A stretch of DNA of 64,000 bases from Desulfobacula toluolica Tol2 (lineage in GTDB: Bacteria; Desulfobacterota; Desulfobacteria; Desulfobacterales; Desulfobacteraceae), in the NCBI RefSeq assembly GCF_000307105.1, contig NC_018645.1:1562578-1626577 (forward strand). Direction: 5' to 3'. The notes under the pieces were generated by a model that saw only the letters and a list, made by a program, of their open reading frames with translations, was not told the DNA's origin and searched no databases. Below, piece after piece: positions 1-64,000 of this stretch (within the stretch, counting starts at the first letter, position 1; each line of letters begins with the position of its first letter). Both the position numbers and the translations under genes were made by a program.

Positions 1-1896
1 GTCAAAACCGGACAGCACAAGCTTTTTTTTGTTGTTGGCGGCAAGGATCATCCCCTGGGAAAGTTCTCCCATAAGTTTTGCTTCTTTCAAGTTTGCAACA
101 ACAATCACCTGTTTGCCTACGATCTGTTCGGGTGTATAGTCCTTTGCAATTCCTGCAATGACCTGCCGCACCTCAGCACCAAGATCCACCTGAAGCTTTA
201 ATAGCTTGTTGGATTTTTCAATTTTCTCAGCCTTTACAACGGTTCCTGTCCTTAAATCAATTTTTGCAAAATCATCAATTGTGATTTCTTTTTTTAATGC
301 CGGTTTAAAAGACTTGGTGGCTGCAACAGTTTCTTTGGGGGGGATTTTATCCGTATCAATTCTTGGAAACAATATCCCGGGTTTTTCTACCAGTGTTCCT
401 GGTTTGATCTGTCCCCATGAAGCTGTTTCTTCCAGGGTGTAAAATCCGTTTTCCTTTTTTGCCATGCAAAGGGTTTTTTGCATTTTATAGGATGTGTCAG
501 GCATAATAGGATAAATCAGGCAGGAAACAACCCGTAACCCCTCGATCAGGTTATACAGAACCGTTGCAAGAACAGGGGTGTTGGCTTCATCCTTGGCCAG
601 AGCCCAGGGTTCATTGGTATCAATATATTTATTCATGATGCTGATAAATTGCCAGACAGCTCCCACGCCTTTATGGAATTCACACACGGCCATGGCTTGT
701 TCAAAAGCATCAATGGCAGTTTTTGCATCAGATTCCAGGGACAGGGATTTTTTTTGTTCGATTTGCAGGTCCAATCCTTTTACCTCGCCATTGAAATAGC
801 GATGGGTCATGGAAAGGATTCTTGAAAAAACATTTCCAAGATCATTTGCAAGGTCTGAGTTGATTCTTGAGACAATAGTTTCCTCTGTGAAATTTGCATC
901 CAGGCCAAAGACCATTTCCCTCATGAGAAAATATCTGAAAGAATCCACGCCGTACTGCGCCGTCACCTGAACAGGATCTGTGACATTACCGATGCTTTTG
1001 GACATTTTGCTGCCTTTGACATTCCAGAACCCGTGAACATTCAAGCCATTATAAATCGGTATTCCAGCAGCTTTGAGCATGATGGGCCAGTAAATCCCGT
1101 GGGGCTTGATAATGTCTTTTGCCACAAAATGGCGGGTTGTGGGCCAGAATTTTTTGAACCGCTCACCATCAGGGTATTCCAGTGCTGAAATATAATTTAC
1201 AAGGGCGTCAAACCAGACATAGGTGACATAATCTTCGTCAAAGGGCAGGGTTATCCCCCATGTCAGCCGGGATTTCGGTCTTGAAATGCAAAGGTCTTCC
1301 AGGGGTTCCTTTAAAAAAGAAAGAATTTCATTTTTGTACTGGGCAGGCCGGATAAAATCAGGATTGGTTTTAATGTGATTGATGAGCCATTCCTGGTATT
1401 TGCTCATTTTGAAAAAATAATTGGATTCTTTTATAATCTCGGGTGCGGTTCCATGATCCGGGCATTTGCCGTCCACAAGTTCCCTTTCCTGGTAAAAGCG
1501 TTCACATCCAAAACAATACAGTCCCTCATAGCTTGAAAAATAGATATCTCCTGACTCATAAATTTTTGACAGAACCTTTTTGACCACTTGAATATGATTT
1601 GGATCTGTTGTTCTGATAAATCGGTTGTTTTTAATGTTTAATACAGGCAATAAATCCTGAAACAGCTTGCTGATTATGTCGGCATACTCTTTTGGTGTTG
1701 TTTGCCTGGCTTTTGCCGCCTGGACAATCTTGTCCCCATGTTCATCGGTTCCGGTTAAAAAAAAGGTGTCATGGTTATCCATCTGCTTGAATCGTGTTGC
1801 AACATCAGCGCAGATGGAGGTGTAGGCATGACCCAGATGGGGTTTTGCATTGACATAATATATGGGGGTTGTAAAATATTGCTTTTGAGTGTTCAT
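1..1896 (-). CDS. metG: Methionyl-tRNA synthetase, C-terminus cut by window edge
   Basis: Charges tRNA-Met with methionine in the cytoplasm. 632 codons are open with no stop, so the protein runs off the left edge. The last visible residues (EQIVGKQVIVVANLKEAKLMG region) are the end of the C-terminal tRNA-binding OB-fold, so little is missing. The class I signature is HLGH at residues 20-23 and KMSKS is at about 297-301. A zinc knuckle of the C-x2-C...C-x2-H kind lies near residues 127-147. The start ATG overlaps the ricT stop as ATGA, which implies translational coupling. This is the last visible gene of the lptD-to-metG series. Identity is secure. Confidence 0.96.
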   Translation of the reverse strand, partial: MNTQKQYFTTPIYYVNAKPHLGHAYTSICADVATRFKQMDNHDTFFLTGTDEHGDKIVQAAKARQTTPKEYADIISKLFQDLLPVLNIKNNRFIRTTDPNHIQVVKKVLSKIYESGDIYFSSYEGLYCFGCERFYQERELVDGKCPDHGTAPEIIKESNYFFKMSKYQEWLINHIKTNPDFIRPAQYKNEILSFLKEPLEDLCISRPKSRLTWGITLPFDEDYVTYVWFDALVNYISALEYPDGERFKKFWPTTRHFVAKDIIKPHGIYWPIMLKAAGIPIYNGLNVHGFWNVKGSKMSKSIGNVTDPVQVTAQYGVDSFRYFLMREMVFGLDANFTEETIVSRINSDLANDLGNVFSRILSMTHRYFNGEVKGLDLQIEQKKSLSLESDAKTAIDAFEQAMAVCEFHKGVGAVWQFISIMNKYIDTNEPWALAKDEANTPVLATVLYNLIEGLRVVSCLIYPIMPDTSYKMQKTLCMAKKENGFYTLEETASWGQIKPGTLVEKPGILFPRIDTDKIPPKETVAATKSFKPALKKEITIDDFAKIDLRTGTVVKAEKIEKSNKLLKLQVDLGAEVRQVIAGIAKDYTPEQIVGKQVIVVANLKEAKLMGELSQGMILAANNKKKLVLSGFD

Positions 1897-2705
1897 TGTC
1901 GGGTAGATCCTGTTTTTGAGTTATTCAGTTGCCGTATGGTTTTTTCTATTTCAGTATTATCCTCTAAACGAATGGTGATACTTTCTTTTAAAACATTCTG
2001 CCGGATAACTTTTCCCTGGCCTTCTTCCACTGTTATTCTTTTTCCAAGTTTGGGCATCTGGCGCTTAAGGTTTTTATAGGTTTCATTTTCAAAGGTCAGG
2101 CAGCACATTAACCGACCGCAAACCCCTGAAATTTTTGTGGGATTCAAAGACAGTCCCTGTTCTTTTGCCATTTTGATGGAAACCGGTTCAAACGTGTGCA
2201 TAAAAGAGGAGCAGCAAAGCTCTCGTCCGCATTTTCCCACACCGCCGCAATGTTTTGACAGATTGCGAATGCCGACCTGGCGCATTTCAATGCGAATGCC
2301 GAATTCTTTTACCAGCAGTTTAATCAGTTCTCTGAAATCAATTCTGCCGTCAGCAGTATAGAAAAAGGTCAACTTGTTTTTGTCAAATGTACTTTCAACA
2401 CTGAACAGATTCATGAACAGATCCAGATCATTGATGGCTTTAATACAAAAAGAGAATGCTTTTTTTTCAAGGTTTTTTATCTCTTCTCTTTGAAGGAAGT
2501 CTTCTTTGGTGGCAACACGGACAATTTCTTTTAATTTTTTTTCAACAGCTTCAACTTCAACGGGAGGTATGGCAATTTTACCGAATCCAAGACCCTGTTC
2601 GGTTTCTACAATAACCCGGGTGCCCTCTTTGAGTACAAAAGCACCTGAGTTGAAATCATATATTTTTCCTGCTGTTTTAAATTTAACACCAGCAACTTTA
2701 ATCAT
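1893..2705 (-). CDS. ricT: PSP1-domain protein, RicT/YaaT family
   Basis: A 270-residue protein of the PSP1/RicT family. In Bacillus, RicT joins the iron-sulfur Ric complex that affects RNase Y and phosphorelay; in this lineage its role is not established. The central cysteine cluster (CGGVGKCGRELCC and CGRLMCC) is the family hallmark and is intact. An open frame extends to 2732, but I prefer the ATG at 2705 (MIKVAGVKF). It has a purine-rich AAAGGAAA upstream and overlaps the holB stop by 8 bases. It sits between holB and metG, a common bacterial order, and overlaps metG by 4 bases. Family is certain, biological function less so. Confidence 0.9.
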   Translation of the reverse strand: MIKVAGVKFKTAGKIYDFNSGAFVLKEGTRVIVETEQGLGFGKIAIPPVEVEAVEKKLKEIVRVATKEDFLQREEIKNLEKKAFSFCIKAINDLDLFMNLFSVESTFDKNKLTFFYTADGRIDFRELIKLLVKEFGIRIEMRQVGIRNLSKHCGGVGKCGRELCCSSFMHTFEPVSIKMAKEQGLSLNPTKISGVCGRLMCCLTFENETYKNLKRQMPKLGKRITVEEGQGKVIRQNVLKESITIRLEDNTEIEKTIRQLNNSKTGSTRQ

Positions 2706-3732
2706 AAACACCGTTTCCTTTGTTTGTAACAATTTTAAGGAAAAATCTATCCAAGGTTAATCTCAGGGAACAGTTTGAGGCCAGCCTTTTTTCTGTTTCA
2801 TACAGATTTTTAGTCCATTCTAAAAATTTATTTGATCTTACCATCCGGTTAATATCTGCAAAAGTGTCAAAAAAATCAAGATTAACTATTTTTTTTGGAT
2901 GAACCTTAAAAATCATTAAGTCCCGGAAAAAGGTTTTCATAATAGCTATCGTGTCATCCATAAGGTCGGGATTAAGGCTTAATTTTTGTGACAGCATCAA
3001 AGTTTTTGATATACAGTCGCTTGTTTCTGTTGTAATGATGCCTGCCAGGGTATTGATCAGCCACTGCCGCCTTTTGATCCAGTCTGTTTTATTCTCATCA
3101 TCATCCAGATTCGAATACATCATGGCTTTTTTTATATCAGAATCGGCTGTTCTTGATGCAATCCTGGCAAAAGGCCTGTCAATATTAAAATTGTTTATCA
3201 GATATTGCTCAATGAGTTTGTCGTTCAATGGTTTGAACTTGATTTTACGGCATCTGGAAATAATGGTTGAAAGCAGCAATGAAGTTTTGTTGGCAATAAG
3301 GATAAAAAATGTCTTTTCAGGCGGCTCTTCAAGCAGTTTTAATAATGCGTTCTGAGCCTGGTTATTCATTAGATCCGCGTTCAAAATCAATACCATTCTG
3401 AATCTGGCTTCATTAGGCCTGGAAGAAATGGTCAAGCCCATTTCACGAATCTGGGATATGGAAATTATTTTTTTGTCTTTTTGAAGGTCAATACACAGGA
3501 CATCAGGGTGGCTTTGTGCCTCTATTTTGAGGCAGGACTTGCAAGCGTTGCAGGCAATTGGTGCATTTGCCAGGCAATTGCACCCCTTTACAAAGAAAAA
3601 TGCCGCTTTTTTTCTTCCGGTATTATCATTGCCGGAGAAAAGAAGGGCATTTGGAATTTTGTTTGTCTGAATGATATGTGTTAACTCAAGAAAGACGCTT
3701 GCTTGATATTGCTCTTGATCAAAATCAGACAT
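2698..3732 (-). CDS. holB: DNA polymerase III delta-prime subunit
   Basis: Clamp-loader subunit of 344 residues. The N-terminal AAA+ domain has a degenerate P-loop (GNDNTGRKK instead of GxxGxGKT), as expected for the non-hydrolysing delta-prime subunit. It is followed by the zinc cysteines CNCLANAP..CNACKSC and the sensor-type LLKLLEEPPEKTFFILIAN stretch shared with DnaX. The C-terminal part is helical and variable. It overlaps ricT downstream and starts 19 bases after the IHF-like gene. The DnaX partner is encoded at 18.8-20.5 kb. Identification is firm from domain order and the LEEPP motif. Confidence 0.92.
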   Translation of the reverse strand: MSDFDQEQYQASVFLELTHIIQTNKIPNALLFSGNDNTGRKKAAFFFVKGCNCLANAPIACNACKSCLKIEAQSHPDVLCIDLQKDKKIISISQIREMGLTISSRPNEARFRMVLILNADLMNNQAQNALLKLLEEPPEKTFFILIANKTSLLLSTIISRCRKIKFKPLNDKLIEQYLINNFNIDRPFARIASRTADSDIKKAMMYSNLDDDENKTDWIKRRQWLINTLAGIITTETSDCISKTLMLSQKLSLNPDLMDDTIAIMKTFFRDLMIFKVHPKKIVNLDFFDTFADINRMVRSNKFLEWTKNLYETEKRLASNCSLRLTLDRFFLKIVTNKGNGVYD

Positions 3733-3751
3733 GGTTTGATACCCATATTTG

Positions 3752-4027
3752 TTAATAATCTACCCGTTCCTTTAATTCTTTTCCGCATTTGAAAAACGGC
3801 AGCCTTTTGGGAGGTATGGTGACTTTTTGGCCGGTTTTCGGATTTCTGCCGGTATAGCTTTTGTACTCTTTTATATGAAAGCTGCAAAAACCCCTTATTT
3901 CAACCCTTTCACCTTTTATAAACGACTCGGAAAGCGAGTCAAAAAATATTTTAATAATTTCTGATGCTTCGGATTTTGTAAGGTCGGCTCTATCTTTTAA
4001 TGCGGAAATTAATTCAAGTTTATTCAT
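3752..4027 (-). CDS. HU/IHF-family DNA-bending protein (IHF-like)
   Basis: A 91-residue protein with the whole HU/IHF fold: an N-terminal helical pair, GFCSFHIKEY in the beta-saddle, and the minor-groove arm GRNPKTGQKVTIPPKRLPFF. The extra residues and the start MNKLELISALKDRADLTKSEA look more like IHF beta-type subunits than HU; a canonical HU-like protein is encoded separately at 39.3 kb. It lies between the NusG paralogue and holB on the same strand. Whether it pairs with another IHF subunit cannot be judged here. Family is certain; the IHF versus HU assignment is inference. Confidence 0.9.
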   Translation of the reverse strand: MNKLELISALKDRADLTKSEASEIIKIFFDSLSESFIKGERVEIRGFCSFHIKEYKSYTGRNPKTGQKVTIPPKRLPFFKCGKELKERVDY

Positions 4028-4109
4028 GCTTCCTCTTTAATATATTGAATGGTGCAAGCTTGTTATTTTTTAAACGGTTTTAATGAATATTTGATAAAAA
4101 GTCAAGGGG

Positions 4110-4634
4110 TTATGACAATAAGTCAGGCAGTTTCTCAACATTGTCTTCATGAATATCAACACCGGCATACTGTCCTAAAACTTCTATTTTGATAATAACA
4201 CGGCCTTTTCCCTTGTAGTGTGTAAATTCTCCCCTTGCCCCGGCCATGGGGCCTTCTAAAATTATCACAGGGTCGCCTTTTTTCATGCGGATATTGGAAC
4301 CGGTGATAAGATCCTTCTTTGCGCTGGTAAGGATTTTTAAGGATTCAATCTGTGAATGGGGAATGGGCAATGGTCCTGATTTGTTGCCCAATAGTCTTAC
4401 AGCTCCTATGGTTTTTAAAATATTGAGTTGGTCGGCAGCATTAAATGTTGATTGTACAAAAATATATCCCGGAAAAAGCGGTACTTTGATCATGAGTTTT
4501 CGGTCTTTGCGCTGGCTTTTTTTTCTTGTTGTTGGTAAAAAAGCCTCAACCTTTTTTTTTACAATACTCGTGTACACCGTTTGCTCAAAGTTACTTCTTG
4601 TCAGAAGGGCAAACCAGTTTGATTTTTCAATCAT
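4110..4634 (-). CDS. NusG-family transcription elongation factor (RfaH/UpxY-like paralogue)
   Basis: A 174-residue protein with an NGN domain (NWFALLTRSNFEQTV, then VPLFPGYIFV at about 51-60) and a C-terminal KOW motif (KKGDPVIILEGPMAGARGEF, about 118-137). The sequence resembles operon-specialised NusG paralogues (RfaH, UpxY, LoaP types) more than core NusG, which normally sits in a secE-nusG-rplK operon. The start overlaps the lptD stop as ATGA, so it is coupled to lptD. Those paralogues commonly suppress termination in long polysaccharide operons. Its target here is unknown, and no polysaccharide operon is visible. Confidence 0.85.
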   Translation of the reverse strand: MIEKSNWFALLTRSNFEQTVYTSIVKKKVEAFLPTTRKKSQRKDRKLMIKVPLFPGYIFVQSTFNAADQLNILKTIGAVRLLGNKSGPLPIPHSQIESLKILTSAKKDLITGSNIRMKKGDPVIILEGPMAGARGEFTHYKGKGRVIIKIEVLGQYAGVDIHEDNVEKLPDLLS

Positions 4635-6853
4635 GTTGCTCCAAACTCTCCTATACCGTGAAGATTTATCAGAAAGCTGATACTTTGTTCGTCCTGTGAA
4701 TCCGAAAAATAAAGATTGAATGTCCAGCAGGACTTTTTCAGGGATAGTCCTGCCTGTTTTTCCACATCCCTATCTTCTTTCAGGTTCTTTTCAATGGAAT
4801 AATATGCGGTTATTTCTTGGGTGAGGGCGATATTTATTTTTGAATACAGTGATTCCGAAAGAGTTCTGGAATAACGGTATTCTGTTGTTAACCGGTCTCC
4901 TCTGTTGTCTGAGAGAGTGTTCCCGATGTTAAAACCGTTAAAATGGTTGTCATAGGGAGACCAGGAAAGATCCATGTCAAGACGGATAAAATCGTTTGGG
5001 GAAAGCTCCGCATCCATTGTGATATCTGAAAACGGCCTTAATTCGTTGTCCTTTTCTTTGTTGATATCATAACTTTGGGACAATTTGATATAGGCAATGT
5101 CACGGTAGGTTGATATCTGTTTTCCTTTTGGTGTGATATGGGATTTTCTGGAAATAAAATTATTGGTCAAAGACCAGGTGATCAGGTGTTGTTCCTCGAT
5201 ATTGTCCAGAGAGTCAAAGGCCGGCAGGTCATCTTGATTAATATCCGGGGTAAACGCGTATTCAAGCTTAGGGATGAGTTCATGTTTGAGCTTTTCAGCG
5301 CATTTCATATTCAGATCAAAAAGCTTGATCAGTTTTGTGGACAGTTTTGCGCCGACATCATACAATTGTCTGGTTCTAAGATTGTCTGAGTTGCCGTTAA
5401 TATCCGTAAACTCGTTTGTGTGCCATATGGTTTGCCGCAAGCCTAGTGATGGCTCAAAGTGCAAAAACCTGCCAAGTCTCAAAGGAATATAAAATTTAGG
5501 ATAAAAATCTGCTCTTTGCCCGCTTACAAGAGTTGCGGTTGTATCCTGCCTGTAAAAGGAACGAAGCTCGGTATCAAGAGAATAATATAATTTTGAAGCA
5601 CTGATCTGCTGCTTTGAAGCATCAAACCGGATGCCCGGAAGTGTCTGCAATGTCGTGTCGGCCGTATCCTGACGCCTGGCATTAATATTGTCATACCACA
5701 GGGCATCCATATTTAAGGCATATGTAGACCATGTTTTGTTGAGATTCAGCCGGTTTTTCCTTATAGAATCAGTATATTCATCTATGCTGCGACCGAATTG
5801 GTTTTCAAAATAGTCCCTGGTTTCAGTGTATCCGGTAAACCCGTCCTTGAATTCATGAAGGTAATCTTCATCACTGACCACATCAATATCCAGTTTGGCG
5901 GTAACTCCATTGGGAAGATCCTGGTTGTGTTTCATTCTTAACCAGAACCGGTCGCTGTTGGTTCTTTGGGGAGTCCCGGAAAAACTATAATTTTGTGTCT
6001 GCTCTGTTCCATCATCTGTTTTTTTGTCTTCAAGCACGTCAAAGAATACGGCTCCCCTGGTCTTGTTATCCAGGATATATCTGTATTCCGTGGCTAATTT
6101 TGTTCCCCGATCTGCCATGTAATCCGCATAAAGGGTCGCGTCTGTATTTCTTGATATGTCTATAAACAGAGGCTGTTCAAATTCAAAGCCTTTTCTGTCG
6201 GATGAAGTGATTCTCGGTGCTAAAAGGCCTGTTTGCCGTTTGGTATGAACCGGAAAAATCAGAAAAGGGCTGTAGGCTGCCGGCATTTTTTTTGCCCAGA
6301 GTACCGTATGATCGGCAACGCCGTAACCTTCGACCGTAACCTTGATGTTTTTTGCCGTGATTTTCCAGTCAGGTGAGTCTCCGGAACAGGATGTGATGGA
6401 GCCTTTTTGCGCACTATAAGAAAATTTCCCGGTTTTTTTGATATTTTCGCCATGCACATAAAAATTATTTTTTTGAATATAAATGGTGCCTTTGTCTACA
6501 GTGCCTGTCTGGGTTGAAAGATTGATATTCATTTCATTGCAGGATATGGAATCTTCGCCGGATATTAAAATAACATTGCCTTTGGCAAAAGCATCTTTTG
6601 TTTTGTTTGAAAATTCAACATAGTCGGCTTCAAGCCGGGTTTTGCCTCCGGTTATCACCACATTGTCCTGGGCGATATAAAGGTTTTTTTTGTTATCAAA
6701 AGTCACTGTGCGTGCGGCGATATGCCAGGGGATATCCTTGAGATTTTGAGGTGAGGCAGTTGTTGTGGCAAATCCATTGCTTGAAATAAAAATATAAAAA
6801 AAAGAAACCATTACAAAAAGTAATGGATACTTTTGCCTTGACCAACAGAACAT
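4631..6853 (-). CDS. lptD: LPS-assembly outer-membrane protein LptD
   Basis: Outer-membrane translocon that inserts lipopolysaccharide into the outer leaflet. The 740-residue product starts with a signal peptide (hydrophobic YPLLFVMVSFFYIFISSNGFA). A periplasmic OstA/LptA-like jellyroll follows (RTVTFDNKKNLYIAQDNVVI...), then a long beta-barrel rich in alternating aromatic strands ending at GEFGAT. The frame is open to 6883 from a TTG/ATG pair, but the ATG at 6853 has a well-placed GGAAAG and leads directly into the signal peptide. It heads a minus-strand series with the NusG paralogue, and a TTGACT/TTTATA promoter lies upstream. Confident. Confidence 0.92.
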   Translation of the reverse strand: MFCWSRQKYPLLFVMVSFFYIFISSNGFATTTASPQNLKDIPWHIAARTVTFDNKKNLYIAQDNVVITGGKTRLEADYVEFSNKTKDAFAKGNVILISGEDSISCNEMNINLSTQTGTVDKGTIYIQKNNFYVHGENIKKTGKFSYSAQKGSITSCSGDSPDWKITAKNIKVTVEGYGVADHTVLWAKKMPAAYSPFLIFPVHTKRQTGLLAPRITSSDRKGFEFEQPLFIDISRNTDATLYADYMADRGTKLATEYRYILDNKTRGAVFFDVLEDKKTDDGTEQTQNYSFSGTPQRTNSDRFWLRMKHNQDLPNGVTAKLDIDVVSDEDYLHEFKDGFTGYTETRDYFENQFGRSIDEYTDSIRKNRLNLNKTWSTYALNMDALWYDNINARRQDTADTTLQTLPGIRFDASKQQISASKLYYSLDTELRSFYRQDTTATLVSGQRADFYPKFYIPLRLGRFLHFEPSLGLRQTIWHTNEFTDINGNSDNLRTRQLYDVGAKLSTKLIKLFDLNMKCAEKLKHELIPKLEYAFTPDINQDDLPAFDSLDNIEEQHLITWSLTNNFISRKSHITPKGKQISTYRDIAYIKLSQSYDINKEKDNELRPFSDITMDAELSPNDFIRLDMDLSWSPYDNHFNGFNIGNTLSDNRGDRLTTEYRYSRTLSESLYSKINIALTQEITAYYSIEKNLKEDRDVEKQAGLSLKKSCWTFNLYFSDSQDEQSISFLINLHGIGEFGAT

Positions 6854-6895
6854 ATTCTTTCCAGTAAAAAAATTGCACATCAATTAAAATTACTG

Positions 6896-6925
6896 TATAA
6901 AGCCATTTTATACTTTAAAAGTCAA
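6896..6925 (-). promoter_or_regulatory. Candidate sigma-70 promoter for lptD
   Basis: On the minus strand, TTGACT (6920-6925) and TTTATA (6896-6901) are separated by 18 bases, about 40 bases upstream of the preferred lptD start. This matches the housekeeping consensus well. There is no experimental support. Confidence 0.45.
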
Positions 6926-6934
6926 GTTAAGAAT

Positions 6935-6992
6935 ACCGGGATTTAGACAAGTCCTTCAGGATTACCAGGATTTGTACAGGTCCGTAAGGCAA
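6935..6992 (+). repeat. Imperfect 29-bp tandem duplication in the leader of the CysK-CysS fusion
   Basis: Two adjacent 29-base units (6935-6963 and 6964-6992) share about 20 positions, with the common pattern ACCrGGATTT..ACArGTCC...AGG. They occupy nearly all of the region just before the ribosome-binding AAAGGG of the fusion gene. It could be a degenerate duplication or a structured leader; nothing matches a known riboswitch. Confidence 0.4.
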
Positions 6993-7006
6993 AGGGTAAA
7001 TGAAAA

Positions 7007-9292
7007 ATGGCAGTTTCAATTATTGATTCTATTGGCAACACCCCTATTGTTGAAATAACACATATGAATCCTGAAAAAGGGGTGAGAATTTTTGCCAAAC
7101 TTGAATATATGAATCCCGGCGGTTCAATCAAGGATCGGGCAGCCCTCTATATGATCAACGAGGCGGAAAAATCCGGTGAATTAACCCCTGATAAAATCGT
7201 TATCGAAGCAACCAGCGGGAACACGGGTATCGGACTGGCCATGATCTGTGCCGTCAAAGGATATAAAATTGCGCTCACCATGGCTGAAAATGCCAGTGCT
7301 GAGCGGATAAGTATTTTGCGCGCAAGGGGGGCACAGATTATTTTAACCCCCAAGCATCTCGGGTCTGATGGTGCAATTGAAGAAGCCTACAGGCTTGCCC
7401 GTGAGAATCCGGACAAGTATTTTTTGACCGACCAATATAATAATGAAGCCAACTGGAAAGCCCATTATTATACCACGGGGCCTGAAATTATTGAACAGAC
7501 CGGTGGCAAGGTTTCTTGTGTGGTTGCCACCATCGGGACCAGCGGAACCCTGATGGGTCTTTCCAGGAGCTTGAAAGAGTTTAACAAGGATATCCAGATC
7601 GTATGTGCTGAGCCGTATTTAGGGCATAAGATTCAGGGACTCAAAAATATGAAGGAGTCTTACACTCCTGAGATCATGGACAAAACCCGCCTGGATAAAA
7701 AAATTAATATTGATGATGATACTGCGTTTGAGACAGCCCGAAATCTTGCTGTAAAAGAAGGGCTTTTTGTCGGAATGAGCAGTGGTGCTGCCATGGCGGT
7801 TGCCATTGAAGAAGCGCGAAATATTAAAAAAGGCGTTATTGTGGTGATCTTCCCGGACAGTGGTGAGCGGTATCTGTCCACCACTCTTTTTTGTGTGGAA
7901 AAACATATTGCCCTGTCACTTTTTAATACGCTGTCAAAATCCAAGGTGGTATTTGAACCGCTTGAAAAAGAAAAAATTTCCATATACACCTGCGGTCCCA
8001 CTGTTCATGAAAGGCTCAATATCGGTCAGCTCAGGCGGTATGCTTTTACGGATTTGCTCATAAGATACATTGAATACCATAAAATTGCCGTCAACCATGT
8101 GGTTAATATCACGGATTATGACGATAAGACGATTCAAGGTTCCCAAAAAGCCGGGATGACCCTTCCCGAGTTTACGCAGACCTATATTGATTTTTTCAAG
8201 CAAGATCTTTCAAAATTGAATATCCGTTCGGCTGATGCCTATCCTAAAGTATCAGACCATTTTGATGAAATGGTTGATCTGGCAAAACAATTGCATTCAA
8301 AACAGCATGCCTATGAAAAATTGCATTCCCTGTATTTTGATATTGCCAGTCTGCCGGAGTATGGTGATTTTTCAAGTACTGATCTGGATAAGATAAAAAT
8401 CGGTGCAACAGTTGATCTTGACGAGTATGAAAAACAAAACCCAAAAGATTTTACATTGTTAAAAAGGGTTCGTCTTTCAGAACTCAAAAGAGGTGTGGGG
8501 ATCAAGACCCAATGGGGCAATGTTAGACCTTCTTTGCATTTGCAATGTGCGGCCATTGCCATGAAGTTTTTAGGAGAGTCGTTTGATATCCAAACCGGCA
8601 GCCGGGAACTTGTTTTTCCTCATCATGAAAATGAAGTCGCCATTGCAAGGTCTGCAAAGGGGGCAAGTCTTGCCCGGTACTGGCTGCATTGTGATCCTGT
8701 TCATTATGACGGGTCTTTGGGTGCGCCAAAAATAGAAACAATGACACTTGATGAGCTTGAAAATCAGGGGTGGGCCCTTAAAACCATTCGGTTCTGGCTG
8801 ATTTCCAATCATTACAGGAAAACCCTGGTATTATCAAAAAAATCCTTGACTCAGGCAGGATATACCTTGGATAAAATTAACCGATGCCTTGCTACCTTGA
8901 GTGCCATTGAGCAGGGAAATCATTATGAAGAGATTGATCAATTAATATACAATATAAAATCATCGTTTCTTGAATCCATGGAGGATGATTTAAAAATATC
9001 CGGTGTTGTTTTTTCATTGCTGGCAAATGTAAAAACCATTAACCGCTTGATCAATGAGAATTCAATTGATCCTGACAGCGCCCAAAAACTGTTGCATTGC
9101 TTTAAAGAAATTGATTCTGTTCTTCAGATTTTTAATTTTGATAAAAAAACGAAATATTCAAATGCAATTCAAGATCTATTAAGAAAACGTGATTGCGCAA
9201 GAGAGCAAAATGACTGGGAACTGGCTGACAAGATTCGAGAACAGTTAACAGCGTTGGGCATCAGCATTCATGATAAAAAGGTGGAGCCATGA
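7007..9292 (+). CDS. Fusion of cysteine synthase (CysK/CysM type) and a degenerate cysteinyl-tRNA synthetase domain
   Basis: A 761-residue two-part enzyme. Residues 1 to about 305 are a PLP-dependent O-acetylserine sulfhydrylase. They show NPGGSIKDR with the PLP lysine at 42, TSGNTG at 69-74, the phosphate-binding GTSGT at 177-181 and SSGAAMA, so this half looks active. Residues from about 306 are cysteinyl-tRNA-synthetase-like: YTCGPTV at about 328, the second zinc cysteine at about 514 and FPHHENE at about 537-543 are kept. However, HIGH reads NIGQ (338-341), and the KMSKS position reads GAPKIETM (572-579). The frame is continuous across the junction, with no internal start signal. The next gene overlaps it by 4 bases. 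Either half-product or a true bifunctional enzyme is possible; aminoacylation is doubtful. Confidence 0.88.
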   Translation: MAVSIIDSIGNTPIVEITHMNPEKGVRIFAKLEYMNPGGSIKDRAALYMINEAEKSGELTPDKIVIEATSGNTGIGLAMICAVKGYKIALTMAENASAERISILRARGAQIILTPKHLGSDGAIEEAYRLARENPDKYFLTDQYNNEANWKAHYYTTGPEIIEQTGGKVSCVVATIGTSGTLMGLSRSLKEFNKDIQIVCAEPYLGHKIQGLKNMKESYTPEIMDKTRLDKKINIDDDTAFETARNLAVKEGLFVGMSSGAAMAVAIEEARNIKKGVIVVIFPDSGERYLSTTLFCVEKHIALSLFNTLSKSKVVFEPLEKEKISIYTCGPTVHERLNIGQLRRYAFTDLLIRYIEYHKIAVNHVVNITDYDDKTIQGSQKAGMTLPEFTQTYIDFFKQDLSKLNIRSADAYPKVSDHFDEMVDLAKQLHSKQHAYEKLHSLYFDIASLPEYGDFSSTDLDKIKIGATVDLDEYEKQNPKDFTLLKRVRLSELKRGVGIKTQWGNVRPSLHLQCAAIAMKFLGESFDIQTGSRELVFPHHENEVAIARSAKGASLARYWLHCDPVHYDGSLGAPKIETMTLDELENQGWALKTIRFWLISNHYRKTLVLSKKSLTQAGYTLDKINRCLATLSAIEQGNHYEEIDQLIYNIKSSFLESMEDDLKISGVVFSLLANVKTINRLINENSIDPDSAQKLLHCFKEIDSVLQIFNFDKKTKYSNAIQDLLRKRDCAREQNDWELADKIREQLTALGISIHDKKVEP

Positions 9293-10260
9293 CAATAAAA
9301 TTTTTATTTTTCCCATTCACTCATATTACACAAAATCAGTTGGACACTTTGTTAACTTTTTTACCCTTATTTCACCATTTGCCTGTCAGTCCTGATTTTA
9401 AGCAGGATCAAACGCTGCAGAACTTATTTGAACAAGGAAAAATCACCCCGTTTTTTTCATCACGCAATGAGCTTGAGCCGGTTGAACAAAAATTTGAACA
9501 ATATCTTGCATGGGCCAGTATCCATAAGGGAAATCAAGTAAATCTTAAATCTCTTCTAAGGGACACTCCTTATTTTACAAGTGATACCCATGTAACTGCC
9601 ATAAAATCTCAAATCAAAGGAACTCAAGGAGGTATTGTCTCGGCTGAGTCGGTTGAATCAGATGAATCTGTTTTGCAACGCGATTTATTGTTTTTAAAGA
9701 TGGCGCAACTGTGTGATGAGCAGAATGAGCGCATTGATCTGGAGTTGAAAAATCTGGATAAAACCCGTGAAAAAATGGTTTCAGCCTTGCGCGGTTTAGA
9801 AGAACCCCCAAGTGAAGCCCAATCTTGTAAAACAGGCGATCGTCAGGATTTTGGAGCTGTAATGACCCGGGAACGGATCAGTGCCTGGTCAGGGTGTATG
9901 GCGCAAAAAGGGGGAATAAAACCGGACGGTAACATGCCTTTATTTGTTACGACCAGTGAAGCTGTTTTTGATCATCTTGAGTCGAATTGCAAAGATATTG
10001 TAAATACCCTTGACATTGATCAGATAAAAGTGCATGAGAATTGTTGTGAAAACAAAAGCGAGTGGCAACATCAGTTTTGTGATTATTTGATGGATGCCAT
10101 TCAAGGATGTGGCAACCGGGAAAATGATTTGCCTGAAATAAAGGACGGATGTTCTCTTTTCGGGCAGATTAAACTCAGTTATTTTTCCGGCAACGGTATT
10201 AACAATCTCTTTAATATGTCGGATATTCAGATACCTGTATGTTTGATCAAATTAAAGTGA
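9289..10260 (+). CDS. Protein of unknown function coupled to the CysK-CysS fusion
   Basis: A 323-residue soluble protein that I do not recognise. The start ATG overlaps the stop of the fusion gene (ATGA), so the two are almost certainly co-translated. It has no signal peptide or clear membrane segment. A central charged helical stretch (about 140-175) resembles a coiled coil. The C-terminal half carries several scattered cysteines (SGCMAQ, SNCKD, ENCCENK, FCDY, QGCGN, DGCSLF), more than expected for a protein this size. A metal- or thiol-related role alongside cysteine metabolism is a guess. Confidence 0.75.
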   Translation: MTIKFLFFPFTHITQNQLDTLLTFLPLFHHLPVSPDFKQDQTLQNLFEQGKITPFFSSRNELEPVEQKFEQYLAWASIHKGNQVNLKSLLRDTPYFTSDTHVTAIKSQIKGTQGGIVSAESVESDESVLQRDLLFLKMAQLCDEQNERIDLELKNLDKTREKMVSALRGLEEPPSEAQSCKTGDRQDFGAVMTRERISAWSGCMAQKGGIKPDGNMPLFVTTSEAVFDHLESNCKDIVNTLDIDQIKVHENCCENKSEWQHQFCDYLMDAIQGCGNRENDLPEIKDGCSLFGQIKLSYFSGNGINNLFNMSDIQIPVCLIKLK

Positions 10261-10377
10261 TAAAAAAACTTGATTTTAATTAATCACATGTTATAAAGCA
10301 TTTTTTACACAAGATTATATATAAAAGATGGTTTTATAATATAATAATGTTAATTTTTTTTTAAGGAGGCTATTAAA

Positions 10378-10566
10378 ATGGCATTTCATCCAATTGTTGA
10401 CCAGGCAAAATGTGTTGGTTGCGAAGAATGTGTAGACGTATGTCCCGTAGAAGTTTTCGAAATGCAAGATGAAAAATCAGTTCCAGTCAATGCAGAAGAA
10501 TGCATGGGCTGCGAAAGCTGCGTTGAAGTTTGTGAAGAAGATGCTATTGTAGTTGAAGAAGATTAG
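10378..10566 (+). CDS. Small 2x[4Fe-4S] ferredoxin
   Basis: A 62-residue acidic ferredoxin. Two cluster-binding motifs are complete: C-x2-C-x2-C-x3-C at residues 12-22, followed by P, and again at 43-53. In the second motif the proline after the last cysteine is replaced by E. It is preceded by a strong AAGGAGG site and followed by a terminator, so it is monocistronic and probably highly expressed. It is likely a general low-potential electron carrier of anaerobic metabolism; its partners are not encoded nearby. Confidence 0.93.
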   Translation: MAFHPIVDQAKCVGCEECVDVCPVEVFEMQDEKSVPVNAEECMGCESCVEVCEEDAIVVEED

Positions 10567-10601
10567 TTTAAAAAACATCTTACTTGCAATATGCAATAGA
10601 T

Positions 10602-10643
10602 AAAATGCCGGGTGTGATTATGATCACCCCGGCATTTTATTTT
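10602..10643 (+). terminator. Rho-independent terminator after the ferredoxin gene
   Basis: The inverted repeat AAAATGCCGGG / CCCGGCATTTT has a short AT loop and is followed by ATTTTA. It lies 36 bases past the ferredoxin stop. The stem is strong and GC-rich at its core. Confidence 0.8.
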
Positions 10644-10696
10644 ATGGCCGACATTGTGATCAAGCCCAAAAAATATCTTTTCAGGATAAATATTTT

Positions 10697-12520
10697 ATGC
10701 AGAATCAAACAGACAAACGATTTGCTTCACAAACCATCTGCAAAATTCTTATGGCTGCCAAATTGATTTCAGCACAACAGGCCAGGGATCTTTTAAAGAA
10801 TGAGAACAGGGTAAAAAATATTCTCATCAAACAGAAAACCAAACAATCTGATAAAGATGGATCAAAAGGGCATATAGCCGCCCCGGTTTGTTTTGTAGAT
10901 GTTATTTTGTACATGAAAATAGAACGTAAGGATCAGCCATCCCTAATAATTGATGAAGATTTGATTTACCAAACCCTGGCACAAGCCTGGAAAGTACCCT
11001 ATAAAAAAATTGATCCCTTGAAACTTGAACTGAATCTTGTGACAGGAACCATATCAAAATCATTTGCCGCAAAGTATTTGCTGCTGCCGTTAAAGGTCGA
11101 GGAGGGAAAGCTTATTGTCGCAACCCCTGATCCTTTTAATTATGAGGCCATCAAAGATGTCGAGATGGTGTCAAAGCTGAAAGTAAAGACTGTTGTCAGC
11201 TCAAAGTCGGATATTGAAAAACTGATCAATGAATTTTTTGGATTCCAGTATTCCATTTCTGCGGCAGCAGATCTTTTTTCAACAAAAGGGATTGATATCG
11301 GCAACCTTGAACAGTTTGTCAGTTTAAAATCCTTTGATGAGCTTCCCTCAACCGATCAGCATATTGTGAATGCAGTAAATCATTTATTTTCCTATGCCTT
11401 TGATCAAAAAGCCTCTGATATCCATATCGAACCCAAACGAGATATCTGCCTTATCAGGATGAGAATCGACGGGGTACTCAATACCGTATACAAGCTTCCC
11501 AAAAAGCTTCATAATGCCGTGGTCAGCAGGATTAAAACTCTTTCCAGGCTGGATATGGCTGAAAAAAGAAGGCCCCAGGACGGCCGGATTAAAATAGAGC
11601 AACACAACAAAGAGGTTGAAATCAGGGTTTCCACCATCCCGGTGGCGTTTGGTGAAAAAGTGGTGTTAAGAATCATGGATCCTGATGTTCTTTTTCAGGA
11701 CCTGGAAATGCTGGGTTTTTTTAAAGATGATTTTGAAAGATACAAGCAGCTGATTACCCGGCCTTTTGGTATCGTTCTTGTAACAGGGCCAACAGGATCA
11801 GGCAAATCCACCACCCTTTATTCAAGCTTGAAAATGCTGTCTTCACCGGAGGTCAATATTACGACTATTGAAGACCCCATTGAAATGATACATGAGGAAT
11901 TCAACCAGATTGCAGTGCAGCCGATGATTAATGTGACCTTTGATTCCGTCTTGAGAAATATACTTCGACAGGACCCTGATATTATAATGGTGGGTGAAAT
12001 AAGAGATCTTGAAACAGCCCAGGCGGCAGTACAGGCTGCATTAACAGGTCACCTTGTTCTTTCCACGCTTCATACAAATGATGCGGCCTCCACCATTTTC
12101 AGGCTGCTTGATCTGGGGATTCCCCCTTATCTTGTTCATTCCTCATTAAATGGGATTGTGGCACAGCGGCTAGTGAGAAAGATCTGTCCATATTGTGCCC
12201 AGGAAGTTGAAATGGATGCAAAAGATCTTGCCGAACTTGGACTTAATATTAAATCCAAGGGTATGATCCGTCTCAAGCATGGCAAAGGGTGTGTAAAATG
12301 TCGGAACACCGGTTATAAGGGGCGCACGGGGATATATGAAATCATGCCGTATACGGACGCTTTAAAAAGGCTGACCACTTCTGATGTACAATTGGGAAGT
12401 CTGAGAAAAAAAGCTATTGAAGAAGGGCTTGTTCTTGTGCGTCAGAATGGTATTAAAAAAATGCTCAAGGGGCAGACCACATACCAGGAAATCCTGAGGG
12501 TCACCTGGGAACAGGTATAG
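10697..12520 (+). CDS. GspE/PilB-family secretion or pilus-assembly ATPase
   Basis: A 607-residue hexameric ATPase. It has an N-terminal GspE_N-like domain (about 85-190). The ATPase domain carries Walker A GPTGSGKSTT at about 364-373, an Asp box, Walker B and GEIRDLETAQ. A tetracysteine zinc module (CPYC...CVKC) is near residue 495-537. It powers assembly of a pseudopilus or type IV pilus at the inner membrane. It stands alone here, with no pilC, pilM or pilin neighbours, and is distinct from the gspE at the right edge. PilB, MshE or a second GspE cannot be separated by eye. Confidence 0.85.
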   Translation: MQNQTDKRFASQTICKILMAAKLISAQQARDLLKNENRVKNILIKQKTKQSDKDGSKGHIAAPVCFVDVILYMKIERKDQPSLIIDEDLIYQTLAQAWKVPYKKIDPLKLELNLVTGTISKSFAAKYLLLPLKVEEGKLIVATPDPFNYEAIKDVEMVSKLKVKTVVSSKSDIEKLINEFFGFQYSISAAADLFSTKGIDIGNLEQFVSLKSFDELPSTDQHIVNAVNHLFSYAFDQKASDIHIEPKRDICLIRMRIDGVLNTVYKLPKKLHNAVVSRIKTLSRLDMAEKRRPQDGRIKIEQHNKEVEIRVSTIPVAFGEKVVLRIMDPDVLFQDLEMLGFFKDDFERYKQLITRPFGIVLVTGPTGSGKSTTLYSSLKMLSSPEVNITTIEDPIEMIHEEFNQIAVQPMINVTFDSVLRNILRQDPDIIMVGEIRDLETAQAAVQAALTGHLVLSTLHTNDAASTIFRLLDLGIPPYLVHSSLNGIVAQRLVRKICPYCAQEVEMDAKDLAELGLNIKSKGMIRLKHGKGCVKCRNTGYKGRTGIYEIMPYTDALKRLTTSDVQLGSLRKKAIEEGLVLVRQNGIKKMLKGQTTYQEILRVTWEQV

Positions 12521-12556
12521 CATTAAAATTAGCTGCTGGGTGCTGATCATAAGCGG

Positions 12557-13585
12557 TTAATTTACCATATCATCAGTGTGAATGGCATAGGTTGAAGATA
12601 AAATCATAACTGTTGAAGCAATATTCTCGGTATGAAGCACAATCAGTTTTCCGGATTCCAGGTTTTCAAGCTGAATTGAATCGTTCTTTTTTTTCAGCGA
12701 CCAGAGGGTATTATCTGTCAGCTTGTTTTTTCTGAAAATCGAGTAAATCTGTCCGGGTTTAACCTTTGTGCCCGCATCAATAAAAGCAATCCGATAGTCA
12801 TTGATCATTATGTTATTATCTTCGGAACAGATAATTCTTGCATCAATGGGCCCAGGATCATCTTCAACCGTTAATATTGAATCGCGCTTATAATATTCCA
12901 TGATCAAATCATTTTTATAGACAGGCTCATATGCGTTGGTGATCAACCCGGTTGCATACATTTTTTTACGTTCAAGTATTTTTACTTTTGCCTTGATCAG
13001 GTGTTTTACTGCTTTAAAGGTTTTGTCGTTGATTGTTTCTTTAACATCACTGGTCGTGAAAATCTGGTAGATTTTGCCTGGAACCAGTGGCCCTTTTCCT
13101 GATGGTTTGATGTAAATAATGTCATTAGCCGACATCATCAGCTGATCGTCCTTTTCTTTGATAATGCTGCCAAGGGACAGTTGTGCTTTTTTTCTGAGAA
13201 ATCCTATATGATCCATTCCGGAAAGAGAAAAAGAGGTTTCAATCTTGATGGGCATCTTTTTTTCTTTTGTTTTCCGGACCGTTACAATTTTTGGCTTAAT
13301 TGGGGGTGTTTCCTTTAAAAAGATCCTTATTTTTTTTCCGGGGTATATCTGGTGGGGATTTTTTATGTTATCATTCATCTCCCAAAGCCCTGGCCAGTCC
13401 CATTGCGAATTATAAAATTTTTCAGACAAATCCCACAAGGTATCTCCTTTTTGTATGGTATAATAAAACCCTGAGTCCTCGCCTATTATAAATTTTTTAT
13501 CATCTCCAGCAAATCCTGTCGAACATAAAGCAACTGCCCAAATGGTGAAAGCAAAAGCTGCTGTCATTGTTCCCTGGTTTCGCAT
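12557..13585 (-). CDS. Secreted LysM-domain protein
   Basis: A 342-residue exported protein. A signal peptide (AAFAFTIWAVALCSTGFAG) is followed at about residues 40-95 by one LysM motif (YYTIQKGDTLWDLSEKFYNSQWDWPGLWEMN..IYPGKKIRI), which binds peptidoglycan. The remaining 240 residues hold repeated beta-rich segments with the phrases KPGQIYSIF and VPGKIYQIF, so a duplicated small domain is likely. The start is the ATG at 13585, because CAGGAGG lies at the correct distance; the in-frame ATG at 13600 precedes that site. It is convergent with the ATPase gene and divergent from the HD hydrolase. The role in the envelope is unknown. Confidence 0.82.
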   Translation of the reverse strand: MRNQGTMTAAFAFTIWAVALCSTGFAGDDKKFIIGEDSGFYYTIQKGDTLWDLSEKFYNSQWDWPGLWEMNDNIKNPHQIYPGKKIRIFLKETPPIKPKIVTVRKTKEKKMPIKIETSFSLSGMDHIGFLRKKAQLSLGSIIKEKDDQLMMSANDIIYIKPSGKGPLVPGKIYQIFTTSDVKETINDKTFKAVKHLIKAKVKILERKKMYATGLITNAYEPVYKNDLIMEYYKRDSILTVEDDPGPIDARIICSEDNNIMINDYRIAFIDAGTKVKPGQIYSIFRKNKLTDNTLWSLKKKNDSIQLENLESGKLIVLHTENIASTVMILSSTYAIHTDDMVN

Positions 13586-13621
13586 ATTTTCCTCCTGCAT
13601 GGTGCTGGTTTATCTCAAAAA

Positions 13622-13660
13622 CTTGACTTTATTTAACCTCCTGTTCTATAAAAAGTCAAG
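13622..13660. promoter_or_regulatory. Overlapping divergent promoters with a 9-bp dyad
   Basis: CTTGACTTT (13622-13630) and AAAGTCAAG (13652-13660) form a perfect inverted repeat. Read rightward, TTGACT and TATAAA are 18 bases apart (13623-13652), serving the HD gene. Read leftward, a TTGACT and TTAAAT pair about 17 bases apart could serve the LysM gene. The symmetry may reflect the two back-to-back -35 boxes rather than an operator. Confidence 0.5.
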
Positions 13661-13707
13661 AATTGTTGCAAAAGCATGTAATCAAGGTCATAGAATCTGG
13701 AGTGAAA

Positions 13708-14259
13708 ATGAAACAGATTGCCAACTTATTGTTTGAGGCTCGAATGTTAAAGGATCTTGCTCGATCCGGATATGCTTTTCTAGGGTCGGGAAAAGAAAGT
13801 ATTGCTGAACATAGCTTTATAACAGCTTTTATATGCTTTGCCATGGCTAAAATGGATGATGATATTAGTTGTGAGAAATTAGTGACCATGGCATTGATTC
13901 ATGATATTGCAGAGGCGAGAACAGGTGATTTTAACTATGTGGAAAAAAAATATTCAAAGGTTGATGAGGCCAAGGCAGTTTCTCATTTGATAAAGCACAT
14001 TTCTTTTGGTAATGATATAAAAAATCTTATTGATGAATTTAATTCAGGAGAAACAAAAGAGGCAAAATTAGCCAGGGACGCGGATCAGATATCTTTGGTT
14101 CTTGAATTGAAGAAGTTAGATGACACAGGAGCAAAAGGCCTTGAAAAATGGTTTTCAGATGTTCTCAAAAGACTTGAAACGGATATGGGCAAGCAAATGG
14201 CCCAAAGCATAATGGAAACCCGTTGGAATGAATGGTGGATGAATGATGGCTCCGAATAA
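13708..14259 (+). CDS. HD-domain phosphohydrolase (YfbR/5'-deoxynucleotidase-like)
   Basis: A 183-residue protein of the HD superfamily. The metal ligands are visible: H in AEHSFITAF, HD in LIHDIAEARTGD, and D in ARDADQIS. The overall length and the Arg-rich start match YfbR-like 5'-nucleotidases acting on deoxynucleoside monophosphates; the substrate here is inferred. The start is the ATG at 13708 with GGAG five bases upstream, although the frame is open from 13663. It is monocistronic between a divergent LysM gene and a repeat-bearing intergenic region. Confidence 0.82.
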   Translation: MKQIANLLFEARMLKDLARSGYAFLGSGKESIAEHSFITAFICFAMAKMDDDISCEKLVTMALIHDIAEARTGDFNYVEKKYSKVDEAKAVSHLIKHISFGNDIKNLIDEFNSGETKEAKLARDADQISLVLELKKLDDTGAKGLEKWFSDVLKRLETDMGKQMAQSIMETRWNEWWMNDGSE

Positions 14260-14293
14260 CTACCAAGAGCAGATAAATCTGTCATGTAAGTTT

Positions 14294-14388
14294 TTTTATA
14301 TGAAAGTCTTCAAAAATCCAAACAGCGACTTTCATGTTTTGTTATTGGCAAATCTGAGCGAAAGACCAGGTCTGCCCGTGGAAGTTTA
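14294..14388 (+). repeat. Dispersed two-hairpin repeat, copy A
   Basis: Reference copy of a repeat of about 95 bases. The left end is TTTTATATGAAAGTC. Hairpin 1 pairs ATGAAAGTC with GACTTTCAT across an 18-base spacer. A GGCAAA...TCTGCC second arm pair follows, and the right end is near GTGG.AGTTA. It lies in the 257-base space between the HD hydrolase and the HD-GYP gene. Matching copies are at 49.4, 55.7, 56.8 and 60.8 kb. Confidence 0.75.
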
Positions 14389-14436
14389 TATGAAAAAACT
14401 TTCAACCCGCTGAAATTAAATACCTTTTATTATTTG

Positions 14437-14490
14437 TTGTGGCAGGGTGATTTGCCATGGCCGTTATATGAAAATAAGTCCGAATAAATC
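14437..14490 (+). repeat. Partial relative of the dispersed repeat
   Basis: The stretch TTGTGGCAG...TTTGCCATGG...TTATATGAAA matches the sequence that flanks copy E near 49.5 kb on its left (TTGTGGCAG...CTGCCATGG...TTACATGAAA). It therefore looks like a truncated or decayed member that includes an adjacent GGCAG/CTGCC hairpin. Confidence 0.45.
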
Positions 14491-14516
14491 AGGTTTAATG
14501 GATCGTTAAGGATGCT

Positions 14517-15857
14517 ATGCAGAAAGAGTTTATTTCTTTGCTTTATATTTATGATTCCAAGATCAGGGATGATCTGTCGAAATTTTCAAAGCAGAATGGA
14601 TTTATTTTAAACACATGTGATGATTTTTTTAACGCCTCCGATCAGGTTGAATCAACAGCCCCGGATCTTATCCTTATTGATTCGGATGCCAATACATTAA
14701 AGGGCTTTGAAAAAGGCGTTAATGAACTTATTAAAACAGCATCTATCTTCAAACCCGCTGTTTTTCTTGTCTTGTCTGAATTTCCGGAACCTGAGAACAG
14801 ATTAGCGTTGCTGGGTATGGGTATTGATGAATTTTTAATCAAACCGTTTTTTATCCGGGAACTTAAAGAAAAATACAATATTTATCATCAGCTTAAACAT
14901 TTGCAACAAAAGATACTTGCCCGGGACAGGAAAATAGAAAAAACCTTTGAATATCTGGATAAATTTAAAAACGAGGTTAAAAAAACAAAGGCAGAGCTTT
15001 TTGAAGAGCGAACCATGCTCAATAATGTGTTAAAACAAATCAATCATATGACAGGTGAGCGCAATCGGTTAAAAAAAGAAAAAAGTGAATTAAAAAAAAA
15101 TCTTGCAGATAATATGGAAGGATTTGGAGAAATTCTTTCCAGGTTGATTAAAGCTCGAATTGAAAAAAACAGGGGCCATGGTGAACGTGTTGCCCATATT
15201 GTTCATTTTATCGGCAAACAACTTAAACTGGATGAAAAAAAGTTGGAGGATCTTAAAAAAGCTGCTATGTTGCACGAAGTTGGCCTTCTTTTTATTCCTC
15301 AGGTCATATTAAACAAAGCAAAAGATCAGCTGACGGATTATGAAAAAGATTTGTTTGTGCAGTATCCGGTCAAAGGCGCTGATCTTCTTTCAACCTGTAC
15401 CGAATTTGGTAATTGTGCGCAGATTATTCGGTATTTGAATGAAAATGCAGATGGAACCGGCAGTCCGAAAAGATTAAAAAGAAGATATATTCCTTTATTA
15501 TCAAGGATATTATCGGGTGCGGATGTGTTTGATACCCTTAAAAACGAAAAAGATGTAACATCCATTGAAAATTTTCTGGAAAAATTAGAGGGATTTTCCG
15601 GTACAAGGCTTGATCCGAATATTGTTGTGTGGCTTGAAACATATGCAGTTCTTCATATGGGATCTGATTCATATAGGGTAAAAGGTGTCGGCGTTCATCA
15701 GCTTGAACCTGGGATGAGCCTTGGAACCGCGTTGTTTACAAATACGGGAACCAAACTTTTTTCTGTGAATACTTTGCTTACAAAAGATGCTATTGATAAA
15801 ATTAAAAAATATAACCGGGAATATCCTGTTAATGAAACTGTTTATATAAGGGCTTAG
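14517..15857 (+). CDS. Response-regulator-like protein with degenerate HD-GYP domain
   Basis: A 446-residue protein. Residues 5-120 are receiver-like (DLILIDSDA with the central acidic pocket, then FLIKPF carrying the conserved lysine). A coiled coil follows (about 125-195), then an HD-GYP-type domain (about 200-350) and a C-terminal extension (VHQLEPGMSLGTALFTNTGTKL) typical of this class. The catalytic signature is eroded. HD becomes HE (AAMLHEVGLLFIP), the HHE triad becomes LNE (IIRYLNENADGTGSP) and GYP becomes GSP. Cyclic-di-GMP hydrolysis is therefore unlikely. It ends three bases before motA, suggesting a role in motility control. Confidence 0.85.
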   Translation: MQKEFISLLYIYDSKIRDDLSKFSKQNGFILNTCDDFFNASDQVESTAPDLILIDSDANTLKGFEKGVNELIKTASIFKPAVFLVLSEFPEPENRLALLGMGIDEFLIKPFFIRELKEKYNIYHQLKHLQQKILARDRKIEKTFEYLDKFKNEVKKTKAELFEERTMLNNVLKQINHMTGERNRLKKEKSELKKNLADNMEGFGEILSRLIKARIEKNRGHGERVAHIVHFIGKQLKLDEKKLEDLKKAAMLHEVGLLFIPQVILNKAKDQLTDYEKDLFVQYPVKGADLLSTCTEFGNCAQIIRYLNENADGTGSPKRLKRRYIPLLSRILSGADVFDTLKNEKDVTSIENFLEKLEGFSGTRLDPNIVVWLETYAVLHMGSDSYRVKGVGVHQLEPGMSLGTALFTNTGTKLFSVNTLLTKDAIDKIKKYNREYPVNETVYIRA

Positions 15858-15860
15858 CAA

Positions 15861-16619
15861 ATGGATTTATCTTCGATTATCGGCATTGTTTCAGGCATGG
15901 GCTTTGTCCTTGGAACCATACTGCTTGGCGGCGGTCTCATGACCTTTGTCAACATCCCTTCGATTTTGATTGTTCTAGGCGGTACCATGGCGGCCTCAAT
16001 GATAGCCTATCCCCTCAAGGATTTCCTAAGTATATTTAAGACAACTATGAAAGTTTTTATCTTTAAACTTCAGCCGACAAATGAAATTATTACCAACCTG
16101 GTTGAAATTTCCAACAAAGCAAGAAAAGGTGGGCTTCTTTCCATTGAAGGGGATATACAAAATGCCGGTAACCCATATCTTGCACAGGCTTTGCAGATGA
16201 CGGTTGACGGTGTGAAAACAACTGATATTGCAGCGATTATGCAAAAAAAGATGGCTTTGACAAAAAAAAAACTGGATGTTGGTGCCAGTATTTTTGCCAG
16301 CATGGGATCGTATGCACCTGCTTTTGGAATGATAGGAACATTGATCGGACTGGTACAGATGCTTGCCAATCTTGATGATCCATCGTCCATTGGTCCGAAA
16401 ATGGCGGTTGCAATGATTACCACGTTTTACGGATCAGTTCTGGCCAACCTGTTTTTTATTCCCATGGGAGATAAACTGACCTGCCGCAATGAAGAAGAAA
16501 TGGTTAACATGAACATTATTTTCGAAGGGATTATTTCTATAAGGGAAGGCGAACACCCTAAACTTATGGAGGATAAGTTAAATATTTATCTGGACGGTTC
16601 AAAAGAAAGCAAAGAATAA
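15861..16619 (+). CDS. motA: Flagellar motor stator protein MotA (PomA-like)
   Basis: A 252-residue inner-membrane ion-channel subunit with four membrane spans: about 5-25, 30-50, 150-170 and 180-205. It has the conserved GSYAPAFGMIGTLIGLVQML segment and the YPLKDF/cytoplasmic loop contacting FliG. The sequence is closer to sodium-type PomA (MDLSSIIGIVSG start) than to E. coli MotA; ion choice is inferred. It is followed by motB after 23 bases and preceded without a gap by the degenerate HD-GYP gene, so the three are probably one operon. Confidence 0.93.
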   Translation: MDLSSIIGIVSGMGFVLGTILLGGGLMTFVNIPSILIVLGGTMAASMIAYPLKDFLSIFKTTMKVFIFKLQPTNEIITNLVEISNKARKGGLLSIEGDIQNAGNPYLAQALQMTVDGVKTTDIAAIMQKKMALTKKKLDVGASIFASMGSYAPAFGMIGTLIGLVQMLANLDDPSSIGPKMAVAMITTFYGSVLANLFFIPMGDKLTCRNEEEMVNMNIIFEGIISIREGEHPKLMEDKLNIYLDGSKESKE

Positions 16620-16642
16620 TTTAATTAAAAAGAGAATACCAT

Positions 16643-17461
16643 ATGGCTGATGATATGGCTTCAGAGGAAGCAGAAGAAGAGTTAACTCTTTCGACTCCGC
16701 CGGCGGAGGAAAAAAAGCAAAAAGCAGGTGCGCCTGAATGGATGGCAACATTTGCTGATCTGGTAACACTTTTGATGTGTTTCTTTGTTCTTCTTTTTGC
16801 CATGAGTACTACTCAGCAGGAAACCTATAAAGAACTTGTAAAGTCTTTAAGAAGCGCCTTGGGGGCTGAAGCAGTACCTGAAGCAGGTATAAGGGAAGGG
16901 CTTACCATGCACGCGGTTCCATCTGAAGAACCGTCTGAAAGCCAGGCTATTGATGAGCTTGGCGGGATGATCGAAAAAGAGATGGAGGACATTGTCAGTG
17001 AAGTCAGGGAGCTTGTTTTGTTCAACAAGCTGGGAGGTGAGGTCAGTGTAACAAAGACCGAAGATGGTATCGTGATTACTTTGTCTGATCTTTTATTGTT
17101 TTCCGAAGGGGGGACAAACCTGTCTGAAAAAGGAAATGATATTTTAAGAAAAGTTGCTGCCGTGCTTTCCAAGCTTGCATACCATGTCAAAATAAAAGGT
17201 CACACAGACAGTTTTCCCATTTCATCTGCTGTTTTTCCTTCAAACTGGGAGCTTTCAAGTGCCAGGGCTTCAAAGGTTGTTCGCCTGCTGGTTCAAAACG
17301 GGGTTCCCCCTCAATATATTTCAGCAGAAGGTTATGCCCACTATCACCCAATAGCCACAAATGATACGGCAAAGGGAAGAGCATTGAACCGAAGGGTTGA
17401 AATCGTTTATGAACGAGACAGTATTGCAAGGCAATTTGCTGATATGGGTGTGGGAAAATAG
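16643..17461 (+). CDS. motB: Flagellar motor stator protein MotB
   Basis: A 272-residue partner of MotA. An acidic N-terminus leads to APEWMATFADLVTLLMCFFVLLF-type single membrane span (about 33-57) with the ion-binding Asp in FADL. A linker follows, then a C-terminal OmpA-like peptidoglycan-binding domain (IKGHTDSFPI, NWELSSARA, NRRVEIVY). Length is normal for the family. It is the last gene of the motility set and convergent with the YkgJ-like gene 20 bases away. Confidence 0.93.
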   Translation: MADDMASEEAEEELTLSTPPAEEKKQKAGAPEWMATFADLVTLLMCFFVLLFAMSTTQQETYKELVKSLRSALGAEAVPEAGIREGLTMHAVPSEEPSESQAIDELGGMIEKEMEDIVSEVRELVLFNKLGGEVSVTKTEDGIVITLSDLLLFSEGGTNLSEKGNDILRKVAAVLSKLAYHVKIKGHTDSFPISSAVFPSNWELSSARASKVVRLLVQNGVPPQYISAEGYAHYHPIATNDTAKGRALNRRVEIVYERDSIARQFADMGVGK

Positions 17462-17480
17462 TATGGGAGCAACCTATAAG

Positions 17481-17921
17481 TTATAAAACAGACTTAACAG
17501 TTTGCTTTTTTTTGTCCAGCTTTTCTTTTTCAATTGTAACGATGTTTACCAGATTTTTATGCGGAATATCCTTTTTCATGCCCGGACAGGAGTTTGCCAT
17601 GGCATTCCAGTTTTCAGGATGTCCTATAACGGTTTTAATGAAAGGCCAGGCTTTGCACATATATGGTTTTACCGGATGAATAGTGCATTGTCTGGTTTTA
17701 TCAAAGAAGATACAGCATCCGTCTATCCCCAGTGTTAAAACATAGCGTGATCCTGATGTGTCACAATAACGGGCAACAAATTTTTTTGGATCAAAATTGA
17801 TATATGTTGAGATATTGATGATATCCTGTTCAGTTACATAAGTGCCGCCAAATCCCTTGCAGCAATCCCCGCATTGCCGGCACTCAAAAATATCATTGCC
17901 TGTTCTATATTCAGAATCCAT
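17481..17921 (-). CDS. YkgJ-type cysteine cluster protein
   Basis: A 146-residue protein with the metal-binding pattern of the YkgJ/UPF0153 family. It has CRQCGDCC near the N-terminus (residues 15-22), then GCCIFFD, QCTIHPVKPYMCKAWPF, and a last cysteine in NSCPG. It probably holds zinc or an iron-sulfur cluster; a cellular function is not established. The start overlaps the recR end by 11 bases, so it is read as the tail of the dnaX-ybaB-recR operon. Confidence 0.85.
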   Translation of the reverse strand: MDSEYRTGNDIFECRQCGDCCKGFGGTYVTEQDIINISTYINFDPKKFVARYCDTSGSRYVLTLGIDGCCIFFDKTRQCTIHPVKPYMCKAWPFIKTVIGHPENWNAMANSCPGMKKDIPHKNLVNIVTIEKEKLDKKKQTVKSVL

Positions 17922-18510
17922 ATCGTTTTTCCATTGCTTTTTGCATAGTCAGCTGGTCAATATATTGTAAATCTCCCCCCATGGGGATACCCGAAGCAAT
18001 TCTTGTGATTTTGATGTTTGTTCTTTTAAGCTTTTCAAGGATATAGGAAGCTGTGGATTCGCCCTCAACATTGGTTTTAGTTGCAAGGATAATCTCTTTT
18101 ACCTTTCGTGGATCAGCTCTTTTAAACAACTCTTTGATCCTTATGTCATCCGGGCCTATGCCGTCAATGGGAGAAAGTACACCGCCCAATATATGATAGG
18201 TCCCCAAAAAAGAATTTGATTTTTCGATTGCTCCCATATCCGTGGGATTCTCTACAACACAAATCAGTGTTTGATCCCTTAACGGATCTGCGCATACCCG
18301 GCATTTGTCTTTGTCGCTCAGGGCAAAGCAAACAGTACACAGTCGAATGCTGCTTTTCAGTTCAATGATATCGGTTGCCAGAGTTGCGACATCATGATCC
18401 GGGGCATGGAGAATGTGAAGCGCAAGCCTTTCAGCAGTTTTTTTTCCAATACCCGGCAGCTTTGACAAACTGTTGATCAATTTTAAAATTGGTTCGGGAT
18501 AATGCATCAT
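17911..18510 (-). CDS. recR: Recombination mediator protein RecR
   Basis: A 199-residue, standard-length RecR that helps load RecA at gaps together with RecF/RecO. It has the N-terminal helix-hairpin-helix (SKLPGIGKKTAERLALHIL, about 15-33), the C4 zinc finger (CTVC...CRVC, about 57-72) and a Toprim domain (LICVVENPTDMGAIE onwards). It follows ybaB by seven bases in the classical dnaX-ybaB-recR order. Confidence 0.96.
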   Translation of the reverse strand: MMHYPEPILKLINSLSKLPGIGKKTAERLALHILHAPDHDVATLATDIIELKSSIRLCTVCFALSDKDKCRVCADPLRDQTLICVVENPTDMGAIEKSNSFLGTYHILGGVLSPIDGIGPDDIRIKELFKRADPRKVKEIILATKTNVEGESTASYILEKLKRTNIKITRIASGIPMGGDLQYIDQLTMQKAMEKRYGF

Positions 18511-18517
18511 GTTTTTT

Positions 18518-18826
18518 TTACAGACCGGGAATGTTGAGTCCCCCGGTAAGTTTACCCATTTCAGAAGATACCATTTCCTGGGATTTGTTTAAGGCATCGT
18601 TAACAGCTGCCATAATAAGATCCTGAAGCATTTCAATATCTTCCGGGTCAACCACTTCTTTTTCCAGAACAATGGATTCGATTTTCTGGCCGCCATTGGC
18701 AATTACTTTGACCATACCACCGCCAGAAGAAGCTTCAACAGTTTTTTTTGCCAACTCCTCTTGGGTTTTAAGCATTTTTTTCTGAAGTTTTTGAGCTTGT
18801 TTCATCATGGTATTCATGTTTTTCAT
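18518..18826 (-). CDS. ybaB: YbaB/EbfC nucleoid-associated protein
   Basis: A 102-residue DNA-binding protein forming tweezer-like dimers. The methionine- and lysine-rich N-terminal helix, then [23 protein letters not shown] and the acidic [13 protein letters not shown] segment, are family hallmarks. It lies between dnaX and recR, with a GGAGTGAC-type binding site in the short gap. Near-certain. Confidence 0.96.
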
Positions 18827-18843
18827 GGTTTGTCACTCCTGTC

Positions 18844-20541
18844 TTAATAGTTGATTATCTCGCCATTAAACATTTTTTGGGCTTCAACAACAAGGGGGTG
18901 GTTGAAAGCTGCTTGTCTGGCTTTTATTTCTTTTTTTTTTTTGTTTTCAGTTAATGGTTTGTTTTCAGACACTATTTTGATTGTAAGATCTTTTCCAAGA
19001 AAGTCTTTGCAGGCTTTTTTCAGTTCATTTTTTTTTGTTTCAAGCCGGTTTTTATCAAAGGACGAACAATCTTTCAATTCAACTATAATTTCATTGGTAT
19101 TTTTTTCTTGTGCAACACCTTTTGATAGAAGGACAAACATAAAGGGGAGGGTTTGTTCTATTCTGTTTAAAAATCCCGGCCATGTTTTTTCATGGGGGGC
19201 ATCTTTTTGTGGTTTTTCAACATCCTGACTTGCATGATATACATGTACCGGCAAAGCTTCCCTGACAGCTGGAGCATGATTTGCCGTCGGTATATCTCTT
19301 TCAACCGGAATGTCATTGTTCTTAGTGTCCAAAAAATTTGCAGCAGATTCTTGTACCGGTTCAAATTTATGATCGGAGTATGAAACAGTTGAATTTATCT
19401 GATTTGCAAGACCATCAAGCTTGCTGATGATTTGATCTATTTGTGCCCCCGGGTTTATTTGAAGCAGTCTTAACAGTACCATTTCAATAGCTATTTTGGT
19501 ATGTGATGAGTATTTGATCATGGATTCTTCATCCAGAAGAATTTGTAAAACAGTGTTGATAAAACTGCTGGACAGCATGGCAGTTGCTTGAAAAAAAATT
19601 TCTTTTTCAGAATCAGTTATATGTGCATTAGGGCTGTCTTTGCCGCAAATTTTAATGACATTCAGATTTCTGAAATGAACAATTAAATCAGAATAGTATT
19701 TTTTCAGATCAATTCCTGAGTCGTTTATGTTTTCAATTATCTCAATGAGTTGCGCCCCGTTTTTTTTGAAAATTGCAGCCGACGTATCATGCAGGATCTG
19801 CCTATCAAGGATACCCAATCCGTCCAGAACTGTTTGATGCTCAATTTTCAGGGTCTTGGCCGAGGACAATATTCTGTCAAGGAGGCTTAATGCATCCCTT
19901 ATGGAGCCGTCTGCTTCCTGAGCAATGAGGTCAAGACTTTGGGCTTCAATATTAAATCCTTCCCGGCTGCAAAGCATTTGCAGGTGACCGGAAATCAATG
20001 GCAGCGAAATTCTGCCCAGGTCATGCCTCTGGCACCTGGACAGGATGGTGATCGGGATTTTATGGACTTCAGTGGTGGCAAAGATGAACATCACATGGTC
20101 AGGCGGTTCTTCAAGGGTTTTGAGCAGGGCGTTAAATGCAGCAGTAGACAGCATATGAACTTCATCAATAATATATATCTTATAGGGTGCCGATGACGGC
20201 ATATATGTTACATTTTCCCTTAGATCCCTTATTTGGTCCACGCTGTTGTTGGATGCCCCGTCAATTTCAAACACATCTGTGCAGTGCCCTTCAATAATGT
20301 CCGTACAAATTTTACAGGTGTTGCAGGGAAAGGGAGTCGGCCCTTTTTTGCAATTCATTGCCCTGGCTAAAATTCTTGCAATGGTTGTTTTTCCTGTGCC
20401 CCTGGGTCCCGTAAAAAGAAGGGCATGGGCAACCCTGTCTGAAGAAATGGCATTGGTAAGGGTGGTGGTAACATGAGGTTGACCAACAACGTCGTCAAAT
20501 GTCTGGGGTCTGTATTTGATTGCTAAAACTTGGTATGACAT
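18844..20541 (-). CDS. dnaX: DNA polymerase III subunits gamma/tau
   Basis: A 565-residue clamp-loader ATPase. It starts YRPQTFDDVVGQ, with Walker A GPRGTGKTT at about 45-53, zinc-binding C4 (CNCKK...CNTCKIC), Walker B IIDEVHML, and LLKTLEEPPDHVMFIFATTE. The region past about 370 corresponds to tau domains for DnaB and alpha binding. I saw no obvious slippery A-run with pseudoknot to make gamma, but this was not tested. First gene of dnaX-ybaB-recR-ykgJ, and transcribed away from tRNA-Ser on the same strand. Confidence 0.95.
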   Translation of the reverse strand: MSYQVLAIKYRPQTFDDVVGQPHVTTTLTNAISSDRVAHALLFTGPRGTGKTTIARILARAMNCKKGPTPFPCNTCKICTDIIEGHCTDVFEIDGASNNSVDQIRDLRENVTYMPSSAPYKIYIIDEVHMLSTAAFNALLKTLEEPPDHVMFIFATTEVHKIPITILSRCQRHDLGRISLPLISGHLQMLCSREGFNIEAQSLDLIAQEADGSIRDALSLLDRILSSAKTLKIEHQTVLDGLGILDRQILHDTSAAIFKKNGAQLIEIIENINDSGIDLKKYYSDLIVHFRNLNVIKICGKDSPNAHITDSEKEIFFQATAMLSSSFINTVLQILLDEESMIKYSSHTKIAIEMVLLRLLQINPGAQIDQIISKLDGLANQINSTVSYSDHKFEPVQESAANFLDTKNNDIPVERDIPTANHAPAVREALPVHVYHASQDVEKPQKDAPHEKTWPGFLNRIEQTLPFMFVLLSKGVAQEKNTNEIIVELKDCSSFDKNRLETKKNELKKACKDFLGKDLTIKIVSENKPLTENKKKKEIKARQAAFNHPLVVEAQKMFNGEIINY

Positions 20542-20563
20542 GTTATCCGGTATGACCGATCAG

Positions 20564-20655
<92 letters not shown>

Positions 20656-20700
20656 TTATTAAATTTGCTTCGGGCAAAATAGACTCTTTTTGCATTTGTG

Positions 20701-21423
20701 TCAAGGTTTAAACATGGAAATATACTCATTTGTTAATTTATTTTCAGAATTATAGATATACAGGGGCGGTGAGACAGTACAGGTTTTTTTGTTGTTTTTA
20801 GCTGCACAGAGAATGACGCGCCTGGCTCCGGTGTTTTTTTTTATGTGTACAAACCTTAAATAAACAGGGGAAAATTTATACGATTCCATGGCCAGTATCA
20901 GGTCGGATATCCTTTCTGCAGGAAAGATAATATAAACCCTTCCTTGTTCATTAATCAATCTGCTTGAACACTTGAAAAGCATATCAATATCAAGAGTTAT
21001 TTCATGGCGTGCAATTGCTTTTTGAGTGTTTGGATTCAGTCTGCCGGAATTCTTTTTTTTATAAGGAGGGTTTGAAATAATTATATCTGCTTTTCCGTTT
21101 ATATCGGAAATAAGTATGTTTTTAATATCTTTATTAATGATACTAATTGTTTTATCCAGCTTGTGATTAATACTGTTTTGTCTGGCACAAAAGGATAATT
21201 CCTCTTGTATTTCAATCCCCGTGATTCTAATCGCAGAATGCCTGTAAGCCAGGATTAACGGCATTATGCCACATCCGCATCCCACATCAAGGAGATGTTT
21301 TGTGTCTGTTAGCTGGATATGTGCAGCAAGGATAAACGGATCCATGGAAAACCGATAGCCGTTTTCAGGTTGGGATACCTTTATTCCGTTATCAAAGAAA
21401 GATTCAGCTGATGATTTTTCCAA
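20701..21423 (-). CDS. TrmN6-like tRNA (adenine-N6)-methyltransferase
   Basis: A 240-residue SAM-dependent methyltransferase. The SAM-binding motif is LLDVGCGCGIMPLILAYR (about 38-55), and the amino-methyltransferase motif NPPY (in IISNPPYKKKNSGR, about 115-128) is intact. Conserved QKAIARHE matches the YfiC/TrmN6 group that makes m6A37 in tRNA1-Val. The exact target is inferred. The start overlaps the DUF721 gene end by 20 bases, so they are co-expressed. Confidence 0.82.
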   Translation of the reverse strand: MEKSSAESFFDNGIKVSQPENGYRFSMDPFILAAHIQLTDTKHLLDVGCGCGIMPLILAYRHSAIRITGIEIQEELSFCARQNSINHKLDKTISIINKDIKNILISDINGKADIIISNPPYKKKNSGRLNPNTQKAIARHEITLDIDMLFKCSSRLINEQGRVYIIFPAERISDLILAMESYKFSPVYLRFVHIKKNTGARRVILCAAKNNKKTCTVSPPLYIYNSENKLTNEYISMFKP

Positions 21424-21742
21424 TTTTAAACCGAATCTGCTTCACCAGTTTATGGTCAAGTTGTTTATTTATATTTAAGATCATTTCTTTTTCAAGGAAT
21501 TTAAGCTGATGAATCCATGATGAGCTTGATACATTGACGATGAGTATTCCATCTTTAAAAGCATCGGGTTTGGCATTCATTGCAATGGGTTTTCCGACAG
21601 CAAGATCCCAGATGTCCCATATCCTTGTCATTTGGGTATCCATCGCAGGTCTGTATTTGCCAAGCGCGGAAGTTAAGATGTCTTTGATGTGAATCAATTC
21701 GCTGTTTTTGTTTTTTTTGTTCAATTGAGTGTGTTTATACAA
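21404..21742 (-). CDS. DUF721 (DciA-like) protein
   Basis: A 112-residue protein of the DUF721 family (WDLAVGKPIAMNAKPDAFKDGILIVNVSSSSWIHQLKFLEKEMILNINKQL arrangement, cited here in outline). Family members include DciA, which loads or supports replicative helicase DnaB in bacteria lacking DnaC; DciA function here is inference. It has an N-terminal polar tail rich in Lys/Asn. It overlaps the methyltransferase gene downstream. Confidence 0.75.
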   Translation of the reverse strand: MYKHTQLNKKNKNSELIHIKDILTSALGKYRPAMDTQMTRIWDIWDLAVGKPIAMNAKPDAFKDGILIVNVSSSSWIHQLKFLEKEMILNINKQLDHKLVKQIRFKIGKIIS

Positions 21743-21811
21743 TTGAGTGTTCCTTATCTTTAAGGATGATTTTTTTTGGCATATTCATACCATATTAATA
21801 GACCGGAATAT

Positions 21812-21831
21812 ACCCCAAATATATTTGGGGT
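21812..21831. promoter_or_regulatory. 20-bp perfect palindrome between divergent genes
   Basis: ACCCCAAAT-AT-ATTTGGGGT lies in the 220-base space between the DUF721 gene and hflK. A perfect 20-base palindrome in a divergent promoter region suggests a dimer-binding operator; no regulator can be named. It has no T-run on either side, which argues against a terminator. Confidence 0.4.
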
Positions 21832-21967
21832 TGGATGCTTGCCCGAAATCCTTCTCAATGACCTGTTTCAAATAAATATTGCCTTTTGGGCTTGATAAAT
21901 ATAAATATGGTTATATTTTGCGTTCATACTATGAGTTTTTATAAAAATAATTTACAGGATAATGTTT

Positions 21968-23056
21968 ATGAATTGGGATTGGGAAAAATTAAGGGAAAAT
22001 CAGCAGAAGTTCGAACACAAGAGAGAAGGCGGCGGGCCAAGTATGCCAAGGCCGCCCCAGATGGATGAGCTTTTGAACAGGTTTAAAAGCTTTAAATTTC
22101 CGGGGGTTTTTCTTGTTGTGATTGTTATTGCGGCTTTATTTTTCGGTTCATCCACGTTTTTTACCATTGAAACAGATGAAGTCGGTGTTATTCAGCGATT
22201 TGGAAAATATGACAGAATCGCTCAACCGGGCTTGAATTTTAAATTTCCTTCGGGTATTGAAAAAGTCACCAAGGTAAAGGTGAAAAGAGTCTATAAGGAA
22301 GAGTTCGGTTTTCAAGCGGTCAAAGGTTCCGGCAATTACAGACTCGCAAGCAGTTCTTCTCAGGAAACGCCTTTGATGTTGACCGGGGATCTTAATGTGG
22401 CAGTGGTTCCCTGGATTGTGCAATACAGGATTTCAAATCCCAGGGATTATCTGTTCAAGGTTAAAGATGTCAGGGCTATTTTAAGGGACATGTCGGAAGC
22501 CACCATGAGAACAGTTGTGGGGGACAGGAGTATCAATGAGGTCATCAGCAAACGAGAAGAGATTGCTCTGGCTGCCAAGGATATTCTTCAAAAAGAGATG
22601 GATCAGGCCCAGTCCGGTATTAATATTGTAACAATTGAAATGAAAAAAACAAATGTTCCGGAACCTGTTCAGGCTTCTTTTAATGAGGTTAATCAGGCCA
22701 TTCAGGAAAAAGAGCAGACGATTTATAAAGCAAGGGAAGAGTACAACAAGGCTGTTCCTTTAGCCCGTGGTGAAGCCAAAAGGGTGATTAAGGATGCTGA
22801 AGGGTATGCCATTGACCGGATTAACCGTGCCCAGGGGGATGCCACCAAATTTTCAGCAATCTACCAGGCCTATGCAAAAGCCAAGGATGTGACAAAAAAA
22901 CGACTGTATCTGGAATCCATGCTGGAAATTTTCCCCAATCTTGGGACAAAGTATATTATTGACTCTGAACAAAAAAATATGCTGCCTTTTTTAAATATGG
23001 GTGGTGGTCAATCTGCGGCAGTTCCTCAAAATAGATTCCTTAATAAAAGTGAGTAA
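21968..23056 (+). CDS. hflK: FtsH-associated membrane protein HflK
   Basis: A 362-residue SPFH/prohibitin protein that forms a cage around the FtsH protease with HflC. A Pro/Gly-rich cytoplasmic N-terminus is followed by one membrane span (about 38-58), the SPFH domain (ETDEVGVIQRFGKYDRIAQPGLNFKFP), and a coiled-coil C-terminal part rich in Ala/Glu. An in-frame ATG also exists at 21962. The AGGA box is better spaced for 21968 (MNWDWEKL). HflC follows three bases after the stop. Confidence 0.93.
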   Translation: MNWDWEKLRENQQKFEHKREGGGPSMPRPPQMDELLNRFKSFKFPGVFLVVIVIAALFFGSSTFFTIETDEVGVIQRFGKYDRIAQPGLNFKFPSGIEKVTKVKVKRVYKEEFGFQAVKGSGNYRLASSSSQETPLMLTGDLNVAVVPWIVQYRISNPRDYLFKVKDVRAILRDMSEATMRTVVGDRSINEVISKREEIALAAKDILQKEMDQAQSGINIVTIEMKKTNVPEPVQASFNEVNQAIQEKEQTIYKAREEYNKAVPLARGEAKRVIKDAEGYAIDRINRAQGDATKFSAIYQAYAKAKDVTKKRLYLESMLEIFPNLGTKYIIDSEQKNMLPFLNMGGGQSAAVPQNRFLNKSE

Positions 23057-23059
23057 AAA

Positions 23060-24001
23060 ATGAATAGTATTATAAAACCGTTGTTTTTGATTGTCGTTGC
23101 TGTTGCTGTTTTATTAACTTACAGTTCTGCCTACATTGTTGATGAAACCGAACAGGTTGTTATAACCCAGTTTGGTCGAGTTGTGGGGCAGCCTATTACC
23201 GAGCCTGGCTTGAAATTCAAGCTGCCGTTTTTTCAAATTGCCAATTTTTTTCCAAATAATCTGTTAACCTGGGATGGTGACCCAGGTCAGGTGCCCACAA
23301 AAGATAAAACCTATATATGGGTGGATACCTTTGCGCGATGGAAAATTGTTGACCCTGTCAAGTATTTTCAGACCGTTAACAATGAATTGGCAGCGATTGA
23401 GCGTCTGGATGATATCATTGATCCGGCCATGAGAAACCTTGTGACATCCTATCCTCTTGTTGAAAGTGTTCGAAATACGGATCGACCCATGGATACATTT
23501 GAATCGGTTGTTGATGAGAACAGAAAAAGGGTTCAATATAAAATTAACCTGGGCCGCGATGAGATTACAAAAAGAATCGTAAAACAGGCTGGTGAAAAAC
23601 TGGTACAGTTCGGTATTGAGCTTGTGGATGTAAAAATAAAAAGAATCAACTATATTGAAAATGTTCGGCAGGCTGTTTATAACAGGATGATTGCCGAAAG
23701 AAATCAAATCGCTGAAAAATACCGGGCAGAGGGTATGGGTGAGGCAAGCAATATACGGGGTGAAAAAGAAAAAGAACTCCAGGTGATCAAATCCCAGGCA
23801 TATAAAGATGCTCAGAAGATTAAGGGTGATGCTGATGCAACTGCCACAAAGATTTATGCGGATGCCTATGGTGCTGACCCGGATTTTTATGCATTTGTAA
23901 AGACAATGGAAGTCTATAAGAAGACCATGAAAAAAGACAGTACGCTGATTCTTTCAACGGATTCTGATTTTATGAAATACTTTAAGGGTATTGAACGGTA
24001 G
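23060..24001 (+). CDS. hflC: FtsH-associated membrane protein HflC
   Basis: A 313-residue partner of HflK. The N-terminal membrane anchor (about 6-25) is followed by SPFH sequence (VDETEQVVITQFGRVVGQPITEPGLKFKLPF) and the Ala/Lys coiled coil RAEGMGEASNIRGEKEKELQ. The end FYAFVKTMEVYKKTMKKDSTLILSTDSDFMKYF is diagnostic for HflC. Operon hflK-hflC ends at a hairpin that also faces the small COX24-like gene. Confidence 0.94.
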   Translation: MNSIIKPLFLIVVAVAVLLTYSSAYIVDETEQVVITQFGRVVGQPITEPGLKFKLPFFQIANFFPNNLLTWDGDPGQVPTKDKTYIWVDTFARWKIVDPVKYFQTVNNELAAIERLDDIIDPAMRNLVTSYPLVESVRNTDRPMDTFESVVDENRKRVQYKINLGRDEITKRIVKQAGEKLVQFGIELVDVKIKRINYIENVRQAVYNRMIAERNQIAEKYRAEGMGEASNIRGEKEKELQVIKSQAYKDAQKIKGDADATATKIYADAYGADPDFYAFVKTMEVYKKTMKKDSTLILSTDSDFMKYFKGIER

Positions 24002-24012
24002 GAAGAATATTC

Positions 24013-24047
24013 GAGTATTGAGTTGAATGGTTTGCAACTCAATACTC
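24013..24047. terminator. Bidirectional hairpin between hflC and the COX24-like gene
   Basis: GAGTATTGAGTTG and CAACTCAATACTC form a perfect 13-bp stem around a 9-base loop between two convergent genes. T-runs on either side are poor, so termination strength is uncertain. Confidence 0.55.
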
Positions 24048-24062
24048 CGCAGATTACACCAG

Positions 24063-24158
24063 CTATTTTTTCTTTCTCTGGTGTCTGGTTTTGGCAAGGA
24101 GTTTTCTGTGTTTATGTTTCCTCATTTTTTTCCTTCTCTTTTTAATCACACTACCCAA
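24063..24158 (-). CDS. AURKAIP1/COX24-domain small basic ribosome-type protein (31 aa)
   Basis: A 31-residue, extremely basic peptide starting MGSVIKKRRKKMRKHKHRK and ending TRHQRKKK. This matches the bacterial AURKAIP1/COX24 domain family (relatives of mitoribosomal mS38 and of the bS22-type small-subunit proteins). It begins at a TTG codon with a near-perfect AAAGGAGGTGA site five bases upstream, showing it is really translated. It is the only gene in the space between hflC and the HExxH protein and is easily missed. The role in the small ribosomal subunit is inferred from the family. Confidence 0.8.
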   Translation of the reverse strand: MGSVIKKRRKKMRKHKHRKLLAKTRHQRKKK

Positions 24159-24278
24159 AAAAATCACCTCCTTTGTATACATTTATATTATTTTTTTATT
24201 TTAAATTCGCTAAATAGTTACTATAGCATAATATTTATTTAAATGTCCATTTTTTATTTTGGTATAAAAAGGCACCGG

Positions 24279-24815
24279 ATGCAAATGTTACGACACTTTA
24301 ATCAAGAAGAACTTTTAAAGGTTGATGAAGCCGTAAAAGTATCGGAAGAATTGGTTAACAACTATTTTAAACTGTCTTCCGGCCAGTGGCTGAAAAACAG
24401 GTATGATATTAAGACAGCAAAAGACCTGGCTGTTCATGAGCATGTTGACGGTCCATTTGCCCAGGTTGTCAAGTATGAAGGACGCAAAAAAGATGTTCCT
24501 TTAGGGTCTTCTTCTTTCAGTTTTTATAAAGTGTGTCTTCAGGACAGCGCCATCCTTTCAATTGTTGAAAAAGCGGGCCTGCTATTGGAACCTTTTCTTT
24601 TGTATGTGTTAACCCATGAACTGGTTCATGTTGTCAGATTTTTAAAATTTCAACATCGGTATGAAAATAAAAATGAAGCTGATGTTACATTTGATGAAGA
24701 ACGAAAAGTGCATCAGCTAACTTATATTATTTTAAACCAGGTATCTATTCCAGGTTTGAATCAAGTATTTGGATTTTATAAAGATTGGTTAATAATTTCG
24801 AGATCCGGCATATAG
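24279..24815 (+). CDS. Unrecognised protein with an HExxH metalloprotease-like motif
   Basis: A protein of about 178 residues that I do not recognise. Its notable feature is LTHELVHVVRF near residue 123, an HExxH motif in a hydrophobic helix as in zinc metalloproteases, followed about 25 residues later by acidic residues (DVTFDEERKVHQ) that could supply a third ligand. There is no signal peptide. The frame is open from ATG 24243, but AAGG six bases before ATG 24279 favours the shorter form. The gene stands alone between hflC and the fmdB-like gene. Confidence 0.7.
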   Translation: MQMLRHFNQEELLKVDEAVKVSEELVNNYFKLSSGQWLKNRYDIKTAKDLAVHEHVDGPFAQVVKYEGRKKDVPLGSSSFSFYKVCLQDSAILSIVEKAGLLLEPFLLYVLTHELVHVVRFLKFQHRYENKNEADVTFDEERKVHQLTYIILNQVSIPGLNQVFGFYKDWLIISRSGI

Positions 24816-24838
24816 GTAAAAAATTTAGATACCCCTTC

Positions 24839-24866
24839 TTGACAAGGATAAATAACTTATTATTTT
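24839..24866 (+). promoter_or_regulatory. Candidate promoter for the fmdB-like gene
   Basis: TTGACA (24839-24844) and TATTTT (24861-24866) are spaced by 16 bases, about 45 bases before the start codon. This is a good -35 with a moderate -10. Confidence 0.4.
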
Positions 24867-24910
24867 ATCTTTGATTTTCCAAGACGACTAAAGAAAAACG
24901 GAGAAGTAAA

Positions 24911-25198
24911 ATGCCAGTTTATGAATATCAATGTACAGAGTGCGGACAAATAGAAGAAGCACTTCAAAAAATTTCAGATTCCCCTCTTACCACTTGCCCT
25001 AATTGCAAGGGTAGTCTGAAAAAGCTGATTTCACAAAGTTCATTTCATCTTAAAGGATCGGGCTGGTACGTCACAGACTATGGCGGTGCTAAAACGGGAA
25101 CAGAAACAAAATCTGATAAAAAAGCCGGTACTAAATCCAAAGAATCAAAAACTACTTCAAAAACAACTTCAAAAAAGACAATTGATTCCAAAAATTAA
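24911..25198 (+). CDS. FmdB-family zinc-ribbon protein
   Basis: A 95-residue protein of the FmdB/CxxC putative regulator family. The start [12 protein letters not shown] and the second knuckle CPNCKG (about 33-38) form a zinc ribbon, followed by [20 protein letters not shown], the family's conserved tail. After residue 60 it is a low-complexity Lys/Ser/Thr stretch ([14 protein letters not shown]) that varies between relatives. Function is unknown. Its last codons begin a 15-bp tandem repeat. It sits just upstream of groES. Confidence 0.88.
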
Positions 25199-25247
25199 TG
25201 TTCCAAAAATTAATATTCAAAAAATCAATGTTCAAAAAATTGAAGTT
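25188..25247 (+). repeat. Four-unit 15-bp tandem repeat
   Basis: Four consecutive 15-base units follow the pattern C(C/A)AAAAATTAATGTT, with 2-4 changes between units. They start inside the last codons of the fmdB-like gene and run towards groES. Probably replication slippage in AT-rich spacer. Confidence 0.7.
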
Positions 25248-25305
25248 GAATAAAACAAACTATACGCATTAACACAACAAATACTATTTAAAGGAGAAAA
25301 TGATC

Positions 25306-25593
25306 ATGAGTTTGAGACCATTGAGTGACAGAATTCTTGTTGAACGTGTTGCAGAGGACGAAAAAACCAAGGGTGGTATTATTATTCCTGATACGGCAAA
25401 AGAAAAACCGGCAGAAGGCAAAATCGTTGCCACAGGTAATGGCCGCATGGGCGAAGACGGAAAACTTCTTCCAATGGATGTAAAGGTCGGGGATCGTGTT
25501 CTTTTCAGCAAATATGGTGGAACAGATGTGAAAATTGATGGTATTGATTATCTTATCCTTCGTCAGGATGATGTTCTCGGAGTAATTGAATAA
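25306..25593 (+). CDS. groES: Co-chaperonin GroES
   Basis: A 95-residue lid of the GroEL chamber. It has [15 protein letters not shown], the mobile loop [23 protein letters not shown], and [26 protein letters not shown]. Two ATGs are in frame (25300 and 25306). AAAGGAG is better placed for the second. No CIRCE inverted repeat is visible upstream, so HrcA control is not indicated. GroEL follows 48 bases later. Confidence 0.97.
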
Positions 25594-25617
25594 TTTAACG
25601 ATATAAGAATAATTTAA

Positions 25618-27294
<1,677 letters not shown>

Positions 27295-27330
27295 TGTTTC
27301 GTTAAACAATACCATTCGTAATATTTGAAT

Positions 27331-27372
27331 AAAGCCCTTGCTCATTTGATGTGCAGGGGCTTTGTTTTTTTT
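27331..27372 (+). terminator. Rho-independent terminator after groEL
   Basis: AAAGCCCTTGC pairs with GCAGGGGCTTT (one bulge/mismatch) around a short loop and is followed by GTTTTTTTT. Strong. Confidence 0.85.
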
Positions 27373-27434
27373 AACTATGCTATAAAAAAGGCAGTTCGTT
27401 TGGGTTTGAGGTGTTTTTGATTATAATTAAGAAC

Positions 27435-27461
27435 TTGACATGAAATGCCGGCTCATATACT
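27435..27461 (+). promoter_or_regulatory. Candidate promoter upstream of the tol operon
   Basis: TTGACA (27435-27440) and TATACT (27456-27461) match consensus, but the spacing is only 15 bases. They lie 86 bases before tolQ. Between 27373 and 27546 I see no gene. Confidence 0.4.
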
Positions 27462-27546
27462 TAGTTTTATTAAAATTTATTTATTATCTTGCCACTGATT
27501 TGTTATGTTATCTCTATTGGGAAGGTAAATTTGTAAGAGAGGTTGT

Positions 27547-28257
27547 ATGACCACGGAAACCGTTGGATTGTTTTACATGCTGAGCAATGCAGGCCCGGTT
27601 GTTAAATTTATCATGCTGCTGCTGCTGTTCTTTTCAATAACCTCATGGGCAATCATATTTATCAAATTCAGGTATGTAAGGAGTGCTTTTAAAGAATCTG
27701 CTGATTTTACAGATGTTTTCTGGCAGTGCCGAAATCTTTCAGATGCATTTTCAAAAGCCAAGGCATTGAGATCAAGTCCGGTCGCAAGAATTTTTATCAC
27801 TGCATATATGGAGATGGCAAGATCTGACAGCAAAGATAATGAAAAAACACAGGTAAAGCGAACAGATAACTCCTATTTCCAAGCTGTCGGCAGCATAAAA
27901 CGATCGTTAAACCGATCCATTGGCGTAGAAGTCAGACGTCTGGTTCAATTGGTACCGTTTTTGGCAACAGCTGGTAATACCGCCCCTTTTATCGGTCTTT
28001 TCGGTACGGTATGGGGGATCATGGATACCTTCCATGGCATTGGGTTAAGCGGGTCTGCAAGCCTTGCCGTAGTTGCTCCGGGCATATCGGAAGCATTGAT
28101 CGCAACGGCAGCAGGTCTTGCCGTAGCAATACCTTCCGTTATTGCCTATAATTATTTTACGGACAGGATAAGGGTCTTGGATTCTGAGTTGCAGAGTTTT
28201 TCTTCAGATCTTTTAAATATAATGGAACGAGATATTCAAAAGCAAATGGAGGCATAA
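27547..28257 (+). CDS. tolQ: Tol-Pal system protein TolQ
   Basis: A 236-residue inner-membrane motor protein of the TolQ/ExbB/MotA family. Membrane spans are at about 15-37, 138-160 and 172-195, with conserved LFGTVWGIMDTFHGIG and ISEALIATAAGLAVAIPSV. With TolR it uses the proton gradient to drive TolA, which keeps the outer membrane attached during division. The stop overlaps the tolR start by one base (TAATGC). First gene of tolQRAB-pal-cpoB. Confidence 0.95.
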   Translation: MTTETVGLFYMLSNAGPVVKFIMLLLLFFSITSWAIIFIKFRYVRSAFKESADFTDVFWQCRNLSDAFSKAKALRSSPVARIFITAYMEMARSDSKDNEKTQVKRTDNSYFQAVGSIKRSLNRSIGVEVRRLVQLVPFLATAGNTAPFIGLFGTVWGIMDTFHGIGLSGSASLAVVAPGISEALIATAAGLAVAIPSVIAYNYFTDRIRVLDSELQSFSSDLLNIMERDIQKQMEA

Positions 28258-28673
28258 TGCAGTCAGGCTCAGGTAATGATCAGTTCATGTCCGAGATCAA
28301 TGTCACTCCTTTTGTGGATGTCATGCTTGTTTTGCTGATTATTTTCATGGTGACGGCTCCCATGATGGTCCAGGGGGTTGATGTGGATTTGCCCAAGGCA
28401 ACCTCAAAACCATTAAACGGTAATGAAGAACGTTTGATTATTTCCATTGATGATGATTTAAAAGTGTTTATTAATGAACAGGTTGTCAGTGTTGAATTTT
28501 TGACCCGGAAGCTGGGGGCCATATTGGAAAATTTTGATAAAAAAAATGTTTATCTCAGGGCGGATAAAAAAGTGCCGTATGGAGTAGTTATCAATGTGAT
28601 TTCAAAAATAAAACAAGCCGGTATTGACAGTCTCGGGATGATAACCCTTCCTGAAGATGAAAATGCATCCTGA
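28257..28673 (+). CDS. tolR: Tol-Pal system protein TolR
   Basis: A 138-residue single-span protein of the TolR/ExbD family. It has [20 protein letters not shown], with the proton-path Asp in FVDV, followed by a periplasmic domain ending in [23 protein letters not shown]. The length and the [16 protein letters not shown] segment are typical. It is immediately downstream of tolQ and upstream of tolA. Confidence 0.95.
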
Positions 28674-28682
28674 TTGACCAGT

Positions 28683-29654
28683 ATGAGTCTCCCTATAAAA
28701 GTTAAAATCAGAAAAGACTCATTTCTTACTCCTGATCACGGCAGGAAAACAGGAATAGTTTTTTTTTCTATTTCAGTAGTTTTACACGGTTTGTTTTTTT
28801 GCGGTATGATTTTTTGTCAGGATATCAAATTATCCAAACCCCTGCCATCGGTTATTCAGATTGATCTGGTCTCTTTTTCACCGGAACCTGCTTTTGAAGA
28901 ACCTGCTAAAAGTCAAGATTATTCAACAAAAAAAGGGGAAGCAATAAATAATGCTCCCATTATACAAAAAGCTCCTGTTATAAAAAAAAACCGGACAATT
29001 CCAAATTTTAAACCGGACATAAGTTTAAAAGCGAAACCAAAAAATTTGAAAGATTTGATCGCCCTGCAAGAGAAAAAAAGAAAAGAATCAGACAATAAAA
29101 AAGAGAACAAGCCGGTTGAAAAGAAGCCGGTTGAAAAGAAGCCGGTTGAAAAGAAGCCGGTTGAAAAGAAAAAGGCCAAAAAAGAAATTGATCCTGAAAA
29201 GGTATTGGAATCAGCAAGGAAACAATTGGAAAAAAAAGTTGAGGATCAGTCCCAGGCTAAGCTTGAACAAGCCCTGAGCCGTATTCAGAAAAAGGTGCAG
29301 GAGCAGGGCAAGGCAAATGAGGATCAAGGGAAGGGGGCATATGCCGGGTATGGAAAGAAGGGATATGAACCCATAGAGCTATATAAAATGGTTTTAGGTT
29401 CAAGAATAGAGCAGAACTGGGTGTTTAATGAGACCCTTGCCAGGATGAACCAGGGTCTTGAAGTCAGAATCCTGATCAAAGTATTAAAAAGCGGTGAAAT
29501 ACGGGATATTATTTATGAAACCAGGTCAGGAAATCGTTATCTTGATGAATCTGCAAAAAAAGCAATTAAAAAAGCAAATCCACTGCCGCAGTTGCCGGGT
29601 GGAAGGCATTCTTATGATGTTATTGTTATTTTCACACCAAGAGGGCTGAAATAA
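28683..29654 (+). CDS. tolA: TolA (TonB/TolA-family C-terminal domain)
   Basis: A 323-residue periplasm-spanning protein. It has one N-terminal membrane span (about 25-45), then a long Lys/Glu/Pro-rich helical stalk (about 85-215) that contains four identical KPVEK-type pentapeptides, and a C-terminal TonB/TolA domain (VRILIKVLKSGEIRDI..ARKAI-type core; residues 235-323). The frame starts at TTG 28674, right after the tolR stop; I prefer the ATG at 28683. It connects the TolQR motor to TolB and Pal. The position in the operon confirms the name despite the variable sequence. Confidence 0.9.
   Translation: MSLPIKVKIRKDSFLTPDHGRKTGIVFFSISVVLHGLFFCGMIFCQDIKLSKPLPSVIQIDLVSFSPEPAFEEPAKSQDYSTKKGEAINNAPIIQKAPVIKKNRTIPNFKPDISLKAKPKNLKDLIALQEKKRKESDNKKENKPVEKKPVEKKPVEKKPVEKKKAKKEIDPEKVLESARKQLEKKVEDQSQAKLEQALSRIQKKVQEQGKANEDQGKGAYAGYGKKGYEPIELYKMVLGSRIEQNWVFNETLARMNQGLEVRILIKVLKSGEIRDIIYETRSGNRYLDESAKKAIKKANPLPQLPGGRHSYDVIVIFTPRGLK
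29111..29170 (+). repeat. Four perfect 15-bp tandem repeats inside tolA
   Basis: The unit GCCGGTTGAAAAGAA occurs four times without a mismatch and encodes the KPVEK repeats of the TolA stalk. Because the unit is a multiple of three, copy-number change lengthens or shortens the stalk without frameshift. Confidence 0.9.
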
Positions 29655-29656
29655 AA

Positions 29657-31018
29657 ATGGGTTTAATTATCAGGAATAAACGGTATCTTATCTATGAGAT
29701 GGTTAATAAAACTATGGTATACAGATGTTGTTTTGTGTTTATTGTTTTTTTTTTATTTCAATATGGCACTGTATATGCTCAAGAATATGATTATATCAAT
29801 ATCAGTAACCCATTTTTAAAGAAAACACCTGTTGCTGTAACGGGATTTAAGGCGTTTAACGGTCATGAAGTTGAGGTAACGGATGGAGAAAAAGCAAGGC
29901 GTATTTTAACACAGGCACTTGATTTTACAGGCTACCTTAAAACGATGAACCCTGTTGCATTTTTATCAAATCCGGCTGAATCCGGCATTCAGCTGGGCCA
30001 GATTAATTTTCGTGACTGGACAGGCATTGGTGCTGAACTGCTTGTTACCGGGGGGATTATTGAAACCAATGGCAAAGTAAAACTTAAATTAAGACTTTTT
30101 GATACATTTAATACAAAACTTCTGGTAGGCAAGGTATATAGCGGTTCTCGTTCCCAAATCAGGAAGATGATTCATTTGTTTTGCAGTGAAATATCCTACT
30201 CTCTTACCGGTAAATGGGGGGTGTTCAATAGTAAAATTGCATTTGTTTCAACAGTAAACGGTAAAAAAGAAATATTCACCTGTGATTTTGACGGGCAAAA
30301 CGTCAAGCAGATGACCTTCCACAAAAGTATTTGTCTTTCTCCTTCCTGGTCTTTTGATGGAAAATGGCTGGCCTATGTTTCCTATGCAAAGGGAAAGCCG
30401 GATATATTTATTAAAAATTTCAATGAAAACAAAGGTGCAATTGTCAATTACAAGGGAATGAATATTTCTCCGGACTGGATGCCGGGACAGCTTAAACTTT
30501 CGGCAGCTTTAAGTTTTTCCGGGGATCAGGAAATTTATTTGTTGACCCTGACCGGAGAAATTATTAAAAGAATAACAAAAAGCTGGGGAATTGATGTGTC
30601 GCCCAAGTTTTCACCGGATGGCCAAAAAATAGTTTTTACTTCAAAACGGGCCGGAACTCCCCAGATATATATAAAGGATATTGAATCAGGAGAAGTGCGG
30701 CGCCTGACGTTCAAAGGTCTTAATAATACATCGCCGGCTTGGTCTCCCGATGGCAAGAAAATTGCTTATGTCAACATTAAAGATAACCATATTAATATTT
30801 TTATACTGGATATTGATACGGGAATGCCGGTTCAATTGACCATGAATACGGGGGATAATGAAGATCCTGCATGGTCACCGGACGGCAGTATGATAACTTT
30901 TACATCAACCCGTGAAAACGGGGTTCCAAGAATTTTTGTTATGAATGCGTCCGGATCAGACCAGCGAAGACTTTTAAGTCTGAGCGGCAAACAGACCCAA
31001 CCGGATTGGTCAATGTAA
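29657..31018 (+). CDS. tolB: Tol-Pal system beta-propeller protein TolB
   Basis: A 453-residue periplasmic protein. The N-terminal signal region (CCFVFIVFFLFQYGTVYAQ) is followed by a TolB_N domain (KTPVAVTGFKAF... to about 170) and a six-bladed propeller with repeated PSWSFDGKWLAYVS, KFSPDGQKIVFTS, AWSPDGKKIAYVN and AWSPDGSMITFTS blades. It shuttles between TolA and Pal. Other in-frame ATGs (29699, 29714) would give a shorter leader, but 29657 follows tolA by two bases and has GAGGG upstream. Confidence 0.94.
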   Translation: MGLIIRNKRYLIYEMVNKTMVYRCCFVFIVFFLFQYGTVYAQEYDYINISNPFLKKTPVAVTGFKAFNGHEVEVTDGEKARRILTQALDFTGYLKTMNPVAFLSNPAESGIQLGQINFRDWTGIGAELLVTGGIIETNGKVKLKLRLFDTFNTKLLVGKVYSGSRSQIRKMIHLFCSEISYSLTGKWGVFNSKIAFVSTVNGKKEIFTCDFDGQNVKQMTFHKSICLSPSWSFDGKWLAYVSYAKGKPDIFIKNFNENKGAIVNYKGMNISPDWMPGQLKLSAALSFSGDQEIYLLTLTGEIIKRITKSWGIDVSPKFSPDGQKIVFTSKRAGTPQIYIKDIESGEVRRLTFKGLNNTSPAWSPDGKKIAYVNIKDNHINIFILDIDTGMPVQLTMNTGDNEDPAWSPDGSMITFTSTRENGVPRIFVMNASGSDQRRLLSLSGKQTQPDWSM

Positions 31019-31049
31019 CAAAGTACTGAATAAAGATGATATTGCGGGG

Positions 31050-31066
31050 GCAGATTTTAAATCTGC
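31050..31066. repeat. AGATTT-AAATCT palindrome downstream of tolB
   Basis: GCAGATTT-T-AAATCTGC, followed by TTTCTTTG, lies between tolB and pal. It could act as a weak terminator or RNA-processing hairpin that sets Pal apart from TolB expression. Similar palindromes occur at 31789 and 51056. Confidence 0.5.
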
Positions 31067-31166
31067 TTTCTTTGTTATAGTAGATTGAATGACTAAATTT
31101 GAATTCGTTGAGTTGAATTATAGGCGGGGACAAATTTGTTCCCTCAAACAAAGAGGAGATAAAAAA

Positions 31167-31784
31167 ATGAAAAACAGAGTGTGGATTAATCTGACCATGG
31201 CAATCCTTGTTGCAGGACTTTTTTTTGCTGTCTCATGCGCAAAAAAAACAATTGTGTCAGATGCAACTGCTATTGAGGATCAAGCTAAGATAGAAGCAGA
31301 TAAAAATGCTGCCAAAGCTAAAGCAGAAGCTCAAGCTCGGGCCAACGCGCAAGCAAGGGAAGATGCGGATCGTATTGCACAGCAGGAACTGGAAGATCGA
31401 ATTGCCAATGAAAAAGCGCTGAGGCAAGCTAAAATAATGGCTGCAAAGAAACGGTTTGAAAACCAGAACATCCATTTTGAATATGACAGTTCTCAACTGA
31501 GTCCAATGGCAAAAACAGTTTTAAAAGAAAAAGCAGCATGGTTAAAAGCAAATTATTCGGTATCCGTAACTATTGAAGGCCACTGTGATGACCGTGGTAC
31601 AACTGAATATAACCTTTCGTTGGGTGAAAGGCGTGCTGCTGCAGCAAAAGCTTATTTGGTCAATCTGGGCGTTTCGGCTTCTCGTTTGAACACCGTCAGC
31701 TATGGTGAAGAACAACCTGAAGATTTTGGAAAAACAGAGGATGCATACAGAAAGAACAGGCGCGCTCATTTTGCAATTGATTAA
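31167..31784 (+). CDS. pal: Peptidoglycan-associated lipoprotein Pal
   Basis: A 205-residue outer-membrane lipoprotein. Signal and lipobox (LFFAVSC, lipid-modified Cys at about 24) are followed by an Ala/Glu/Lys coiled coil (about 30-95) and an OmpA-like domain (IHFEYDSSQLSPMAKTVL, IEGHCDDRGTTEYNLSLGERRA, NRRAHFAID) that binds peptidoglycan. The frame is open from 31089, but GAGGAGAT eight bases before ATG 31167, and the lipoprotein signal, fix the start. Part of the Tol-Pal operon. Confidence 0.95.
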   Translation: MKNRVWINLTMAILVAGLFFAVSCAKKTIVSDATAIEDQAKIEADKNAAKAKAEAQARANAQAREDADRIAQQELEDRIANEKALRQAKIMAAKKRFENQNIHFEYDSSQLSPMAKTVLKEKAAWLKANYSVSVTIEGHCDDRGTTEYNLSLGERRAAAAKAYLVNLGVSASRLNTVSYGEEQPEDFGKTEDAYRKNRRAHFAID

Positions 31785-31864
31785 TACAGAACTGATTTAA
31801 AATCTGTTCTTGCAACTATAAATTTGTCTTTCCACAAATTTTTTTTGATTGCTGGAGTTTAGTT

Positions 31865-32743
31865 ATGAGAATGAAATATTTGTTCGGTGTTGTGATTATT
31901 GTATTGGTTTTTTCCGGCTGTGTCGAATCCCAGAGTTTTGTGATTCTTGAGAACAAGGTGGCAACTCTGGAATTGAAAAATAAGCGGCAAACTGAAAAAT
32001 CAAAAGAATTTGCCGTGCAAAATGAACAGATTCGTTTGAAGTTTGAGCAGAATATTGAAAGTATCGAAAAAAGATTAAATGAAAGTCACAGTATCAGCCA
32101 GGAAGAGTATGCTGAAATGAAAGATACTATTCAGAGTATCAAATCAGACATTCAGAGGCTTCAAGGTATGATTGAAGAAATTAATCACAGTTTTGCACAA
32201 TACCGCCAAAATGATAGTGAATCAATTGAGAAAAAAATTGATCGACTTGATCAGGCAGTTTCAAAGAATTATGAAAAAGTGATAGCGCTTGAAAAGTATA
32301 TGGGGTTTGAACCATCTGCAGCAGGAAAAATTGAAAAAAAAGCAGTATCATCAATAGAATCCGGCAAGACTGCCGAACTTGAATTGTATGAGTTTGCAAA
32401 GAAATTGTTTGATGAGGGAGATAAGGAAAACGCCCGTATCCAGTTTGAAAACTTTATCAATAAATATCCGGATTCTAATAATGCGGACAATGCAAGATTT
32501 TGGATTGCCGACAGTTATTATGCTGAAAAATGGTTTGAAAAAGCAATCCTGGAGTACCAGAAAGTCTTGGAAGTGTATCCGAACAGCAATAAATTGGCTG
32601 CAGCAAGATTAAAACAAGGGTATGCGTTTGCTGAACTGGGTGAAAAAGCTAATGCAAGGCTTATCCTGAAAGAATTGTTAAAAAAACATCCTGACTCAAA
32701 TGAAGCACAATATGCCCAAAAGAAATTAAAAAGTTTAAAGTAA
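31865..32743 (+). CDS. cpoB: CpoB/YbgF-like tol-pal cell-division protein (lipoprotein form)
   Basis: A 292-residue protein. The N-terminus carries a lipobox (VLVFSGC, Cys about 19), unlike E. coli CpoB, which is a soluble periplasmic protein. A long coiled coil (about 28-135) precedes three tetratricopeptide repeats (YEFAKKLFDEGDKENARIQF, ARFWIADSYYAEKWFEKAI, ARLKQGYAFAELGEKANARL). The position right after pal gives the name. It coordinates outer-membrane constriction with cell-wall synthesis in E. coli; the same role here is inferred. Confidence 0.9.
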   Translation: MRMKYLFGVVIIVLVFSGCVESQSFVILENKVATLELKNKRQTEKSKEFAVQNEQIRLKFEQNIESIEKRLNESHSISQEEYAEMKDTIQSIKSDIQRLQGMIEEINHSFAQYRQNDSESIEKKIDRLDQAVSKNYEKVIALEKYMGFEPSAAGKIEKKAVSSIESGKTAELELYEFAKKLFDEGDKENARIQFENFINKYPDSNNADNARFWIADSYYAEKWFEKAILEYQKVLEVYPNSNKLAAARLKQGYAFAELGEKANARLILKELLKKHPDSNEAQYAQKKLKSLK

Positions 32744-32758
32744 GTCTATCAATATTTT

Positions 32759-33244
32759 ATGGTAAAAATAGTTGGGATTGATCCTGGGTTGGCCGGCACC
32801 GGCATTGGCGTTATAGAGGGAAATGATCGAGAAATCCTATCGTATTCATTTGGCAGCATATCCACTGATTCAAAGGACCCGATTCATTTGAGACTTCACA
32901 CCATTTATTCTAAAGTGCTGTCTTTTCTTTGCGCACAAAAACCTGATCGTGTTGTTATAGAGGACATATACTCACTTGAAAAATACCCAGGATCAGGTAT
33001 TATGCTGGGCAAAGTTTCCGGTGTTCTTCTTCTGGCAGCTTATAAAGCAGGTCTTGATGTGGAAGAAATTTCCGTAAGGGAAATGAAAAAAATTGTTTCC
33101 GGGAATGGGAGCGCAGACAAGCATCAGGTGGAGCGGTCTGTCCGTAATTTGTTGGGACATGGTGAGACAATAAAGCCCTTTCATGCCTCTGATGCACTAG
33201 GATTGGCTTTGACAGGATATTACAGGTGTAAAAGGATATTATGA
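32759..33244 (+). CDS. ruvC: Holliday junction resolvase RuvC
   Basis: A 161-residue endonuclease that cuts Holliday junctions. Acidic catalytic residues are visible in VGIDPGLAGTG (Asp7), VVIEDIYS (Glu about 66), and HASDALGLAL (Asp about 143). Length is normal. The stop overlaps the ruvA start as ATGA. It lies 15 bases after cpoB, so tol and ruv genes may share a transcript. Confidence 0.95.
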   Translation: MVKIVGIDPGLAGTGIGVIEGNDREILSYSFGSISTDSKDPIHLRLHTIYSKVLSFLCAQKPDRVVIEDIYSLEKYPGSGIMLGKVSGVLLLAAYKAGLDVEEISVREMKKIVSGNGSADKHQVERSVRNLLGHGETIKPFHASDALGLALTGYYRCKRIL

Positions 33245-33891
33245 TCGGATATCTGGAAGGCACTATTTTGCAGTTTGAATCTGATGGTATCCTGCTGCTT
33301 GTGGGTAGTGTGGGATATGAGGTGCTGTTGAATCCCCAAATGGTTGAAAAGCTGATGTCCCGGGAAGCTACCGATAAAATGATTTCTCTGTATATTTATT
33401 ATCACCAGACAGAGCGACAGCCAAAACCTGTTCTTATCGGTTTTGAATCTCCTGATGACAAAGAATTTTTTCAAACATTTATTACCGTAGATGCTATAGG
33501 CCCCATGAAAGCCGTCAAAGCCATGACTCGGCCGTCCAGTGATATTGCAAGGGCTATTGAAACAAAAGATGTCTCTTTTTTAACCGGCTTAAGTGGTGTT
33601 GGTCAACGAACAGCTGAAAAAATTATTGCAACCCTTCATGGAAAAGTTAAAAAATTTATGCTGGTAACCAAAGATGAAAACCAGGATAAAAATCAGGATA
33701 AAAAAGAAATGAAGACCGAATCTTTTGCGTTTGAGATGCTCGACATTGGTCGGCAGGTTGAGGATGTTCTTGTTGAACAGCTGGGGCATTCCCCTGCATC
33801 TGCAAAAAGAATGGTCAAGGAAGCCTTAGAAGCTAATGATAAAATTTCAACGCCGGAAGAACTTTTTGATGAGATTTTTGGGAAAAATTAG
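33241..33891 (+). CDS. ruvA: Holliday junction branch-migration protein RuvA
   Basis: A 216-residue tetrameric junction-binding subunit. Domain I is an OB-fold (MIGYLEGTILQFESDGILLLVGSVGYEV). Domain II has two helix-hairpin-helix motifs (the second is LTGLSGVGQRTAEKIIATL). Domain III (about 165-216) binds RuvB and is joined by a linker unusually rich in Asp/Gln/Lys (ENQDKNQDKKE). Coupled to ruvC and followed by ruvB seven bases later. Confidence 0.95.
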   Translation: MIGYLEGTILQFESDGILLLVGSVGYEVLLNPQMVEKLMSREATDKMISLYIYYHQTERQPKPVLIGFESPDDKEFFQTFITVDAIGPMKAVKAMTRPSSDIARAIETKDVSFLTGLSGVGQRTAEKIIATLHGKVKKFMLVTKDENQDKNQDKKEMKTESFAFEMLDIGRQVEDVLVEQLGHSPASAKRMVKEALEANDKISTPEELFDEIFGKN

Positions 33892-33898
33892 ATAAACC

Positions 33899-34924
33899 AT
33901 GAATGATGATATTATTTCCTATTCTTCCGAAAAAAAAGGGATTGTTACATCCAGCAGAACATCCGATGACCTGTCTTCTGATATTGTTTCCTTAAGACCC
34001 ATAAGCTTTAATGATTATGTGGGACAAGATGATACTGTTGAAACCTTGAAGATTGCCATACAGGCAGCCAAGATGAGGAATGAACCGTTAGATCACATAT
34101 TGCTTCACGGGCCTCCTGGTTTAGGTAAAACAACTGTCTCCCATATCATTGCCAATGAAATGGAAAAAGAGCTGACCGTCACGTCAGGACCTACTCTGGA
34201 GAAGGGAGGGGATCTTATCGGAATATTAACTAATATAGGCAAAGGAGATATTTTATTCATTGATGAAATCCATCGAATTCCAAAAGTTGTTGAAGAATTT
34301 TTATATCCGGCCATGGAAGACTTTGCCGTGGATTTTATATTCGACAAGGGGATTCATGCAAGAAGTCATAGATATCGCTTAAATCAGTTTGTACTTATTG
34401 GCGCAACCACCCGTGTAGGGCTGTTATCCTCTCCTTTAAGGGATAGATTCGGACTTTTTCGAACACTTGATTTTTATTCTGTGGATCAACTGGTGATTAT
34501 CATTAAACGGTCTGCTGCTATTTTGAACATAACCATTTCGGATGATGGCGCCCTGGAGCTGGCCCAAAGGTCCAGGGGTACCCCGAGGATTGCCAACAGG
34601 TTGTTAAAAAGAGTCAGGGATTATTCACAGGTAAAATCACATGGGAAAGTTACCCAAAACAGTGTTCAAGCAGCTCTTGAACTCGAAGGAATTGATGCTC
34701 TTGGTCTGACCTGTCTTGATCGAAATTATCTGAAAACCATAGTGGATTTCTATAAGGGAGGACCTGTGGGGATTGAAGCTATTGCGGCAACATTGCAGGA
34801 AGAAACAGATACTCTTGTTGATGTCGTAGAACCTTTTTTGTTGCAAATAGGCTTGGTACTTCGTACTTCCAGCGGCAGAAAAGCTTCGGAAAAAGCATAT
34901 CGCCATCTTAAAATTAAACCATAA
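33899..34924 (+). CDS. ruvB: Holliday junction branch-migration helicase RuvB
   Basis: A 341-residue AAA+ motor. It has [13 protein letters not shown], Walker [10 protein letters not shown] (about 71-79), Walker B FIDEIHR, sensor [18 protein letters not shown], the arginine finger [10 protein letters not shown], and a C-terminal winged helix. Completes the ruvCAB set. Confidence 0.97.
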
Positions 34925-35042
34925 AATGAGATGCGTTTTTTGATTTGGATGAAAAATCATTTCTATTTTTTCAGGAGTATAAATCCAGCAGGTTAACGAC
35001 CCAGGAGATTAAAAGTTTGAAATTGGTTAATAAAGGTGGGTT

Positions 35043-35945
35043 ATGGAAGATATATCAAGAGAGTTGGAAGGTGAAATAAAACGATCCAGACTAAAACCCT
35101 ATAAAAAGAACCGAAAGTCAAGGATTCTGATAATTGATGATTTCGGAGAAATAAGATCTGGTGAATATTTAAAAGCGCTTTTAGGGATTTTATCTGCTGT
35201 AAGCATACTTTTTTTTGTGGCAGCGGTCACATTTTATTTTACAGGGGTATCAAGGGGTGTTGCTTTAATTAAAAAAAAGCTTGTTCAATCTGAAAAAAAA
35301 GTTGATGAATTGACCAGGGAAAAAGAATTGTTAATGGCAAGGTTGGTTATTTTGGGAAAAGATCCAAAGATTATTAAAAAAGAAATTGAAGAAAAAAAAA
35401 CTGTGGTCTCAAAGAATCGGGAAGTAAATTGCGTTCAAGAACTTGAAAATAGAGTCAAAACAAATCAGTTTTCAACGGCTGAACAACAAGAAAACAGGAT
35501 TCAATCTAAATTAAATGCCTCTAAACTAAATACTATTGATAAACCGCCTGACACATCGGCAAAACCTAAAGAGATGAAAAAAACAGTTTTGATAGAAAAA
35601 TTTGCTGTTAAAAAGGATGGAACAAATGGCGATCTTCTGGTTCGATTTAATATCAAAAATAGTTCTAATAAACCCGGGGATGTTTCAGGAAGAATTTTTA
35701 CACTGTTGAAACCTGACAACAACATTGAAGATCAGTGGCTTGTGGTGCCGGCCTCAGCCTTGAAAAATGGTATTCCGTCTGAGTATGGAAAAGGACAATA
35801 TTTTTCAATTGCACATTTTAAACCAGTTAAATTCAGGATCAAAAGTCAGGCTGATCCTGAATTTTTTAAAAAAGCGGCTATTTTTATATTTAATGATCAA
35901 GGTGATTTGATATTCGATAAGATGATTGATATCACTGAGGCTTAG
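35043..35945 (+). CDS. Unrecognised single-span membrane protein with coiled coil
   Basis: A 300-residue protein of no family I can name. A basic cytoplasmic N-terminus (about 1-42) leads to one membrane span (about 43-68), a charged coiled coil (about 75-125), a low-complexity linker (about 130-175), and a beta-rich C-terminal domain of about 115 residues (IEKFAVKKDGTNGDLLVRFNIKNSS onwards). The predicted topology puts the C-terminal domain in the periplasm. It lies 44 bases before the bactofilin gene on the same strand, so a link to cell shape or envelope scaffolds is plausible but inferred. Confidence 0.72.
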   Translation: MEDISRELEGEIKRSRLKPYKKNRKSRILIIDDFGEIRSGEYLKALLGILSAVSILFFVAAVTFYFTGVSRGVALIKKKLVQSEKKVDELTREKELLMARLVILGKDPKIIKKEIEEKKTVVSKNREVNCVQELENRVKTNQFSTAEQQENRIQSKLNASKLNTIDKPPDTSAKPKEMKKTVLIEKFAVKKDGTNGDLLVRFNIKNSSNKPGDVSGRIFTLLKPDNNIEDQWLVVPASALKNGIPSEYGKGQYFSIAHFKPVKFRIKSQADPEFFKKAAIFIFNDQGDLIFDKMIDITEA

Positions 35946-35989
35946 GGCGGTAAAAGGTATTCAATCATAGGCAGGCCGGGAGATATAAA

Positions 35990-36400
35990 GTGGGAAAGAA
36001 AAGCAGCAAAAATCTTTCAATTATTGATAGGGAACTAAAAATTGAGGGATCAATATCAAGCAGCGGAAAGTTGATTATAAAGGGGCAGGTAACAGGAACT
36101 ATTGAAGGAGAGGTGGTGATCATTGCAGAGGGAGGGCAGGTGAATTCCAGTGCCACAACGGTATCCAGTATTACGATTGGCGGAAAATTTCAAGGAGAAG
36201 TTACGGCATCCAGGGAATTGATTATTCTTGCCACTGGGGTATGTGCGGGTAAAGTAGAGTGTAAAGATCTTATTGTTGAAAATGGTGGTGTTTTAAATGC
36301 TGAAGTTTTCTGTAAAACATCAAGCAAACTATCGGCAGGGAAAGATTCAACTGCGTTTGACAACACTGATGTACAAAAAGGAAAACAGATAGAACTTTAA
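35990..36400 (+). CDS. Bactofilin (polymer-forming cytoskeletal protein)
   Basis: A 136-residue bactofilin. The central beta-helix shows repeated G-I-x-G/GxI patterns (IEGSISSSGKLIIKGQVTGTIEG, ITIGGKFQGEVTASRELIIL, GKVECKDLIVENGGVLNAEV), flanked by short polar tails. It forms membrane-associated filaments that position envelope enzymes or organelles. The start is a GTG at 35990, with GGGAG seven bases before it. Placed next to the membrane coiled-coil gene and before rplM. Confidence 0.9.
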   Translation: MGKKSSKNLSIIDRELKIEGSISSSGKLIIKGQVTGTIEGEVVIIAEGGQVNSSATTVSSITIGGKFQGEVTASRELIILATGVCAGKVECKDLIVENGGVLNAEVFCKTSSKLSAGKDSTAFDNTDVQKGKQIEL

Positions 36401-36407
36401 ATTTTGC

Positions 36408-36436
36408 TTGACATGGATATTAAACTTATGTAAGTT
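36408..36436 (+). promoter_or_regulatory. Candidate promoter for rplM-rpsI
   Basis: TTGACA (36408-36413), a 17-base spacer and TAAGTT (36431-36436) lie about 38 bases before the rplM start. The -35 is perfect and the -10 is weak. Confidence 0.4.
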
Positions 36437-36473
36437 TTATAGATTGTGTTTATGAAGAGGAGCGTTGAAGAAA

Positions 36474-36908
36474 TTGAAAAAATATACATATAGTGCAAAA
36501 AGATCAGACAATAGTGAAAATTGGTGTGTCATTGACGCAAAGGACAAGATTCTCGGCAGGCTTGCATCTCAGGTGGCGTATAGGATTCGTGGTAAACACA
36601 ATCCTCTTTTTACGCCTCATGTTGATACAGGTGACTGGATTATTGTTATCAATGCAGATAAAATTCGTATGACGGGTAACAAGCTGGATCAAAAAAAATA
36701 TTACCGTCATTCAGGTTATATTGGTGGTATTAAATCCATTACAGCTAAAGAACTGCTGGAGAAAAAGCCTGAAGAGTTGATAAAAAAAGCAGTTAAGGGA
36801 ATGCTTCCTAAAAACAGGCTTGGCAGAAAACTTGGCAAGAAATTATTTGTATATACGGGCGATCAGCACCCTCATGCTGCTCAAAAGCCTGAAGTTGTTG
36901 AAATCTAA
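36474..36908 (+). CDS. rplM: Large-subunit ribosomal protein L13
   Basis: A 144-residue uL13. It has [26 protein letters not shown], then [30 protein letters not shown] and [30 protein letters not shown], all standard. Starts are non-ATG. TTG at 36465 sits too close to GAGGAG, while TTG at 36474 has 11 bases of spacing and gives the normal N-terminal length. Operon rplM-rpsI with a terminator at 37369. Confidence 0.95.
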
Positions 36909-36933
36909 GGAATAAAGGACGCGATAATTATCA

Positions 36934-37329
36934 ATGGAAAGTGGAAACGTATTTTACGCGACTGGTAAAAGAAAAGATTCTATAGCCAAAGTATGGTTAA
37001 CACCCGGCAATGGTAAGATTTTAGTCAACAATAAAGATCTTAATGAATACTTTGAATTAAACGTAACAAGAGATTTGCTTTTATCCCCTTTGGTTCTTAC
37101 TGAAAAAAGCGATGCTTTTGACATTAAAGTTACAGTAATGGGCGGCGGAAAATCCGGTCAGGCCGGTGCTGTGCGTCTTGGTGTGTCCAAAGCGCTTGAA
37201 CTTTCAGATCCTGATCTTCGAGGTGTTTTAAAAAACGCAGGATTCCTTACAAGAGATGCAAGGAAAAAGGAACGTAAAAAATACGGTAAAAAAGGCGCAA
37301 GAGCAAGCTTTCAGTTTTCAAAAAGATAG
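36934..37329 (+). CDS. rpsI: Small-subunit ribosomal protein S9
   Basis: A 131-residue uS9. It has [50 protein letters not shown], and the basic tail [21 protein letters not shown] that reaches the P-site tRNA. It follows rplM by 25 bases, the usual pair. Confidence 0.97.
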
Positions 37330-37368
37330 TCTTTTTTATTCAATCGAATCATTCGGTACAAACGCACC

Positions 37369-37400
37369 AGGGACAAAGATGTTTTTTTTTGTCCCTTTTT
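37369..37400 (+). terminator. Rho-independent terminator after rpsI
   Basis: AGGGACAAA pairs with TTTGTCCCT around a T-rich loop and is followed by TTTT. It separates rplM-rpsI from exonuclease I. Confidence 0.8.
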
Positions 37401-37422
37401 GTGTTGGGAAATGAAAAATAAA

Positions 37423-38859
37423 ATGAAAACCTTTTTGTTCTATGATATTGAAACAAGTGGTTTAAATCCTGCATTTGATCAGATTTTAACGTTTGCTTTT
37501 ATCCGGACTGATTTTGGACTCAATGAAATGGACAGGCAAACCATTACTATTCGGTTGCGTAAAGATATTGTGCCGTCGCCAAAAGCTTTTTTAACGCACG
37601 GTTTGACTTACGATGAATTAGAACATGGGGTCAGTGAATATGAAGCAGCTTTAAAAATTCATAACATATTAAACACACCGGGCACGATAAGTCTGGGGTA
37701 CAATTCTCTTGGTTTTGATGATATTTTTTTAAGGTTTCTTTTTTATCGAAATCTTTTAGATCCCTACTTGCATCAATATGCTAATGGGTGCTACAGGATG
37801 GATGTTCTGCCTATTACGGCTGTCTTCAGGGTATTTTATCCATCTTGTTTGAAGTGGCCTTGTGTTGATGGAAAACCAAGCCTTAAACTTGATTTGATTT
37901 GTTCTGAAAACAGGTTTGTCACTTCCGGCAGGGCTCATGAAGCAATGAATGATGTTGAGGCTGTCATTGAGCTTGTCAGGAGATTGATTCTTCAGAAGGA
38001 CATTTGGAAATATTGTCTTGGATTTTTTAATAAAACCCGGGATGAAATCAGGATAAGTAGCATTGAAAAAACTTTTGATATTCAATCAGAGCGTTTCAGT
38101 GTTTGTCTTATGGTTTCGGCATCTTTTGGGGCCGGTAAAAATTACCTGGTGCCTGTTATCCGTCTTGGAGAATCAAGGGTGTATAACAATCAAAGTCTTT
38201 GGTTGCGACTTGATTCAGACGATATTATAGGTCTTGGTACGGATAAGGATTTGAAGGATACGTTTGTTATAAGAAAACGTCCCGGAGATGCATTGATCGT
38301 ATTGCCTGCCCTTGAAAGATTTTGGACAAAATTGCCGGAGGCTTCACAACAATCAGCTGATGAAAATATGGATAAAATTCGCCGTCACCAGGAAAGATTT
38401 TTGGAATTTATCGAGTACCATTGCAGATATGAATATCCTTTTGTGCCCGACATAGACCCGGACGCAGCGCTTTACCAGGATGGTTTTTTTTCCGCGCTTG
38501 AGAAAAAACAAAGCGATTTGTTTCATAAGGCTGCGAACAACCGGAAAAAAGAAGTCTTACAAAAAATTCAAAGCCCCAGGATAAAAGTTTTAGCCGGTCG
38601 TATTTTTGACAGGAATTTCAAAGATGAAGCAGAACAATCAAAAGATAGTGAATATCATTTTTATTTGAACAGATTAAGATCTTCTTTGCCTGAAGATCAG
38701 TTCGTCGGCTATAAAAACGATATAAAATTTAATTGTGAACAAGGGATGCGGGAATTAAAGGAAGTTGAAAATGATCTTTTGAGTCTTAATCCGGACCAAA
38801 AAAAGATGTTTGGATGGTTAAAAGAGTATATAATGAATTTATCAATTCCTCCTGCTTAG
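37423..38859 (+). CDS. sbcB: Exonuclease I (3'-5' ssDNA exonuclease)
   Basis: A 478-residue DEDDh nuclease. Catalytic acids are in FLFYDIETSGLNP (Asp/Glu about 7 and 9), NSLGFDDIFLRFLFYR (about 99) and HEAMNDVEAVIEL (His and Asp, near residue 175). An SH3-like and C-terminal helical region follow, as in E. coli ExoI. Two ATGs (37411 and 37423) are close, and the site spacing favours the second. It degrades single strands in recombination and mismatch repair. Its 3' end overlaps the end of a decayed gene on the opposite strand. Confidence 0.92.
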   Translation: MKTFLFYDIETSGLNPAFDQILTFAFIRTDFGLNEMDRQTITIRLRKDIVPSPKAFLTHGLTYDELEHGVSEYEAALKIHNILNTPGTISLGYNSLGFDDIFLRFLFYRNLLDPYLHQYANGCYRMDVLPITAVFRVFYPSCLKWPCVDGKPSLKLDLICSENRFVTSGRAHEAMNDVEAVIELVRRLILQKDIWKYCLGFFNKTRDEIRISSIEKTFDIQSERFSVCLMVSASFGAGKNYLVPVIRLGESRVYNNQSLWLRLDSDDIIGLGTDKDLKDTFVIRKRPGDALIVLPALERFWTKLPEASQQSADENMDKIRRHQERFLEFIEYHCRYEYPFVPDIDPDAALYQDGFFSALEKKQSDLFHKAANNRKKEVLQKIQSPRIKVLAGRIFDRNFKDEAEQSKDSEYHFYLNRLRSSLPEDQFVGYKNDIKFNCEQGMRELKEVENDLLSLNPDQKKMFGWLKEYIMNLSIPPA

Positions 38860-39221
38860 AGTTTTAAGGTCGTCAATTTGGGCATCATGAATAAACCGGT
38901 TTAAAAGTGTTTCACTTTTGTTTTCCAGTTGTACCTTTGTATTATTGGCGAGCGCGAAGTTGTTAATGATTTTAAACTTACGACAAGTTACACCTATTCT
39001 TATTTTTCTGTTTTTATTCTGAATAATAGTTGTCAGGTGTAACTCTTTAAAATTCGTATCTTTTAAGAACGGTATGTGGGTTGGGCAATAATAATTGTCT
39101 TGTTGGCCAAATCAACATCATAAATAATGGATGGCCTGCAGTAAGGCACCATGGAGTTAATATTGAAAACCATATCCACACCAACGGATGGAAGCATTCC
39201 CTTGCTTATATCAAAGTCCAT
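38842..39221 (-). pseudogene. Frameshifted, truncated gene remnant (PilZ/YcgR-like N-terminal family suspected)
   Basis: On the minus strand, codons from ATG 39221 read MDFDISKGMLPSVGVDMVF... to ...IIIAQPTYRS and then stop (TAA) near 39065. Shifting the frame at the TTCTTAAAAG run restores LKDTNFKELHLTTIIQ..., NFALANNTKVQ and so on, to a TGA at 38842. The two halves join perfectly if one T is restored, so a 1-base deletion in a short T/A run broke the gene. The C-terminus looks short and degraded. The phrase IIYDVDLANKTIIIAQP resembles the N-terminal part of PilZ/YcgR-type proteins of sulfate reducers, but that is from memory. This remnant fills the 430-base space between sbcB and the HU gene. 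Confidence 0.62.
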
Positions 39222-39236
39222 GGTTTAATTACTATC

Positions 39237-39271
39237 CAGGCAGTATTTATCCTGATGCGTCATACTGCCTG
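39237..39271 (-). terminator. Hairpin downstream of the HU gene
   Basis: CAGGCAGTAT and ATACTGCCTG form a perfect 10-bp stem with a 15-base loop directly after the HU stop on the minus strand. It lacks a T-run on the 3' side, so termination is probable rather than certain. Confidence 0.5.
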
Positions 39272-39288
39272 AACCAAACCTTTTGATA

Positions 39289-39558
39289 TTATTTTACAGC
39301 GTCTTTTAATGCTTTTCCCGGGATGAATTTTGGTACATTTCTGGCTGGAATATCAATTTCTTTACCGGTTTGTGGATTTCTTCCCTTCCTGGCTTTTCTT
39401 TCAGCTGTTTTAAATGTTCCAAAGCCAACGAGCGTAACAGAATCATTGTTGGACAGAGCATCTGTAATTGCCTTGATGGTGCAGTCCACTGCAGACTGTG
39501 CATCTTTTTTACTGTTAAGTACTTCTGAAACCTTGTTTATTAAATCGCCTTTATTCAT
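39289..39558 (-). CDS. hup: DNA-binding protein HU
   Basis: An 89-residue histone-like protein. It has MNKGDLINKVSE, the beta-saddle VTLVGFGTFKTAERKARKGRNPQTGKEIDIPA, and VPKFIPGKALKDAVK. The start is the ATG at 39558; AAAAAGGAG precedes it, and the GTG three codons upstream overlaps that site. A housekeeping-like promoter lies 95 bases upstream. It is the more HU-like of the two family members in this window. Confidence 0.96.
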   Translation of the reverse strand: MNKGDLINKVSEVLNSKKDAQSAVDCTIKAITDALSNNDSVTLVGFGTFKTAERKARKGRNPQTGKEIDIPARNVPKFIPGKALKDAVK

Positions 39559-39652
39559 TTTTATCACTCCTTTTTAGGTTTTAGAAATGTTTAAATACTA
39601 AAATCGTCGATAACATAATTTTTTAAGTTAATTTGAATCAGCTTTTCTGCGT

Positions 39653-39681
39653 AAGTTACGTCGTTGAGAGGCCCGTGTCAA
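39653..39681 (-). promoter_or_regulatory. Candidate promoter of the HU gene
   Basis: On the minus strand, TTGACA (39676-39681), a 17-base spacer and TAACTT (39653-39658). The -10 overlaps the small palindrome CGTAA-G-TTACG. Confidence 0.45.
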
Positions 39682-39760
39682 GTATTTATTCACAATTTTT
39701 ATTAAATTTGTTGCCAGAATGAAGCGAAAATCATAAAATCAACTTAAACAGGAGGAAAAT

Positions 39761-40237
39761 ATGGATGCAGCACTGGTCAATCCCTTTATTGAGGGTACGT
39801 TACATATTCTCGATACAACGGCATTTGTAAAAGTAAAACCGGAAATTCCGTTTTTGAAAAAAGATAGAAAATCATTGGGTGATATTTCAGGGTTACTGGA
39901 AATATCCGGTGACCTTTCCGGCTCAGCCGCCATTAGTTTTTCGGAAAAAAGTATACTTGGAATCGTTTCGGCGATGTTTGGTGAGGATATGACCCAACTC
40001 AATGAAGAAATAAATGATGCGGTAGGTGAGATCTGTAATATGGTAGCCGGCCATGTTGCGACAAAAATTGCTGAGATGGGCAAGAAGGTAAATGTTAAGT
40101 TTACAGAGATAAAAATAGGAAAGGATGCATTTATAGAACATGTTAAAGGTGTGAAACATGTTCTTGTTCTTCCTTTTAATACGACAAAAGGTAAGATGGT
40201 GATAGAAATATGCTATGAAGCTGTGAGTGATGGGTGA
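39761..40237 (+). CDS. cheX: CheX-like chemotaxis phosphatase
   Basis: A 158-residue protein of the CheC/CheX/FliY phosphatase family. The active-site helix is clear in EEINDAVGEICNMVAG (about 87-102), with the paired Glu and Asn that remove phosphate from CheY-P. Only one such helix is present, as in CheX. The strong site ACAGGAGG precedes the ATG. No other chemotaxis genes are close; the motAB genes are 22 kb away. The response regulator it acts on is unknown. Confidence 0.85.
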   Translation: MDAALVNPFIEGTLHILDTTAFVKVKPEIPFLKKDRKSLGDISGLLEISGDLSGSAAISFSEKSILGIVSAMFGEDMTQLNEEINDAVGEICNMVAGHVATKIAEMGKKVNVKFTEIKIGKDAFIEHVKGVKHVLVLPFNTTKGKMVIEICYEAVSDG

Positions 40238-40282
40238 TGAGGTGGAACGGCAATTTGTTTCTCAATACTCAGAAGCCGGCAC

Positions 40283-41083
40283 CTAAAACCCAAAACTCAT
40301 CAGATACCAGTTAATCAATTGATTTCCAAAGAAAATATATACAATTGCGCCTAACGACAGGAATGGTCCAAAAGGAATCTTTAATTTTGTATCTGCTATT
40401 CTGGTATAAAGCATGATGAAAATTCCGGTGATAGTGCCGAATAATGAGCCTGTAAAAATAGTGAAAACAACCCCTTTTATTCCTGTCGCAGCGCCAATCA
40501 TGGCCAGAAGTTTAATGTCACCGCCGCCCATGCCCTCTTGTTTCTTTAGTAAATAATAAAAAAGCGCTACCGCATATAAAATGCCCCCTCCGGCCAGTAT
40601 GCCCAATAGAGCGGCTTTTATGGTCATTTCAGGTATGAAATAGAAAGAAGATGCAAAAATTGGTATGCCTGAAAGAGAGATGCTGTCCGGGATAATTTGA
40701 TAATCAATGTCAATAAATGAAATGGTAATCAAAGCGCTTATGAAAACAAACCAGTAGGCCGTGGCAGGGGTTAGCCCGAACTTAAGGAATAACAGGAGGG
40801 AAAAGATACCGGTCAGTGTTTCTATAAAAGGATACCTGATGGATATCGGGTTCAGGCAGAATTTACAGCGGCCCATTAAAAAAAAGTAGCTGAATATGGG
40901 AATATTGCAGTAAAAGGGAATGCTGTTTTTACAATTGGGACAGAATGATCCCGGAGTGACAATGGATTTGTTTGCAGGAATCCGGTAAATACAAACATTT
41001 AAAAAACTTCCGATACAGGTGCCGAATATAAAAACAATCAGGCCCGGAATTATTAAGTTTGGATAAGAAAAATAGTCTGTCAT
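40283..41083 (-). CDS. pilD: Prepilin peptidase / N-methyltransferase
   Basis: A 266-residue inner-membrane aspartyl protease with about seven spans. The N-terminal cytoplasmic zinc tetracysteine (CPNC...CKFC, about 48-76) goes with the methyltransferase domain. Catalytic Asp residues are in SFIDIDYQIIPD (about 121) and GGGDIKLL (about 188-195). It cleaves the leader ahead of the hydrophobic stretch of the GspG-K pseudopilins encoded at 53-57 kb, although it is not in that operon. Confidence 0.93.
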   Translation of the reverse strand: MTDYFSYPNLIIPGLIVFIFGTCIGSFLNVCIYRIPANKSIVTPGSFCPNCKNSIPFYCNIPIFSYFFLMGRCKFCLNPISIRYPFIETLTGIFSLLLFLKFGLTPATAYWFVFISALITISFIDIDYQIIPDSISLSGIPIFASSFYFIPEMTIKAALLGILAGGGILYAVALFYYLLKKQEGMGGGDIKLLAMIGAATGIKGVVFTIFTGSLFGTITGIFIMLYTRIADTKLKIPFGPFLSLGAIVYIFFGNQLINWYLMSFGF

Positions 41084-41122
41084 TGTCAGGTTCTCTTTTT
41101 GTTTGGGTTTTGTTAATTTCTT

Positions 41123-41150
41123 TTATTATAGTTAAAAATATTTTTTTCAA
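41123..41150 (-). promoter_or_regulatory. Candidate promoter for the prepilin peptidase gene
   Basis: On the minus strand, TTGAAA (41145-41150), a 16-base spacer and TAATAA (41123-41128) lie 40 bases before the start. Between 41151 and 41294 the sequence is AT-rich with no gene. Confidence 0.4.
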
Positions 41151-41294
41151 GGATATTGTAAAAATTAAAATCTGTTTTATTGTAAAGTCACCAGTATGCA
41201 GGTATGAAAAGTGAATGTCAAACATTGAATGCAAAGTTAACAGTCAAAAAAAAAATCATTCAGTGTTTTTTTTATATGAAAATAAGGAGCAAAA

Positions 41295-43724
41295 ATGGCT
41301 GAAGCAGATATTGATGACCTGATTGAAATTATAGAAAAAGAAAGCAACATAGAGGATATACCGAAAATTCTTCCCATGATGCCGGTAAGAGATGTTGTCG
41401 TGTTTACAGATATGCTGCTGCCATTATTTGTCGGACGGGAAAAATCCATTAAAGCAGTTGAAGAGACTGTGGAATATGACAGGTATATTTTTTTGAGCGC
41501 CCAGAAAGATTCTGAACTGGAAAAACCAACAGCAAAGGATGTTTATGCCGTTGGTACGGTTGGCAGGATTCAAAAAATGATCAAGTTGCCGGATGGCAGG
41601 ATCAAGGCCCTGGTTCAGGGAATAGCCAAGGCAAAAATATTGGAATACGTTAAAAAGAGAACTTTTTTTAAAGTTCGTATTGAATTTTTAACGGATGTCG
41701 ATCCTGTGGAACTCAGCATTGAAAATGAAGCTTTGATGCGTAATGTCAAAGAAGCCAGTGAAAAATTATTGGCCCTTAAGGGCGAGTTTTCGGGGGATGT
41801 GGGGGATTTGTTGTCTCATATTGAATCTCCCGGCAAATTGGCGGATCTTGTTGCTTCCAATTTGAATTTAAAGGTTGAGGATGCTCAGATTTTGCTTGAA
41901 ATCACCGAAGGAACCGAACGGTTGAAAAAGGTGAATGATCTTTTGGCAAGAGAACTGGATCTTTCAACGGTTCAGGCTAAAATTCAAATAGATGTCAAAG
42001 ATGAGATTTCTAAAAATCAAAGGGATTATTATCTCAGAGAGCAGGTAAAGGCAATTCACAGGGAGCTTGGAGAGAACGACGAGAAACTTGCCGAAATAGA
42101 AGAGTTTAAGGAAAAAATTAAAAAATGCAAAATGCCCCATGACTGTGAAAAAGAGTCACAAAAGCAACTCAAACGTCTTGAGCAGATGCATTCCGACTCT
42201 TCTGAAGCTTCGGTTGTAAGAACCTATCTTGACTGTATCGTTGATTTGCCATGGAGCAAAGCAACAAAAGATTTTCTTGATATTCCAAAATCACAAGAGG
42301 TGCTGGATGCAAATCATTTTGGTCTGGATAAAGTCAAAGAAAGAATTCTTGAGTATTTGAGTGTCAGAAAATTAAATCCCCAGAAAAAAGGACAGATCAT
42401 TTGTTTTGTGGGGCCTCCTGGTGTTGGAAAAACATCGTTGGGTCAGGCTATTGCCAAAGCCATGAAGCGTAAGTTTCATCGGCTGTCCTTGGGCGGTATC
42501 CGGGATGAGGCTGAGATCAGGGGACATCGAAGAACTTATATCGGTTCAATGCCGGGACGGATTTTGCAAGGGTTGCGGCAATGTGGTACAAATAATCCCG
42601 TATTCATGCTGGATGAAATCGACAAACTGGGAAATGATTTCAGAGGAGATCCTTCTTCTGCACTGTTAGAGGCTCTTGATCCTGAGCAGAATTTTGAATT
42701 TTCAGACCATTACCTGAATATGCCTTTTGATCTTTCCAATGTGCTGTTCATTTTAACCGCAAACATGTCCGACACGATTCCGTCTGCTTTGCTGGACAGG
42801 ATGGAAGTGATCAGAATCTCCGGGTATACCCGCCAGGAGAAAAAAGTGATTGCCCAAAAACATCTTTTACCCAGAAAACTCAAGGATAACGGTTTGATTC
42901 GCAGGTCCATTCATGTCAGTTCCGCTGCCATGGAGTTGATTATTGCAGAATACACGCTGGAAGCCGGTGTACGAGGGCTTGAAAGGAAGCTGGATGCCAT
43001 CTGCAGAAAAATTGCAAGGCAGATTGCAGATGGGAAAAAGGGAAAATTTTCCATCACCCGTCAAAATCTTACAAAATATCTGGGTCCGCCCCAATATCTT
43101 ACAGAGCTTGATCAGGAAGAGAGCCAGGTGGGCCTGGCAACAGGCCTTGCATGGACTGAAGTCGGCGGAGAGCAGTTGTATATCGAGGTGTCATTGTATC
43201 AGGGAAAAGGAGAGCTGCTGGTCACAGGCCAGATCGGTGATGTTATGCAGGAATCTGCCAGAGCTGCCCTTACTTATACAAAAGCCAATGCAGATAACTT
43301 TGGTATAAATAAAGAGGATATTGATAATAACGATATTCATATTCATGTGCCTGCCGGTGCCATTCCAAAAGATGGTCCTTCAGCAGGAATTGCCATGGCA
43401 ACGGCATTGATTTCAGCATTTACCGGTCGCAAAGTGAATAATAAAGTGGGGATGACAGGTGAAATTTCTTTGAGAGGGAGAGTTTTGCCCATTGGGGGGC
43501 TTAAGGAAAAAGCCCTTGGTGCTTTAAGGGCAGGCATTGACCATGTGATCATTCCCGAAAAAAACAAAAAAGATTTATATGATATGCCCAAGGTGATTAA
43601 GAATAAAATGAAATTTACCTGTGTAAGTGATATACGGGAAGTTCTTGATATTGCTTTGGAAGAAAAATCAAATAAAGAAAATTCAGATGAAGAAAAACCG
43701 GATAAGAAAAGGGCAGATAATTGA
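41295..43724 (+). CDS. lon: ATP-dependent protease Lon
   Basis: An 809-residue cytosolic protease. The N-terminal substrate-binding domain (LPMMPVRDVVVF start) is followed by a AAA+ module (Walker A GPPGVGKTS near 375, Walker B FMLDEIDKL). The C-terminal Ser-Lys protease has the catalytic Ser in PKDGPSAGIAMA (about 698) and Lys in GGLKEKALGALRAG (about 741). Length is standard. It degrades misfolded and regulatory proteins. The stop overlaps the TTG start of tsaB. Confidence 0.97.
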   Translation: MAEADIDDLIEIIEKESNIEDIPKILPMMPVRDVVVFTDMLLPLFVGREKSIKAVEETVEYDRYIFLSAQKDSELEKPTAKDVYAVGTVGRIQKMIKLPDGRIKALVQGIAKAKILEYVKKRTFFKVRIEFLTDVDPVELSIENEALMRNVKEASEKLLALKGEFSGDVGDLLSHIESPGKLADLVASNLNLKVEDAQILLEITEGTERLKKVNDLLARELDLSTVQAKIQIDVKDEISKNQRDYYLREQVKAIHRELGENDEKLAEIEEFKEKIKKCKMPHDCEKESQKQLKRLEQMHSDSSEASVVRTYLDCIVDLPWSKATKDFLDIPKSQEVLDANHFGLDKVKERILEYLSVRKLNPQKKGQIICFVGPPGVGKTSLGQAIAKAMKRKFHRLSLGGIRDEAEIRGHRRTYIGSMPGRILQGLRQCGTNNPVFMLDEIDKLGNDFRGDPSSALLEALDPEQNFEFSDHYLNMPFDLSNVLFILTANMSDTIPSALLDRMEVIRISGYTRQEKKVIAQKHLLPRKLKDNGLIRRSIHVSSAAMELIIAEYTLEAGVRGLERKLDAICRKIARQIADGKKGKFSITRQNLTKYLGPPQYLTELDQEESQVGLATGLAWTEVGGEQLYIEVSLYQGKGELLVTGQIGDVMQESARAALTYTKANADNFGINKEDIDNNDIHIHVPAGAIPKDGPSAGIAMATALISAFTGRKVNNKVGMTGEISLRGRVLPIGGLKEKALGALRAGIDHVIIPEKNKKDLYDMPKVIKNKMKFTCVSDIREVLDIALEEKSNKENSDEEKPDKKRADN

Positions 43725-44404
43725 AACTTCTTTGTCTGAGTACGGCAGAACAGGGATGCAGCTTGGCAATTGTTGATGGAAGCATACTTGTTTGTGAAGA
43801 GTTCTGGGATGCCAGGCTGACGCATTCCAGGCGACTTGTAAAAATGATCGAACATATGCTTGAAAGTCGCGCTTTTATGTCACTGAAAGATATGGACGGT
43901 TTTGTGGCTGCCAGAGGGCCCGGCAGTTTTACAGGTCTTAGAATCGGTATCAGTGTAGTCAAAGGATTGGCCTATGCCATGGGGAAACCTGCGGCAGGTG
44001 TTTCAAGTCTGGACGGGATTGCGTTCCGGTTTGATCACTGTTCCATTCCTGTTTGTGTGATGATGGATGCCAGGAGAAATGAAGTCTATTGCGCTGTTTA
44101 TCATTTTGACCATGGCAGGTTGATGTCAAAAACCAGGGAAAGTGTTGTCAGTCCTGAAGAGGCAATCGGTATGACAAGCGGGCCTGTAGTGTTTGCAGGG
44201 TCGGGATCAAAAGCGTACCGGGATATTATTGAACAAACAGCCGATAATCCTGAGTTTGCTGACAGATTTTTGGATTCCGTTAGTGCAACTGCGTTGCTTC
44301 GGTCCCTGGCTTCAAAAGAAGATTTTTTTAATTGCCCTGAAAATAGACTTGCTCCGGTTTATATCAGACAGTCTGATGCCCAATTGCAATTTGCTGAAAA
44401 ATAA
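43721..44404 (+). CDS. tsaB: tRNA threonylcarbamoyladenosine (t6A) synthesis protein TsaB
   Basis: A 227-residue ASKHA-fold protein and partner of TsaD/TsaE in forming t6A37 on ANN-decoding tRNAs. It has MKLLCLSTAEQGCSLAIV, then HSRRLVKMIEHML and the diagnostic AARGPGSFTGLRIGISVVKGLAYA. The start is a TTG overlapping the lon stop (TTGA), so it is translationally coupled. TsaD is not in this window. Confidence 0.93.
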   Translation: MKLLCLSTAEQGCSLAIVDGSILVCEEFWDARLTHSRRLVKMIEHMLESRAFMSLKDMDGFVAARGPGSFTGLRIGISVVKGLAYAMGKPAAGVSSLDGIAFRFDHCSIPVCVMMDARRNEVYCAVYHFDHGRLMSKTRESVVSPEEAIGMTSGPVVFAGSGSKAYRDIIEQTADNPEFADRFLDSVSATALLRSLASKEDFFNCPENRLAPVYIRQSDAQLQFAEK

Positions 44405-44474
44405 GGACATTGACATAAGGATAGATTGTTTGATAGTGTGAGTGACACAGATATAATTTGAAGAAAGTTAAATT

Positions 44475-45137
44475 ATGGACAATTCAAAATGGCCGGCGCG
44501 GGCGGTTTTACCGGTTGCTCAACCCGGCCTGAAATTTATATTTATAGCCATTCTCATTACGGGGATGCTTTTTTATTTTGAGCGGGGAGTATTTTTCTGG
44601 ATCTGTCTGGCAGCAACTTTATTTGTCTGCTGGTTTTTTAGAGATCCTGATCGTGTGCCCCCTCAAGAGGAAAACAGTCTTATATCTCCTGCTGACGGGA
44701 AGGTAATTTGTATTGAAAAGCAAGAAAAATGTGACTATTTATCCGATCCCTGCATTAAGATCAGTATCTTTATGAATGTGTTTAATGTTCATGTAAACCG
44801 GGTTCCTTTTGACGGAATGGTTCAAAAGGTTGTGTATCATCCGGGAAAGTTTATGAATGCCTCTTTTGACAAGGCATCCATTCACAATGAAAGAAATGCA
44901 TTGATTATCAAGACAGCGGATGATGCAAGTTTTGCAGTTGTTCAGATAGCCGGTCTCATTGCCCGGCGTATTGTGAATTGTGTTAAAGATGGTGAAATAC
45001 TGAAAAAAGGGGATAGGTATGGTATGATTCAGTTCGGCTCACGTCTTGATTTGTATTTGCCCCGGGATTTTAAAGTTGCTGTAAGTGTTGGTCAAAAAAC
45101 AAAGGCCGGGTCTACTATCATTGGATATATGAAATAA
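44475..45137 (+). CDS. psd: Phosphatidylserine decarboxylase (short Psd form)
   Basis: A 220-residue proenzyme making phosphatidylethanolamine from phosphatidylserine. Two N-terminal membrane spans (about 18-58) precede the catalytic part with FRDPDR, SPADG, IFMNVFNVHVNR and HNERNAL. The self-cleavage site is in QFGSRLD, where the Ser becomes the pyruvoyl group (GS at about 192). This is the compact version, without the longer E. coli-type region. It is followed by pssA, which provides its substrate. Confidence 0.92.
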   Translation: MDNSKWPARAVLPVAQPGLKFIFIAILITGMLFYFERGVFFWICLAATLFVCWFFRDPDRVPPQEENSLISPADGKVICIEKQEKCDYLSDPCIKISIFMNVFNVHVNRVPFDGMVQKVVYHPGKFMNASFDKASIHNERNALIIKTADDASFAVVQIAGLIARRIVNCVKDGEILKKGDRYGMIQFGSRLDLYLPRDFKVAVSVGQKTKAGSTIIGYMK

Positions 45138-45156
45138 AGGGGATAGACCTTAAAGG

Positions 45157-45882
45157 ATGCAAAAACAGAATTTTAAAAAAAGTATTTATATTCTCCCCAA
45201 TCTATTTACGTCCATGAATTTGTTTTGCGGATACTATTCAATTACGGCAACTATTCAGCTAAAATTTGTTGATGCTGCTGTTGCCATATTGATTGGTGCC
45301 GTGTTTGATTTGCTGGATGGTAAAATTGCCAGGGCAACCAATACCACCAGTAAATTCGGTGTTGAATATGATTCTCTGGCAGATCTGATTACTTTTGGGT
45401 TGGCTCCCGCACTTTTAATGTTTTTGTGGGTGCTTGAATCCATTGGCAGGCCGGGTTGGTCCGCAGCTCTCTTGTTTACGATATGTGGCGCATTAAGGCT
45501 TGCCAGGTTTAATACCAGTAAATCATCCGGTATTGATTTCGAGGGTTTGCCGATTCCTGCTGCTGCGGCAATGAATGTTTCCGCAGTTCTTTTTTTCTAT
45601 CGGTTGCAGATTAGTCCTGAATCCTTTAAACTGATTTTTATGATACTGATGTTCGTTCTTTCTTTTTGCATGGTAAGTTCGTTCAGGTACAAAAGTCTAA
45701 AAAAGGTATCTTTTTTTAAAAGCATGAAATTTAACAAACTTGTCATGCTTGTCCTTGTTTTTGTTGCCTTTGCCACCGAACCTTATATTTTTCTGTTTGT
45801 TGTTTTTTCAGTATATGTTGTGTCCGGGCCTATTTTATCACTGTTATATCATCACACATCCAAAATTGAAAAAGCGATTTAA
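45157..45882 (+). CDS. pssA: CDP-diacylglycerol-serine O-phosphatidyltransferase
   Basis: A 241-residue integral membrane enzyme of the CDP-alcohol phosphotransferase family. The signature D-x2-D-G-x2-A-R-x8-G-x3-D-x3-D is complete in DLLDGKIARATNTTSKFGVEYDSLAD. About six to eight membrane spans are visible. It makes phosphatidylserine for Psd encoded just upstream, so the two genes form a phosphatidylethanolamine pathway. Confidence 0.94.
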   Translation: MQKQNFKKSIYILPNLFTSMNLFCGYYSITATIQLKFVDAAVAILIGAVFDLLDGKIARATNTTSKFGVEYDSLADLITFGLAPALLMFLWVLESIGRPGWSAALLFTICGALRLARFNTSKSSGIDFEGLPIPAAAAMNVSAVLFFYRLQISPESFKLIFMILMFVLSFCMVSSFRYKSLKKVSFFKSMKFNKLVMLVLVFVAFATEPYIFLFVVFSVYVVSGPILSLLYHHTSKIEKAI

Positions 45883-45931
45883 AATTGATAAAGGGTTTAA
45901 AAATAATAATTATTATGGAGTAAATTGAACG

Positions 45932-46399
45932 TTGGAGCAGATACCTATCACAAAACAGGGCTATGCAGCCTTGAAAAAAGAACTTGAACGATTGAAAACA
46001 ATTGAGCGGCCTGAAAATATCAAAGCAATAGAGGTGGCCCGTGCCCATGGTGACTTGTCTGAAAACGCCGAATATCATGCTGCCAAGGAAAAACAGTCAT
46101 TTCTGGAAGGCAGGATCGGTGAAATCAGCTATAAGATTGGAAATGCTAAAATAATTGATCCGGAAACCGTACCAAAGGACGCTGTCAGGTTTGCCTGCAG
46201 GGTTCTTGTTGAAAATCTTGACTCGGAAGAAGAAATAGAATACATGATTGTCGGCCCTGATGAAGCCGATATAAAACTGGGAAAAATTTCCATGTCTTCC
46301 CCTTTGGGCAGTGCGCTTATCGGCAAAAAACCCGGAGAGGAAGCAATCGTTCAGGCTCCCGGCGGCAAAAGAATATATGAGGTCATAGAGATTCTCTAA
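45932..46399 (+). CDS. greA: Transcription elongation factor GreA
   Basis: A 155-residue factor that rescues backtracked RNA polymerase by stimulating transcript cleavage. The N-terminal coiled-coil finger includes the acidic tip (HGDLSENAEYHAAKEKQSF, about 37-55), and a C-terminal FKBP-like domain has GPDEAD...ISMSSPLGSALIGKKPGEEA. The start is TTG at 45932. It follows pssA by 49 bases and precedes rpoZ. Confidence 0.95.
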   Translation: MEQIPITKQGYAALKKELERLKTIERPENIKAIEVARAHGDLSENAEYHAAKEKQSFLEGRIGEISYKIGNAKIIDPETVPKDAVRFACRVLVENLDSEEEIEYMIVGPDEADIKLGKISMSSPLGSALIGKKPGEEAIVQAPGGKRIYEVIEIL

Positions 46400-46419
46400 A
46401 CATATTGGAGGTATGCGTT

Positions 46420-46623
46420 TTGGCAAGAGTTACCATTGAAGATTGTTTGAAAAATGTAGACAATAGATTTACCCTTGTTCACTTGGCTGCTAAAAGAATC
46501 AGACAGGTCAGAGAAGGAGCGGACCTGCTGGTGAAATCATCCAAGAATGAGGATGTTGTGACAGTGTTAAGAGAGATTGCGGCAAACAGGATTGTGGCAA
46601 AAAAGAAACCCGAAGCCGAATAA
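46420..46623 (+). CDS. rpoZ: RNA polymerase omega subunit
   Basis: A 67-residue omega subunit. It has MARVTIEDCLKNVDNRFTLVHLAAKRIRQ and VTVLREIAANRI. The start is TTG at 46420, ten bases after GGAGG; the in-frame TTG at 46405 lies on that same site and is unlikely. It stabilises the beta-prime subunit. Adjacent greA is also a transcription factor, so both act on the same enzyme. Confidence 0.94.
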   Translation: MARVTIEDCLKNVDNRFTLVHLAAKRIRQVREGADLLVKSSKNEDVVTVLREIAANRIVAKKKPEAE

Positions 46624-46638
46624 ATTATAGGGTTAGGA

Positions 46639-47394
46639 TTGAAAACCGGGCTTCAAAAAAGAATCAATCGTGCCGTAGGAAAAGCAATTCATGATTGGGA
46701 TATGATCCTTGAAAACGATCGGATACTGGTCGGTTTATCCGGTGGTAAGGATAGTCAGGCACTTTTAGAAATTTTAGTTGCCCTGCAAAAAAAGGCACCA
46801 ATAAGATTTGAACTGCTGCCCGTACACATTGATGCCGGTTTTGAAGGGTCATTTGCAAAAGATCTGGAATATTATGTAGAGAATGCATATGGTGATATTA
46901 AAATTGAATACAAAGATTATGGTGTGCTGGCCCATTCAGACGAAAACAGGTCAAATCCGTGTTTTTTGTGTTCCTGGTTGAGAAGAAAAAGGCTTTTTGA
47001 GATTGCACAAGAACAGGGCTGTAAAAAAATTGCTTTGGGTCATAATAAAGATGATATTATTGAGACATTATTTATTAATATATGTTATGCCGGTAAAATT
47101 GGTACTATGAAACCCAGGCAAGCTTTTTTTAATGGTGCTATTGATATCATTCGGCCTTTGTCCTATGTTGATAAAGAAGATATTATACGGTTTGGTCAAT
47201 TGTTTGATTTGCCGGAGTTTAAAAATAATTGCCCCAGTGCAAACCAGACAAAACGCAGTGAAATAAAAAATTTACTTGAAACATTGTATAAACATAATAA
47301 ACACATAAAAGGCAATATATTCAGGGCAATGAGCAATGTTGCCCTTGATTATCTTTTAGAAAATAAAAATGATAGACATTCAAAATCAACCTGA
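46639..47394 (+). CDS. ttcA: TtcA-family tRNA thiolation enzyme
   Basis: A 251-residue PP-loop ATPase. It has VGLSGGKDSQALLE (about 32-45) with the SGGKDS nucleotide loop, cysteines in NPCFLCSWLRRKRLF (about 112-126) and a later NNCPSA (about 196), the ligand pattern for the [4Fe-4S] cluster of TtcA/TtuA proteins. It probably puts sulfur on C32 or a related base of tRNA; the exact target is inferred. TTG start at 46639. The 3' end overlaps folE2 by 26 bases. Confidence 0.88.
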   Translation: MKTGLQKRINRAVGKAIHDWDMILENDRILVGLSGGKDSQALLEILVALQKKAPIRFELLPVHIDAGFEGSFAKDLEYYVENAYGDIKIEYKDYGVLAHSDENRSNPCFLCSWLRRKRLFEIAQEQGCKKIALGHNKDDIIETLFINICYAGKIGTMKPRQAFFNGAIDIIRPLSYVDKEDIIRFGQLFDLPEFKNNCPSANQTKRSEIKNLLETLYKHNKHIKGNIFRAMSNVALDYLLENKNDRHSKST

Positions 47395-48148
47395 TTACAG
47401 GAATATTCCAATTGACAAGGTTGGGATAAAGGGATTGAAATACCCGGTTAAAGTTCTGGATAAAACAACAGGACTTCAGTCTACCGTCGCCCAGATCAGT
47501 ATGTATGTGGATCTGCCCCATCAGTGCAAAGGAACCCATATGAGCAGGTTTGTGGAAATTTTGCATTTGTTCAGGACAAAGGTATCTTTGGAATCCATCA
47601 CAAATATCCTTGAAGATATGAAGAAGATTCTTGGTGCCAAATCATCCCATATTGAGATCACATTTCCCTATTTTATTGAAAAAAAATCCCCGGAAACAGG
47701 TTCAAAAGGCTTGATGGATTATACCTGTTCCATCATCGGGTCTTCAAACGGAAAAACAGATACAGATATTGTCTTAACCGTTGCTGTTCCTGTAACATCT
47801 GTCTGCCCTTGTTCAAAAGAAATAAGTGAATACGGGGCACATAACCAGCGAGGAGAAGTGCTGGTCAGTACGCGGTTTAAACGATTGATCTGGATTGAAC
47901 ATATTGTGGAGCTTGTTGAGACATGCGCATCCTGTGATATTTTTTCAGTTCTCAAAAGAGAAGATGAAAAATTTGTCACGGAAAAAGCCTATGATAATCC
48001 CAAATTTGTGGAAGATATCGCAAGAGACGTGGCCAAAGCCCTGATGGAGGATAACAACATTACCTGGTTTTCCGTAAGTGCGGAAAATTTTGAATCTATC
48101 CATAACCATAGTGCTTACGCTTATATTGAAAAGGGTATTGTTTCTTAA
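47369..48148 (+). CDS. folE2: GTP cyclohydrolase IB (FolE2)
   Basis: A 259-residue metal-dependent cyclohydrolase making 7,8-dihydroneopterin triphosphate for folate or queuosine. It has LPHQCKGTHMSRFVEIL with metal and substrate ligands, and CPCSKEISEYGAHNQRGEV with the active-site Cys (about 150). Length is normal for FolE2, which is unrelated in sequence to FolE. It overlaps ttcA by 26 bases. Convergent with dacB. Confidence 0.94.
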   Translation: MIDIQNQPDYRNIPIDKVGIKGLKYPVKVLDKTTGLQSTVAQISMYVDLPHQCKGTHMSRFVEILHLFRTKVSLESITNILEDMKKILGAKSSHIEITFPYFIEKKSPETGSKGLMDYTCSIIGSSNGKTDTDIVLTVAVPVTSVCPCSKEISEYGAHNQRGEVLVSTRFKRLIWIEHIVELVETCASCDIFSVLKREDEKFVTEKAYDNPKFVEDIARDVAKALMEDNNITWFSVSAENFESIHNHSAYAYIEKGIVS

Positions 48149-48172
48149 ATAAGGACTCTTGAATTTGGATTT

Positions 48173-49624
48173 TTAAATCAGCTTTTTTTTTGTTTTTTTC
48201 TGATTTGTTATTTGAGAAACTTTAGTTTGAAGCTTTTTTAGAATGGATTTATAGTCTCTATTTTTCTGGTTCACCATAATTACATATGGGTAAAACTTAT
48301 TATCATCTCCCAGAATATATCCTGCACAGGTTCTGACATCTGAGAGTGTACCGGTTTTAAAAAAATCATTGTTTTTGCAGTTTAATAATGAATAAAACGG
48401 CATAAATTCAATCAGAATTTTCAGCATCTGGTCTGGAGAAATTCGGTTTTTTCTTGACAGGCCTGATCCTTCTGAAAGCCTAAGATGACTGAGTTTTAAA
48501 TGGTTTATAGAATAATCCAGAATCGTGTTAACTCCTTTTTCAAGTGTGGCAGGTGTTCCATATGTCTTTGCCCCAATGGTTAAAACTAATTGATTTGCAA
48601 TAAAGTTACTGGAGTACTTCAACAGCTTTTTTACAATCTCTTTTAGTTCAAAAGGGGACACAAAAAGGTGTTCGTCTTTTTCTTTGATATCAAGTTTTCT
48701 GGTATCCCACGTTCCCTGTAAAACATCTCCAGTGATTTTGATATGATTTTTTTCAAGAAAGTATTTGATCAACTGACCCGGATACAAGAAGCTTTGCTGT
48801 TTTGAAAGAATGATTCTGCCCTGTCGGAGGCCTGATCTGTTAATGTCGTCATAAAAGACTGAAAGCAAAGGCGTTTGTGCTTCCGCACTGACAAATTTGT
48901 TTTGTTTTGAACTCCATTTGAACATAATTGTGTTGAAATTGGCACATAAGGCACCGACAGGGGCATCATAGGGATTTAAAGAATTGCTTTTGCCGGGAAC
49001 CGTTATCTGTTCTGAAAAATATGTTGGATCAAGAATGATATGGTGAATTTGTTTGATTTTTGTTGTTAAGATAATGTCCAAGCACAGCGTTTCAATGATT
49101 TCTGAAATCAATAAAGGGTCACCAAAGCCTTTTATATAAAGATTTTTTGAGTTTTTATCAAAAAAATAAGCAGTTGAAAAACGATAGTCTTGTCCAAGGA
49201 TATTAATGGCGGCAAGGCTTGTCAGAATTTTTAAAATAGAGGCGGGGATAAATTGCCGGTCCTTGTTTCGACTATACAGTATATTTCCTTGGTCATCGGC
49301 CAATACAATGCCGATAGGATAATTTGCGGAAATAATGCTTGCGGACAAATTTTTTGCACCAATACATGGCGGAACAAATAGACCGCCGCTACAGATGATC
49401 AAACTAACTATAACTGCTGTGAGCAGAACTGATATTTTGCCTGGGTTTGCCGGGAATAAAAGGTGAAAGTCAATACTTGGTTTGTCGGGACTTTCATGTA
49501 AGTCCCCATGGCAGATTTGTCTGCCACAATAAAAATTGAAATTTTTATTGTGGCAGTATGTTGCGCAGAGTTTCATATTAAAATAATGGGTATTTGTTTT
49601 AAAAAATTCATCTGTTTTCAGCAT
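48173..49624 (-). CDS. dacB: D-Ala-D-Ala carboxypeptidase/endopeptidase (PBP4, DacB type)
   Basis: A peptidase of the S13 (PBP4) family that trims peptidoglycan crosslinks in the periplasm. Catalytic motifs are FIPASILKI (SxxK), YSSNFIAN (SxN) and FFKTGTLSD (KTG). Its N-terminus is strange. About 65 residues precede the hydrophobic export segment (KISVLLTAVIVSLIICSGG), and this leader is encoded by a 36-base palindrome and dispersed-repeat copy E. No ATG, GTG or TTG lies closer to the export segment, so initiation is assumed at ATG 49624 (also possible: 49576). It overlaps the M18 peptidase gene by 17 bases. Confidence 0.85.
   Translation of the reverse strand: MLKTDEFFKTNTHYFNMKLCATYCHNKNFNFYCGRQICHGDLHESPDKPSIDFHLLFPANPGKISVLLTAVIVSLIICSGGLFVPPCIGAKNLSASIISANYPIGIVLADDQGNILYSRNKDRQFIPASILKILTSLAAINILGQDYRFSTAYFFDKNSKNLYIKGFGDPLLISEIIETLCLDIILTTKIKQIHHIILDPTYFSEQITVPGKSNSLNPYDAPVGALCANFNTIMFKWSSKQNKFVSAEAQTPLLSVFYDDINRSGLRQGRIILSKQQSFLYPGQLIKYFLEKNHIKITGDVLQGTWDTRKLDIKEKDEHLFVSPFELKEIVKKLLKYSSNFIANQLVLTIGAKTYGTPATLEKGVNTILDYSINHLKLSHLRLSEGSGLSRKNRISPDQMLKILIEFMPFYSLLNCKNNDFFKTGTLSDVRTCAGYILGDDNKFYPYVIMVNQKNRDYKSILKKLQTKVSQITNQKKTKKKLI
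49411..49503 (-). repeat. Dispersed two-hairpin repeat, copy E, inside the dacB N-terminus
   Basis: Minus-strand 93-base copy with left end ACTTACATGAAAGTC, core GACTTTCACCTTTTATT..GGCAAACCCAGG in pieces, and right end GCAGTTA. All segments align with copies A-D in order. It is translated as part of DacB, including the beginning of its export signal. Confidence 0.7.
49510..49556. repeat. 36-base palindrome overlapped by a second hairpin
   Basis: Two perfect 17-base arms (CTGCCACAATAAAAATT and its complement) are separated by only GA (49521-49556). GGCAGA-TTTG-TCTGCC (49510-49525) shares its CTGCC arm, so the two hairpins are mutually exclusive. In the dacB reading direction this sits within codons for the long leader. 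Confidence 0.75.
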
Positions 49625-51035
49625 AAAAGGCTTTATAACCAAGGTATGTCATGTATACATCCGCCTTGCTTGCAACTTCAAACGGTGAGTGCATGGAAAG
49701 AATCGCAGGGCCGCAGTCCAGCACATTCATTCCGTATTTGGCAAGGAATTTTGCCACTGTACCGCCGCCGCCCTGGTCTATTTTTCCCAGTTCTCCTGTT
49801 TGCCAGACAATGTTGTTTTTATTAAATATTTGTCTGATTTTGCCCACAAACTCTGCACCTGCATCACTTGATCCGGATTTTCCTGCCACACCTGTAAATT
49901 TTGTCATACAGATACCAAATCCAAGTTTTGCAGCATTTAATTTTTCGTGAACCTCTTTAAAATCAGGATCCATGGCAGCATTTACATCGGCGGAAAGACA
50001 AGATGAGTTGATCAGGGCTTTTCTAAGAGAGCGGTTGTCCGTATTCTGGTTACTGATAAAAAGCAGATCAGACATAAAATCTTCAAGAAAGCTGGATTTT
50101 GCTCCGCTGTTTCCCTCACTGCCGATCTCTTCTTTGTCAAAGAACATGGCAATGGCGGTTTTATCAGAAGATTGCTGATCCAGTAATGCTTCAAGGCTTG
50201 TATAGGAACATATCCTGTCATCCTGGCCATAGGAGCCGATCATTGATTTGTCAAATCCGACATCCCTTGCTTTTCCTGCAGGTACGGCTTCAATTTCCGC
50301 ACTGACAAAATCTTCTTCTGTAATTTTATATGTTTCATGTAAAAGATTTAATACCCCCAGTTTGAACCGGTTCTTTTCTTCATCACTTCCCAATGGTATG
50401 CTTCCGGCAATCAGATTTAATTTTTCCCCCTCAAATGCGTCTGATAATTTTTTGTTTGCCTGGATTTTTCCGGCCAGGTGCGGCAGAAGATCGGTCACGG
50501 TGAAAACCGGGTCATCCGGGTCTTCACCAATTGTGATATCGATTGTTTCACCATCAGCTTTGATGATTGTTCCATGGAGTGCCAATGGTATGGCAAGCCA
50601 GTGATACTTTCTAATCCCACCGTAATAATGTGTTTTCATTAATCCCATGCTCAAATCTTCATAAATGGGGTTCTGCTTTAAATCAAGCCTGGGTGAATCA
50701 ATGTGGGAGGCAATGATGTTGGCACCAAAAACAAGTGGTTCTTTTCCCAAAACAGCCAGGGCCACACACCTCCCCTGAAAAACTTTATAAACTTTTTTTG
50801 CAGAGCTTGTTTTGTTTTCAAGCAAAGTATCAATATCAACAAATCCTCTGGCCTTTGCAGCCGTAATGATTTGCCGGGCAGCCTCTCTTTCGGTTTTGGA
50901 TTTATTAAGAAATTGTTTATAGGTTTCATTAAATTTAAACAGGTCTGATTTTTGTTTTTTATTCAACTGATCAAAAACCAGGGGGGATTTTTTTAAAATA
51001 GTGTCTTTTATTTTTTTTAACTGGGCTTTATTCAT
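49608..51035 (-). CDS. M18-family aminopeptidase
   Basis: A 475-residue metallo-aminopeptidase (aspartyl aminopeptidase-type family). Dinuclear zinc ligands are in IIASHIDSPRLDLK, DKEEIGSEGNSG and SADVNAAMDPDF, with the last in AILSMHSPFEVAS. YYGGIRKYHW is a typical substrate-pocket segment. Cytosolic, probably forming dodecamers and trimming peptides. It ends inside the start of dacB. Subfamily (ApeA or ApeB) was not resolved. Confidence 0.9.
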   Translation of the reverse strand: MNKAQLKKIKDTILKKSPLVFDQLNKKQKSDLFKFNETYKQFLNKSKTEREAARQIITAAKARGFVDIDTLLENKTSSAKKVYKVFQGRCVALAVLGKEPLVFGANIIASHIDSPRLDLKQNPIYEDLSMGLMKTHYYGGIRKYHWLAIPLALHGTIIKADGETIDITIGEDPDDPVFTVTDLLPHLAGKIQANKKLSDAFEGEKLNLIAGSIPLGSDEEKNRFKLGVLNLLHETYKITEEDFVSAEIEAVPAGKARDVGFDKSMIGSYGQDDRICSYTSLEALLDQQSSDKTAIAMFFDKEEIGSEGNSGAKSSFLEDFMSDLLFISNQNTDNRSLRKALINSSCLSADVNAAMDPDFKEVHEKLNAAKLGFGICMTKFTGVAGKSGSSDAGAEFVGKIRQIFNKNNIVWQTGELGKIDQGGGGTVAKFLAKYGMNVLDCGPAILSMHSPFEVASKADVYMTYLGYKAFYAENR

Positions 51036-51055
51036 TTGATCTGTCCTTTTTGCTT

Positions 51056-51080
51056 GGGGACAGATTTGAAATCTGTCCCC
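51056..51080. repeat. 25-base GGGGACAGATTT-type palindrome
   Basis: GGGGACAGATTT and AAATCTGTCCCC face each other around a single G, immediately upstream of the M18 peptidase gene. A degraded half-copy (GATTTGAAATTTGTCTC) follows at about 51087. Such palindromes are known from REP-like elements in other genomes. Confidence 0.7.
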
Positions 51081-51135
51081 GCTGTCGATTTGAAATTTGT
51101 CTCTGGAAATCTAATTATATTGATATGACCTTTCA

Positions 51136-51690
51136 TTATTTTAACAATTGAAAAAAGTCATAAAATATCTGTTTGATTTTATGCTTTATATTAAGGGTTT
51201 TCCATTTATCCGGAAAAGCAATGGGACAAAACTCAATTTGAACTTCATAAAAATGCTTATTCTGATCCTCATGGTAAGTATTTTTCAGGATAATTAAAGG
51301 GGGTATGATGATCCCCTCATAGCTGATCACTGTGTCATAGTCTTTTGTTTTTACGGATTTGAGCCCCTTATTGGCAAGAATTGTTTTTAAAGAATTCTCT
51401 CTGATCCGCTTTTCAATAGATGTTTTTGATTCTCCCGGAGTGGCGGATATCACCCCTGAAGTGGAAATTCGATAAAATTTTTCCGCCCTGAAATCATTTT
51501 CAGCCGGGACCATCAATAAATTATCATTTTTTATTCTGTTTTTTGATGATTTAACATCATATCTTACATAGTATTTTCCAATCCCTTCATCCGCATTTAT
51601 TGTGCTGATAGGTGCGATGAAAAAGAATTGAACCATAACCATTGTGTATGTCAACAGGTATTTATAATATTCAGGCATGATTTTTATCAT
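51136..51690 (-). CDS. Unrecognised exported protein
   Basis: A 184-residue protein with no family I can name. A probable signal segment (YLLTYTMVMVQFFFIAPISTINA) is followed by a soluble mixed alpha/beta region. Phrases include YYVRYDVKSSK, GVISATPGESKTSIEKRI and SYEGIIIPPLIILKNTYHEDQNKHFYEVQIEF, the last looking like paired beta-strands of a periplasmic domain. It is monocistronic on the minus strand and divergent from the LPP20 lipoprotein gene. The 223 bases between them hold no gene. Confidence 0.65.
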   Translation of the reverse strand: MIKIMPEYYKYLLTYTMVMVQFFFIAPISTINADEGIGKYYVRYDVKSSKNRIKNDNLLMVPAENDFRAEKFYRISTSGVISATPGESKTSIEKRIRENSLKTILANKGLKSVKTKDYDTVISYEGIIIPPLIILKNTYHEDQNKHFYEVQIEFCPIAFPDKWKTLNIKHKIKQIFYDFFQLLK

Positions 51691-51913
51691 GTGGCCTTTA
51701 TTCTATGGTATTTGAGCCTTGTTTTTATATGTTGCCTCTTAGTTTTGTTTTTTTATAATGACAATTTATCTGTTGAAGTGATCCGTACAGATTAAAGTTA
51801 ACAGCAACTCCTGACGATTGCTATCAGTACCATAAAGAAATATTGTGAATCAATGTTATAAATGGGTTTGCTTCCGGTTTGTTGGTTGGAGTTTTTTTAA
51901 ATAGGGAAAAAAA

Positions 51914-52399
51914 ATGAAAAAAACAAGCATTATAGTATGGGGACTTTTTTTTTCCGTCTTGTTTTTTTCAGGATGCAGCAGGTTTAACCCATCTTCCATT
52001 GCCGTAGGCCCGGGTAACATATGTGTTCTGGCAGGTAGCGGGGGGGATGATCAAAATATTGTTGCATTCCAGGTCATCGGCAAAGGGCTTGAGCCTGAAA
52101 ACGCGCTTTCAAAAGCAGAGGCTGTTTTAATGGCTCAAAGAGCTGCTGTTGCAGATGGATACCGGCAGCTTGCGGAAAAAGTCCATGGTGTTTATATTGA
52201 CGCCTTTATGCAATCAGGACGGGGTATTATAACTCATGATGCTGTCCGGGTTCAGACCCAATCATGGCTCAGGGGTACGGAAATTATGGAAATTTATCAG
52301 GGTGATCATGGAATCACCAATGCAAGATTACGCTTGAAAATAGCATTAAATCATGCAGTTATTGGAGGTTGGCATGGGATATCGTTTGATTCACCATAA
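51914..52399 (+). CDS. LPP20/FlgP-like lipoprotein
   Basis: A 161-residue lipoprotein with a clean lipobox (SVLFFSGC, Cys about 21). The rest belongs to the LPP20 family. It has ALSKAEAVLMAQRAAVADGYRQLAEKVHGVYIDAF and VRVQTQSWLRGTEIMEIYQGD, the region shared with FlgP, an outer-membrane protein of the flagellar basal disk in some species. The next gene starts inside its end, so the two are coupled; a flagellar or envelope role is inference. A GGGA site precedes the ATG. Confidence 0.82.
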   Translation: MKKTSIIVWGLFFSVLFFSGCSRFNPSSIAVGPGNICVLAGSGGDDQNIVAFQVIGKGLEPENALSKAEAVLMAQRAAVADGYRQLAEKVHGVYIDAFMQSGRGIITHDAVRVQTQSWLRGTEIMEIYQGDHGITNARLRLKIALNHAVIGGWHGISFDSP

Positions 52400-53339
52400 G
52401 CTTATGACAGGTATTTTGATTGTTTTATTGATCATCTGCCTGGGTTTGCCTTCCCTTGTTTGGAGTGCAGGGTTTCAGGAACAAAAATTATTTGACGGGA
52501 ATTTTTACTCAATAAAAGAGTTGATTAAAAAAATTGAGACTCACAATAAAGAACTTAAAGTTATTGATCATCAGATAAAAATCGTTGAAAAAGATATCGA
52601 CTGGTTGGTGTTGAAAATAAATCAAATCCAGGATTCAGGACGAACCGTATCTTCAAAACTCAAAGACGCAATTACAATAAAAGAAAAAAAAATGGATGTA
52701 TTGCATAAAAACAAAAACAGGATAGAATCCCTTGTTAGGTATTATTCTGCAGCAGTTTCCAAAAATAATAAGCAGAGCCTGGTTGAGAATATTTTGAAAA
52801 AAAACGGTTCTGAAAATTCTCTTCCTGAAAAATCGGATATTCCGAACCCCCCGGCCCTGATTGAGCATAAAAGTGTGGCTGATGTACAAGATAATGATAG
52901 CCGGATCAGCAAATCAGATCTTCAGGCAGCCATAAATAAATCGGATTTGGGTGATTGGGTGGAAATAGTCGGAACAGGTACATGTCTTCAAATGAAAACC
53001 ATACTGCCTATTCTGTTTTCAAGCGGCAGTGCCGATGTTGCAGGCGAATACAAATCTTTTTTAAAAAAACTGGCAACCTTTTTAAAACCTTATGATGTTA
53101 AAATCCTTGTAAACGGATATGCAGATACGGTTCCCATTAAAAACAAAACATATCCGTCCAATTTTGAACTGGGTGCAAAAAGAGCTGCAAATATTGTTCA
53201 TCTGCTTATAAATTCGGGCCTTAAGCCGTCCATATTTAAAATAGCATCACCAGGAAAATATCGTTTTTCAGCAAAAGGAATGTCAAAACAGAAAACCTTT
53301 GAAAGACGTGCTGAGGTGACGGTTGTTTTTTCAGGGTGA
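52374..53339 (+). CDS. OmpA-domain protein with coiled coil
   Basis: A 321-residue envelope protein. One N-terminal membrane or signal segment (TGILIVLLIICLGLPSLVWSA) is followed by a coiled coil (about 45-130), a linker, and a C-terminal OmpA/MotB-like peptidoglycan-binding domain (about 205-321: ILFSSGSADVAGEY, VNGYADTVPIKNKTYPSNFELGAKRA, ERRAEVTVVF). The VNGYADTxPI and FELGAKRA motifs are MotB-like, but the ion-path Asp of MotB is absent. The start ATG 52374 has TTGGAGG seven bases ahead and lies within the LPP20 gene. Confidence 0.85.
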   Translation: MGYRLIHHKLMTGILIVLLIICLGLPSLVWSAGFQEQKLFDGNFYSIKELIKKIETHNKELKVIDHQIKIVEKDIDWLVLKINQIQDSGRTVSSKLKDAITIKEKKMDVLHKNKNRIESLVRYYSAAVSKNNKQSLVENILKKNGSENSLPEKSDIPNPPALIEHKSVADVQDNDSRISKSDLQAAINKSDLGDWVEIVGTGTCLQMKTILPILFSSGSADVAGEYKSFLKKLATFLKPYDVKILVNGYADTVPIKNKTYPSNFELGAKRAANIVHLLINSGLKPSIFKIASPGKYRFSAKGMSKQKTFERRAEVTVVFSG

Positions 53340-53416
53340 TTGCCTTGTTTTGGGTGCTTAGTCGCGATAATCTTAAATCCCCCCCCCAACATAATTCATC
53401 ACCCAATACCCAAAAA

Positions 53417-54547
53417 CTAATCAATCTGTTGCCTGAGTGTCTTGCAAAACCATTTACCGTTTTTATCTTTTTGTCTTTTAACGACACTTTTTAAAACAAG
53501 AGATTTTCCTTTTAGAATGGCATGTGATTCTATGGAAAAAATATCACTTGAATATGTGACTATTTTTGCTATTTGTTCTGTTTCTTTTTGGGTTAACCCT
53601 GCAACACCCGCATACCAGTTCTTAACAGACAGGTCATTGGCATACCCGCTTTTATCGTCCGGTTTCATGCAACGGTATTCACTGATATTTTTGGCAAGAT
53701 CCTTTTTGCCAAACGGAAGAATTGCCGCAATAACCTGGATAGGGGCGGTATTAATGTTTATTTTTCCTGAAAATTGATAATGTTTATTTTTGTCGTTCTT
53801 GTTTTTTTCAGCACCAAAAACAGTGAACAGGTCATTTAATTGCAAATCTTTTTGATCAAAAAACAGAGAGTTAAGATTGTCTGATTCTGAAAGTAAAGTG
53901 TTTGATACTCCTTTAACAAAAAACATTTCATTTAAATCAAAAAATTCCCTGTTGGCACATTTATAAGGGGGGGTAAGGGACTCATAAAAGGAGGATTCCG
54001 CACCTGAGATTCCCGTGATCATCTCTCCATCTTTGCTGTCCAACCAGTCAATGAGACAATTTGTGATTTGTCTGGGATCTCTTTTGTCTTCAGACTTGTC
54101 ATTGCTGATAAAAAAGGACAGAAGATTTTCACAGATCTGCTTTTGATCCTGATTGACTTCATGTCCGGGATAGGTATCGATCAAAGCATTGATCTGAAGT
54201 TTACCCATTTCATCATTGATTTTTAATTTGATATCACCCTCATCAAATGCAAGAGAGTGTATTATTTTGTCCAGGATCTCAGTGTCTGCCCATTCTTCCT
54301 GGACTGAGTCAATACGATTATGAGTCGTATCTTTTACAAGAACGGCCTTTGCCACATTGATGCCGGATTCGGCCATTTCCATCAAATAATAGTCGTCTTT
54401 GCCAGTTTGTGCTGCCATGCTTCCGATTTTTACCCGACGGTTCAGTTCAAGGGAGATTGTAAGAAGAATGGCAATAATGGACAGTGTTATCAGCAGTGCC
54501 ACGCCATTCTCATTTTTTAATATTTTTACAAGGGTTTTACGATTCAT
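53417..54547 (-). CDS. gspK: Type II secretion minor pseudopilin GspK
   Basis: A 376-residue large minor pseudopilin that caps the pseudopilus tip. The leader MNRKTLVKILKNENG precedes the hydrophobic helix VALLITLSIIAILLTISLEL, lacking the usual Phe at +1 (VAL instead), typical of GspK. A SAM-like domain follows (IQVIAAILPFGKKDLAKNI). Final gene of gspGHIJK; the start overlaps the gspJ end by 11 bases. Confidence 0.9.
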   Translation of the reverse strand: MNRKTLVKILKNENGVALLITLSIIAILLTISLELNRRVKIGSMAAQTGKDDYYLMEMAESGINVAKAVLVKDTTHNRIDSVQEEWADTEILDKIIHSLAFDEGDIKLKINDEMGKLQINALIDTYPGHEVNQDQKQICENLLSFFISNDKSEDKRDPRQITNCLIDWLDSKDGEMITGISGAESSFYESLTPPYKCANREFFDLNEMFFVKGVSNTLLSESDNLNSLFFDQKDLQLNDLFTVFGAEKNKNDKNKHYQFSGKININTAPIQVIAAILPFGKKDLAKNISEYRCMKPDDKSGYANDLSVKNWYAGVAGLTQKETEQIAKIVTYSSDIFSIESHAILKGKSLVLKSVVKRQKDKNGKWFCKTLRQQID

Positions 54548-55274
54548 TTTTTTCCCTTATTGACGGCAATACAAGTGTGGTGGAAAAACTATTTGATCGT
54601 TTGCCTGATTTTTTTCCAGATTTTCCAGGGTCTTGAATCACAAGTTTGATGCTTACGGCATAAGGGGTGGCATAATCAAAATCAGAGGAATCAGAATCCC
54701 ATTCTTCATGGGATTTGCCGTCCTGATCTATAAAAATAAACTCAAATGCCTTTACCCTTTCACATAACAGCGGATCATTTTTAGTTTTATCTTCCCGGGT
54801 CTCATCAAAAAAAACAGATCCAATATCAGAGCGTTTCAGAACAATGGTTCCATTTTCCAAAGGTTCCACATAATAGTTGATAATTCCAATCCTGCTTTGC
54901 TGATCCCGGTTAAAAGCAATATGTTCAAATGATGCAAACTTCAGTTGAGTATAAGAATTTCCATCAAGAAAAAAGGTTTTTGATACAAACCTGAATCGGT
55001 CCGGATGATCAGATCCTTCCATGTCCGGGGGTCTGTAAATAGGATATTGGGTCAGGCAAAGGGACATGAGGTCTTTTTTGATTCTGTCCATGGCAACCTG
55101 GGCCATTTCATAATCATCCAGACCTGTGTTAATGGGATCAATATGGGATATGATGATATTAAATGAGGCAAACAGAGTTGAAACGGCTATGCTGAATATG
55201 GTGACTGCCACCAGGATCTCAACCAGGGTAAAGCCCTTATATCGGTTTGATCTTGTTTTTTTTGATTTTCTCAT
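54537..55274 (-). CDS. gspJ: Type II secretion minor pseudopilin GspJ
   Basis: A 245-residue minor pseudopilin. The cleavage site is in NRYKGFTLVEILVAVTIFSIAVSTLF, split as leader and hydrophobic helix, with Gly at -1, Phe at +1 and Glu at +5. The body is beta-rich (RFRFVSKTFFLDGNSYTQL, IINYYVEPLENGTIVLKRS). Overlaps gspI by 4 bases and gspK by 11. Confidence 0.9.
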   Translation of the reverse strand: MRKSKKTRSNRYKGFTLVEILVAVTIFSIAVSTLFASFNIIISHIDPINTGLDDYEMAQVAMDRIKKDLMSLCLTQYPIYRPPDMEGSDHPDRFRFVSKTFFLDGNSYTQLKFASFEHIAFNRDQQSRIGIINYYVEPLENGTIVLKRSDIGSVFFDETREDKTKNDPLLCERVKAFEFIFIDQDGKSHEEWDSDSSDFDYATPYAVSIKLVIQDPGKSGKKSGKRSNSFSTTLVLPSIREKNES

Positions 55275-55783
55275 TGGGATATTAATCTTAAGGACTTGAC
55301 AGTGTAATGATATTCACCATTCTTATAAAGAATCGTACAGACAATTTCAACAAGCAATCTGTAATTGTCATCCTGATTCCCGGAATACAGGTTTTCAAAA
55401 TCAAGTTCTTCATGGTTTATGTCAAAGGTGAAACCCGGGAAATCCTTCAGGGAATCGCTTACGGCCAGGGGGGCAGTATCAGTTGCCGTTGAGATTTCCC
55501 ATTCCGCGATGATTCTTTGTGCAAGAAGCGGTGCTTTTGCATAAAAGTTTGATCCAATATTCATGGCTACGGTCTGGGTGTGAAGTTTTATTACACTTGT
55601 AAATGCAATGGCGATAATGGAAACAGCCACCATGATTTCAAGAAGGGTGAATCCTTTTTGATTTGTTTTTATATGAAAGTTATCAAAAATCCGAACAGCA
55701 ATTTTTCTGTTTTTTTGTGGGCAAACCAAGGAGAAATACCCGGTCTGTTCGTTGCAGTTAGTCAAATTGAATATATCCTTCAT
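55271..55783 (-). CDS. gspI: Type II secretion minor pseudopilin GspI with repeat-derived long leader
   Basis: A minor pseudopilin. QKGFTLLEIMVAVSIIAIAF gives the peptidase site, with Gly at -1 and Phe at +1. Leaders in this family are normally under 15 residues, but the only ATG in frame (55783) gives about 44 residues before the site. Most of those residues are encoded by dispersed-repeat copy B, which begins at the gspH stop. Between the repeat and GFTLL there is no ATG, GTG or TTG (an ATA stands where a start would fit). Initiation might use TTG within the repeat (VCPQKN region). The long leader may or may not be functional. Confidence 0.85.
   Translation of the reverse strand: MKDIFNLTNCNEQTGYFSLVCPQKNRKIAVRIFDNFHIKTNQKGFTLLEIMVAVSIIAIAFTSVIKLHTQTVAMNIGSNFYAKAPLLAQRIIAEWEISTATDTAPLAVSDSLKDFPGFTFDINHEELDFENLYSGNQDDNYRLLVEIVCTILYKNGEYHYTVKSLRLISQ
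55667..55760 (+). repeat. Dispersed two-hairpin repeat, copy B (gspH-gspI junction)
   Basis: A 94-base copy running from TTTTATATGAAAGT to GCAGTTA. Its last three bases are the complement of the gspH TAA stop. It is transcribed within gspHI and translated in the gspI frame. Confidence 0.8.
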
Positions 55784-56264
55784 AAATGTTGACTTTGTGA
55801 AGAAAAGGTTGGATTAAACAGGAAAAAGTGTTTCCGTCATTGTCTGAAAGATGGATGATCGCATGATCCGAATATCCTTTTTTGTAAAATTTAACACATA
55901 AGTCATTATCAGTTGTCTGTCCTGGAATGTTGAAGTCGATTCCGTCAAGACGGACATCTTCGGGCAGTAAAAATTCACAAATGGTTTCTTTGTCTGACAC
56001 GTCCGGATCAGGTTGGGTTTCTTTGATGCTTATGGTGTTTGTGTCCGGGCTTATGCACATAAAGAGATCTTTGTCCTGATGCCGGGATTCTGTTTTCAAT
56101 TTGTTGACATTAAAAATAATCCAGTTCAAGGTGGTCTCAGTATCACTTCTGAAAATTTTCCCGCTGAATTCAGGAACAGCAAATGTCATCATGATACTGA
56201 TGATAAAGAGAACCACAATCAGTTCCATGAGTGTGAAACCGGAATGGGGTGATATTCTATTCAA
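55758..56264 (-). CDS. gspH: Type II secretion minor pseudopilin GspH
   Basis: A minor pseudopilin of about 168 residues. The cleavage site is in SGFTLMELIVVLFIISIMMTFAVPE, Gly at -1 and Phe at +1, Glu at +5. I prefer a TTG start at 56264 overlapping the gspG stop (TTGAATAG), giving a nine-residue leader MNRISPHSG of normal size; the frame is open to 56339. Downstream the stop codon falls at the edge of repeat copy B. Confidence 0.85.
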   Translation of the reverse strand: MNRISPHSGFTLMELIVVLFIISIMMTFAVPEFSGKIFRSDTETTLNWIIFNVNKLKTESRHQDKDLFMCISPDTNTISIKETQPDPDVSDKETICEFLLPEDVRLDGIDFNIPGQTTDNDLCVKFYKKGYSDHAIIHLSDNDGNTFSCLIQPFLHKVNIYEGYIQFD

Positions 56265-56703
56265 TTTCCCAGCTTTTAATATCCTTGTTCTTATCTTCTC
56301 CGCCCGGCACGCCATCCGCCCCATAGGAGATGATATCATATTCTCCGTGAATTCCAGGACTCAGGTATATAAACTGCCTTTTCCAGGGATCTTTTGGCAG
56401 AGTTGATTTTTCAAGATACCCGCCCTTTTTCCAGTTACCCGTACCTTCTTCTTTGTCCGGCGGCTCAATCAGGGCTTTAAGCCCCTGCTCGGTTGTGGGA
56501 TAGTCTCCATTGTCCAGTTTGTAAAGCTGCAACGCCGTAGTAAGGGCTGCAATATCAACCTGTGCTTTTACCTGCTTTGCGTCGTCGGTTCTTCCCATCA
56601 GCTTGGGCATGATCATTCCGGCAAGAATGCCAAGGATGACAATGACAACCATTAATTCGATCAAAGAAAAACCCCTGATATTGGTCACTGTTTTTTTAAC
56701 CAT
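56257..56703 (-). CDS. gspG: Type II secretion major pseudopilin GspG
   Basis: A 148-residue major pseudopilin that polymerises into the piston-like pseudopilus. Site IRGFSLIELMVVIVILGILAG, then TDDAKQVKAQVDIAALTTALQLYKLDNGDYPTTEQGLKALIEPP and the calcium-binding C-terminal loop (DIISYGADGVPGGEDKNKDI) are textbook features. The start is ATG 56703, with GAGG nearby; upstream in-frame codons to 56760 lie in repeat copy C. First gene of the minus-strand gspGHIJK operon. Confidence 0.95.
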   Translation of the reverse strand: MVKKTVTNIRGFSLIELMVVIVILGILAGMIMPKLMGRTDDAKQVKAQVDIAALTTALQLYKLDNGDYPTTEQGLKALIEPPDKEEGTGNWKKGGYLEKSTLPKDPWKRQFIYLSPGIHGEYDIISYGADGVPGGEDKNKDIKSWEIE

Positions 56704-56740
56704 TTTTTTGTCCTCTATCGAGCCATTTTGTTTCTTTAAA

Positions 56741-56834
56741 TAACTGCCACGGGCAGACATGCTATTTCACCTTGGTTTGCCCACAACAAAACAGGAAAGT
56801 CATGGTCTGGATTTTTCAAGACTTTCATATAAAA
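56741..56834 (-). repeat. Dispersed two-hairpin repeat, copy C (upstream of gspG)
   Basis: A 94-base copy in minus orientation with complete ends (TTTTATATGAAAGTC and GCAGTTA) and both arm pairs. Its second stem, GGGCAAAC with GTCTGCCC, has only one mismatch. It occupies the leader of the gspGHIJK transcript. From 56835 to 56980 lies the remaining promoter space towards gspL. Confidence 0.85.
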
Positions 56835-56980
56835 TTATTTTATCGCTGGAAATCAAACCTTTCAAGTTTATTTCACAGCTTGTATCAGATAATTGAATTA
56901 TTGAATAGGGTTGCATAAAACTAAGTTAGAGGATATAAAATCAGCTTAAACTTCCTATTTGCCTTTTTGTGGAAAAAAAT

Positions 56981-58471
56981 ATGAGCAGCAGAGTGTTGAC
57001 AATTGATATTCAACAGAATCAGATTGTATCTGTTCTATTAAGCCATGGCCTTAAGGGGATTCGTGTCGTTGAGGCAGCCTGCATCACAATTGCTCAAAAC
57101 ACAAATGGTCAAAACACAAATGGTCAAAACACAAACGGAGCGCCCCCTTTTCAGGCGGTTAAGGACGCACTTAATCAAATCCTTATAAAAATGAATACCC
57201 GGTATGACAGATGTATTATAAGCATTCCAGGTATTTGTTTTTTTTTCAGAACAATCGACCTGCCATTTAAAAACAGAAAAAAAAACAGCCGGATTTTTTC
57301 TTTTGAGCTGGAGCGCTATCTGCCATGGCCGGTTGAAGAGATTGAAGCTGATTTTTGTATGCTTCATAAAAATTTTAATAGCTCTATGGACACTAATATG
57401 GCAGGGGTTGCAGGCATACAAAATAGTTGTCTGGAACCGTTCAAAAACCTTTTTGACCAGTGTGGTGTTCATCCTGATGTGATAACGGTCGGAAGCGGTT
57501 ATGCAGCCGCCTTTGTATATGCCGGAACGGCAGACCTACCTGACTTTTATTGTTTTATTCATGCAGAACCCCTTATGGCATCCATCCATTTAGTGCGGTT
57601 TGGTGAAATCGCTTTTAGCAGAGCTTTTTTATTGGATTCCGGTCACCCGGTTGGGTCCGTAAAAACAAATCTTATCCATACATTTTTGTCCTTTAACGAA
57701 TCAATCGGCAATCAGCTTGAACTCAAAGATATTATTATATCGGGAACCGCTTCTTTTCTAAAAGAGCTTTGTGGTGATATTGAAAAAGAAATGGCTGTAC
57801 CGGTTCATGAATTTGATCTTTTCAAGCTTGAAAAGCTATCTTTTGTATCAGGACAATTTTCTGACTCTCATACCAATTTTTATCAAAATGCAATTGCCAT
57901 GGGTATCAACGAAATAAAAGGTGCTGAAATATTTAATTTCAGCCGCCAGGTTTCGAATTTTACATTGTTTTACCAGGAAAACAAATTTAATATAACAGCG
58001 GTTGCTGTTTTGTCTGTCTTTCTTTTTCTGGCATGGACGATTAATCCTATTATACAGATTAACCGGATGCAAAACAGTATAGAGCAGCTTGACAAAAAGG
58101 TCATTGGAGTTTTTAAATCGTGTTTTCCGGATGTAAAAACAATTGTTGATCCGGTCCATCAAATGCAGGTTAAAGTTTCTGCCTTACAGGAAAATAAAAA
58201 TACCAATTTTTTGGGTGAGCATCTACTTTGCATTGATGTGTTAAACGAGATAAGCAAATCTTTACCGCCTTCTTTAGATATCGTTTTTTCACGACTTGTC
58301 AGAACAGAAGATCAGTTGCTTGTAAGCGGAAGTGCAGATCAATTCAATACCATTGATAACATGAAAAATAAATTTGAAAATATTGCGTTGTTTAGAGGGG
58401 TTGATATACAGTCGGCCTCAATGGACAAAACAGACAAACGTGTGAAGTTTAATCTGAAGATTGCATTCTGA
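56981..58471 (+). CDS. gspL: Type II secretion cytoplasmic-membrane protein GspL (PilM/PilN-like)
   Basis: A 496-residue protein. The N-terminal actin-like PilM-type domain (RVLTIDIQQNQIVSVLL..., and later SGTASFLKEL) is followed by a membrane span (about 338-358: AVAVLSVFLFLAWTINPI) and a small periplasmic ferredoxin-fold domain. It recruits GspE to the membrane. A QNTNG tripled insert lies at about 39-53. A GTG at 56969 is also in frame; ATG 56981 is preferred. First gene of the plus-strand gspL-M-N-C-D-E operon. Confidence 0.85.
   Translation: MSSRVLTIDIQQNQIVSVLLSHGLKGIRVVEAACITIAQNTNGQNTNGQNTNGAPPFQAVKDALNQILIKMNTRYDRCIISIPGICFFFRTIDLPFKNRKKNSRIFSFELERYLPWPVEEIEADFCMLHKNFNSSMDTNMAGVAGIQNSCLEPFKNLFDQCGVHPDVITVGSGYAAAFVYAGTADLPDFYCFIHAEPLMASIHLVRFGEIAFSRAFLLDSGHPVGSVKTNLIHTFLSFNESIGNQLELKDIIISGTASFLKELCGDIEKEMAVPVHEFDLFKLEKLSFVSGQFSDSHTNFYQNAIAMGINEIKGAEIFNFSRQVSNFTLFYQENKFNITAVAVLSVFLFLAWTINPIIQINRMQNSIEQLDKKVIGVFKSCFPDVKTIVDPVHQMQVKVSALQENKNTNFLGEHLLCIDVLNEISKSLPPSLDIVFSRLVRTEDQLLVSGSADQFNTIDNMKNKFENIALFRGVDIQSASMDKTDKRVKFNLKIAF
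57095..57139 (+). repeat. Three-unit 15-bp tandem repeat inside gspL
   Basis: CAAAACACAAATGGT is present twice exactly and once with two changes. It encodes QNTNG three times in a surface loop of the actin-like domain. In-frame by size. Confidence 0.85.
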
Positions 58472-58498
58472 ATTTAAATTTTAGGAGAAAAGTATACT

Positions 58499-59026
58499 TT
58501 GGCTTTAAGAATGAACCGGCGGGAAAGGTATTCTGTTTTTTTTGCTTGTATTCTAATACTTGCCGTCATCGTGTATCAGTTTGGAATAGCCCCGTTTACA
58601 GAAAAAAAAAAGCTTTTTGAGCGGCAGTTGGCATCCAAAAAGACAGCGCTTGTGCAAATTAACCGCTTAAAGTCGGAATATGAGAGCCTCTTAAATAAGA
58701 ATAACAATTTAAAAAAAATAAATTCCCAGAGAGAGAAAGCATTTACATTGTTTGCATTTCTTGAAAAGCTTGCCGTTAAAGCAGGCCTTGATGGGAATAT
58801 TGATTATATGAAACCGTCGTCCTCTTTGGATAAGGCGTCAAAAATTGAATTATCCCTGGTTGAAATGAAGTTAAAGTCAATAAAATTATCCCAGTTAGCA
58901 GCATATTTGTATCTTGTGGAAACATCCCAAAATATTGTTTTTGTCAAACGTCTTGCCATCTCCAGGGATGGGAGAGATGAGGGCTATATCAGTGCTGTTC
59001 TTCATGTCGAGACCATAAGGAGCTGA
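58499..59026 (+). CDS. gspM: Type II secretion protein GspM
   Basis: A 175-residue bitopic protein. N-terminal membrane span (about 13-31: YSVFFACILILAVIVYQFGI) is followed by a coiled coil and a small ferredoxin-like domain (about 95-175). The start is TTG at 58499 with AGGAG before it. It pairs with GspL. Sequence similarity in this family is always weak, so the name rests on size, topology and position. Confidence 0.78.
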   Translation: MALRMNRRERYSVFFACILILAVIVYQFGIAPFTEKKKLFERQLASKKTALVQINRLKSEYESLLNKNNNLKKINSQREKAFTLFAFLEKLAVKAGLDGNIDYMKPSSSLDKASKIELSLVEMKLKSIKLSQLAAYLYLVETSQNIVFVKRLAISRDGRDEGYISAVLHVETIRS

Positions 59027-59043
59027 AAACAGAAGATTGTTGA

Positions 59044-59916
59044 ATGAAACTTAAAATTTTTGGATACTTTATATTTATTGCCGTTTGCCTCCTTTTTTCT
59101 TTATATGTCCATTTTCCGGGTAAGACTGCAGCAAAATATATTGAACAAATGTTGTCACATATACATCCCGGCGTAACTTTACGGATTGATACGCTTAATC
59201 CTTGTTTTCCCCCCGGTCTAAAGGCAGATGCTGTTCAAATTCATTATGCCGGTGTCCCCATCGCAACTCTTGACAACTCCAGATTGTTTTTTGATTTAAC
59301 CACATTTTGGGGCAATCCTGTGACAGGCACATTTAAGGCACATGTTTTAGATGGTGCCCTGTCAGGTTTTATGCGTCTGTCAAAGGAAACAACAGGAGAT
59401 GCCGGTATTGAAGCTGTGCTTGACAATTTGAAATTAGAAGATATACGTCTGGGTGAACTTTTGTCAGACGGTCAATTGTCAGGGATACTCAATGGAACCC
59501 TGACCGCAGTTTTTGAGCAGGGCAATATTCTTCAAAATAAAGGAGACCTGAATTTTGCAGATCTGGTCTTGCAATTCCCAGAAGCCTTGTTTTCTGTTGA
59601 AACCTATTCTTTTTCTTCCGGAAAGTTAAAATTTTCCATGTCTGAAGATCATCTTGTCAAGGTAGAAAATTGCAGTTTAACAGGTCGGCAGATAGATCTG
59701 CATTTATCGGGTATAATCAGTATGGCCAAAATATTTCAAAACAGCCGGTTGAACCTTAAGACCAAAATTGTATTGTACCCCTTGTTTTTTATGAATGCGG
59801 GAGATGAAATGCCGGTTGATGTGTCAAGAACAGATTCCGATAATGCCTTTATTCATTTGCGGATTGGCGGAACCATTCAATATCCGATAATTACCATTGA
59901 CCCGGGGATCAAATGA
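59044..59916 (+). CDS. gspN: GspN-like type II secretion protein
   Basis: A 290-residue protein with an N-terminal membrane segment (about 4-22), then a long beta-rich periplasmic part typical of GspN/AsmA-like folds (VTLRIDTLNPCFPPGLKADAVQIHYAGVPIATL and repeated LSG strands). Ends in IHLRIGGTIQYPIITIDPG. Placed between gspM and gspC as in other deltaproteobacterial loci. It overlaps gspC by 4 bases. Confidence 0.78.
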   Translation: MKLKIFGYFIFIAVCLLFSLYVHFPGKTAAKYIEQMLSHIHPGVTLRIDTLNPCFPPGLKADAVQIHYAGVPIATLDNSRLFFDLTTFWGNPVTGTFKAHVLDGALSGFMRLSKETTGDAGIEAVLDNLKLEDIRLGELLSDGQLSGILNGTLTAVFEQGNILQNKGDLNFADLVLQFPEALFSVETYSFSSGKLKFSMSEDHLVKVENCSLTGRQIDLHLSGIISMAKIFQNSRLNLKTKIVLYPLFFMNAGDEMPVDVSRTDSDNAFIHLRIGGTIQYPIITIDPGIK

Positions 59917-60800
59917 AGCAAGTTTTTACAATCATAAATTTGGTGTTAATCTTTTTTATTATTGATTTTTCCGTATCAGGCTTTTATACATATTTTTCAA
60001 CAGAATTTGAAACCAGTGATGATTTCAAAACCGTTGATGTTCAGCTTCAACCGGTTGAAAACAAAAAAAATCAGAATCAATCCTATTATAATGCCATTAC
60101 CGTGCGTGACCTTTTTAAAACAAAAAAAAATGCAATCCCTGAAAAACAAATATCCTCAAAATCTGCATCCGCTCAAAAGATCAGGCTAACCGAGCTTAAG
60201 CTTGAGCTTAAAGGTACGATCACAGGCAATGGATCAGAACTTTTTGCAGTTATTAAGAAAAAGGGTGAAAAAAAAGAAGAACTTTATAAAACTGATGACA
60301 TGATTGATCGGGCCGTTATAAAGGCGATATTCAGAAAAAGAGTTGTCTTGCTGGTAGATGGAAATGAAGAAACTCTTCTCATGGAAGAAAGCAAGCCTAA
60401 AGAAATTTTTAATAAAGGCCCTGGTGTTTTTTCAGGCGTTCCTTCCGTGGGGGAGCGTGAGAGAATTTTTGATACCGTCAAATTAAAATGGGCAGATGTA
60501 AATGGCCTGGCTAATGATTTGAAAAATATGCGAAAACATGTCAGGGTTCGGCACCACTTTTATCGAGGCAAAATGGATGGATTTAGGCTGAGCAATATTA
60601 AAAACAACTCGATTTTTTATGAAAAGCTGGGATTGAGAAATGGTGATATCGTGGCAGCAGTTAATGGGGAAGATGTCCGGTCCATAGTTGATGTTACAAA
60701 ATTTTATAATGACTTCAAGAAAATAGGTGATAATGCCGCCATGACTGTTGAAATAAAACGCAATGGAGTGAAAGGGGAAATTAGATATTCACTTGAGTAA
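59913..60800 (+). CDS. gspC: Type II secretion protein GspC (PDZ type)
   Basis: A 295-residue linker between inner platform and secretin. One membrane span (about 5-27), then a homology region (IRLTELKLELKGTITGNGSELFAVIKKKG) that contacts GspD, and a C-terminal PDZ domain (LGLRNGDIVAAVNGEDVRSI). The stop codon TAA is also the first base triplet of repeat copy D. Overlaps gspN by 4 bases. Confidence 0.88.
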   Translation: MKQVFTIINLVLIFFIIDFSVSGFYTYFSTEFETSDDFKTVDVQLQPVENKKNQNQSYYNAITVRDLFKTKKNAIPEKQISSKSASAQKIRLTELKLELKGTITGNGSELFAVIKKKGEKKEELYKTDDMIDRAVIKAIFRKRVVLLVDGNEETLLMEESKPKEIFNKGPGVFSGVPSVGERERIFDTVKLKWADVNGLANDLKNMRKHVRVRHHFYRGKMDGFRLSNIKNNSIFYEKLGLRNGDIVAAVNGEDVRSIVDVTKFYNDFKKIGDNAAMTVEIKRNGVKGEIRYSLE

Positions 60801-60937
60801 TTGCCACGGTCAGACCTGGCCATTTCATGCAACAATCCGGTCACCTTGGTTTACCCTTAATAAAACATGAAAGTCGCTGTTTGGATTGTTAAAGTTTGAA
60901 AGTCACAGTTTATATTTTTAGAGACTTTATTATAAAA
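60798..60937 (-). repeat. Dispersed two-hairpin repeat, copy D (gspC-gspD junction), enlarged
   Basis: A 140-base copy whose right end TAATTGCC coincides with the gspC stop and whose left end reaches within 15 bases of the gspD start. About 45 extra bases come from an internal repetition of the GACTTTCA segment and an extra stretch near GTGACCGG. It separates the gspC and gspD coding regions. Confidence 0.78.
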
Positions 60938-60951
60938 AGGTATGTTGAATT

Positions 60952-62928
60952 ATGAAGCTGTTACAGAAAAACAGTAAATTTTTATTCGTTATTTCAGTTT
61001 TTTGCTGGATCATTTTTAATTTAAGTCTGGTTGTTGCTGAAGAAAATAAAGTGGGAAATAAAACGGAAAATAAATCAGGAAGGAAGGCGGAAAATAGTTA
61101 TAAAATAGCTCAGAATGAATATGTAGCCATTGATTTTAATGACGTGGATATAAGGATTTTTATAAAGTTTATCAGCGAATTGGTTAATAAAAATTTTATT
61201 GTTGATAACATGGTCAAAGGGAATGTGAACATTATATCTTCGGGCAAGATTACAAAGCAAGAAGCATATAAAGTATTTGAATCCGTGCTTGAAGTGAATG
61301 GGTTTACTGTGGTAAAGGCAGGTGAAATTTCAAAGATTATTCCTATGCAGATGGCCAAGTCAAAAAATGTAGAAACACGATTTGAAAAAGGTTCCGGCGG
61401 AACTGGAGATAAAATTGTGACCCAGCTGATTCCTTTAAAATACGCAGACACAAATGAAATCAAAAGGCTTTTTGTTCCATTTGTGTCAAAAACAAGTGTG
61501 ATCCTGGCATACGAGCCTACAAATACCCTGATTATAACGGATGTGTATTCAAATATTAACCGGCTGATGAAAATCATTACAGCCATTGATGTAAAAGATG
61601 TGGGGCAACAGATATCTGTGATACCGGTCACCTATGCCGATGCCATCAAGCTTGGGAAAACACTGAATACGCTTTTCCAGACAAAAACAGCAAAAGGCAA
61701 AAAGACAGCCTTGGATCAGATGGTCAAAATCATACCTGATGAACGAACAAACACACTTGTTCTCCTGGCCAACGAGTTTGATACGGCCAAGGTCAAAGAA
61801 CTGGTAGAGATCATGGATAAGCAGGTGCCTAAAAGCGATTCAAAAATCCGTGTTTTTTATCTTGAGAATGCAAACGCAGAAGAGCTGGCAACCGTACTTC
61901 AGTCGCTTTCCGGCAAAGCATCTGTCCAGGAAAAAGGAAAAAAAACAGCCCCGGTGGTGTCTGATACAGTTAAAATTACAGCGGATAAGGCCACCAACAG
62001 CCTGATTATCATGGCTGAAAAAGATGATTATCCTGTGCTGGAAACCATTATACAAAAGCTCGATATCCCCAGGCCAATGGTCTATATTGAAGCCTTGATC
62101 ATGGAGATACGGGATACGGATGACTTTATGCTGGGGGTTGAATGGATGGCCGGAATGTCTGCCGGCAGTGTTGATGGAAATGATGCCGGTGTTTATGGAG
62201 CATTTACCAGTGAAAGTGCAAGCAATGGAATTTCTGCTTTGCCGACCATTACCAATAATATTCTTAATGTTCCCGGCGGTTTTGCCCTGGGAATCATGGC
62301 GGAAAATATAACCATTGGCGGGATTTCCTTCCCCAATCTTGGCGCTGCTATTCGGGCCATGAAAAAAAATGAAAAAGTGCAGATTATTTCCACCCCTCAG
62401 ATCATGACCACGGATAATGAGGAGGCTGAGATCAGTGTGGGTGAAAATATTCCGTATAAGACAACCAGCGGTTCAGGTGATCAAAATTATGAAAATTTTG
62501 AATACAAAGACGTGGGTGTTACTCTGAAAATCACACCCCAGATAAGCCAGGGGCGTTTTGTCAGGCTGAATATTTATCAAAAGGTTGAAAAGGTTGCATC
62601 AACTGAAGAAAACACCCCCACAACCTTGAAACGAACGGCTCAAACCACGGTTGTGGTAAAGGATGCAGCTACCGTTGTTATTGGAGGATTGATCGGGGAA
62701 GACCTGACATCAACTGATTATAAGGTACCTTGTCTCGGGGATATTCCATTTGCTGGGAATTTGTTTAAATCAACCGGCAGGAAAGGGGTCAAGACAAATC
62801 TGTATATTTTTTTGACTCCTCATATTATTGAGAATCCTGTTGAGGCGGAAACCGTGTACCGGGAAAAACATAAAGAGATTTCAAAGGTCAAGGAGAACAC
62901 CATTAAATTATACAGGGATAAAAAATAG
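60952..62928 (+). CDS. gspD: Type II secretion secretin GspD
   Basis: A 658-residue outer-membrane channel. Signal peptide (FLFVISVFCWIIFNLSLVVAEE), N0 domain (YVAIDFNDVDIRIFIKFISELV), N1-N3 repeats (ADTNEIKRLFVPFVSKTSVILAYEPTNTLII and further), then the C-terminal secretin barrel (VQIISTPQIMTTDNEEAEISVGENIPY, VTLKITPQIS, VVIGGLIGED, VPCLGDIPFAGNLFKS). No lipobox is seen, so assembly may need no S-protein or another pilotin. The ribosome site is AAGG, eleven bases upstream, directly after repeat copy D. Confidence 0.95.
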   Translation: MKLLQKNSKFLFVISVFCWIIFNLSLVVAEENKVGNKTENKSGRKAENSYKIAQNEYVAIDFNDVDIRIFIKFISELVNKNFIVDNMVKGNVNIISSGKITKQEAYKVFESVLEVNGFTVVKAGEISKIIPMQMAKSKNVETRFEKGSGGTGDKIVTQLIPLKYADTNEIKRLFVPFVSKTSVILAYEPTNTLIITDVYSNINRLMKIITAIDVKDVGQQISVIPVTYADAIKLGKTLNTLFQTKTAKGKKTALDQMVKIIPDERTNTLVLLANEFDTAKVKELVEIMDKQVPKSDSKIRVFYLENANAEELATVLQSLSGKASVQEKGKKTAPVVSDTVKITADKATNSLIIMAEKDDYPVLETIIQKLDIPRPMVYIEALIMEIRDTDDFMLGVEWMAGMSAGSVDGNDAGVYGAFTSESASNGISALPTITNNILNVPGGFALGIMAENITIGGISFPNLGAAIRAMKKNEKVQIISTPQIMTTDNEEAEISVGENIPYKTTSGSGDQNYENFEYKDVGVTLKITPQISQGRFVRLNIYQKVEKVASTEENTPTTLKRTAQTTVVVKDAATVVIGGLIGEDLTSTDYKVPCLGDIPFAGNLFKSTGRKGVKTNLYIFLTPHIIENPVEAETVYREKHKEISKVKENTIKLYRDKK

Positions 62929-62941
62929 CAACAGGCAGGAT

Positions 62942-64000
62942 ATGAAAATCGAAACGCTTTCCAATATACTGCAAAACCGGTTCGGCATACCAGAGGATAT
63001 GGTTGCGACGGCAAGAGAGTCTGCTAAAAAGCAGGGTGAATCACTTCAGGACGCTTTGATAAGAAAAAAGATTGCCCCGGAAAAATTAATTTTAAAAGCT
63101 CTTGAGTTACAATATGATATTCCTTTTCAGGAGGGGCTGGATGTGCAAAATATCCGATCCGGCTTTACCCGGATCATTCCGATTCATTTTTTTAAAAATT
63201 ATTATATCGTTCCTCTGATAAAAAACGATGAGCAAGCAGAACCGTCTGCCCTGGAACCGGTCATTGTTGTGAATGACCCCTCATCCCTGCAGGCAGTGGA
63301 TGACCTGGTTTCCATATTGAAGATTGAAAAGTATCAACTGGTGCTGTCCACCAAAGGTGAGATTCTTTCGACTATTAATAATCTTTACGATAAAAAGAGT
63401 GACAGTGCCCAGAAGATTGTGGATGATATGGAAGATGATGACAGCATCATCAATGAGATTGCTCAGACGTCGGATCTGCTGGATGATACCAGTGATGCTC
63501 CCATAATCAAGCTTGTGAATCATATGATTTCCCAATCGGTGAAAGCAAAAGCCAGTGATATTCATATTGAACCGGGCCGGGACAGTTTGAAAATTCGGTA
63601 TCGGATTGACGGCATCCTTTATGATCTGCTTGAGCCGCCAAAAAGGATACAGGCCTCCTTGATCACGCGGATTAAGGTCATGGCAGATATGGATATCGCG
63701 GAAAAACGGCTTCCCCAGGACAACCGCATTGAAGTACGCATTGGTAATAAAACCGTTGATATAAGGATTTCAACCATTCCAACCACTCTTGGCGAAAGGA
63801 TCGTCTTACGCTTGCTGGATAAATCCAGTTCTCTTTTGACCCTGTCGGAGTTTGGTATTGATCCTGACAGGCTCAGCCTTATCCGCAAACTTTCCTCCCT
63901 GCCCAATGGTATTATCCTGATGACAGGTCCGACGGGCAGTGGAAAAACAACCACCTTGTATGCCATGCTGTCAGAAATTAACAAACCGGATATTAATATT
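62942..64000 (+). CDS. gspE: Type II secretion ATPase GspE, cut by window edge
   Basis: 353 codons visible with no stop. N-terminal GspE_N domain (SLQDALIRKKIAPEKLILKALELQYDIPFQEG), then the ATPase core (ASDIHIEPGRDSLKIRYRIDG, DMDIAEKRLPQDNRIEVR, Walker A GPTGSGKTTT at about 329-338). The Walker B and zinc cysteines lie beyond the edge. It powers secretion from the cytoplasm via GspL. Fourteen bases after gspD. Clearly different in sequence from the ATPase at 10.7-12.5 kb. Confidence 0.93.
   Translation, partial: MKIETLSNILQNRFGIPEDMVATARESAKKQGESLQDALIRKKIAPEKLILKALELQYDIPFQEGLDVQNIRSGFTRIIPIHFFKNYYIVPLIKNDEQAEPSALEPVIVVNDPSSLQAVDDLVSILKIEKYQLVLSTKGEILSTINNLYDKKSDSAQKIVDDMEDDDSIINEIAQTSDLLDDTSDAPIIKLVNHMISQSVKAKASDIHIEPGRDSLKIRYRIDGILYDLLEPPKRIQASLITRIKVMADMDIAEKRLPQDNRIEVRIGNKTVDIRISTIPTTLGERIVLRLLDKSSSLLTLSEFGIDPDRLSLIRKLSSLPNGIILMTGPTGSGKTTTLYAMLSEINKPDINI

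Follow-up and report, generated by a model that had tools for sequence, protein, structure and literature searches.

A CysM-type cysteine synthase fused to a catalytically degenerate cysteinyl-tRNA synthetase in Desulfobacula toluolica Tol2 and other Desulfobacterota

Why would an enzyme that makes cysteine be joined to a cysteinyl-tRNA synthetase (CysRS) in which the motifs for activating that amino acid are missing? The question is raised by a gene at 7007..9292 (+ strand) of the window, a stretch of 64,000 nucleotides of the Desulfobacula toluolica Tol2 genome (GCF_000307105.1, contig NC_018645.1, positions 1,562,578 to 1,626,577 of the forward strand). The gene is a single frame with an ATG start and 761 codons plus a stop, and its 761-aa product is assigned from the frame, Pfam, NCBIfam and homologues as a CysM-type cysteine synthase followed by a catalytically degenerate CysRS. 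The Pfam matches of the window protein are PALP at residues 7-284 (245 bits), tRNA-synt_1e (PF01406) at residues 316-617 (232 bits) and the anticodon-binding domain CysS_C at 718-758 (31.8 bits against a cut-off of 23). In an AlphaFold2 model computed from an input alignment of 40 sequences (mean pLDDT 85.5, pTM 0.60) both halves are predicted to be well folded and their mutual orientation is uncertain; a Foldseek search with this model retrieved E. coli CysRS from its tRNA complex (1u0b_B, TM 0.81 by target) and CysM (2bhs_A, 0.92).

The fusion is widespread. Near full-length fusions were found in 113 of the 146 genomes of the window's order (own genome included; counted by eye from the rows listed, each of which spans residues 5-738 or more, one of them ending at 738), with a single frame in 111 of the 113 and one stop in each of the other two (G087 and G017). 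In the phylum Desulfobacterota they were found in 139 of 345 genomes, own included, all 139 in one frame; this search covered genomes at least 90% complete at E<=1e-105, of which 143 matched, four of them only partly, and 202 gave no match. The uninterrupted cysteine synthase-CysRS frame described by an earlier, sequence-only reading is thereby borne out, and a sequencing error or a wrong joining of two genes, which that reading had kept in view, is excluded by the conserved single frame across genomes. The arrangement that it called new is indeed real and conserved; its novelty stands to the extent that no description of a cysteine synthase-CysRS fusion was found in the literature searched, most subscription papers being outside its scope. 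Some genomes in the order search carry a second fusion copy, which may have other roles. A scan of named genomes with patterns from close relatives, which may leave out records of the window's own genome, gave among the best 80 of 149 relatives titles from Desulfobacula, Desulfobacter, Desulfamplus, Desulfatibacillum, Desulforhopalus, Desulfofustis, Syntrophaceae and Desulfobulbaceae, the closest named relative by fusion protein among these 80 being a Desulfobacula MAG (L061, 85%).

For the residue comparisons below, 175 loci yielded 156 full-length fusions, 144 of them different, the window included; 15 loci held fragments or non-fused matches and four had no match. Sampling is uneven, with about two dozen rows that are close kin of the window (at least 69% identity), and the 145-row alignment consists of the 144 fusions plus L195, a diverged copy. 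In a tree addressing single origin, which sampled 37 of the 145 fusion CysRS halves against 18 canonical CysRSs (17 from relatives plus that of E. coli), all 37 fusion halves lie on one side of a branch with SH-aLRT 100. Both halves of the protein are under purifying selection, weaker in residues 621-761, as judged from eight near relatives: dN/dS is about 0.07-0.12 for the Rossmann/CP part of the CysRS half and about 0.15-0.26 for residues 621-761, in each case over the seven relatives with computable dS.

The N-terminal half, a CysM/CysK-like pyridoxal 5'-phosphate (PLP) domain of residues 1-298 (7007..7900, +), was delimited with TIGR01136 (cysKM) and an alignment to E. coli CysM, with which it shares 136 of 286 aligned residues. 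It scores 363.7 bits against the cysKM cut-off of 344.15, and 364.9 bits against the narrower cysM equivalog, below that model's cut-off of 394.2. The active-site motifs listed in the sequence-only reading are at the places it gave: the PLP-binding lysine K42 (7130..7132, +), which aligns with K41 of E. coli CysM and is present in 144 of 144 sequences, T69-S70-G71-N72-T73-G74, and G177-T-S-G-T181. K42, S70-T73, G177-T178 and G180-T181 are invariant in all 144 fusions. Judged by its motifs and by the family cut-off, this half qualifies as a cysteine synthase of the CysK/CysM type.

The C-terminal half begins with a CysRS catalytic (Rossmann/CP) domain without ATP motifs, residues 303-617 (7913..8857, +), identified by PF01406 and by a match to E. 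coli CysRS at 2.8e-61. The HIGH position reads NIGQ (residues 338-341; 8018..8029, +) and the KMSKS stretch reads GAPKIETM (residues 572-579; 8720..8743, +). These readings agree with the earlier ones, and the losses are those of the whole family: histidines at both 338 and 341, the outer pair of HIGH, occur in none of the 144 different fusions, the second KMSKS lysine (E. coli K269) is retained in none of the 145 rows, and an active form with HIGH and KMSKS, sought in the 144 fusions, was found in none. The loss looks gradual, since 15 of the 144 keep a 'KMS' remnant. L195 was considered as a canonical enzyme because of its score (357.7 bits) and was rejected, neither HIGH nor KMSKS being present in it. 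Since both motifs are lost throughout, activation of cysteine by the CysRS half is very improbable; to the sequence-only reading, activation by the normal route had looked impossible. An active CysRS with unusual motifs would accord with the zinc site and the anticodon-binding domain seen in the window, yet apart from the missing residues it has to contend with a separate, complete, canonical cysS in the same genome (G000:C1:1288755-1290203, 575 bits against a cut-off of 340), which the earlier reading had proposed to look for, and with separate cysS hits over the cut-off in all 40 of the fusion genomes inspected, those in G236 and G181 being partial; the CysRS half itself scores 312.3 bits, short of the NCBIfam cysS cut-off of 340, although some relatives exceed it. 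We regard this explanation as highly improbable. Comparison with the CysRS and MshC families, also suggested earlier, makes the half a full-length CysRS homologue, the MshC model giving 151.1 bits against a cut-off of 485.1.

What remains of the cysteine pocket was examined at the zinc site. The ligands named in the sequence-only reading are all present in the window: C329 (7991..7993, +; E. coli C28), C514 (8546..8548, +; E. coli C209) and, within H539-HEN-E543 (8621..8635, +), the equivalents of E. coli H234 and E238. Across the 145 rows they are retained in 126, 129, 144 (the histidine) and 112 (the glutamate) cases, respectively, and the set of four is whole in 104 of the 144 fusions. It is incomplete in the other 40, requiring at least 13 changes on the tree of the CysM half; in 21 of the 144 one or both of the zinc cysteines are missing (at least six changes on the same tree), and all 21 of these rows keep K42, S70, G71, N72 and K213 of the CysM half. 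The position of E. coli W205, which we take to be the pocket tryptophan, is L510 in the window, and leucine stands there in 40 of the 145 rows, the window included. By this residue evidence the zinc site is expendable across the family, and because it has been lost repeatedly, cysteine sensing or transfer through a zinc-bound thiol, as put forward in the sequence-only reading, cannot be the general function of the family; that part of the proposal falls, while such a role may hold where the site is retained, as it is in the window.

A narrower form of the same idea, and the one closest to HisZ, is that free cysteine, bound in the zinc pocket, regulates the CysM half by feedback. The ligands that are whole in the window and in most fusions speak for it, as does the description of HisZ as the mediator of histidine inhibition (PMC9437257). 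Against it, the ligand set breaks again and again while the fusion is otherwise retained, the pocket tryptophan is replaced by leucine even in the window, and a cysteine sensor leaves unexplained the strict conservation of the anticodon residues described below. As the main function we consider it unlikely, and rank it third among the explanations weighed here.

The anticodon-binding domain CysS_C (residues 718-758; 9158..9280, +) is present in the window protein, and the residues expected to read the anticodon are present with it. R423, R427, W432 and D436 of E. coli CysRS are reported to contact G34 of tRNA-Cys (PMC12684709), and the 145-row alignment places R728, R732, W737 and D741 of the window protein (9188..9229, +) at these positions. 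Among the 143 ungapped rows (L163 and L144 are gapped here, and the match in the L144 genome ends at residue 553) the equivalents are R423 in 143, R427 in 142 with one lysine, W432 as W, F or Y in 143, and D436 in 143; the 18 canonical CysRSs have W in nine and F in nine at position 432. D756 (9272..9274, +), the equivalent of E. coli D451, which we presume to contact the anticodon as well, is kept in 143 of 143 ungapped rows. The G34-contact set persists in all 20 covered rows among the 21 without a zinc cysteine. The sequence-only reading was silent on this domain and its tRNA-Cys contacts, as it was on the replacement of W205 by L510.

The constancy of these residues was set against the rest of the CysRS half. 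The 92 columns that are invariant in the 18 canonical CysRSs are kept in the fusions at a median of 0.87, and 24 of them reach 0.99; four columns drawn at random from the 92, which are not independent of one another, would all be kept at 0.99 or more with P = 0.004, and R423, R427, D436 and D451 were chosen for anticodon contact, not by conservation. Conservation is equally strict at 20 further columns of this half, many of which belong to the catalytic domain, and H539 (144 of 145) and the HEN triplet, the latter nearly always, are retained too; other parts of the half are thus also constrained, and the conservation of the arginine and aspartate pairs may be partly for folding. The anticodon-binding domain is otherwise variable, with 57-70% identity to the eight near relatives. 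It is dispensable for a CysRS fold, the match to MshC ending before it and CysRS* being reported without it. That the CysRS half might be an inert module for dimerisation or stability would suit the uneven decay of ATP motifs and zinc ligands among sequences and the faster evolution of the C-terminal part, but purifying selection on the half and the invariance of the anticodon-contact residues make such a residual role improbable.

A domain that could hardly charge tRNA, yet keeps the residues that read tRNA-Cys, would be suited to signalling the demand for cysteine, and we therefore favour control of the cysteine synthase by tRNA-Cys. The same conserved tRNA-contact residues would equally serve tethering, in which the degenerate CysRS would hold tRNA-Cys, and possibly the genuine CysRS as well, so that synthesis takes place beside charging and the product is channelled, without allostery. 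Archaea offer a precedent in the scaffolded SepRS-SepCysS complex (PMC5424206). There is, however, no sign of a contact with CysRS, and the cysS of the window genome lies elsewhere (G000:C1:1288755). Tethering is the main rival to tRNA-Cys control, and on its own we judge it unlikely.

The place of the fusion in metabolism differs among hosts. In the window genome it is not the only route to cysteine: a cysE-like gene and a cysK lie side by side (G000:C1:316198 and 315258), and the CysK of this pair has no residue aligned with K213. We inspected 40 fusion genomes, hand-picked from about 143 for completeness and family spread, and in 20 of them the fusion is the only cysKM match (E<=1e-60). A match to cysE, the serine acetyltransferase gene (E<=1e-30), was found in one of these 20 (G192, weak) against 19 of the other 20, in which a second cysKM is present (the exception being G254), a difference with a Fisher P of 5.8e-9, kinship not corrected for and 12 family codes being represented among the fusion-only 20. 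Among phylum genomes without the fusion, sampled as 20 listed of the 202 with no match at 1e-105, 15 have a cysE match. Scores over the curated cysE cut-off were reached in none of the 40 fusion genomes, the window genome's own gene falling below it too, versus six of the 20 non-fusion genomes; the hits below the cut-off represent divergent enzymes, and at E<=1e-30 a CysE even further removed might escape detection. The sequence-only reading had no means of seeing how common the fusion is in the phylum, nor that often no other cysteine synthase is found beside it. A route through SepCysS was looked for in the 20 fusion-only genomes and rejected, with no match above the cut-off and two weak ones. 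The fusion can apparently carry cysteine synthesis in genomes where no enzyme making O-acetylserine is recognised.

Its substrate in such genomes is perhaps O-phosphoserine. The invariant K213 (7643..7645, +; 144 of 144) is a basic residue at the position of R210 in E. coli CysM, where OASS-A has Ala231 (PMC3805590). CysM of Mycobacterium tuberculosis is reported to use O-phosphoserine together with the sulfur carrier CysO (PMC12910592, PMC11361707), and that of Campylobacter jejuni, which lies outside our comparison of this residue, O-acetylserine only (PMC9855970). Use of O-phosphoserine does not follow from the basic residue at 213, given R210 in E. coli CysM and the O-acetylserine-only enzyme of C. 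jejuni. The classical SerC model was matched in just nine of the 20 fusion-only genomes.

A more radical possibility is that the CysM half converts a serine derivative on tRNA-Cys to Cys-tRNA-Cys, in the manner of SepCysS. The retained tRNA-Cys contacts and the invariant, basic K213 in the active-site loop of the CysM half would suit such a reaction. The SGNT loop, which presumably holds the free carboxylate of the substrate in CysM-type enzymes, is nevertheless invariant, separate cysS genes accompany the fusion in every one of the 40 genomes, and the 20 fusion-only genomes gave no SepCysS above the cut-off; we also know of no enzyme in these genomes that would mischarge tRNA-Cys. We consider synthesis on the tRNA by this half quite improbable.

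The surroundings of the gene offer one possible operon partner, a downstream gene for a 323-aa protein of an uncharacterised family (9289..10260, +) that overlaps the fusion by four bases. At 51 of 80 named loci a homologue of it (E<=1e-5) follows the fusion downstream, in the same orientation and no more than about 340 bases away. The protein matched no Pfam family at E<=0.001, with only scattered weak matches at E<=0.1, and its fold matched no solved structure at E<=0.001. Promoter-like sites near the gene (11, against 11.3 in shuffled sequence) and terminator-like sites (3 against 3.7) are not in excess, and Rfam gave no match in window positions 1-20000.

We propose, with somewhat less than even confidence, that the cysteine synthase of the fusion is functional and that tRNA-Cys governs its activity or its location by way of the dead CysRS to which it is covalently joined. 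In the simplest reaction, O-phosphoserine and sulfide would give cysteine and phosphate. Where CysE is absent, feedback on CysE cannot operate, and the step catalysed by the fusion would become the committed one to cysteine. Regulation would come from the pseudo-CysRS as it binds tRNA-Cys. The uncharged form, a sign of cysteine shortage, would promote synthesis; the charged form would reduce it, as would cysteine itself in proteins whose zinc pocket is intact. Sensing through the pocket could thus be an additional input in lineages that keep it. A bolder variant, which we hold to be doubtful, is a cysteine synthase that functions only when bound to tRNA-Cys, the dead CysRS holding the tRNA, so that synthesis is confined to the places and times at which the uncharged tRNA is available, or even proceeds on it. 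Bacteria would then have, in a single protein, an equivalent of the tRNA-linked cysteine pathway of archaea, distributed across a phylum that comprises sulfate reducers and their relatives. If control by tRNA-Cys is right, the fusion would represent a new coupling of amino-acid supply to translation, a biosynthetic enzyme with its own tRNA reader, and would mark a widely distributed pathway to cysteine in which no serine acetyltransferase is detectable. Annotation could readily mislabel such an enzyme as a plain cysteine synthase or a cysteine--tRNA ligase.

Among known systems, each half has an evident relative. CysM (O-acetylserine sulfhydrylase B) corresponds to the N-terminal 298 residues, which pass the cysKM cut-off; the fusion differs in being joined to a CysRS, in falling below the cysM equivalog cut-off and in often occurring in genomes with no cysE hit. 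Canonical bacterial CysRS is homologous over the full length of the second half, including the anticodon domain and the G34 contacts, whereas the fusion has neither HIGH nor KMSKS and its zinc site varies within the family. For repurposed CysRSs, a review of aminoacyl-tRNA synthetase (aaRS) paralogues lists CysRS* and MshC in its table (PMC9437257). MshC, the mycothiol ligase, is described there as ATP-dependent (PMC9437257); like the fusion it is a repurposed CysRS, the fusion lying far below the MshC cut-off and extending into an anticodon domain that the MshC match does not reach. The CysRS* of Desulfobacterales, described as having no anticodon domain and as charging selC* (PMC9437257, PMC7609411), is likewise a second CysRS, in apparently the same order. 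The fusion is its reverse, with the anticodon domain kept and the ATP motifs lost. CysRS* keeps its ATP motifs, and its description is reportedly due to Mukai 2017. SepRS-SepCysS also ties cysteine synthesis to tRNA-Cys, as the fusion may by its retained contacts, but does so with different enzymes, and none of the 20 fusion-only genomes has a SepCysS above the cut-off.

HisZ is a class II protein, a homologue of HisRS, and the fusion shows no HisRS homology, its matches in Pfam and NCBIfam being to CysRS families. In its logic it is nonetheless the nearest precedent that we can offer, by analogy, for control of the fusion by tRNA-Cys: HisZ is described as an aaRS paralogue without adenylating activity that controls ATP phosphoribosyltransferase (HisG), with which histidine synthesis begins (PMC9437257), and in HisZ-HisG, as in the fusion, an aaRS paralogue, which in the fusion would likewise be non-adenylating to judge by the lost ATP motifs, is linked to an enzyme that serves biosynthesis of the same amino acid. 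HisZ, however, is a separate subunit, whereas the CysRS homologue of the fusion is covalently attached and retains its anticodon domain.

The genomic place of the fusion of cysteine synthase and degenerate cysteinyl-tRNA synthetase (CysRS) looks old, because a homologue of its divergent 5' neighbour (window 4631-6883, - strand), an LptD-like gene in appearance, is found near the fusion in 48 of the 80 named loci (the best 80 of 149 relatives). On the 3' side, the fusion overlaps by 4 bases a + strand gene (window 9289-10260) encoding a 323-aa product. Members of its family, which is changing rapidly in sequence, directly follow the fusion at 51 of the same 80 loci. A Pfam search with this product returned no family at E<=0.001; its AlphaFold2 model is confident (pLDDT 83.5), and comparison of the model with solved folds gave no match at E<=0.001. 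The sole tRNA gene found within the 64-kb window is a tRNA-Ser (GGA) at 20564-20655 (- strand).

Three genomes (G073, G099 and G476) carry two copies of the fusion each. In G073 and G476 (one copy of the latter being locus L195), one copy has diverged further from the window's fusion than the other, and in G099 one copy (L170) has lost the zinc cysteines. A fusion with 46% identity is also present on a contig titled as a Myxococcales MAG (L134, 6001-8298), which may reflect transfer, mis-binning or an old name.

Other CysRS paralogues, distinct from the fusion, occur in genomes G460 (L217, 1580-2785) and G397 (L218, 1564-2811). They possess KMSKS, read HVGN at the HIGH position and feature Asp in place of the second zinc cysteine, and the match stops short of the anticodon domain, a pattern almost opposite to that of the fusion. 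The one TAG flagged in the search falls outside the aligned part. This type of paralogue is perhaps a ligase for a different amino acid. Genome G117 encodes a second, canonical-looking CysRS (L219, 1443-2552), the match to which ends before the anticodon domain, like CysRS*, a second CysRS of Desulfobacterales reported to lack that domain (PMC9437257, PMC7609411).
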